A stretch of 36,764 nt of DNA from positions 1 through 36,764 of the forward strand of contig JALWZT010000311.1 in NCBI GenBank assembly GCA_027002405.1. The letters are read 5' to 3'. Origin of the DNA: Anaerolineae bacterium. Lineage in GTDB: Bacteria > Chloroflexota > Anaerolineae > J102. Below, in pieces: positions 1 to 36,764 of the stretch. Below the pieces are notes generated by a model. The model had not been told where the DNA came from and did no database searches. It saw nothing but the letters and a program-made list of their open reading frames with translations. Within the stretch, counting starts at the first letter, position 1. Every line of letters begins with the position of its first letter. A program made the translations under genes and the position numbers.

Positions 1-2
1 CC

Positions 3-155
3 CACGCCCTGCCCGCAGACCGGGAGCGCACCGCGGTGCTGCTCATCGACTCCGACCTGGACGTCTCCCCCATCGCCGCCCGCGCCGTGCCCCTGGCCAG
101 TTTGGACAAGCTGGCGTCGGTCTTTGCACTGCTCATCCCCGATCGACGCCTTTGA
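3..155 (+). CDS. 3' end of a truncated CDS, product unknown
   Basis: Open frame from the window edge (HALPADRERTAVLLIDSDLDVSPIAARAVPLASLDKLASVFALLIPDRRL*) ending at TGA 153-155. Confidence 0.5.
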   Translation, partial: HALPADRERTAVLLIDSDLDVSPIAARAVPLASLDKLASVFALLIPDRRL

Positions 156-263
156 TCAGGACGCGGATGAACACGGAAAAACACGGATGATTTTCAGAAA
201 GAATCCGTGTACGAAGTCCGTGTGTATCCGTGTCCTCTCTTCATTCCCACAGGAGAACCCCTC

Positions 264-965
264 ATGTCACGCAACCAAATCGATGAACTGACGAAACTAC
301 TCACCGCCGCCCAACAGCTCCAACAGCTCGTCGCCGACCTCGACTGCGGGCCGCTGGAATGCCACGCCTGCGTGGACACCGACGACATCGCCTACATTGA
401 GCTCAACATCGACGGCGATGGCGCCGCCCGCACGGTTACTGACTGGGCCTTCGCCCTCCGCACCCTGGTGGACCTGGCCCACACCGATTGGCCCGTGGGA
501 CAGCTCTACGAAGCCTTCCGTCAGGCCCTCTGCCAGACCTCCGCCCATCCCGACGAGGCCCTGCCCGAATGGGAGGAGGTGGAGCGGCTCATGGAGGAGC
601 AGGCCCGCGTGCGCCGCGTCTACAAGAACCTGCTGGCCTTCCTGGAGCGGCCCGACACTTACGCCCATTTCCTGGACACCCAGGTGCGGGCGCTGCTGAC
701 CGCCCATCCCCGGCTCACGCCGCAGCGGGCCAAGGCCATCATCGCGGCCGTGGCCCTGGACAAACTCCAGGAGGAGCTGGAGCTGGCGCAAGGCGAGAAA
801 GCCACGCCCGAGTTTGCGCAAATGTATGACGCCTGGATCAGCGCCGGCGGCGCGGGCTTCGGTCAGTGGCTCAGGGACTGGTCGGGCAGCGACTCCCTCT
901 GCGACGACCTCCATCGCTACCGCAATGGCCAGCTCCCCTGCGCCTCGTCACAGAAACCCTTGTAG
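264..965 (+). CDS. Hypothetical protein, start chosen at MSRNQIDEL
   Basis: Intact ORF; ATG preceded by CCCACAGGAGAACCCCTC (RBS-like). Confidence 0.75.
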   Translation: MSRNQIDELTKLLTAAQQLQQLVADLDCGPLECHACVDTDDIAYIELNIDGDGAARTVTDWAFALRTLVDLAHTDWPVGQLYEAFRQALCQTSAHPDEALPEWEEVERLMEEQARVRRVYKNLLAFLERPDTYAHFLDTQVRALLTAHPRLTPQRAKAIIAAVALDKLQEELELAQGEKATPEFAQMYDAWISAGGAGFGQWLRDWSGSDSLCDDLHRYRNGQLPCASSQKPL

Positions 966-1160
966 TGAGACTCACCCCACACCACCTCACTTACCTTTTT
1001 CACCAGGACGAACATAGACGAAGGGACGAATGTGGACGAACCCCATCGTCTATATTCGTCTTTTTCGTCCATCTTCGTCCCCACCCACACGCATCCATCC
1101 GCAACGCCGCGTCCGACATTGGACTTCGGACTTCGGACTGCCCCCCACAGGAGCCTCATC

Positions 1161-1517
1161 ATGCACACGATGCCCACCATCGACCTCCAGCAGGTCTTCG
1201 GACCTCACCTCTACCAACACGTGCTCACCCTATTCTACGACGGTGACGCCCTGGCCTTCCACGACTTCGCCCTGGATGCCCAGGAACACAGCGAGGTCTT
1301 CGAGTTCGCCATCGCCGTGTGGGACAGCACCGGCACGCTCATCCAGCGGCTGGAGCTGCCCATCGCCAGCGCCGATGACAACCAGGCCGTGGCCAAGGCC
1401 CTGGCTGCGGCCGAATTCCTGGTTCACTCGGGCCTGGCCACAGGCCATCCCGAGGATATCGCCGTCCTGCTCCTCCACCGCGCCATCGACCTCATCACCC
1501 TCATGCCGCCCGACTGA
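1161..1517 (+). CDS. Small hypothetical protein (MHTMPTIDLQQVF...)
   Basis: ORF with RBS-like CCCACAGGAG upstream; same leader style as its neighbours. Confidence 0.65.
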   Translation: MHTMPTIDLQQVFGPHLYQHVLTLFYDGDALAFHDFALDAQEHSEVFEFAIAVWDSTGTLIQRLELPIASADDNQAVAKALAAAEFLVHSGLATGHPEDIAVLLLHRAIDLITLMPPD

Positions 1518-1599
1518 CTCCCCACTATTTCACGCGAATCCATCCGCAACGCCGCGTCCGACATTGGACGTTGGACACACCCCCACAGGAGTTCCCATC

Positions 1600-2496
1600 A
1601 TGTCTCAGACGATCACTCAACCCAAATCCCCTCACACGAAACCCAACGGCAACGACGCCGCTCCCGTTCCCGCCACGCAGGCCCCTGCGCCCCTGTGGCT
1701 GTGCGACGTTACCAAACAGCCGGTCGCTACCGACGACTGCCTGGCCTGCAGCCGCAACGGACGGCCCAACGCCTGCTCCTTCACCCCACCCATCCTCGAA
1801 GCCCTGCGCGCCTCCATGAAGAGCGACCCTGCGCTCAAGGCCATCCACTCCCTGGCCGCACAGCAGGGCGTCACCGTCCTGCGGGTGAGCAGCCTCACCG
1901 GCTGCACCCGTCAGGCCTGGTATCGCCTCACCCAGGGCACGCCCCTGGAGACGCCGAGCCGCCACTGGGCGCGGCTGCGGGGAACCATCTTCCACAAGGC
2001 CCTGGAGAGCATGGCCGAGAAGTCGGTGCTGGCCGAACAGCGCTTCGTGGTGGACCTGCGGGCCTTTGGCGTGGACGCCTGGATCGCGGGCATGGTGGAC
2101 CACTATGACCCCGCCACGGGCGTGCTCACCGACCTCAAGACCATGAACGCGTGGAAGCGGCTGGCCAGTTACCCCGACCTGCCGCGAGAGCATCACATCG
2201 CGCAGGTGTGGATTTACGGCTGGCTGCTGGAGAAGGCGGGCCTGGGCTACCCTCGGGCCATGGCCATCACCTACATGACCATGGGCGACATTCGCACCGT
2301 GCCCGTGCCGCTGCCCACGCCCGAGGGACGGCAGTTCGTCGAGGCTCGGATTGTGGCCAAGGCCAGGGCCATCGTCAAGGCCGACCCCACCCTGGGGCCG
2401 AAGGGCGACCCGCGGGAGGACTGGCAATGCCGCTACTGCCTCTACAAGGCCGCCTGCCCCGATCGACGGAAGAGCGAGAAGAAGAGCGGCAAGTAG
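1600..2496 (+). CDS. PD-(D/E)XK (Cas4/RecB-like) nuclease with probable Fe-S cluster
   Basis: SSLTGCTRQAWY, GTIFHKALE, GMVDHYDPATGVLTDLKTM, and C-terminal CRYCLYKAAC cysteine cluster, as in the Cas4/AddB family. Confidence 0.8.
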   Translation: MSQTITQPKSPHTKPNGNDAAPVPATQAPAPLWLCDVTKQPVATDDCLACSRNGRPNACSFTPPILEALRASMKSDPALKAIHSLAAQQGVTVLRVSSLTGCTRQAWYRLTQGTPLETPSRHWARLRGTIFHKALESMAEKSVLAEQRFVVDLRAFGVDAWIAGMVDHYDPATGVLTDLKTMNAWKRLASYPDLPREHHIAQVWIYGWLLEKAGLGYPRAMAITYMTMGDIRTVPVPLPTPEGRQFVEARIVAKARAIVKADPTLGPKGDPREDWQCRYCLYKAACPDRRKSEKKSGK

Positions 2497-2555
2497 CAGG
2501 TGTGCAGGTAGCAAGTGCGCCGACCTGCCACTTGCGACGTGCAAACTTGCATCCA

Positions 2556-2709
2556 ACCGGTATGAAGTTCTCTCTCCCACCAAACGCCCCGGACTGCGCT
2601 GGCTCATGGCCTTCTGCGTCCTGCGGGCGTTTTTTGTGGAGCCTGAAGTGGGTATGGGCAGGCGAAGTGCCGTCAACTGGCGGCAGGTGCTGGCAAGTGA
2701 CGGCAATGG
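2556..2709. repeat. Structured repeat copy A (inverted relative to 36397-36546)
   Basis: ACCGGTATGAAG...AAACGCCCCGGAC...TGCGCTGGCTCATGGCCTTCTGCGTCCTGCGGGCGTTTTTTGTGGAG...TGCCGTCAACTGGCGGCAGGTGCTGGCAAGTGACGGCAATGG matches the reverse complement of 36397-36546. Confidence 0.9.
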
Positions 2710-2785
2710 TTTTTGCTGCCCTACGGGTTTTTGGTGTATGCTCGTGATATTATCATCTTTCGTTTTTTATCTGGTGAGGTTATTG

Positions 2786-4234
2786 ATGTCTTCTCAGATA
2801 ATCTTCTCGCAAAACGCCTTTTCTGGCGCACCTGTGCGAGAAAATGATTTACGCTATATTGTAAATGCCATCAGTCATGACAAATGTTGTGCTGTGGTTG
2901 CGCCCAGTAATATGGGGAAATCAAAACTCTTGTATTCTTTACAGACGGAGGAAGTGAAATCGTTTTGCGTGGGAAAGGATAATAAACCGGTGATTATGGT
3001 GTTCACCGATTGCCTTCCAATCGAGACGGAGACAGGTTTTTATCAGCAGATATTGAACGACCTGATTCTGAAACTAGAAAGTGTTGTAGACCGGGCGGGT
3101 GTTCCCAAACAGGAGATCAATATCAACTTCCCTTTAAGAGCGCTTACAAGGTTGCAGAAAGATGCAAATGAACTTATGACGATTGAAGATGGCAAAGCTG
3201 CGCTATTATTGATTGATCGGGCTTTGCAAAGATTGCTTCGTCAAACAAACCTCAAGATCGTTTTTATCTGGGATGAATTCGAACAGATTTTTGAACGGCT
3301 TCCGGGCAGGACGTTTAAGAAATTCAGAGCGATTCGTGATACGTCCGGGTCGAGGATCCTTTGTGTATTGGGATTGACCCGTCGATTAAGCCGAATTCGA
3401 CCTGATGATGCGCTCTTTGAATTCCGTGAAGTGTTCAAGATGAATACGCTGGTTCTTCGACCTCTGGATAGAGCTGATTCCGAGCGGTTTTTGCATTATG
3501 TAGCCACATCGAATGATTACAATCTTGATGATGAGTTGAAAGATAGAATTATCTCTTTATCTGGTGGGCATCCTGGCCTGATGGAACGCATTTTGACCTT
3601 GTGGGCCAGAGGGGAGGTGTCGCCCGAAGCGAAGGACGTGGTAGAAGAACTATGCCATGATGAGAGATTGAAAGAAGAATGTCGCAGACTTTGGGAAGAA
3701 CTCGATCAGAGCGAACGGAATTTGTTACTTACTTTGGCAAAACAAGCACCCCTGTCTGATACCGAGTCATTGGAATATCTACTGGAGGCAGGCATCCTTC
3801 GGAAGGAAAATGGGCACTATTGTGTTTTCAGCCCTGTTTTTGCCAGGTATATTGTCAACCGTATCTCGAAAAGCAATGGGCTTAAAGTTATCGGTGACAA
3901 TGTCTATATAGACAATGACAACATCACAGACCAATTAGGGACTAATGCGAAGGCATTGATATTGTATCTATGGGAAAATAAGCGGACGCCCAGAACAATA
4001 GATGCCATAAGTTACCGTCTTTGGGGCAGAGCCAAGGCGGACGCGAATGTTCGGCAAGCAATCAAACGAGCGCGTGAGGTCATCGAACCTTTTTATTCTT
4101 CACGAAAATATATTTATCTCATTAACATACGTGGTAAAGGATATCTGCTAAACCCAAACCCACAGGCTCAAATTACTCTAGCGTACGATGAATTGAGTTG
4201 CCAGTCTCGTGATGAGGATATTTCATCGCGCTGA
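2786..4234 (+). CDS. AAA/STAND-like ATPase with C-terminal OmpR-type winged-helix DNA-binding domain
   Basis: Walker A-like APSNMGKSKL, Walker B-like LKIVFIWDEFE, C-terminal DAISYRLWGR...NVRQAIKRAREVIEP...IRGKGYLL typical of Trans_reg_C. Confidence 0.8.
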   Translation: MSSQIIFSQNAFSGAPVRENDLRYIVNAISHDKCCAVVAPSNMGKSKLLYSLQTEEVKSFCVGKDNKPVIMVFTDCLPIETETGFYQQILNDLILKLESVVDRAGVPKQEININFPLRALTRLQKDANELMTIEDGKAALLLIDRALQRLLRQTNLKIVFIWDEFEQIFERLPGRTFKKFRAIRDTSGSRILCVLGLTRRLSRIRPDDALFEFREVFKMNTLVLRPLDRADSERFLHYVATSNDYNLDDELKDRIISLSGGHPGLMERILTLWARGEVSPEAKDVVEELCHDERLKEECRRLWEELDQSERNLLLTLAKQAPLSDTESLEYLLEAGILRKENGHYCVFSPVFARYIVNRISKSNGLKVIGDNVYIDNDNITDQLGTNAKALILYLWENKRTPRTIDAISYRLWGRAKADANVRQAIKRAREVIEPFYSSRKYIYLINIRGKGYLLNPNPQAQITLAYDELSCQSRDEDISSR

Positions 4235-4354
4235 TTACGATAAAAATGAGGTGAAGTGGGGAAGGGGAAAACGTACAGGGGAAATTTTGAGGTAATTCTT
4301 CGCAGGGATGATGTCTTTCTGGGGACGCCAGGGATATGGGGAGAAACCGAAAAG

Positions 4355-4393
4355 TGTGACAAATGTGACGACGTGTGACAGAAAAATGTCACA
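4355..4393. promoter_or_regulatory. Putative operator array: three TGTGAC direct repeats plus a TGTGACA-N6-TGTCACA palindrome
   Basis: TGTGAC at 4355, 4364 and 4374; palindrome 4374-4393. Confidence 0.5.
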
Positions 4394-4511
4394 TATCTCG
4401 TCCCGAATTCCCCTTATTTTGGGTGTATGCTGAAAACAAGAAAGCAAATCCACTCGTTTCAAAAGGAGCGATTTCAACTTCTCATTCACGCCCACCCCAG
4501 AGGAGGACGCC

Positions 4512-4715
4512 ATGAGCATCACAATGACAGAAATTGTGGAACTGGTGGCAGCCGGCGCCTTTGCCGGTGTTGGCTCCCTGTTCTGGATAACCAGTATGTG
4601 GGTGGTGAGATATGAGGAGGACGGCTCCCTGAGCAATATCCTGTTTCTGACAGCCGTGGCTTTCCTGCTGATCTTCGTGGGATTCCTGCTTGTCTTCTTC
4701 CTGCACCACCTGTAA
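4512..4715 (+). CDS. Small membrane protein
   Basis: Hydrophobic 67-aa ORF with RBS-like GAGGAGG upstream; two predicted TM stretches. Confidence 0.65.
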   Translation: MSITMTEIVELVAAGAFAGVGSLFWITSMWVVRYEEDGSLSNILFLTAVAFLLIFVGFLLVFFLHHL

Positions 4716-4749
4716 TCCCGCACTCATGGATCGTTTGGAGGTGCGAACC

Positions 4750-4959
4750 ATGAAAAACCTGACCCGATTCCTTACCATGCTTTTCTTCTTGTATCTGTTG
4801 TACGTCGGCGTTTGCGTGACCGCAGCCCATCCGCAGGTGACGCCCATCACGCCGCACTGGGGCAGCCTCTTTCTGACGAAAGTCATTGAGGACGCCCGCA
4901 ACGCTTTGGAGATACTGGCGCAATGGTGGGTGACGGTTCATCCGCCATCGTCCTATTGA
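4750..4959 (+). CDS. Small membrane/secreted protein
   Basis: MKNLTRFLTMLFFLYLLYVGVCVTAAHP signal/TM segment; GGAG upstream. Confidence 0.65.
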   Translation: MKNLTRFLTMLFFLYLLYVGVCVTAAHPQVTPITPHWGSLFLTKVIEDARNALEILAQWWVTVHPPSSY

Positions 4960-4996
4960 TTTTTCCTTTCCCATTCCGATTGAAGAGGTTCTCACC

Positions 4997-7900
4997 ATGA
5001 CGCACATTAACAAACAGATCACCATCGGCACCATGATTCTGCTGATAAGCCTCTTCATCGCCGCCCCCATGGCATCTCAAGCGCAGAACGCCCCATCGGA
5101 ACACGCCATGGTCATCATTCTGTTGGACGACTCCGGAAGCATGGCCGACAACGACCCGCACGACGTGCGCTACACCGCGGCCCGGCTTTTCGTATCTCTG
5201 CTGGATGAGGGGGATGCGGTGGGCGTGATTCGGTTCAGCACCCACAGTCAACCCCTGACCGACGGCGTGGTTCCCATCACCACCCAGGATGCGAAGCATA
5301 CCATCAATCAGCGGCTTCAACCCCGGCAGGCAGAGGGATGGACCAACATGCTGGACGCCTTTCGAGACGCTCGGGAGATGATCGAGGCGGCGGAGAGGGA
5401 TGGCTATCAGGTTCAGATACTTCTGCTGACCGATGGCCAGCCGGAAATCGAGAACACGCCCCCCGGCTTCGAGCAGGACATCCTGGACGTTGTCGAGGAG
5501 ATGGATGCTCCGGTGATGGCCATCGCTCTGACGCAAGATGCAGAAACGCCCTTTCTGAACCAGGTGGCCATGCAGAGCCAGGGAATGGTCATCCCCGCCC
5601 ATGACGCTTCCGATTTGCTCGACGCCTATCTGGAAGTGCTGGGGCAGATCAAGGATCGCATCATCCTGCAGGCCGAGGTGGATGAAAGTAGCGGCCAGGC
5701 GGCGGTGGTCATCAGTCCGGATCTGAGCCCCTATGTGGAAAAGGCCAGTTTCATCGTCAGCTCACCCCATATCCAGAGCTTTCAACTCCTGAGGCCTGAT
5801 GGTGAGCCCATGGCGGCAGACGCCTCATCGATCATCTATGCCGAGACGCAGGAACCCCAGTTTCGGCTCCTGACCCTTCAGGCTCCCATGGGCGGAGCAT
5901 GGCGGTACCAGGTGGAGGGAGCGCAGCCCGTCCGGGTCCGGCTCATCCTCTGGTCTCATCTCCGGATTGAGGTGCTGACGCCGCAACGATACCACGAGGC
6001 GGGCGCACCCATGCCCATTCAGGTCAGGCTCATCCAGGAACAGGCGGATGGCTCCACCACAACCATTGTGGGCCAGGCCAGGTTTTCCGCCCTGATCACC
6101 CGGCCTGACGGCAGCCAGGAAAGCCTGGATCAGTTCTACGACGATGGCACTCACGGGGATGCTACGGCCGGAGATGGCGTCTATACCCGCCAGTACATGA
6201 ACACCGAACAGCCTGGCTCATACCACATCGCCATCCACGGCTCCAAGGGAGCGGCTCCGGTGGAGCAAAGCGTTCAGGTCGAGGTTGTCCCATTCCCCAG
6301 GATGGTCATCCAGGAGCCCGCTCACAACCACTATGACATCCGTGGAGAACGCATCCCCCTGGCCGTCACCCTGAAAGATGGCAATCCCCCGGAGCTGGAC
6401 CGGGGCGACTTCACGGCCATCATCACCGACCCGACTGGCGAGAGCCAGACCATCTTGCTGAAAAAGGAAGGAGGCGTCTACTCAGGCTCATTCCTGCCGG
6501 GCCGGGATGGCAGTTACCAGATCACCTTCCTCCCCAGAAACGCCACTTACAAAGGCATTCCCTATGACCATCAACAGTCAAAAACCATTCGGGTGAGGAT
6601 CATCCCCGCCATTCGGGTGGCATCCGCCCCCATCGACCTGGGCATGCTGGATGCTTCAGAAGCGGCCAGGGGCATCGATATCCCCCTGACTGTGACCAGC
6701 ACCAGCGTCAGGCCAGAGAAACTATCCTTAGCCATTACCGGACTGGTGGGGATACGGATGGAAGGCCCGGATGAATTCACCATCCGCCCGGGCCAGGAGA
6801 ATCAGATTCACCTGAAGCTGGCGGCGGACGCGGATGCGCCTCTTGGTCCCCAAAGCGGCCAGATTCTGCTCGATGCGGATGAGGCTGTGGATCTGGTGGG
6901 AGATCGCATCCCTCTGAAGATCGCCATACGAGCGACTCTGGATGTGTCTCCCCCCGAACAGGGCCTTGGCCTGATGGATATCACCCGAATGCCGGACCTG
7001 GTGAATGTGCCCATCACCATCACTTCCACCAGCATCCGGCCTGAGCCCCTTACCATTCAGTTGGAGGCGCTCCCGCAATTCACGCTCGTCAATGAACTTC
7101 CTCTCACGCTGCTGCCGGATGGCGAGACTCAGATCACCCTGCAGCTCAAACCCAATACCGACCTGACGCCAGGAGAGATTGCGGGGCACCTTCGCTTCGG
7201 CGGTCGGGATGGCCCTGAAATTCGGCCTCAGCAGATCGATCTTCATGGTCGTCTCTACGCCCCGGTAATTCATCTCAAACCGGAAAGCGATCAACTCACC
7301 CCTGAAGGCGGCTGTTTCCCCACAACAGTCACCCTGCACCTTAACATTGCTTCTGACAGCGCCTACACCGAGACCATCCACATGGCCACACCTGACGAGG
7401 GCCTCCATATCACGCCCGCCACTCTGACCGTTCCGCCAGGAGAGAGTCAGGCCGTCATTGAGCTGATGCGAGAAGGGGGCTTTCCCTCTGGTGAGCACAC
7501 CTATCGCATCTTTTTCAGTGGCCGGGATGGGCTGACGTTCGACCCCTCGGATCGCGAGACGGCCACTGTACAGGTGACGTCTCTGTGGGGCCGATGCCCT
7601 GTCCCCATTTTTGGCGGGATGGCTTTCGTAGCTGTGCTGCTCATCACCGGCGTCGTGCTGACGCGTCGATGGCTGGCGGCCATGAAACCGCCAGTCGTGC
7701 GGGGCACATTGCGATACTGGCCCAGCGGCGGAGCAGGGCGTTTCAACGAGATCGATCTGACTGACTACGACAAGACGGAGATCTCGGTAGGCAGCAGCAC
7801 CGATGATGACATCACGCTGAATCTGCCTGGCCTCAACCCGAATCACTTCGTCATTCATGCTCCGGAGAGCAGGGAAGACGCCCATCCAATTCTGGAACCT

Positions 7901-8023
7901 CGCGACAATGTGCTCTGGCGCAACCGCAAGATGGCGACCCGCGAGCCATTGACGCACGAAGACACCTTTACGGTGGGTTCATACACCTTTCAATTTCTCA
8001 GTGATGAAGGAGGACAATCATGA
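4997..8023 (+). CDS. VWA-domain protein with signal peptide, Ig-like repeats, one C-terminal TM and cytoplasmic FHA-like domain
   Basis: Signal peptide; MIDAS DDSGSM; duplicated IPLTVTSTSVRPEKL / VPITITSTSIRPEPL segments; TM VPIFGGMAFVAVLLITGVVLTRRW; tail ISVGSSTDDDITLNLPGLNPNHFVIH resembles FHA. Confidence 0.85.
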   Translation: MTHINKQITIGTMILLISLFIAAPMASQAQNAPSEHAMVIILLDDSGSMADNDPHDVRYTAARLFVSLLDEGDAVGVIRFSTHSQPLTDGVVPITTQDAKHTINQRLQPRQAEGWTNMLDAFRDAREMIEAAERDGYQVQILLLTDGQPEIENTPPGFEQDILDVVEEMDAPVMAIALTQDAETPFLNQVAMQSQGMVIPAHDASDLLDAYLEVLGQIKDRIILQAEVDESSGQAAVVISPDLSPYVEKASFIVSSPHIQSFQLLRPDGEPMAADASSIIYAETQEPQFRLLTLQAPMGGAWRYQVEGAQPVRVRLILWSHLRIEVLTPQRYHEAGAPMPIQVRLIQEQADGSTTTIVGQARFSALITRPDGSQESLDQFYDDGTHGDATAGDGVYTRQYMNTEQPGSYHIAIHGSKGAAPVEQSVQVEVVPFPRMVIQEPAHNHYDIRGERIPLAVTLKDGNPPELDRGDFTAIITDPTGESQTILLKKEGGVYSGSFLPGRDGSYQITFLPRNATYKGIPYDHQQSKTIRVRIIPAIRVASAPIDLGMLDASEAARGIDIPLTVTSTSVRPEKLSLAITGLVGIRMEGPDEFTIRPGQENQIHLKLAADADAPLGPQSGQILLDADEAVDLVGDRIPLKIAIRATLDVSPPEQGLGLMDITRMPDLVNVPITITSTSIRPEPLTIQLEALPQFTLVNELPLTLLPDGETQITLQLKPNTDLTPGEIAGHLRFGGRDGPEIRPQQIDLHGRLYAPVIHLKPESDQLTPEGGCFPTTVTLHLNIASDSAYTETIHMATPDEGLHITPATLTVPPGESQAVIELMREGGFPSGEHTYRIFFSGRDGLTFDPSDRETATVQVTSLWGRCPVPIFGGMAFVAVLLITGVVLTRRWLAAMKPPVVRGTLRYWPSGGAGRFNEIDLTDYDKTEISVGSSTDDDITLNLPGLNPNHFVIHAPESREDAHPILEPRDNVLWRNRKMATREPLTHEDTFTVGSYTFQFLSDEGGQS

Positions 8024-10965
8024 CTGACAAGCCTGTCAACGGAACCAACCACAACACTCACGTAACCGCACAAGGAGGTGCGAGAATGCCTGCTGAACTG
8101 CACATCGAACCCACGCTGTTCATGTACGACGGCACCAGCGCTGGCAAGGTGGGTATGTATCTGAAACAACTCTTCAAGGAGAGTTATGGAGCCGATCTGC
8201 CCATCCTCCAGCATCTGTGGATCGACACAGACAGCAATCCCGATTCGGAAGTGCTGCGCTGGTACAAGGCCGAAGAGCGGTCGCTTCTGACCGGATTCAA
8301 CGCCGACGCTGTACTGGCCAATCTGAACAACTACCCCACCATCAAATCCTTCTGGCCCCGCGGCAGTCGCCTGCGTCCCGGCTTCGTCAAGGATGGCGCT
8401 GGCCAGATCCGGCTGCAAGGACGGCTGGCGCTGCACCGGATGTTCGCTGACCGCACCAACGGTCCAGCCTTGATCGACCGTCTGCGCGCCGCCACCGATG
8501 CGTTGCAGCAGATTAGCAACTACGATGCGGTGGAGGCCATGAGCAACGAGCAGATGCGCTTCATCGTGGAACGCAACAGCGTGCGCGTGGTCATCGTCAA
8601 TACGCTTTGCGGCGGCACCGGCAGTGGCGTCACCTGGGATGTGGCCTATCTTGTCCGCCAGCTTCTGAAAGGGCGGAATCCCACCATCATCCATGTGGGG
8701 GTTCTGCCCCCGGTGGTGGACACGGCCCTGAAGAACGAGATTCAGGTGCAACGGGAGAAGATTCGGGCCAACGCCTACGCCTGGCTGAAGGAGCACGAGT
8801 ACCTGCTGGAGCATCCTCACTGGCGGCAGGCCTATCCCGAGGGCGCTCCCCTGAACATCCAGGCGCCTCCCTTCAATCTCCGCTTCCTGGTGGATATCGC
8901 CAACCAGGCGGGTGATCGGCTGAATGCCGATGACGACGTCTATCGGATGATCGCCCTGGCCCTGTTCCTGGACACCGGCTCCTCCATTGCCGGTGCGATT
9001 CGAGGCTTCACCGCCAACACCGGCGTGCTGCTGGAAGAATTCCATGGCCGCCGCCGGGCCTACAGTTCCCTGGCCGCCGCCTCCCTGATTTTCCCGGTGG
9101 AAAAGATCAGCGCCTATTGCGGCGCAAAACTGGGAATGGAGATGGTGCAGCAGGGAATGTTGGCCCAACCCGATGGCCAGGAAGTTACCCAGGCCACGGC
9201 TGCGCTGTTGAGTCGCCTGGAATTGAAAGACACCCGGCTGCTGGACATCCTGTTGGACGAGCACCGCATCGTAAACAACAATGCACCGGCGATTCGCAAG
9301 AGCGACGACGTGGAAAAAATCCGCAAGCTGCTGGCCACGCAGGAACAGACCAATGAGCGGGACCGCCGTCATCTGGAAAAACGCATTACCGAGGAGGGCA
9401 AGGCTCTGGGCCAAAAGCTCCTCACCAGCCTGGACTCCGAGCTGGCTTCCCTGGCGCAGGCCAAAGGCTTTCCCTTCGCCCGCACCGTGATCGGCCAACT
9501 GCTGATGCTGCCTGCGGTGGATGGCTTCATTCCCGAAGACACGAATTCCCTCCTGGGTCTCCGGCAGCGGCTGGTGCAACAGGGCGTGAGTGAGGCGGAC
9601 CTGCGGGAGGAGGAAGAGAAGTACCGTCAGGCCCGCGAGAAACTTCGCTCCCTGGAGGGCGGCTTCCTGAAAGGAATGCGCAAGAAGGTGCGAGGCAAGG
9701 CCTGGAAAAAGGACCTGGATCGGTATCGCAACGATGCCCTGCAGGCCATGGACGAGGCCAATCGCATCAGCCTGCAACTGGCTGCGCAACGAGCCGCCGA
9801 TGACATCTACAACCAGTTGATCGAACGGGTGCAGATGCTCAAGGACGACCTGGCGCTGGCGGAACGCACGGCGTTGCGAGCACTCGACAACCTGGAGCAA
9901 AGTGCGCAGGAACGGCTGGAGCCCGCCACCTCACGGGATGGCGTCTTCGAGATGGTCATCGAGGCGGTGGATGCGGAGTACATCCAGGCCTACTACCACC
10001 GGCATTCCCGCAATCTCAGCCCGCTGGATATCTACCGCTCCTATACCGCGACGCAATCCATCGGCAAGGTGGCGGATCTGCGGCAGTGGAAGGAAGATGA
10101 TCTGGCCCAACAGATTCAGGAGCATGCCGCCGAAGTCTTCCGGGCCGAGCTGGAGCAAACCTCCCTGCTGGAGGCGCTGGCCGAGCATTACGGCGATAAC
10201 ACCTTGCAAAAGGTCGAATCGCTGCTGGATCGCCTGGTGAGATACACGCATCCCTTCTGGCATTATGATGCGGATAGCGGCATCAACGGCCAGGAAGGCA
10301 AGAGCATCATGGGCGTGGAGGATGAACACAGTCCGCTGATCCCGCCCAAATACCGGGACAACATCCAGTATGAGCTCAAGTCCACCGGATTCCGGCATCG
10401 CATCGACGTGGCCCGGGTACAGCATGGTCTTCCCGCCTTCCTGCTGCGAGGCATGGACGAATACAAGGTCTACTACGACATGAAACGGAAGGGCATCGAC
10501 CCGCTGCACGTCATCCCCGACGTCGCGGATTTCCGTGAGGTCATCCCCGATGAACGGCAGGAAGCGCGAGAGATCTTCGCCGTGGCCGCGGCCTTCGATT
10601 ACATCGTCCAGATCGGCGCCTGGTACTACTTCGACCCCAAGAAGGAGTACCTGGCCAACAAAATCCATCCCGGACGCAGCCAGCGGCTGGCCCAGGGCCG
10701 GGAGAAGGCCGAGGGCGAGTTCGTGCAAAACGACGAGTTCGTGCAAATGGCCGAGCGCCTGGTGGAACGCGATATCGAAAACATGGGCAACCAGGCCGCC
10801 ATCGCCAGGCTACAGGAGCGCATCCAGTCGCACAGGCAGGCGCTGTCCAAAATGCCCATCGACAACGAGCTGCGCAGGCAGTATCGGAAAGAGATCGAGG
10901 CCCTTGAGGCCAAACAGCGCCAGTTGGGCCTCATCTCTCCCGAAGACATGCTGATGGCAGCCTGA
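8020..10965 (+). CDS. Prokaryotic tubulin-like GTPase (Tubulin_2 type) with C-terminal helical region; alternative start 8086 has the stronger RBS
   Basis: Tubulin/FtsZ-type LCGGTGSGVTWDVAYL; N-terminal FMYDGTSAGKVGMYLKQLF; ATGA overlap with VWA gene; AAGGAGG before ATG 8086. Confidence 0.8.
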   Translation: MTDKPVNGTNHNTHVTAQGGARMPAELHIEPTLFMYDGTSAGKVGMYLKQLFKESYGADLPILQHLWIDTDSNPDSEVLRWYKAEERSLLTGFNADAVLANLNNYPTIKSFWPRGSRLRPGFVKDGAGQIRLQGRLALHRMFADRTNGPALIDRLRAATDALQQISNYDAVEAMSNEQMRFIVERNSVRVVIVNTLCGGTGSGVTWDVAYLVRQLLKGRNPTIIHVGVLPPVVDTALKNEIQVQREKIRANAYAWLKEHEYLLEHPHWRQAYPEGAPLNIQAPPFNLRFLVDIANQAGDRLNADDDVYRMIALALFLDTGSSIAGAIRGFTANTGVLLEEFHGRRRAYSSLAAASLIFPVEKISAYCGAKLGMEMVQQGMLAQPDGQEVTQATAALLSRLELKDTRLLDILLDEHRIVNNNAPAIRKSDDVEKIRKLLATQEQTNERDRRHLEKRITEEGKALGQKLLTSLDSELASLAQAKGFPFARTVIGQLLMLPAVDGFIPEDTNSLLGLRQRLVQQGVSEADLREEEEKYRQAREKLRSLEGGFLKGMRKKVRGKAWKKDLDRYRNDALQAMDEANRISLQLAAQRAADDIYNQLIERVQMLKDDLALAERTALRALDNLEQSAQERLEPATSRDGVFEMVIEAVDAEYIQAYYHRHSRNLSPLDIYRSYTATQSIGKVADLRQWKEDDLAQQIQEHAAEVFRAELEQTSLLEALAEHYGDNTLQKVESLLDRLVRYTHPFWHYDADSGINGQEGKSIMGVEDEHSPLIPPKYRDNIQYELKSTGFRHRIDVARVQHGLPAFLLRGMDEYKVYYDMKRKGIDPLHVIPDVADFREVIPDERQEAREIFAVAAAFDYIVQIGAWYYFDPKKEYLANKIHPGRSQRLAQGREKAEGEFVQNDEFVQMAERLVERDIENMGNQAAIARLQERIQSHRQALSKMPIDNELRRQYRKEIEALEAKQRQLGLISPEDMLMAA

Positions 10966-11038
10966 CCCACCCTTCACCCACACGCAGGATGGGGCGGCGC
11001 CCCCGCCCCATCCATCCCCATCTGACCGGAGTATTGCC

Positions 11039-13339
11039 ATGACTGGCTCCTCACTGTTTCAATCCAAACCAACTCCAACCATTCTGCTGGCGCTGGATAC
11101 ATTCGCCATCGAGGTGATGGGGGATGTGCAACGGGTCTTCGTCCAGGAAGACGCTGCGCGACAAACCGTCACTCTGGGGCTGGCGCTTGATGGCTCCGGG
11201 AATTTGAGCCTGCTGACGCCCGCGTCCACAAACAGCGTGCTGGACAAATTGATCTCGGAGCAGGCACCCTTGCCCGTCCTCCTTGAGGAGGCAATGAGAT
11301 TGCTGCGCACCGATGAGGTCCTGGCGCGAGCCGGTCTGGCGGAATTGAGGAATCCTCCCCTGGACGTTTTCATCCTGGGTGATTTGCGCCATCGCGAGAC
11401 GGCGCAGGCTCTCTTCCCGGCGCTTGCGCTGGTGGATCAGTTGCTGGCGTCCGATCCCTATGGTGAGGCGCATTTGTTCCTGAACATTGCCCGGTTTGCC
11501 AGCGATGATGAACATGATGATGTCGATGCTGACGGGTTGATATCCCTGTTGAAAGGGTTGGGCGCATTGCGATCAGGCCATATTGCGGCTGCCAGGGAGT
11601 CATTGAAATCCTGGGTGAACAATGATGTCTTACGCCCCATCGATGCCCACATCTATCTGTTCGACCGGGCCAAGGAGGGGCGACGCGAAGTCCGGGATAT
11701 AGATGAGATTCGCACCATCATGGGCAATGTCCTGATGGCGTTCATGTCCGCGGGCCTCGCCCAGGAGATGGCGTCCCGCGTGTCCAGAACCACGGTCATC
11801 GAGCTGGAAGCGCCCTTTCACAGTGCAGGTGCGGCGATGATTTTCTTCGACCCGCAGCCTGTCATCGAGCAGTGCGCCGCCCGGTTGAGCCGGGAGTTCA
11901 TCACTGAGGAGCTGGTGGCCGAAGCCCAACCTCCAGGACGGGTCTTCAACGACTGGCTGACCGGCTTGAAAGAGGAAACGGGCGCTGTCCAGGAATGGAT
12001 GATCGCCGCTCTGGAGGATACGCCGCTGGAGCTTCATGCCCATGACCGCCGGATGTGGCTGGGCCTGCATTTCTCCGGTTTCGACTTCGATCATGTCTCA
12101 CCTCAGCGCTGGGCGAAGGTCATCGCCACCCATGACGCCATGTTCGCCCAAAGTCAGGCTCCCAAAATCCAGGATACATTGAACGAAAACATCGAGAAGC
12201 TACGTCAACGCACCAGGCAACGACTTGATGCGGCTGTGGATGAACTGCCGCAGCGTCCAGACCTCTATCCCGGTGGGCTGAACGCCTCCCGTCAGCTCCT
12301 GCGCAGGCTGGACGACTGGCTGGAGGAGCGCCTGACAGAAGTCGAATCGATTGACGCCGGGGCATCCCCGGATTTCGAAAGACAACTGGCGCATCTGGCG
12401 AAAGAAGCGCAGGGCATCCCTGACCTCCGTCCCTTCGCCCTCAGGTTGTTCTTACTCGGCGTGATGGTCTTCTATCTGGTGGAGATGTCCGTTTCGACAC
12501 TGGGAGATGTTGTCGCCCTGAGCGCCGTAGCGGGCTGGCTTGCGGGCGGGGCTGCCGCCCTGATAGCGATGCTCGCCAGCGTGTTCTGGTTGCACCGCAA
12601 GGAGCGGCATCTGGTGGCCCTGCGTGAGGCATGCATTCGCACCTCCGAAGCCCGACATGCCCGCGACCTGGAAACCCATTTGCGGAGGAAGCTGGCTGAT
12701 CTTGTGCGCGATTTGCGCAACAAGGTCCTTGAAAGCCAGCAACGCCTCGGTGATCTGGAGGCGTCGTTGCGGGAGTTGACCGCTGAAGCGGCGTCACTCC
12801 CTTCACAGCCCACTTCTCCCTTCCGGCTACGGGCGGCGGATGAAGCGGTTACTGACTGGGCATACCAGCGCTGGCGGTCATCCACTGCGGAGATGCGCCG
12901 TCCTCTGCTGGCGGAGCAGCGCTTGCTGAGGGGATGGCAATCACTGGAAGCATCCGCTCTTCGGGATCGTCTGCTGACATTCAGTCGTCAACAGTTCGCC
13001 GCCATCCGCTCTCTGACCCTGACCGAGGCGCTGCGTCACCGTCAGGATGAAGGGACCAAAGCGATTTCCGTTCTGAAGCGCAGCTCCACGCCGTTATTGC
13101 GCCCCAACTTCGACAGCCTCGGCGGCGGCCGATATGCGCAACTCAACCAGATCATCATCCTGCCCCCAGGAGGAACGCCGATTCGTGGTCAGATTCTCGA
13201 CGAGAACTGGGAAGTGGTTGAGGGCATTCATCCTCGCCTTCTCATTGCCTTACGGGTGCGACATCTGCTGCCCCTGGCGTCACTGGAGGCTGTCCAACAC
13301 CGGGCTATTCCGACCGCCATCCGGGAGGAATCCATATAG
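11039..13339 (+). CDS. Membrane-anchored coiled-coil protein associated with the tubulin-like gene
   Basis: Intact 766-aa ORF; TM pair LRLFLLGVMVFYLVEMSVSTLGDVVALSAVAGWLAGGAAALIAMLASVFWL followed by charged helical region. Confidence 0.75.
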   Translation: MTGSSLFQSKPTPTILLALDTFAIEVMGDVQRVFVQEDAARQTVTLGLALDGSGNLSLLTPASTNSVLDKLISEQAPLPVLLEEAMRLLRTDEVLARAGLAELRNPPLDVFILGDLRHRETAQALFPALALVDQLLASDPYGEAHLFLNIARFASDDEHDDVDADGLISLLKGLGALRSGHIAAARESLKSWVNNDVLRPIDAHIYLFDRAKEGRREVRDIDEIRTIMGNVLMAFMSAGLAQEMASRVSRTTVIELEAPFHSAGAAMIFFDPQPVIEQCAARLSREFITEELVAEAQPPGRVFNDWLTGLKEETGAVQEWMIAALEDTPLELHAHDRRMWLGLHFSGFDFDHVSPQRWAKVIATHDAMFAQSQAPKIQDTLNENIEKLRQRTRQRLDAAVDELPQRPDLYPGGLNASRQLLRRLDDWLEERLTEVESIDAGASPDFERQLAHLAKEAQGIPDLRPFALRLFLLGVMVFYLVEMSVSTLGDVVALSAVAGWLAGGAAALIAMLASVFWLHRKERHLVALREACIRTSEARHARDLETHLRRKLADLVRDLRNKVLESQQRLGDLEASLRELTAEAASLPSQPTSPFRLRAADEAVTDWAYQRWRSSTAEMRRPLLAEQRLLRGWQSLEASALRDRLLTFSRQQFAAIRSLTLTEALRHRQDEGTKAISVLKRSSTPLLRPNFDSLGGGRYAQLNQIIILPPGGTPIRGQILDENWEVVEGIHPRLLIALRVRHLLPLASLEAVQHRAIPTAIREESI

Positions 13340-13405
13340 CGCCACCCACATTCTACATCCCCCATGATCCACATTTTCTCACCCATTCACAAAAGGAGTG
13401 TCACC

Positions 13406-13822
13406 ATGAAAACCCGAGGCATTGCCCTGTTGTTTCTTCTGCTGATCCTGGCCGCCGTGCTGTCGGGCTGCGGAAAGCTTCTGCCCCCTGGCCCGGAGAA
13501 GGTGGCGGCGGACTGGTACGAGGCGCTGGGCGCGTTTGATACCGCCCGCATGTACCAGCTCACCCATCCTGAACAGCGGGAGACGTTGCAGCGAACTCTG
13601 GACAATCCCATCACCAGTTTGCTCAACCTGACGGGGCTGGCTGGCGCCACCTACTTCGACATGCAGTATGAGGTGGTGGCGAAAGATGGTGATATGGCCA
13701 TGGTGCATGTCACCGGCAAGGCCAGCACCAAACTCGGCTCCATCACCGATGTGGACGAAACCATCGAGCTGCGCCGTTATGACGGCCACTGGTACGTCTG
13801 GGATATCGGTAGCGGCTGGTAG
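13406..13822 (+). CDS. Lipoprotein
   Basis: Signal peptide with lipobox AAVLSGCGK; AAAAGGAG RBS. Confidence 0.8.
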   Translation: MKTRGIALLFLLLILAAVLSGCGKLLPPGPEKVAADWYEALGAFDTARMYQLTHPEQRETLQRTLDNPITSLLNLTGLAGATYFDMQYEVVAKDGDMAMVHVTGKASTKLGSITDVDETIELRRYDGHWYVWDIGSGW

Positions 13823-13901
13823 CCGTATTCAATCCATTCTGGCGAGGGCGGGACGACCCGTCCTCGCATCCTCGATTGCTTTCAGACGACAGGAGGTTAT
13901 C

Positions 13902-14381
13902 GTGAAACCCAATCGCTCTCTCATCGCTTTGACAATCTTCGTCATCCTGTTCTTCGTCATCCCAGGCCATCTCTGGGTGATGCACGCTATGGAACCGTGG
14001 GTGTTTGCAGTCCCCACATTTGGCCTGGCGGGCCTGCCCAGCCCGCTGATCGTGCATCTGGAGCTGAGCGCGGTGGCAGTTCTCGCAGCCGCATACGTTG
14101 TCATCAACCTGATGATCGCCCTCGCATTCCGCTTGTTGCAGGTCTATCACTATGAACCGATTCTGGCGCGCCTGGCTGCTTACACAGATGGGCAGGGGTT
14201 GCATGGCATCGCCTGGCTGACGGGCCTGGCTGCGCTGGCAGGGCTGGTTCTGGCTGTTGCCCTGGCCCCCTTCCAGCCCACCGAGGGCGTGGCTTTGCTC
14301 TCTCTGCTCGTGGCTGTGCAATCCTTTACCGTGAGAGGCAAGACGCAGTCTCCTTCAACGGCCTATATCCAGCCGTCATAG
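13902..14381 (+). CDS. Integral membrane protein, GTG start
   Basis: AGGAGG immediately upstream of GTG 13902; at least three hydrophobic helices. Confidence 0.65.
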   Translation: MKPNRSLIALTIFVILFFVIPGHLWVMHAMEPWVFAVPTFGLAGLPSPLIVHLELSAVAVLAAAYVVINLMIALAFRLLQVYHYEPILARLAAYTDGQGLHGIAWLTGLAALAGLVLAVALAPFQPTEGVALLSLLVAVQSFTVRGKTQSPSTAYIQPS

Positions 14382-14479
14382 ATTTCCTCTCCGCCTCCAG
14401 AACCTTATGCCTATCACGGATTCACTCTCCTTCTGGCCAGATGGCCAAGGCAGTATGGGGTCTGAGCATCATACTACTT

Positions 14480-15215
14480 CAGTCCTCTTTTATCATATAA
14501 GGTCAACCACCGGCGAGAAGCGCCTAAGGAGATCGAGTTTACTCGGTCAGTGTCGCGGCAAAAGGGGAAGTTATTTATGGACGATCGCTAAAGGCGAACG
14601 CGTCCTTCGCAGCGAGGCCATCATCCATAACACCAAAGCTTTACCCATCAAACGGTCTCCGCCTTATTTCCAAGACATCGTGACCGAACTGGAGCAAATC
14701 CTGGTGCGTTTTCTGGACGCCTTACATTGTGTGGTGTGGACGTCACCTTTCTGCCTGATGGCATCCTGCATCAACTGGAACAACTTGGCTTCATTGGCGA
14801 CAGAAAAATTTCTGGCATCCATCTTTCCGAGCCGCGATTGCGAGCTGTGATGGAGACTGTTATCCGCTTGGCGGCAACGCCTGGAGGGATTGGATTCGCA
14901 CCTCCGTAGTCACTGAAAGGGTGAGATCCTTGTTGGGGTGGAAGGATTAGGCGTACCATTCCTGGCAAGCCTCCTATGATCTGCGCAAATTGCGGGCCAA
15001 GGGCTGGGTTCAAAAAATTGGCAACTCACATAAGTACGAAGTCCTGCCAGAGGACCTGAAAGTGATGATCGCTTTACTCGTTCTGCGCGAGAAAGTTATC
15101 AAGTCGGGTTTAAGTGGCGCGGGCAAACTCATGCCAGGACCGGAACCAAAATTCATCAGCCAACTCGATCGGCATATTCTGGATGGCTTTCGAGTATCGA
15201 ATTGCATTGTCAACA
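14480..15215 (+). pseudogene. Decayed, frameshifted winged-helix-type ORF (mobile-element-associated family)
   Basis: Coherent fragments in different frames: KGERVLRSEAIIHNTK..., CGVDVTFLPDGILHQLEQLG...LSEPRLRAVMETVIRL, then YDLRKLRAKGWVQKIGNSHKYEVLPEDLKVMIALLVLREKVIKS. Confidence 0.55.
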
Positions 15216-15752
15216 CCCAAAAGAGAGACCACCCTTATTTGACATGTATTATTATTTTTCATACAATGTTATTAGTCTCATTCCGAAAAAGATATTGCAG
15301 TTACCCTCCGTACGAATCAAGTATCGTTGTATCAATACATCTCTCATGGGTAAAAAATCAAAGATGCGCACATTTGGAACATGAGTCGAATTGCAGTAGA
15401 TCACGATTGCGTCTGCAAACGCACCCGAATGAATTCAGATCTGAGGGCGTTCCGCTGCATGTCTCCCTTCGGGAACATTTTTCGCCCGTTTGGCCGCCTA
15501 GTCCTGATTTTCATCGACGGGCCAGCAGGAATCGTGAATTACTGAAATTGAATTTTGGTGCAATATTTAGTAGCCAGGAAATCACACTACCTTACGAGAG
15601 TATTATCGACATACAGGTTGACCATATTTAAAAGTGCAAACATAGTAAAATCACATAGCATACTGTATGTCTTTATGTTTTGCCAAAAGTCTATTAGAGA
15701 TTGACTGAACAATTTTTCTATCACCCCTTATTATTCTCCGTAATTAAATACA

Positions 15753-16709
15753 ATGATTGATGAACTAAATGCAGACATATATGGGGGCAAAGCTGCCAGT
15801 CTTGTATGGTTGAAAGCCAATGGATTCAATCCCCCAAACTTTATTATTTTGCCTTATCGTGAATTAAACCGAAATCTGGATATGAGACATATCGCTCAAT
15901 TGATAGCGCGCCTTGAAAGCGCACTGGTGTCAAATAACGATAGTTCCGATTTTTTTGATACGAGATCGATGATTATCAATTTCATTGCAGAGAAATTACG
16001 CGACGAAATCAGGAATACTCCTTTGGATATTGAAATTATCAATAAAATTTCTCACGCTTGGAAAAGTGGCTTTTTCGGAACAACTGTCGCAGTTCGTTCT
16101 TCGGCAAAGACAGAAGATAGCCTAAGAGGTTCTTCTGCGGGGCAATACGAGACAGCATTGGGCATATCTTCTCTTAGTGACTTGTTAGGTGCAGTGCGTG
16201 AGATTCAATCATCGTACTTCACAATCCGTGCAATTCGTTATCGTTCTGCTCATGGGCTCACGCACGCACTCGAAATGTCCGTAGTTATTCAAGAAATGAT
16301 TCCCGCATTAATTTCTGGAATTGCTTTTTCTAAGAATCCTATCACAAGGGAGAGTTATGATTCTGTGGTTATCAACGCCAGCTGGGGACTAGGAGATTTG
16401 ATTGTGGGAGGAGAAGTTCAACCTGATGAATATGTAATAGATGTTCGGAAATCTCAGATACTTGCAAAACATAGGGGTACTAAGCAAAAAATTCATACAG
16501 TTGATACCCAGCATAATAAACGTGTAGAACAAAAAAGATCGAATACAGAATATTGCTTAAATGATGAAGAAGCAATTAATTTAGCAAAACTCATTAACGA
16601 TCTTGAAAAACGAATTGGTTATCCTGTTGATGTCGAATGGGTGGCTACGTCGGAAGACGATTCATTAAAATTTCGATTTCTCCAAGCTCGCCCTATTACT
16701 ACCCTGTGA
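15753..16709 (+). CDS. PEP synthase / rifampicin-phosphotransferase-like ATP-grasp (PPDK_N) domain protein
   Basis: VAVRSSAKTEDSLRGSSAGQYET, MIPALISGIAFSKNP, ASWGLGDLIVGGEVQPDEYVI, VEWV...FLQARPIT. Confidence 0.9.
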   Translation: MIDELNADIYGGKAASLVWLKANGFNPPNFIILPYRELNRNLDMRHIAQLIARLESALVSNNDSSDFFDTRSMIINFIAEKLRDEIRNTPLDIEIINKISHAWKSGFFGTTVAVRSSAKTEDSLRGSSAGQYETALGISSLSDLLGAVREIQSSYFTIRAIRYRSAHGLTHALEMSVVIQEMIPALISGIAFSKNPITRESYDSVVINASWGLGDLIVGGEVQPDEYVIDVRKSQILAKHRGTKQKIHTVDTQHNKRVEQKRSNTEYCLNDEEAINLAKLINDLEKRIGYPVDVEWVATSEDDSLKFRFLQARPITTL

Positions 16710-16773
16710 TTTTATAATGAATTGAGCATTTCCAATCTATGATTATATCATTTATTAAAAGAGAGGTTTTTCA

Positions 16774-18282
16774 ATGAATGCAAATTCCAATAATGAAATG
16801 GAGTATTTCCCTCTGGTATCACGACTTGAGTCGCCATTATGGGTTTCTTTAGTTTGTACAGGAGGGGAGAAGAAATATTATCAGAAGGCTTTGGGTTGGG
16901 ATTTTTCTATTGATAATTATAAATATGAAAACCGTACCCATCAAATTGGTAAGCCCGATGCAATTCGGTTAGTTGATGTTATTGATGAATTTGCGCGAGA
17001 AGGTGACTTTTATGGTTTCTATCTTGAAAGATGCGAAAGAGGAGTGCATGCACTATTGAATCGCGCTGAGAATGTATTTCAGCTTTCCTTATCTGAGTTT
17101 CCAGAAAAACGTGGCAGTTTATTCTCTCCACTTAATGATGTTTTTCAACTAATGCTGGAGAATATGCCATTTCTTGCCTCATTGGTTCTAATCCAAAATC
17201 GGTTAGAAACGGAACTGCGGCAGAATTTAGCTGCGGAATTTAATGTTGAGCCAGATAGCCGCAAGGTCAATGAGTTTTTGGGTGTTGTGATGGTGGCACC
17301 AAAGCAATCCAATTTTGTTAAGGAAAGTCGAAATGTACTTAGATTAGCTGCAGAAGTGCAAAAGATAACTGGGAGTAAGACGGTTACATTTGATCAGTTA
17401 CCTTTGTCGTTACAACAAGAAATTGATCAACATATTTTTGAATTCGGATGGTTAGGGACATTTACATTTTTTAATGATCCTTATTCTCGTGAAGATATCA
17501 TTACCCGCATTAATTTAAATCTAAAAAGAGACCCTTCACGTATTTTGAATGAGACAATTTCACGAGAGCAAACAGCCCTTTCGCTTGCTGATAGGGCGAT
17601 TGAAACTATAAGCGATTCGGAGCTTCGCAAATTGTTGCATTATGCACGTGAATATCTTTTTTGGCGGTTTGAACGAGTTGATGCCTTTTTCAAGGCAGAG
17701 GTGCTTACACGCGGTCTTCAGGAACAGATAGCCAGAGAGATGGGCATTGCTAGAAACGAAATCCCCTTGCTTGTTTATCAAGAGTTGTTGGACTGGTTTG
17801 ATGGAGAATCGAGTATTCCAGAAGAAAGTGAACGGCTTCTACGAAAGCAGCTTGGAATAAATTATTATGTCACGGATGGAAAGCATCGTTTCGAATTAGG
17901 ACGGCCGATTGATTTCACAATAGATCCAGATTTACGGCAATCAGTGTTTGATGTAGGACTAGAGGGTACAACGGCATGCCAAGGGCATGTAAAAGGAACA
18001 GTGAAAATTGTACGAAGTGTCGCTGACATACATAAAGTTCATGAAGGTGATATTCTGGTCACTTCAATGACAACGCCGGATCTAATGCTTGCAATTGAAA
18101 AGGCTGCTGCTATCATTACTGATGAAGGTGGTATCCTTTGTCATGCTGCAATTATTAGTAGAGAATTAAATATTCCTTGTGTAATTGGAACGAATAAGGC
18201 AACTAAGAGTCTCCAGGATGGCGATCTGATCGAGTTGAATGCAGATTCAGACATCGGCCTTGTGACTTTATTACAACACTAG
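16774..18282 (+). CDS. PEP-utilising enzyme with novel N-terminal region and C-terminal swivelling phospho-His domain
   Basis: VHEGDILVTSMTTPDLMLAIEKAAAIITDEGGILCHAAIISRELNIPCVIG = PEP-utilizers mobile domain. Confidence 0.9.
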   Translation: MNANSNNEMEYFPLVSRLESPLWVSLVCTGGEKKYYQKALGWDFSIDNYKYENRTHQIGKPDAIRLVDVIDEFAREGDFYGFYLERCERGVHALLNRAENVFQLSLSEFPEKRGSLFSPLNDVFQLMLENMPFLASLVLIQNRLETELRQNLAAEFNVEPDSRKVNEFLGVVMVAPKQSNFVKESRNVLRLAAEVQKITGSKTVTFDQLPLSLQQEIDQHIFEFGWLGTFTFFNDPYSREDIITRINLNLKRDPSRILNETISREQTALSLADRAIETISDSELRKLLHYAREYLFWRFERVDAFFKAEVLTRGLQEQIAREMGIARNEIPLLVYQELLDWFDGESSIPEESERLLRKQLGINYYVTDGKHRFELGRPIDFTIDPDLRQSVFDVGLEGTTACQGHVKGTVKIVRSVADIHKVHEGDILVTSMTTPDLMLAIEKAAAIITDEGGILCHAAIISRELNIPCVIGTNKATKSLQDGDLIELNADSDIGLVTLLQH

Positions 18283-18300
18283 AGCTTGCGTCTGTTACCA

Positions 18301-18451
18301 GAAAAATTTGGTTCTCTGAGCTTTTGTGGGGTGTCCCCCAGACGCTCTGAGCTTTGTGGGGGGGATAGCCGCAAAAGGCAATGCTCTCCAGGCGAAAATG
18401 GCCAGAATGTGGGGACTTACCCAATAATTCCTCAGAGAGCCAAAAATTTTT
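18301..18451. repeat. MITE-like element with ~20 bp imperfect terminal inverted repeats
   Basis: GAAAAATTTGGTTCTCTGAG (18301-18320) vs CTCAGAGAGCCAAAAATTTTT (18431-18451); internal direct repeat CTCTGAGCTTT(T)GTGGGG. Confidence 0.6.
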
Positions 18452-18505
18452 GACAAATGAATCAAATCTTTGGGAGTGATTCGGTAATGACCATTTTATG
18501 GGCCC

Positions 18506-18907
18506 CTACAACGGGGCCCACGCCCATGAGATTGTGGCCCTTCCTCGCCACCTGCAAAGCTTGGAACAGAGGCTTCTGTACACGGTGTCCAGTTGCAACT
18601 CGAGATGCTCCATTTTCAGTTTGTCCAGCAAGTAGCTTAGTTCGGCCAAGCTCAGAAATCGTTCGTCGAACACCGATTTGCCCCGATATGAGGCCTTAAG
18701 CACAGAGCTTTTCGGATTATCGACCAGCACTTCCTCCGGCCCACCACCGCTGAAGTATTTCTGCTGGTAGGGAACCCTTACACATAAGGGTTCAAAGGGG
18801 GACGTGTAGCACCTCCTTGTCGTGGCGGTGGTCGAAAGCAACCGCCACGGAACTGAGGAGCCCCGCAAGCGAAGCGTGGTGGGGCTGCGAGTTACCTGTC
18901 GGTGCAC
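18506..18907 (-). pseudogene. IS21-family transposase remnant (IstA/IstB-junction-like fragment)
   Basis: GGGPEEVLVDNPKSSVL resembles IstA; FLSLAELSYLLDKLKMEHLELQLD resembles an IstB-like start, joined by deletion. Confidence 0.5.
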
Positions 18908-19205
18908 TAGTACTCAGTTAATCGTAGAATGATGGATGGCCTAAATATCCTTCGGTGCATAATCCCAGAACTTCTCTAGACTTACGACCGAAATCTCTCC
19001 TAAAAACCAGTTACAGTTGACGGCATACTAGGTCATAGGAAGAATATCGTAGTGTCTTGCTGTCAATGAAGATAAGAAGGCATGAAGTATGGTAAACACG
19101 GGTTTCTTTGTGCTTTCGTCCCTTTAAGCCTTCACGACAAGACATTTTCTCTGCAATTTTCTAAGGCACAATCTGATTGTAATTACTCTGACACGTGAGG
19201 TAATA

Positions 19206-21617
19206 ATGAGAATACTAATAATCGAAGACGAAAAAAATAGCGCCAGACTATTGGCACAAGAAATCGAAAAAGTACTGCCACGAGGCTCATACAGCATTGA
19301 AACAGCAGCTAGCTTTGATGCGGCGTGGAATAAAATTCGGAACAAAAAGTTTGACGTTATTTTCACCGATTTACTTCTACTCCCTAGAAACTGTAAGATT
19401 CATAACTCAATGTTGGTTTGCGGCCATAACGCTAAGCGATTTTCTTCTGCGGATTGGAATAAATATGTTGTTGAAAGAGGTGGGGTAGAGTTAATTAGAC
19501 GAGCTCGTAATAGAATTGAGAGCTATAATAAAGATACCGCAATTGTAGTTATTAGTTGGTTTGATGATTTGGTAGGATTTAAACGGATTTTACGAATGAT
19601 CCGTTACGGCAGCGATAGGTCATTATCAGTGATTCCCAAAATTCGATCTACGGATTCGGTGGACCTTTCGAATACGATTAATGAATTTTTTAGGAGTTTA
19701 TTCAATGAAATTGGTAGAAATATTTATCCTGATTTAACTTCATTAGAACCTATTGCCGTGGAAGTAAGGGCACTCGTTAAAGATCTTAGATTAATGAGGA
19801 TACGTCGCATTAGGCAAAACATGGGACTTGATCCTTTAGATGTACAACCACTTATCGCGGGAATAGCTGGAGAATTAATTCTTGAAGTAGATCCAACAAA
19901 TGATCCATATTTGTGTTCCTTTCTTTATAGCAGTAAGGCTAATGAGCATTATCCCTATTCGGCACTTTATGAAGATTGGTCAATTCTTCGTGACAGAATT
20001 TTGATGAATCCTAACATAGACCTTGCTATCTCATTGCGAATAAAACGGGGACATGGAAGATATGAAAGTCAAAAAAAACTTATGAAGTATACAAGTACGC
20101 ATCGCGTAGGATTTGGTGTCTTAATAGGACCAGATCCGATTCCTGAAGATATGTCAATTACTACACGTCTTATTGAAAGATCTCTTCTAACTTATTTGGC
20201 GTATGCTTCTGAACCGATGCAGTCTGTCGATGAAGGGTGGGCAGTTTCACTTCGGGAGTTAGGTGCTGCTCTTAATAACATTGAGCAATTGAAATCGCAA
20301 CCTTATGTAAGAAACAATTTGCTAAAATGGCCAGATTCTCAAACTGGTATTCCTATTATTGAAAGATTAACTCAATTATCGAGACAGGGGGCAATTTTAG
20401 ACTATATTGTAAATATACGTAATGAGATTCAAGGTGCACTCAATGTAATGAAAACCTACGAGCAAATCAGTGCAAAATCTATTCTTGTTTCGTATAAAAA
20501 CAAGCGAACCGGTAGAGATACAGGATATTATTTTAATGGTGATTTTAGTATCGTTATGCCTAAGTCCGAATACTCTAAACTTTCCGCACATCGTGTTGCG
20601 CTATTTTCATTGCATCGTGATATTGTTTTTGAATGTCTTGATAATGCTAAAGTTGGCCCGTGGCAAATTCCCTTCTATTTAGAAGATGCAGGGATTGATA
20701 CAAAATTTATTCCTCCAGTGAATAATTTGGAGAAATTAGAAGAAGTCTTACTTGCAGAGGATTTAAGTGACCGCGATTTGGTTATTATTTCCCCAGTAGA
20801 TAATGAAATGCTGAATACATTCATGACTCAAAAATGGTTATCAATCTGGGAGGAATTAATAGGCAAAAAGAATCGCCTCGCTCTTCTTGTATTGAATAGT
20901 GATGTCAGAGCTCTATCAAAGGAAGAATTAAGTAGCCTGCAAAATCGTGGTGTAGATTGTATGTATCCAACATCGCGTCAAGATAATTTTAGTGTTACCA
21001 AACTGATTGATCACATAATATGTAGTAGTTACCGAACCAAATATCTCGCGAGACGTGTAGAGGAAAGACTTGACAGCGAGAGATTGGACACAGTTGCAAC
21101 TTTATTTCGAGATATTGTAAGCTTTATTGACGCATTGGGATATGACGGTCCAAACATCAGTGGGTCATTATCTATGCGGGCCAGTGGTGATCAATTCTAT
21201 GTAACATCGAGCCGTACAAACAAAAGGAATATCAAACCGGACAATATATCTTTAGTCAAAAATTACTCCATTACATATAATGTGCTCGATTATGCCGGTA
21301 ATAACAAGCCATCGAGTAGTTCTCCATGGCATTCATTAATATACCAAATATTCCCAAATGTAAAATTTATATTACACACCCATTGGAAAAGATTAACTCG
21401 TCACCCTAATCTTGAAAAATATTCCACAGATGTATACGTACCGTCTGGCAGTCAACGTTTGGCAGCAGATGTAACTCAGAAATTATTGGAAAATTATTCA
21501 AGGGAGATGAGGAAGGGCTTTGTTATATTAAAAGATCATGGTGAAGCATTTATTGCGGATTCAGCCCAAGAATTAAGGCGATTAGTAAAATTTATCTTGG
21601 AGGAGGTAGAAGAGTGA
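19206..21617 (+). CDS. Receiver-like domain fused to a class II aldolase/adducin-like domain
   Basis: N-term MRILIIEDEKNSARLL...FDVIFTDLLL...VVISW; C-term ISGSLSMRASGDQFYVTSS...KPSSSSPWHSLIYQIFPNVKFILHTHW...GFVILKDHGEAFIADSAQEL. Confidence 0.8.
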   Translation: MRILIIEDEKNSARLLAQEIEKVLPRGSYSIETAASFDAAWNKIRNKKFDVIFTDLLLLPRNCKIHNSMLVCGHNAKRFSSADWNKYVVERGGVELIRRARNRIESYNKDTAIVVISWFDDLVGFKRILRMIRYGSDRSLSVIPKIRSTDSVDLSNTINEFFRSLFNEIGRNIYPDLTSLEPIAVEVRALVKDLRLMRIRRIRQNMGLDPLDVQPLIAGIAGELILEVDPTNDPYLCSFLYSSKANEHYPYSALYEDWSILRDRILMNPNIDLAISLRIKRGHGRYESQKKLMKYTSTHRVGFGVLIGPDPIPEDMSITTRLIERSLLTYLAYASEPMQSVDEGWAVSLRELGAALNNIEQLKSQPYVRNNLLKWPDSQTGIPIIERLTQLSRQGAILDYIVNIRNEIQGALNVMKTYEQISAKSILVSYKNKRTGRDTGYYFNGDFSIVMPKSEYSKLSAHRVALFSLHRDIVFECLDNAKVGPWQIPFYLEDAGIDTKFIPPVNNLEKLEEVLLAEDLSDRDLVIISPVDNEMLNTFMTQKWLSIWEELIGKKNRLALLVLNSDVRALSKEELSSLQNRGVDCMYPTSRQDNFSVTKLIDHIICSSYRTKYLARRVEERLDSERLDTVATLFRDIVSFIDALGYDGPNISGSLSMRASGDQFYVTSSRTNKRNIKPDNISLVKNYSITYNVLDYAGNNKPSSSSPWHSLIYQIFPNVKFILHTHWKRLTRHPNLEKYSTDVYVPSGSQRLAADVTQKLLENYSREMRKGFVILKDHGEAFIADSAQELRRLVKFILEEVEE

Positions 21618-22327
21618 TGAATACAAACACAAGTCTAAATCCGAAGGAATTAAATGAAATTTTAGATTACTATGATGAAATAATAAAAAAAAGAGTAACG
21701 ACATTTACCAATAGAGTTAAGGAATACCTACTGTCTAATGAAGAGCTGGAAGCCCTAATGCCGCTGATAAAAGTTAGGATAAAGTCTCGCGAGTCGCTTA
21801 AGCGAAAAATAGAATCAAAATATGATCCTGATGATTTTCTCATCACAAAAGCATCATTAACGCAAACCATTGAGGATTTAGGAGGGATAAGAGTCATAGT
21901 TTACAAACGGCCAGATATTCAAAAAGTAATCAATATCGTCAAGGCGATGGATATCACCAGAAACGCTTCAAGTATTTATTCCATAAAAGATGAAAAACCT
22001 TATTATATTTTTAATAAAAGTTATGAATGGGGTGAAGATTTTGCTTACTCACTTCGTCAATTCGATAAAAGAAAGGTTTATCGTTCTACTCACTTTATTT
22101 TGATGGATCGGTTATCTGTTGACAGGATTCGGTGCGAATTGCAAATCAGAACAATATTTGATGAGGCTGTTTTTGAGAATTACCACAAATTAGTTTATAA
22201 GGGTAGCAACAATAAATATATTACAACCATTATGAACAATATCGCTGAAGAATGCCAACTGATCGACGATCTGATAACACAATGTTATTATTGGTATTCA
22301 GAAGATAAGAGTAACCTTTCCGATTAA
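21617..22327 (+). CDS. RelA/SpoT-like nucleotidyltransferase (small alarmone synthetase-like)
   Basis: VRIKSRESLKRKI, IEDLGGIRVIVY, YRSTHFIL, IRCELQIRTIFDEA; AGGAGG upstream; start overlaps previous stop (TGATG). Confidence 0.85.
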   Translation: MNTNTSLNPKELNEILDYYDEIIKKRVTTFTNRVKEYLLSNEELEALMPLIKVRIKSRESLKRKIESKYDPDDFLITKASLTQTIEDLGGIRVIVYKRPDIQKVINIVKAMDITRNASSIYSIKDEKPYYIFNKSYEWGEDFAYSLRQFDKRKVYRSTHFILMDRLSVDRIRCELQIRTIFDEAVFENYHKLVYKGSNNKYITTIMNNIAEECQLIDDLITQCYYWYSEDKSNLSD

Positions 22328-22424
22328 ATGTGAATATAAATTGTACAATTACGGTAGTTTTCCTTTTTGAGGTAATGGTAATGCTTGGTAAGGAAATGGT
22401 TATTAGGAGCTCTTTAACAGTACA

Positions 22425-22975
22425 TATGTGATCGGTCGACCCTGCGGCTATCGCGGGGTGGCGAGTTGACTGCGCTCGACGTAGGTGGTGTCGGCTACCC
22501 AAAACTTCGGAGTTTCGACCTTCGTCCAGAAAATCACGCAAAGTTTTTCTCCGCATACCTGGTAGCGTTGATTCTGTTGATTGACCATTTGTGCCTATAT
22601 CCAATCCTTGCCAAACTTCTTGCGTGACGATGGTCGATCATGGCCTTGATATGCGAACACACAGTCATGGATCGCTAAAAAAGTCTGGATGAGCAAAAAT
22701 ACTTCTTCAAAAGACGGAGTTTTAAATCATTTTGAGCAGCGAACTTGGCCTTTTTGATTGCGTCTTGATCTTTTTCAGGAAAGCCAGTCATATATCCAGA
22801 CCACTGCCTCATCGATTCCACCCATCCATCGAAAATGGTGGAGGAAAGCGAAGAAGAAAGGCCTCGTCGTTTGAGCATACAAAAGACCTCAATGCTAGCT
22901 TGTGTTTTTATTCTTTGGCGATCTCTCGGGCTACACGCAGACGGCTGTCCAAATCAATCATCATGGCACGTCCTG
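22425..22975 (-). pseudogene. IS1-like transposase remnant, multiply disrupted
   Basis: Reverse-strand fragments MMIDLDSRLRVAREIAKE, IFDGWVESM, VNQQNQRYQVCGEKLCVIFWTKVETPKFWVADTTYVERSQLATP. Confidence 0.5.
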
Positions 22976-22984
22976 TTAAGTCTT

Positions 22985-23090
22985 GAAAGAGGAAAAGCTT
23001 TACAATAAGAAAAGATGGATAGGGGATGCCGTCACCATGGGGCGGTCTATCCGTCGGCCAGAGTTGTCAGGATCTGTGCAAGTCGCGGGC
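22985..23090. repeat. Copy of a repeat also found at the right end of the window (36662-36764)
   Basis: AAGAGGAA..CTTTAC.ATAAGAA.AG.TGGAT...GCCGTCACC......TCTATCCGTCGGCCAGAG shared. Confidence 0.7.
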
Positions 23091-23229
23091 AAAAAATCGC
23101 CTTCGCTCCTTGAGTAGCTTCCTATGCCTCCACCTCTGGTAGGGAAACCTTTCATTGGGCTTCAAAGGGGGCGTGTAGCACCCCCTTGTCGTGGCGGTGG
23201 CTTTCGACCTATCAATTCGCGCACGTCAG

Positions 23230-24101
23230 TGTACCACCTTCTCGCGGTAAAAGTGTACCAGAAAAAGTGATGCACTATGGCGGGAAAAATAATGCTTTGG
23301 ATCTGGAAAAATCGCGAAGGGTCGGTAGGAATTTGGGGGGCGATGGGGGAGTGAGAGATGGGTAGCGTGGGTTGGAAAAGGACAAGGATCGAGTCGATAG
23401 GTGGCCTTCTGAAGAGGGAGTGGGGGTTGGCATGATGAGGAGAAGCAGGTAGAATAATGGGTGCCAGGATGGAGGATAGGGCAACGCTGACGAGCGATCC
23501 TTCGACAGGCTCAGGACAGGCCCGAGCGCCATCCAGGTGAACGTTGCCAGGAGCCGGGCGACTTGCTCACATGGGGCCGTCCGGCTTGCCAAGGGATGTT
23601 TGTTCCTGACAATGGCCACACTGCGGCATAGCCGCCGGGGTAGCCTCGTTCTTGTAACCGTTGCCAGATGGCCGCGATCTCCACGCCTTCGTCTCGCAGC
23701 TTCTCCACCACCTCCCGGTGGGGCTCCACCGAGGAGCGGTTCTGGGGCGGCGGCGAGGTGGCGAGCGCTTCCTTCGCCAGGCGTTGCAGCCCCTCGATGA
23801 GCGGCAGCTCGCCCGTGAGCGGGCCTTGGGCCTCGGCCCACTGCCGGTACGATTTCACGGTCTGGCGGTGGATCTTCAGATTGCGACTGATGCGGCGGTT
23901 CGAAGCGCCCTGCTGCACTTGCACCAAGACGGCTCGGACATCCATGAGAATTTTTTCCTGTTGGTCACGGAATTCTCCTGACGAGAGAGGGCTGAAAACT
24001 CTGTCAGAAGAATAACCTCAAGGCCAAGGCCCTTTGCGATTTGCCAGGTACCCTTTAGTCGCGACTCAGTGGTACACTTTGGGCGCGAACCCGGTGGTAC
24101 A
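23230..24101 (-). mobile_element. Internally deleted, non-autonomous IS21-like element
   Basis: TGTACCACC...AAGTGTACCA at left, TGGTACACTTT...GGTGGTACA at right; reverse-strand IstA N-terminus MDVRAVLVQVQQGASNRRISRNLKIHRQTVKSYRQWAE. Confidence 0.65.
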
Positions 24102-24178
24102 TTATCGCCCGCGAAGTGACACGACTGCCGCCACGGAACCGAGGAGCCCCGCAAGCGAAGCGTAGTTAGGCTGCGAGT

Positions 24179-24379
24179 TTACTGCTTTTGCCCCGACAGA
24201 GCACAGGCTCTGTATTCTACACCGGTGCCTCCCTCTATTGAAGTCTCTCCCTCCGAGGTAGGTTTTCTTCGACGTAGCGTACTTTTATCTGAGATGCGAC
24301 CGCTTCGTGTTGTACAAAAGGATGGCGTTAGCAACAGCTCCGCCACGGCGTTATCATAGGCATTGCCCACGGCCCCCAT
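24179..24379 (-). pseudogene. IS3-family OrfB transposase fragment
   Basis: MGAVGNAYDNAVAELL matches the G..YDNA.AES DDE-region signature; downstream frameshifted. Confidence 0.55.
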
Positions 24380-24550
24380 ACTTGGAGGATTTGGAAGGCC
24401 TCATTATAGATAGCCCTTCTAGGACATGTTTACGGCTCTCTTTTGTCAGTGAGTATAAACATATTAGAACTGGTCACTGTTAGGTTAGTTCAAGCGAAAA
24501 ACGACCTCGGCAGTTACCATCAAATTACTGTTGACTAAACAGGAGTTAAA

Positions 24551-25102
24551 ATGATGGATTTTGAATGGATAAGAATTATCTTCAAACTTTTCTTTAACAG
24601 AGGGATCAGATGTCATGTATTGGGATATCGTCCAGAAGTGATTTGTGTTGTTCAAGCCATTAACGCTGATGATAAAGATTTTTTAATTATTCGGCCGGCG
24701 TTAAACCCTTCAATTTGGATATTTCCCCAGGAAGGAATAGAAATTGACGAGTCTATTTCTCAGGCTGTAACACGATGTTTAAATGTTGAACTGGGAATTC
24801 ATGAATCGAATATGCAATTCCGTCGCAGCACTTGGCTGGGAAGAAAAAGACTACCCCCTGATCGACATGGAGAAAGAGACTTGCGGTACTCACTTACAAA
24901 ATTGTTTACAAGGAAAGATATGATTGGGAAGGCATATTTTGCTGCACAGGTTTATGTTCCGAGGGAGATCAAGATTACAATTAATAAAGCAGAAGTGGTG
25001 GATTACAGATGGGTGAATGAATCCGAATTAAGGAATTTACTTGCAATTTTACCTGAAGACAAAAGAAACTTTCGATTAAAAGCACTGGAATCATTTGTAT
25101 AG
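24551..25102 (+). CDS. NUDIX-fold protein with degenerate catalytic box
   Basis: IWIFPQEGIEIDESISQAVTRCLNVELGI aligns to the Nudix box; AGGAG upstream. Confidence 0.7.
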   Translation: MMDFEWIRIIFKLFFNRGIRCHVLGYRPEVICVVQAINADDKDFLIIRPALNPSIWIFPQEGIEIDESISQAVTRCLNVELGIHESNMQFRRSTWLGRKRLPPDRHGERDLRYSLTKLFTRKDMIGKAYFAAQVYVPREIKITINKAEVVDYRWVNESELRNLLAILPEDKRNFRLKALESFV

Positions 25103-25479
25103 GCGCTTAGCGCATCGAGATCGAGAAAAAGTTCTCGATCATTCAGACAGTGATGCCGACAGTACTCCCATTTCGTGAGGTTGAAACGAACATTAACATT
25201 TACACAGATTGACTGGCAAGAGTCAAGAAGGGAGCGCCTTCAAAACCTTCTCGAAAGAGGGCATCATTTGTATCCCCAAACCTGTTCCCTACAGGAGGAT
25301 ACAAATGGAAAGCGCTCCCACCGTCCACCATACCTTAGTAAGGATGGATATACTGAAAAAAGGTAGTATGAGGCCCGACAATCCCCTACATGTGTTACCA
25401 AATGACACCCAAGGCACTATATATAGTGGTATCCACCTTCGCAAATTGAGTTTTTTCAGTAGATCCAAGGATTTTGGGG

Positions 25480-25860
25480 CAAACCCGAATTTGGCTGAAT
25501 AGACGGCATTACCAAACATTAGCCTGGATGATTACCGGTCTGTTGGCGAGCAAAGCGGTCAGTTTGACCGAATGGGCTGATTATACGCACAGTCGGGCGC
25601 AATATACCCAAAGCACGGTGCGCCGCTTTGCTCGCTGGCTGTAGAATAAATGGATTCAGGTGCATGAACTGGATACTCCTATCATTCGCGAGGCCATCGC
25701 CGGATGGAGTATGTTTGTCAAACGAAAAGTGATCCAAAGGTACGTCCCAGAAAGTTGGCGACGCAGGCGACCTTGGGGAGTGGCGACAGAGTTTGGGGCA
25801 AAATGAAACGTTTAGCGCTACCTCCCGGATATCTTGCCAAAAATTGGGGCACACCCGTGA
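25480..25860 (+). pseudogene. IS4-like transposase remnant with in-frame stop
   Basis: QTLAWMITGLLASKAVSLTEWADYTHSRAQYTQSTVRRFARWL*NKWIQVHELDTPIIREAI-type reading, interrupted by TAG. Confidence 0.55.
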
Positions 25861-26044
25861 TCCAATAGAGGAAAAAGCAATGAGCGAAAATTGATCTTCG
25901 TCACAATTTTATATGGAGGAGCACAGTATCAGAACAATATCACAGCGCGTCGCCACAGAAAGGCGGCGTCGTTCAGGGCAATTCCTTTGCAGCTATATCT
26001 TTTCTGACAATGTTCTACACCAGCCGCTGAAGTTTGAGAACGCT

Positions 26045-26308
26045 TCACTTCCGCTGGAAAATTCTGGCCAGCACAGCCTGTAAGAACAGCCCGACATGCA
26101 TCGCAGCGTTCTGCTGGCCTGCGTGCGGCGCGGGCTCAGGAGCCTGAGGCTGGCCTAGATGCCCTTGTTGCGTGGCCTCCTGTTGCGCCCGCAGAGCCTG
26201 ATTCATCGCCTGATTCATCGATTGATTTTGCGCGTGTTGCATGGCGTGCTGGTGCATCTGGTTGAGGTGCATGGCATGGTGATGGTGATAATGAAAATGG
26301 TGGTTCAT
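26045..26308 (-). CDS. His/Gln/Met/Asn-rich low-complexity protein
   Basis: MNHHFHYHHHHAMHLNQMHQHAMQHAQNQSMNQAMNQALRAQQ...; GGAGG 8 nt upstream on minus strand. Confidence 0.6.
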   Translation of the reverse strand: MNHHFHYHHHHAMHLNQMHQHAMQHAQNQSMNQAMNQALRAQQEATQQGHLGQPQAPEPAPHAGQQNAAMHVGLFLQAVLARIFQRK

Positions 26309-26343
26309 GGGAATACCTCCGTGAAAGGGTGAGGGATGGGTAA

Positions 26344-27879
26344 TCATTGGGCGAACATGGCCATTTCTGTCGGCCCGAGGAAGAGCACGGACAAAGGCTC
26401 ATCGAAGGCCTGGATCACGGCCCGCTCCAGGGGAATTTGCATTCGTTTACGCCAGATATCGGCGCTGGCGTCGTCGGGCATGAGCACGGTGAGCCGGTGG
26501 TCCTTCAGGCCCAGCACTCTGGCCCGCTCCAGCGCCCGCAGCGCGGGATTACCGAACAGTCGTATCCGCAACTCCTCGCGCAGCTTGTTCCAGACTGCGT
26601 GCGCCTCGGTGTGCTCGAACGCGGGCTGCGGCGCTTGTGGGACGGGCTGAATGACCGGGGCCGGGTCCAGAATTTCGTCCACGGGCTCATCGCCGTGGAT
26701 GATCAGCGTCGGGACATACTCATACGCCTTCTCGGCCTCTTCCTGCCGGCGCTGCTGGTTCCAGTCGCGGGAGGCGGGCAGGTCTTCCAGCACCTGGCTG
26801 AGATGGGGGCGTCCGGCATTGAGCTTGTTGCTGCCAATGGGATGCCCTTCCCGCCAGTAACGCTCAAAATCGCGCACGTCCTCGGGCGTGAAGCCGTAAT
26901 CCAGCAGCTTCTGCGCCGCGATCTGGAACTGCTCCCGTTTCTGCGGGCGCAGAAAGGCCAGATTCTTGCCGGTGACCTGGGCCAGGGCGTCGAGCATGGC
27001 GGTCAGCGCATCATCTTCCTCCGAAGTTGGAGTATCAAGTTCTGGTTCTTTTGCTTCCGGCTCGGGCTCCTGTTTCGGTGGAGCCTGTTTTTCCAGAGCA
27101 AGAAAACCAAAATGAGAATCCTTTTTTGTGATGTGAGGAGGAGAAGAGTTCGGGACAGTGACCCGCGTCGCGCGCGACGCTAGGTTCTCCTTCTCCTTCA
27201 TCTGTGTTTCCTTCTTTTGTGTTTCCTTATGTGTGTTTCCTTCGGGTGAACTGATTACACCACCCTGGTGTACTGAGTTCACCACCCCTGGTGTACTGAG
27301 TTCACCACCCTGGTCACCTGATTGCACTGGTAACCTCATTTCACCAGTGAAATCGGGCTCGGAGGGGTGTATTTCTTGCACTGGTGTCATGGTTACACCA
27401 GTCCGCGCCTCTGGTGACTGGTGCAACTGCTGCACTGGTGTACTCATTTCACCAGTCGAGGCGGCCAGGGGCAGGGTGATGGGCTCAGGCTCGGCCTCGG
27501 CGCCCTGTTCATCGGGTGGGGGCGATACGGCCAGGGCTGCAGGCTGGGGCGCCCGGTCGCGGATGTTGACGAGCTGATAGATATTGCTGCTGCGCCGACG
27601 GCCATTGCGGTGCTGGACCACCAACAGGCCCAGGTCTTGCAGCTTTTTGATGTAGATGATGGCGGTCTTGCGGCTGATGGCCAGGTCGTTGGCGATGGTG
27701 CTGTAGGAGGGGAAGGAAACGCCATTGGGATCGGCGCGGCGGGCCAGGTAGGCGTAGACGGCGATGCCTGTGGTTCCGAGGACGCGACCATAGCGGTCGA
27801 TGATGTCGTCATCCATCCAGAACCAGCCGGGACGGCGGGCGTCGGTGAGGATGTCGGTAGAGGGTTGTTGGGAGGTCAT
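26344..27879 (-). CDS. Winged-helix replication-initiator-like protein with DnaA-N-like C-terminal segment
   Basis: N-term GTTGIAVYAYLARRADPNGVSFPSYSTIANDLAISRKTAIIYIKKLQDLGLL (HTH_36-like); C-term AHAVWNKLREELRIRLF...LTVLMPDDASADIWRKRM. Confidence 0.75.
   Translation of the reverse strand: MTSQQPSTDILTDARRPGWFWMDDDIIDRYGRVLGTTGIAVYAYLARRADPNGVSFPSYSTIANDLAISRKTAIIYIKKLQDLGLLVVQHRNGRRRSSNIYQLVNIRDRAPQPAALAVSPPPDEQGAEAEPEPITLPLAASTGEMSTPVQQLHQSPEARTGVTMTPVQEIHPSEPDFTGEMRLPVQSGDQGGELSTPGVVNSVHQGGVISSPEGNTHKETQKKETQMKEKENLASRATRVTVPNSSPPHITKKDSHFGFLALEKQAPPKQEPEPEAKEPELDTPTSEEDDALTAMLDALAQVTGKNLAFLRPQKREQFQIAAQKLLDYGFTPEDVRDFERYWREGHPIGSNKLNAGRPHLSQVLEDLPASRDWNQQRRQEEAEKAYEYVPTLIIHGDEPVDEILDPAPVIQPVPQAPQPAFEHTEAHAVWNKLREELRIRLFGNPALRALERARVLGLKDHRLTVLMPDDASADIWRKRMQIPLERAVIQAFDEPLSVLFLGPTEMAMFAQ
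27203..27457. repeat. Iteron-like repeat cluster plus adjacent pyrimidine-rich repeats inside the initiator gene
   Basis: TTxACCACCC(C)TGGTGTACTGAG at 27255-27277, 27278-27300, 27301-27322 (degenerate); ACTGGTGT/ACACCAGT inverted pairs to 27457; TGTGTTTCCTT at 27203, 27218, 27232. Confidence 0.75.
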
Positions 27880-28028
27880 GATGCATCTCCTGTTGGGAAT
27901 GGCGAAAATGGGTGAATTTGACAGAGGTCAGGAGATGCGCTACCATATATTTGCTCTGGATCATGGGGTGACGCTGCACCGCAATCCAAAGCGGGAAAGG
28001 GCAAACTTTTTATGGTAGCGCACTCCAC

Positions 28029-28058
28029 GAAGACCGCTGGTGACAGGCAGCGGTCTTC
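28029..28058 (+). terminator. Perfect 10-bp stem hairpin followed by T-run
   Basis: GAAGACCGCT-GGTGACAGGC-AGCGGTCTTC then ACTTTTTATG. Confidence 0.6.
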
Positions 28059-28063
28059 ACTTT

Positions 28064-28441
28064 TTATGGGGCGGCATCGAGAAAGAAGCGACGAAGCTGG
28101 GGAGTGGGAGCGCCGAAGTTGAGCAGCAGCCCGATGGGCCAGTCTTCCCTGTCCATGAGGCGCTGAAACCGTTGCTCCTCCTGGCGGGTGATCCAGCGCT
28201 GCATGAGGATGCGGACGGGAATGCGCTCCGCCACCAGCAGGTGGATGAGGGGATGGTCCGCCAGGCGGACAGCCTGCACGCCTCGCTCGGGCAACATGTC
28301 CACGAAGGCGATGGCGAAATGCTCGGGGCGGCTGCTGAGTCGTTTGTGGCGGGTGAAGAAAAGATGGAAGTAGAGGGCCAGGGTTTTGTTGGCGGCCACG
28401 TGTAAGGCCTTATCTGTTTGGGGGGAAGTCGTGACAGTCAT
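28064..28441 (-). CDS. Hypothetical protein, possible GxxExxY-like C-terminus
   Basis: Intact ORF ending WPIGLLLNFGAPTPQLRRFF, reminiscent of GxxExxY proteins (IGLLINFG). Confidence 0.55.
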   Translation of the reverse strand: MTVTTSPQTDKALHVAANKTLALYFHLFFTRHKRLSSRPEHFAIAFVDMLPERGVQAVRLADHPLIHLLVAERIPVRILMQRWITRQEEQRFQRLMDREDWPIGLLLNFGAPTPQLRRFFLDAAP

Positions 28442-28449
28442 GAGATTCC

Positions 28450-28770
28450 TCAGAGCATGAGCTGATCGCCGAGCTGATCCAGCAGGGCGTCGGTTTCGTC
28501 TGTGTCATCAGGGGTTGAAGCCGGGGTGATGGTGACGCCGCTGGCCAGGGCCTGCTGTATGGCGCTTTCTACGACAGCCCGGATATCGGCCAACAGCATC
28601 TCAGCATCGAAGATAGGCTCGGGCTGCTGGCCCAACCCCCGGCGCAGGGCCTCCTTGATGGCCCGGCCCTTCTGCCCGAAGGACAGATCATCGAGGCTGG
28701 CCAGCCAGCGGATGAGGTCCGCATCCCGGTCGGGATGCAGGCGCAGAGTGAGTTTCCTGTGCTTTGTCAT
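28450..28770 (-). CDS. Small partner of the actin-like protein (StbB/ParR-like, putative RHH-type)
   Basis: MTKHRKLTLRLHPDRDADLIRWLASLDDLSFGQKGRAIKEALRRGL; position directly downstream of the ParM-like gene. Confidence 0.6.
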   Translation of the reverse strand: MTKHRKLTLRLHPDRDADLIRWLASLDDLSFGQKGRAIKEALRRGLGQQPEPIFDAEMLLADIRAVVESAIQQALASGVTITPASTPDDTDETDALLDQLGDQLML

Positions 28771-28804
28771 GAGAATTCGCGTGTGAAAGTGCTGGCATCT
28801 GGCG

Positions 28805-29869
28805 TCATGTGCTGGCGAGTGCTGGCGCTTTGAAGACCCGGCGGGCGTAGCGGGCCAGACCCGCGGCGTTGGCAGTGAGGGGATCGGGCAGGATGACGCC
28901 GTGGGGATAGGCGCGGAGCAAGGCTTTTCGAAGCGCCTGGCTGCCGCCGCCGGTGAAGAGCAGGTGGGCGAACTGGCGCCCGTCGCCCCAATGGCGTTCG
29001 AGGTAGGCCAGGGCCGAAGCCGCGGTGGCGTCCAGGGCTTGGGCCGCCAACGATCGGACGGAAACGGCCTGACCAGCGACATAAACGGTCGGCGATTTCG
29101 TCCGCAGCAAGGCGTCGACCTGGGGCAGGGCCAGCGTCACGCCATGCGCCCGCCGCACCAGGTCGGCCAGGGCCTCTGCGGCCCGGCGCATGCCCAGGGT
29201 CTCGCCGCCGGTGTAACGAGCGACCACCTGGCCGCCCTCCACCGCGAAGAGGTCCAGGGTGTTGAAGCCGATGTCGCACACGCCCACGGGCGCTTTCAGA
29301 TCATCAGGAGAGCGTCGCCAGCGGCCCGCGTCATCCAGACCCCAGGCGAAGAACGCGCCCACGGGTTGGGCCAACGCCCGCACCTGATGCACGGTCACCC
29401 GGCAATGAGCATCATCCATAACGAATTCATGCTCGCCCACCAGCCACCTGCGCAGGCCCTTGAGCGTAGCTGTGGCCAGCTCGCGGTCGGCCATGACCTC
29501 CACAGGCAGGCCGAGGATGAGACTGGCGTCGTGCTCACCCGGGCCGAGCTGTTGGGCTAACACGCCGTAGGTCAACGCCCGCAGTTCGGGACCCTCGGCC
29601 AGGCGCTGGAAATCAAGTCGCTGTAATGGGCGGGCGTAGCGGGCCACGTGAGGGCCGACCAGGTAGCGGGCGCCGTTCCATGAGACCGCGTGGGGTGTGT
29701 GCCCGTTGCGGCGCTTGCCCAAGCCGCCCAGGGAGAGCAGGCCGATGTCGGTGTCGCCGATGCCCACCACCGCGGGCAGGTAGGCGGTTTGCAGGCCCGA
29801 TCCGGTGACTTCCGCCAGCTTGAAGCCGCCGAAGCCGGGATCGAGGCCAAGAATGCGATGATGTGTCAT
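28805..29869 (-). CDS. ParM/StbA-family actin-like plasmid segregation ATPase
   Basis: ILGLDPGFGGFKLAEV (phosphate 1), VGVCDIGFNTLDLFAV (phosphate 2), LLFTGGGSQALRKALLRAYP (adenosine motif). Confidence 0.85.
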   Translation of the reverse strand: MTHHRILGLDPGFGGFKLAEVTGSGLQTAYLPAVVGIGDTDIGLLSLGGLGKRRNGHTPHAVSWNGARYLVGPHVARYARPLQRLDFQRLAEGPELRALTYGVLAQQLGPGEHDASLILGLPVEVMADRELATATLKGLRRWLVGEHEFVMDDAHCRVTVHQVRALAQPVGAFFAWGLDDAGRWRRSPDDLKAPVGVCDIGFNTLDLFAVEGGQVVARYTGGETLGMRRAAEALADLVRRAHGVTLALPQVDALLRTKSPTVYVAGQAVSVRSLAAQALDATAASALAYLERHWGDGRQFAHLLFTGGGSQALRKALLRAYPHGVILPDPLTANAAGLARYARRVFKAPALAST

Positions 29870-29903
29870 AAGGATCTCCTGTGAGTGCTAGCGAAAAATG
29901 AAG

Positions 29904-29932
29904 TTGTACGACATTGAAAGCGGTGCTATAAT
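29904..29932 (+). promoter_or_regulatory. Putative sigma70-type promoter, TTGTAC-N17-TATAAT, for the PIN toxin gene
   Basis: -10 perfect; ATG at 29942 lies at the expected transcription start. Confidence 0.6.
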
Positions 29933-29941
29933 AGTGTCATC

Positions 29942-30385
29942 ATGGATTGGCAATCGTTGAAGATCGTCGTCGATACCAATGTGCTCTTCGAAGGCCTGAC
30001 CAAAAAGGGCCTGGCCAGCAGTCTCATCATCGAAGCCTGGCTCGCCGGAGCGTTGCAGGTCGCCGTGTGCGAGGCGTTGGCTCTGGAGTATGTCGACGTC
30101 CTCAGCCGAAAACTGTCGCCACAACGCTGGCGCACCATCGAGCCGGTGCTCAGGGCCTTGCTGGAGCGGGCGCAGTTCGTGCCCATCTACTATTCCTGGC
30201 GACCAAGCTCGCCCGATCCGGCCGACGAGCACGTGGTTGACTGCGTCCAGAACGCCAGCGCCTTGCTGATTACCTGGAATACGGCGGATTTCCGACAGGC
30301 GCGCCAATCCCTGCAATTGCGAATCCTGACGCCGCCAGAATTCATCGCCTGGTGGAGCGCCATGCAAACTCTGATCGAGGAATAA
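29942..30385 (+). CDS. PIN-domain toxin
   Basis: KIVVDTNVLFEGL, LEYVDVLSRK, DPADEHVVDCVQNASALLITWNTADF. Confidence 0.85.
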   Translation: MDWQSLKIVVDTNVLFEGLTKKGLASSLIIEAWLAGALQVAVCEALALEYVDVLSRKLSPQRWRTIEPVLRALLERAQFVPIYYSWRPSSPDPADEHVVDCVQNASALLITWNTADFRQARQSLQLRILTPPEFIAWWSAMQTLIEE

Positions 30386-30389
30386 CGAC

Positions 30390-30761
30390 ATGAGCAGACT
30401 GACCTTACGACTACCTGACTCGTTGCATCGGCAATTGAAGGCCGCCGCCAGAAAGGAAAATGTCTCGCTGAACCAGTTCATCGTGTATGCGCTGACGCGG
30501 CAGATGTCATCCTATGAGATCGAAGAGACGCCTGCGGAAGAGGTCCGGCGACAGGAAGAAAACTTCTTCTGGCTCTTGGAGCAACTTCGGGAAGGGACTC
30601 CGGAGGAAATCCGGCGCGCCCTGGACGCCCGAGAGCCTGCTGAGCCGGAGGAAGTCATGGCCTGGCCTCAGGTGCAGCAGCTTCGGCAGCGCGTCCGCTC
30701 GAAGTTGACGGAGGAAACGCTGTCCGAATCGAGCCCGGAGCCTGAGGCTGTGCGCGGCTAG
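30390..30761 (+). CDS. RHH/HicB-type antitoxin
   Basis: MSRLTLRLPDSLHRQLKAAARKENVSLNQFIVYALTRQM RHH fold; 4 nt after toxin. Confidence 0.8.
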   Translation: MSRLTLRLPDSLHRQLKAAARKENVSLNQFIVYALTRQMSSYEIEETPAEEVRRQEENFFWLLEQLREGTPEEIRRALDAREPAEPEEVMAWPQVQQLRQRVRSKLTEETLSESSPEPEAVRG

Positions 30762-30783
30762 GAGAGACTCCTGTCGAAGAAAT

Positions 30784-31002
30784 TTACTTGCCGTTGGATG
30801 GCGTCGGTTCGGTGTCATGGCTCTGCAGGAAGCGGAGGAAGTCATCCGGGCGGATGCGGGTGACGTTGCCGATCTTGTAGGCGCCGAGCTGGCCTCGCTG
30901 CACCCATCGCATGACCGTGCGCCGGGAGACGTTCATCCATTGGGCGATATCCTCCGGTTTCAGGAGTTGATCCGCCTCGAACTGCGGGTATTTCGTGTGT
31001 GA
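30784..31002 (-). CDS. Excisionase/MerR-like HTH DNA-binding protein
   Basis: LLKPEDIAQWMNVSRRTVMRWVQRGQLGAYKIGNVTRIRPDDFLRFL; AAGGAGG upstream. Confidence 0.85.
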   Translation of the reverse strand, partial: SHTKYPQFEADQLLKPEDIAQWMNVSRRTVMRWVQRGQLGAYKIGNVTRIRPDDFLRFLQSHDTEPTPSNGK

Positions 31003-31048
31003 CATGGTCAAACCTCCTTGGAAGTGACGAAAAAAGGGCAACAAAAAA

Positions 31049-31079
31049 GGGCATGCAATTCATAGAGAATTACATGCCC
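31049..31079 (-). terminator. Hairpin terminator between serine recombinase and HTH gene
   Basis: Minus strand GGGCATGTAATTC-TCTAT-GAATTGCATGCCC followed by TTTTTTGTTG. Confidence 0.7.
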
Positions 31080-31121
31080 AAAATAAGGGATTTGGGTTTT
31101 GAATTTATAGGTTTGGGTTAC

Positions 31122-32675
31122 TCATGGCGGTAGGCGAGCCCCGTCGCTCCCGTAGCAGCAATACTCAAAGAGGGCGTAGAAGCTTTTTACAGGCTGAACG
31201 CCCTCGATTTTTTTGCCCTTGACATGCACTGTTGCAAAGAAACGCTGCAACAGTTTTTTCTTTTGTAAATCGTCAGCGTTGTCCCACAAGTCGGGGAAGT
31301 CCAGGACAAGCTGAACCATCTCCAACATATCACGCTTTTTGCCCGCTGTCAACAGCGCCATCTCCCGACGATAGTCGGTTTCTTCGCGGTCGAACTGATC
31401 GCGGTCGATCTTGCCGGAGACATACAGCTCCACCAGGCGGTCGTAGCGGGCCTTGAGGGCCGCGGCCCGCTCTTCGGTGGCCAGCAGGTCCTCGTCGGGG
31501 AAGGCATGGGCCAGCACATCCTCCCGCCAGCCCTCGCCCTGGGGCATGGAGAGGATCAGATTCGCCACCTGCGCCTCGATATCATCGGCGGGGACCATGG
31601 GCTGAGTGCAGGCGGTCTTCTTCTGCAGGCGGTTGACGCAGGCGTAGTAGCGGGCGCCGTTGCTGCCGGCCTGGCCCCGCATGCGGCCCCCGCATTCGTC
31701 GCAGCGCAGGATGCCGGTGAGGGGGAAGACGCGGGTGGGCTTGCTACCGTTCTTGCGGCGGCGGGGATTGTTCCCCCGCAGCTTGCGCATCGCTTGCACC
31801 TTCTCGAAGAGCGCCAGGTCGATGATGGGCGGATGGTTGCCCGGCATCTCCTCCCCCTTGTAGGTGACGACGCCGGTATAGAACTTGCGCTGCAAAATGC
31901 TGCGCACCGTGTCCTTGCCGTAGGGACCAGGAGGATACTTGCTGCCATGCCCGCGGCCGCGGGTGCGGAAGGTCACCGTGCCGCCGTCGGGCAGCTCATA
32001 CTCGTAATGGTTCAGCGCGTCCGCGATGTCCGCATCGGAATACTCGCCCGTGGCGTACCATTCGAACATCTTGGCGATGGCCACGCTGTCGATGGGATGC
32101 AGCACCAGGTTCTGGCCGTCGCCCACATTCTCCCGGCCCACGTAGGGGCAGTAGCCGGGGCCGTTGGGGTCGGTGCAATTGGCGCAGAGCCCCTGGCAGT
32201 AGCCGGTGGGGACGGAGCCGTTCCACAAGCCCTTGCGCACCCGCTGGCGCTTGCCCTTCTGGGTCTCCTCCTTGAGGATGTCCAGGAAGATCTCGGCGAT
32301 GGTGGCCAGGATGACCAGGGCCAGCTTGCCCCAGGCCGAAGTGAAGTCGATGTTCTCCCGCACCGAGAGGAAGGCCACGCCCGCGTCATTGAGCTGGCGC
32401 AGGGCGTTGAGGAAACCGGCCAGATCGCGGAAGAAGCGGTCCACCTTGTGCACGATGACCACGTCGAAAAGGCCCGCGTCCGCATCGCGTAGCAGGCGGG
32501 AGAGGCCGGGACGGTTGGAGAGGCTGCCGGAGAGGCCCTCGTCCCGATAGACCTGGACCAGGGGCCAGCCCCGGGCCTCGGCGTAGGTGCGGATATCCTG
32601 GAGCTGGGCCTCCAGGGAATGGCCCTCCTCGGCCTGACCGGTGGTGGACACGCGGATATAGGCGGCGGCGCGCAT
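31122..32675 (-). CDS. Large serine recombinase 1
   Basis: AAYIRVSTTGQAEEGHSLEAQ catalytic motif; zinc ribbon LRCDECGGRMRG...CVNR...CTQP. Confidence 0.9.
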   Translation of the reverse strand: MRAAAYIRVSTTGQAEEGHSLEAQLQDIRTYAEARGWPLVQVYRDEGLSGSLSNRPGLSRLLRDADAGLFDVVIVHKVDRFFRDLAGFLNALRQLNDAGVAFLSVRENIDFTSAWGKLALVILATIAEIFLDILKEETQKGKRQRVRKGLWNGSVPTGYCQGLCANCTDPNGPGYCPYVGRENVGDGQNLVLHPIDSVAIAKMFEWYATGEYSDADIADALNHYEYELPDGGTVTFRTRGRGHGSKYPPGPYGKDTVRSILQRKFYTGVVTYKGEEMPGNHPPIIDLALFEKVQAMRKLRGNNPRRRKNGSKPTRVFPLTGILRCDECGGRMRGQAGSNGARYYACVNRLQKKTACTQPMVPADDIEAQVANLILSMPQGEGWREDVLAHAFPDEDLLATEERAAALKARYDRLVELYVSGKIDRDQFDREETDYRREMALLTAGKKRDMLEMVQLVLDFPDLWDNADDLQKKKLLQRFFATVHVKGKKIEGVQPVKSFYALFEYCCYGSDGARLPP

Positions 32676-32730
32676 GATGGGACTCCTGTGGGTGAAAAAG
32701 AAAGGAAAGTGGGGACAACGTCTGACTTCT

Positions 32731-32759
32731 ATTATATTATAAAAGTGCGGAGAATTCAA
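32731..32759 (-). promoter_or_regulatory. Putative promoter TTGAAT-N17-TATAAT for recombinase 1
   Basis: Reverse complement of ATTATA (32731-32736) and ATTCAA (32754-32759). Confidence 0.45.
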
Positions 32760-32876
32760 GGGTTTTGTTTGTAAATCTTTCGTAAAAGTTATGTCTTACT
32801 TGTCACAAAATAACCTATCTATCCAGAATATCCTAATAGTCTTCGTTGTCGAGAAGTATCGGATTTGTCCAACCTG

Positions 32877-34514
32877 TCACGGTTGTCCACGTCTGTCCGA
32901 GTTGTCCTGCTTGAGGAAAGGCCGCAGCTCGAATTGGGTCAGGGCCTGGCCCTTGACCGTGATGCTGCGGAAGATGACGCCGGCCAGGGCTTTGCGCTCA
33001 TGGGGCTGGGCCGCCTGCCACAACGACGCCAGGTCATTGAGCCAGGCCTCGGCCTGGGGCGCGTCCACCTGCTGCTCCGGCGTCAGCGCGGTGATGTCCG
33101 CGCGCAGGGCCGCGATGCGCTGCTGGAACGCGTCCCAGGGGATGACGCCCACCTCGAAGAGCTGGGTGGTGCGCTTGATGTGGGCGATGAGCTTGTTGCG
33201 CTGATGATCGATGACCTCCACATCGTCATCCAGATAGCAGTGGGCCAGGACGTCGGGCCGCAGGTCCGAGGGCAGGGCGAAGCCCTGAAGGAAAGCCAGC
33301 ACGCCCGCCTCGGCCTCCTCGGCCCGCACCATGGGCTGGGTGCAGAACCCGCCATCGGGCAGCCGATGCTTGTCCGCCCGGTTGGAACAGAGATAGTAGC
33401 GGACGCCGCCGTTGGCCGTGGCGCCCCGCATGGCTCCGCCGCACTGGCCACAGCGCAACACCCCGCTCAGGGGATATTCCCGGCGCTGGGCCTGGCCCTG
33501 ACGGCGGCTGTTGTTGCCCACGCTACGGCGGATATCCTGTACCTGGTCGAAGAGCTGGCGGGAGATGATGGCGGGATGCGCGCCCAGGTTCTCCTCGATG
33601 ATGGGCTTGCGGCTGGCCGCGCCCTTGGGCGGCTCGTGCGCGTAGGTCACGTATCCGGCGTAGAAGGGCCGCTGCAGCAGGAAGCGGATGAAATCCTTGT
33701 AGGGCGGGCGATAGCCGTAGGGATTCGGGCCTTCTTTCGACGCCTGTTTCTCCTCGCCCTTGCGCAGGCGCTTGCGGGGCACGCGGAAGCGGCGCACATC
33801 GCCATCGGGCAAACGGAAGACGTGATCGGCCAGGGTCTGGGCCACGTCGTTATCGGAGTAGTCGCCCGTGGCGTAGAGCTCGAAGGCCAGACGCACCCCC
33901 TCCGATTCAATGGGATGCAGGATCAGGTTCTTGCCGTCGCCCAGATCGGGCCCGCCGAAGCGAGGGCAGTACCCTTGACCGTTGGGGTGGGTGCATTGGG
34001 AGCAGAGGCCGTTGCAGTAGCCGAAGGGGATGGAGCCGTTCCACAGCCCCAGCTTGAAGCGGCGATACTTGCCCTCGCGGGTGTTGTGGGCCAGTTGTAC
34101 GGTATAGAGTTCGGCCAGCATGCCCAAGATGACCATGATCAGCTCATTGCCCCAACTATCCTTGCGCCGGGTGTCGATGCCGTCATCGATGGAGAGGAAA
34201 TCCACCTCGTAGGACTTCAGCTCCCGGATGGCGCTGATCAGGGCCTCCAGGTTGCGGAAGAAGCGGGAGACGTCGGTGACGATGAGCAGGTTGAACTTGC
34301 CCGCCCGCGCGTCCCGCATGATGCGCTCCACCACCTTGCGCTGCGCCTTGCGGCCCGACACGCCCGGCTCCTCGTAGATGTGGACGATGCGGATGCCGTT
34401 GCGGGCCGCGTAATCCTTGATGCGCTCCGGCTGGGTGATCATGCTGAGGCCGGTCTCCACCTGCATGATGGTGGAGGTGCGGGCGAGACCGGCTGCGATC
34501 CATTGCTGCGTCAT
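32877..34514 (-). CDS. Large serine recombinase 2
   Basis: LARTSTIMQVETGLSMITQ motif, VSRFFRNLEALISAI, zinc ribbon LRCGQCGGAMRG. Confidence 0.9.
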   Translation of the reverse strand: MTQQWIAAGLARTSTIMQVETGLSMITQPERIKDYAARNGIRIVHIYEEPGVSGRKAQRKVVERIMRDARAGKFNLLIVTDVSRFFRNLEALISAIRELKSYEVDFLSIDDGIDTRRKDSWGNELIMVILGMLAELYTVQLAHNTREGKYRRFKLGLWNGSIPFGYCNGLCSQCTHPNGQGYCPRFGGPDLGDGKNLILHPIESEGVRLAFELYATGDYSDNDVAQTLADHVFRLPDGDVRRFRVPRKRLRKGEEKQASKEGPNPYGYRPPYKDFIRFLLQRPFYAGYVTYAHEPPKGAASRKPIIEENLGAHPAIISRQLFDQVQDIRRSVGNNSRRQGQAQRREYPLSGVLRCGQCGGAMRGATANGGVRYYLCSNRADKHRLPDGGFCTQPMVRAEEAEAGVLAFLQGFALPSDLRPDVLAHCYLDDDVEVIDHQRNKLIAHIKRTTQLFEVGVIPWDAFQQRIAALRADITALTPEQQVDAPQAEAWLNDLASLWQAAQPHERKALAGVIFRSITVKGQALTQFELRPFLKQDNSDRRGQP

Positions 34515-34517
34515 GGC

Positions 34518-34673
34518 TTATTTCCCCCGTCGTTTCCTGTCGGGCAGCGCGGGCAGGTCCCGGGCGAAGGAGGTCTTGCGTTGGGGCGTCTCCAGGCCCA
34601 GCATCCGGCGGAGGATGGCGGCCAGGGTTTTGATGAAGGTCTGGCGGGCTTCGTCATCGGAAAGGCGGCGCAT
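34518..34673 (-). CDS. Small hypothetical protein upstream of recombinase 2
   Basis: MRRLSDDEARQTFIKTLAAILRRMLGLETPQRKTSFARDLPALPDRKRRGK; AGGAG upstream. Confidence 0.5.
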   Translation of the reverse strand: MRRLSDDEARQTFIKTLAAILRRMLGLETPQRKTSFARDLPALPDRKRRGK

Positions 34674-34796
34674 GATGGAACTCCTGATCATGGGGTGACA
34701 GATGGGACAGGGCAAAAAGAAAAGGACGCACTCCGACAAGGGAGAACGTCCTTCGCAGGGGATGACAGGAGGGGCGTCCGGTCATCCAGTGGCTCC

Positions 34797-34826
34797 ATTA
34801 TACACTAGAACGCATGTTTTTGTCAA
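34797..34826 (-). promoter_or_regulatory. Consensus promoter TTGACA-N18-TATAAT
   Basis: Reverse complement of ATTATA (34797-34802) and TGTCAA (34821-34826). Confidence 0.75.
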
Positions 34827-34915
34827 GGGTTTTTCTTGCGAATTTAGAACATTTATCCTAGAATTGTCGAAGCAACGATGACGCCCTTCCCCACTCCCTT
34901 TACACCAATCCTGTC

Positions 34916-35308
34916 ATGAACAAATCCTTTCAAAATCACGTAAATCTGTACGGTGCAGTGACCCTGGTCGAACGGGAGATCAACGGGCGCACCGCGAGGG
35001 TGTTTCTTACTATCGAGACGGAAGATGGCGCGGTCTCCGAGGTGCCGGTGCTGGTAAAGCATCAGCGAGCGCTGGAGACCCTGGCTTTCTATCAGGCGCA
35101 CCAGGAGCTGCATCCCGATGAGCCCTTTGTCGTCAGCATCCAGGGGCGGCTACGAAAAGTGAAAGGCTCCACCGTGTTGGAGGCCACCAGCATCACCTTT
35201 CAGGTGGCGAGTGACGTCACTCGCATGGGCGGACGGCTGGCATACAAACTTATCGACCGGTATGTGGCGACCTATGGCGAAAAGACCTGGCTGAAGACGA
35301 AATCGTGA
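34916..35308 (+). CDS. SSB-like OB-fold protein
   Basis: NHVNLYGAVTLVEREINGRTARVFLTIET...VVSIQGRLRKVKGSTVLEATSITF pattern of a divergent SSB. Confidence 0.55.
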   Translation: MNKSFQNHVNLYGAVTLVEREINGRTARVFLTIETEDGAVSEVPVLVKHQRALETLAFYQAHQELHPDEPFVVSIQGRLRKVKGSTVLEATSITFQVASDVTRMGGRLAYKLIDRYVATYGEKTWLKTKS

Positions 35309-35567
35309 CGAGCCTTGGGCCTGCTGGCCCCGGCCCTGGGGGCGGCCTGGCAGCCTCGTGGCCCGATGGCCACGCCCCGGCGACTGGCGGCGGCCTGACG
35401 GCCAGCGCCATGCGGGGCGGGCCTGTCGGGCCCGCGGGCGCGCGTGATGCGGCTGGCTGCGGTTGGCTATGCGCTCTCATCGGGCGTTGGCGTGACGGCA
35501 CTGGCGGCCTGATAGGGGCTGACCTTGACCGCCCTGCCCCGCGCTTGCGCATTGAGGGGCGTCAGGC

Positions 35568-35599
35568 TATAATGCTTAGCGAACATAGTCATTTGCTAA
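35568..35599 (+). promoter_or_regulatory. -10 TATAAT followed by TTAGC-N14-GCTAA operator candidate upstream of AbrB-type antitoxin
   Basis: TTGCGC (35545-35550)-N17-TATAAT (35568-35573); inverted repeat 35576-35599. Confidence 0.5.
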
Positions 35600-35616
35600 A
35601 CATACAGGAGGTTATC

Positions 35617-35868
35617 ATGCCCCAAACCGTGAAAGTCAGCAGCCGCAATCAGATCGCCCTCCCCAGCGAGGCACGCAAAAAGCTGGGCATCCACCCGGGC
35701 GACCGCCTGCTGGTGGCGGTGCAGGATGGCGTGTTGGTGCTGATCCCCCAGCCGGAGGACTATGTGGCTGCCATGGCTGGTCTGCATCGCGAGGTATGGG
35801 AAGGCGTGAATACGGACGCCTATCTGAATCAGGAGCGGGACGCATGGCAGACGCCATCGGGCGATTGA
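35617..35868 (+). CDS. AbrB/MazE-type (SpoVT-AbrB) antitoxin
   Basis: MPQTVKVSSRNQIALPSEARKKLGIHPGDRLLVAVQDGVLVLIPQP; AGGAGG RBS. Confidence 0.9.
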   Translation: MPQTVKVSSRNQIALPSEARKKLGIHPGDRLLVAVQDGVLVLIPQPEDYVAAMAGLHREVWEGVNTDAYLNQERDAWQTPSGD

Positions 35869-36281
35869 CGGCCAGGCTCCAGGTCCATGAGATCATCGGC
35901 CTGGACACCTCGATCTTCATCTATCATATCGAGGCCCATCCCCGCTATCTCCCCCTGACAACCGCAGCCCTCACCGGCGTAGCTCAGGGCGAGCGGCAGG
36001 CCGTGACGTCGGTCATCACGCTGATGGAACTGACCGTGCGCCCGCATCAGCTTGAGCGGCCCGCAGTGGCCCGGCACTACGAGGCCCTGCTCACTCACTT
36101 CCCCAACCTGCTGCTGGTCGATGTGGATCGGGCCGTGGCCCGACGGGCGGCGGCGCTGCGCGCCCGCTATCGCGTGCGGCCCGCGGATGCGCTGCAAGTG
36201 GCTGCGTCTCTCGTGCATCACGCCACCGCGTTCCTGACCAATGACCGCCGCCTGGCCCAGCTCAGCCCCTGCTCGACGTGA
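35844..36281 (+). CDS. VapC-like PIN-domain toxin
   Basis: IIGLDTSIFIYHIEAHP, TSVITLMELTVRP, RVRPADALQVAASL, FLTNDRRL; overlaps antitoxin gene. Confidence 0.9.
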   Translation: MADAIGRLTARLQVHEIIGLDTSIFIYHIEAHPRYLPLTTAALTGVAQGERQAVTSVITLMELTVRPHQLERPAVARHYEALLTHFPNLLLVDVDRAVARRAAALRARYRVRPADALQVAASLVHHATAFLTNDRRLAQLSPCST

Positions 36282-36319
36282 TTTTGCTGGACGATTTTCT
36301 GGCCTGACGGTGCCCACCA

Positions 36320-36385
36320 GGTGGACTGAGGGGGTGGACTGGGGCCTCGGGCCATAGTGGAGGTGGACTGGCCCCAGTGGACTGG
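36320..36385. repeat. Cluster of four GTGGACTG direct repeats
   Basis: GTGGACTG occurs four times within about 65 bp. Confidence 0.65.
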
Positions 36386-36396
36386 CAATCTTCGCC

Positions 36397-36546
36397 CCAT
36401 TGCCGTCACTTGTCAGCACCTGCCGCCAGTTGACGGCACTTCCCTCGCCCATACGCGCTTCAACTCCACAAAAAACGCCCGCAGGACGCAGAAGGCCATG
36501 AGCCAGCGCGGTCCGGGGCGTTTGTATTTGAGAGCTTCATACCGGT
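36397..36546. repeat. Structured repeat copy B (inverted relative to 2556-2709)
   Basis: Near-identical reverse complement of copy A. Confidence 0.9.
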
Positions 36547-36661
36547 GACGGACGGAGCGTGTGGATGGAAAGGGGCAGCGCCAGAGAGAGATGAGTAATC
36601 AGTATTCAGTGGGCAGTAATCAGTGGGGATGATCGGCGTGTCAAGTCCTGAAATATGTTTA

Positions 36662-36764
36662 TATCAGGAAGAGGAAGGAACTTTACCATAAGAAGAGTTG
36701 GATGCTGAGGCGCCGTCACCCACGGGCCAGTCTATCCGTCGGCCAGAGGCTGTCAAGGGCTGCG
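36662..36764. repeat. Second copy of the 22985-23090 repeat, running off the window
   Basis: Shared TCTATCCGTCGGCCAGAG and flanking blocks. Confidence 0.7.

Follow-up and report, generated by a model that had tools for sequence, protein, structure and literature searches.

The small-molecule dikinases form a widespread family whose substrates are mostly unknown; RPH, one of its members, is defined by a C-terminal His and by the lack of a PEP barrel (PMC4844700). RelA/SpoT proteins reduced to the synthetase include toxins and phage-sensing effectors (PMC9712102). We analyzed an island in which genes of these two kinds are found with a receiver-aldolase fusion and a NUDIX protein. The window, i.e. 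the whole stretch of DNA analyzed, is contig C311 (36,764 bp), part of a 4.3-Mb MAG. Its assignment to Chloroflexota is deduced from matches between its relatives and named loci, such as Anaerolineae and Dehalococcoidia records. The best reading of the island is that of a retained, horizontally acquired signalling or metabolic cargo, corresponding either to one system or to two or three units that IS activity brought side by side.

A preliminary description had placed four adjacent same-strand genes and a NUDIX gene in AT-rich DNA between GC-rich flanks. The coordinates that it named coincide with gene starts and stops, and five intact open reading frames, all on the + strand, were found at positions 15753-16709 (P0002), 16774-18282 (P0003), 19206-21617 (P0001), 21614-22327 (P0004) and 24551-25102 (P0005). 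However, the first four are not all adjacent: about 920 bp of decayed transposon remnants (18283-19205) split the dikinase pair P0002/P0003 from the fusion/RelA pair P0001/P0004. A second debris block of about 2.2 kb (22330-24550) lies between P0004 and the NUDIX gene, as had been reported. The GC content of the five genes is 0.33-0.40, compared with about 60% outside, but the island is not uniformly AT-rich, the stretches 18.3-19.2 kb and 22.3-24.5 kb being GC-richer debris. GC3 was 0.29-0.32 in all five genes; of nine flanking ORFs measured, eight had values of 0.69-0.88 and the ninth, an nSTAND-like ORF, a value of 0.48. The codon-usage correlation was 0.43-0.85 within the five genes and -0.25 to 0.38 against the eight flanking ORFs other than the nSTAND-like one. 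The five genes look compositionally of one foreign origin; P0005 is only tentatively assigned to the block, by its composition and strand. As far as can be judged from their sequences the genes look functional, and their intact state amid decayed DNA suggests that they were retained, although they may also have arrived recently.

The first debris block contains a weak IS21-like transposase fragment on the - strand (18506-18907). A repeat that is uninterrupted at 18788-18898 recurs in the second block as two parts, 23157-23200 and 24128-24184, which are separated by an insert of about 0.93 kb (23201-24127) whose HTH ORF resembles a truncated IS transposase. Since debris of about 0.9 and 2.2 kb separates three gene groups, these may not have been contiguous originally. 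Two MITE-like repeats (14499-14592 and 15389-15549) recur many times in same-genus genomes, and the latter, located just upstream of the island, has 27-nt imperfect terminal inverted repeats. No empty site was found for the left border, all matches being short dispersed repeats. On the right side, a 123-bp element at 25345-25467, bounded by 17-nt inverted ends (94%), is possibly another MITE.

The left neighbourhood of the island consists of an nSTAND-like gene and of a VWA/Tubulin_2/766-aa operon. The latter region (4997-13822) encodes in a row a VWA protein, a Tubulin_2 protein, a 766-aa protein without Pfam match and a small lipoprotein-like ORF. This row recalls tubulin/vWA conflict-type systems (PMC7159879), and neither MoxR nor a GTPase was seen there. 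The AAA/nSTAND-like protein (2351-4234) has a Trans_reg_C domain; the GC content of its gene is lower (0.475) and its codon usage is nearer to that of the island than to that of the flanks. To the right are a Rep-like HTH protein, a ParM-like actin, two large serine recombinases and a MazE/PIN pair. The Rep/ParM module (26044-29855) was recovered with 84-92% identity in same-genus genomes, beside quite different genes each time. The island is therefore adjacent to a mobile module, with a right border that accepts different neighbours. Neither Rfam families nor tRNAs were found in the window, and promoter and terminator scans gave results close to chance level.

The first gene pair had been read as a split PEP-phosphotransferase. 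P0002 (318 aa) matches PPDK_N (Pfam, 8e-61) and is an ATP-grasp domain by itself, while P0003 (502 aa), the mobile/phosphohistidine subunit, matches PEP-utilizers (3e-23) at residues 423-492 with nothing beyond. By motif position, P0002 keeps GGKAA (K13), VRSSA (R115), VEW (E295) and LQARP (Q311 and R313). The swivel domain of P0003 (395-500) carries the catalytic His in a CHAA motif at 456-459 (C456-H457), and no PEP barrel is present. The order of an ATP-grasp domain, another domain and a C-terminal His without PEP barrel corresponds to the RPH arrangement. We rejected a PEP synthase or PPDK identity, which needs a PEP/pyruvate barrel after a central His domain, and refined the assignment: P0002/P0003 is predicted to be a split RPH-type small-molecule dikinase, in which the residues for ATP-to-His phosphorylation are present. 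Against the rifampin phosphotransferase model NF041857 (NCBIfam; cut-off 999), the two subunits scored 156 and 59 bits. Residues 1-390 of P0003 have no detectable relative, including the rifampin-binding domain and split mobile subunits, and a search of 399 Chloroflexota genomes with this region returned none. In 151 genomes of this phylum, ATP-grasp-only and His-only frames were often seen side by side, and split dikinase pairs are common in Chloroflexota.

The receiver-aldolase fusion stood up to analysis, as both Response_reg (1.5e-5) and Aldolase_II (7e-14) match P0001 (803 aa). The receiver, spanning residues 1 to about 165, is the only family below its Pfam cut-off (25.6 vs 30.2 bits). 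Its assignment is nevertheless backed by the conservation, by motif position, of the phosphoacceptor D55, S117 and K145; the acid pair E7/D8 is kept as well. The central region of about 480 residues has no match in Pfam or NCBIfam, and residues 480-640 possibly form a Rossmann-like domain. In the aldolase domain (650-792), alignment with aldolases from other genomes indicated that the metal ligands H724, H726 and H778 are kept and that a Ser occupies the position of the catalytic Glu/Asp; P0001 thus has the His triad of catalytic class II aldolases without the acid that goes with it. Models produced by AlphaFold2 without an alignment were of no use (mean pLDDT 34.0 and 35.7).

The next gene begins with a GTG start inside the last codons of P0001, and through this 4-bp overlap P0004 is predicted to be translationally coupled to the fusion. 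P0004 (237 aa; RelA_SpoT, 1.7e-13) retains the full synthetase set (R55, K57, S61, K65, D88, R93, K152, Y156, H160, E175 and Q177) and has no hydrolase domain, so that the RelA/SpoT synthetase first recognized here can be refined to a putative small alarmone synthetase. It is distinct from the long RelA of the host. The best of its relatives, in an Ignavibacteriales MAG contig, sits after a ParA-like gene instead. Read by eye, an Anaerolineae protein (L046, G036:C79) combines a RelA/SpoT synthetase with TPR-like repeats and, at its C-terminus, a Rossmann-like domain.

The NUDIX fold had been said to bind or hydrolyze nucleotide derivatives. P0005 (183 aa) is an RppH-like protein with a NUDIX match (5e-9). 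Aligned by eye with the canonical GX5EX7REUXEEXGU, its box reads E61-x5-E67-x7-R75-C76-L-N-V79-E80-L-G82-I, where RCLNVE replaces REUXEE and two of the three glutamates of that segment are lost, so that the box of a NUDIX hydrolase is broken. This loss makes hydrolysis unlikely and ligand binding more likely; P0005 is probably a binder and not a hydrolase.

We searched for relatives of these proteins and for a second example of the arrangement. For P0001, either whole or as its first 640 residues, the comparison covered up to 481 Chloroflexota genomes, 26 genomes with P0004-like genes and about 160 genomes from each of two other phyla (about 800 in total). Single block proteins were searched in PLSDB, INPHARED and IMG/VR, and P0001 and P0004 also in GTDB. 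No full-length relative of P0001 was found in these genomes or databases. Single-protein scans of GTDB and IMG/VR gave no matches; as they depend on exact matches of short peptides, diverged homologues would escape them, and this absence is not proof. Receiver-only matches in the two other phyla were set aside as likely ordinary response regulators, and a match in genome G771 (residues 115-204, with stops) as a chance match within another gene. The preliminary description had asked whether homologues of the core genes co-occur in unrelated genomes; wherever this could be tested, they did not. About 80 P0004-like loci, distant relatives obtained by a RelA motif scan, contained none of the other island genes and had no common neighbourhood. 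The same was true of the surroundings of about 20 split-dikinase loci, and 11 phage aldolase loci had no RelA, dikinase or NUDIX relatives. The five-gene arrangement was found only once in the genomes and databases searched. PADLOC returned weak single-domain matches only, with no model matching across components, and a literature search did not find this gene set described, in agreement with the initial statement that no named system is known to have this composition.

With no second example, the case for cohesion of one system consists of composition and one gene overlap. That the island is a single AT-rich, horizontally acquired cargo, kept intact beside the rep/par/recombinase module of an integrative element while the transposon sequence decayed, is a tentative reading, which we would sooner expect to fail than to hold. 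In such a system, the signal that changes P0001 would be either D55 phosphorylation or the binding of a sugar-phosphate or nucleotide to the degenerate aldolase domain. The changed fusion would control the pyrophosphokinase P0004, whose alarmone or other pyrophosphorylated product would alter the state of the cell. The split dikinase (ATP + X -> AMP + Pi + X-P) would supply or remove a phosphorylated small molecule, and P0005 would bind a nucleotide product instead of hydrolyzing it. P0001 and P0004 likely act together, control of the latter by the former being proposed from the gene overlap only; a shared pathway with the dikinase and with the NUDIX protein is a guess. Only a little short of an even chance is given to the alternative that the split dikinase, the fusion with RelA, and the NUDIX gene are two or three unrelated units from AT-rich donors assembled by IS/MITE activity. 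The debris between the three units and the MITE-like repeat just upstream are consistent with such an assembly, as are the split dikinase pairs that many Chloroflexota and a Thermomicrobium plasmid carry in the absence of the other genes, and the RelA-like relatives that likewise stand without them. However, GC3 and codon usage are common to all five genes beyond what random foreign assortment would be expected to give, and all five share one strand. The preliminary description had also considered housekeeping genes joined by IS activity; this was not borne out, as P0004 differs from the host RelA and P0002/P0003 is not a PEP synthase.

Two further readings assign a function to the cargo, and both appear unlikely. 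An anti-phage defence cassette, in which an alarmone-producing or tRNA-modifying RelA/SpoT effector would be combined with a sensor fusion, would resemble CapRel/toxSAS in outline; it is suggested by the toxins and phage-sensing effectors known among synthetase-only proteins and by a contig rich in mobile and conflict-type genes (serine recombinases, VWA/Tubulin_2, nSTAND-like, MazE/PIN). No recognizable antitoxin gene adjoins P0004, as would be expected for a toxSAS, the PADLOC matches argue against this reading, and homologues in defence islands were not found. A similarly improbable reading is that of a resistance or metabolic cargo, with an antibiotic or another small molecule as the substrate of the split dikinase and with the remaining genes as regulators or bystanders. 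The family architecture and the ATP-site residues would fit this role (PMC4844700), but the middle domain of P0003 shows no detectable similarity to the rifampin-binding domain, and the RPH R-E-x-x-K signature was not found there in that spacing, the only candidate being R292-E293. Finally, a His-to-Asp relay without histidine kinase, in which the CHAA His of P0003 would pass phosphate to Asp55 of P0001 and thereby switch on P0004, with the degenerate aldolase and NUDIX domains sensing ligands, is very improbable; it is conceivable because the contig ORFs scanned gave no match to a histidine kinase family, the receiver has kept its triad and the acceptor domain of P0003 is unrecognizable.

Should the cargo form one system, phosphohistidine chemistry would be connected through it with receiver signalling and alarmone synthesis, a combination that is new as far as these searches show. 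Even otherwise, about 480 residues of the P0001 domain architecture are without any detected relative, and the dikinase substrate domain of P0003 is of unknown type. Two enzymes predicted to be complete, and two domains (aldolase and NUDIX) without their catalytic acids, provide concrete, testable predictions.

Compared with known systems, P0002/P0003 shares with RPH and other small-molecule dikinases an ATP-grasp domain and a phosphohistidine swivel, with the His domain C-terminal and no PEP/pyruvate barrel; unlike RPH, it consists of two polypeptides, with an unrecognizable middle domain in which the RIF signature was not found (PMC4844700). In the annotated split pair of the Thermomicrobium roseum plasmid (WP_012642933/WP_012643203), the ATP-grasp and mobile subunits are also encoded by neighbouring genes, but in the opposite order, and the mobile subunit has about 604 aa instead of 502, the first 390 residues of P0003 being unmatched. 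P0004 resembles the YwaC/YjbM-like small alarmone synthetases in having the synthetase domain alone with a complete catalytic set, whereas its identity to relatives is 25-32% at best, it has an insert before the Y-R-S-x-H motif and it is coupled to a receiver-aldolase gene. P0005 has the fold and box position of RppH-type NUDIX hydrolases but is predicted to be non-hydrolytic owing to its lost glutamates. The Lak-group jumbo phages and their relatives (L235-L237 and L240-L247) encode proteins of about 350-384 aa in which an N-terminal domain of unknown type precedes a class II aldolase domain. The latter aligns with that of P0001 (hhalign probability of 94.6-96.8%) and is likewise shortened after H-x-H; the phage proteins have an Asp where P0001 has the Ser, and no receiver. 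Their upstream domain aligns weakly with residues 508-540 or so of P0001 (E 0.19), which provides a lead towards a two-domain core that may be common to P0001 and the phage proteins.
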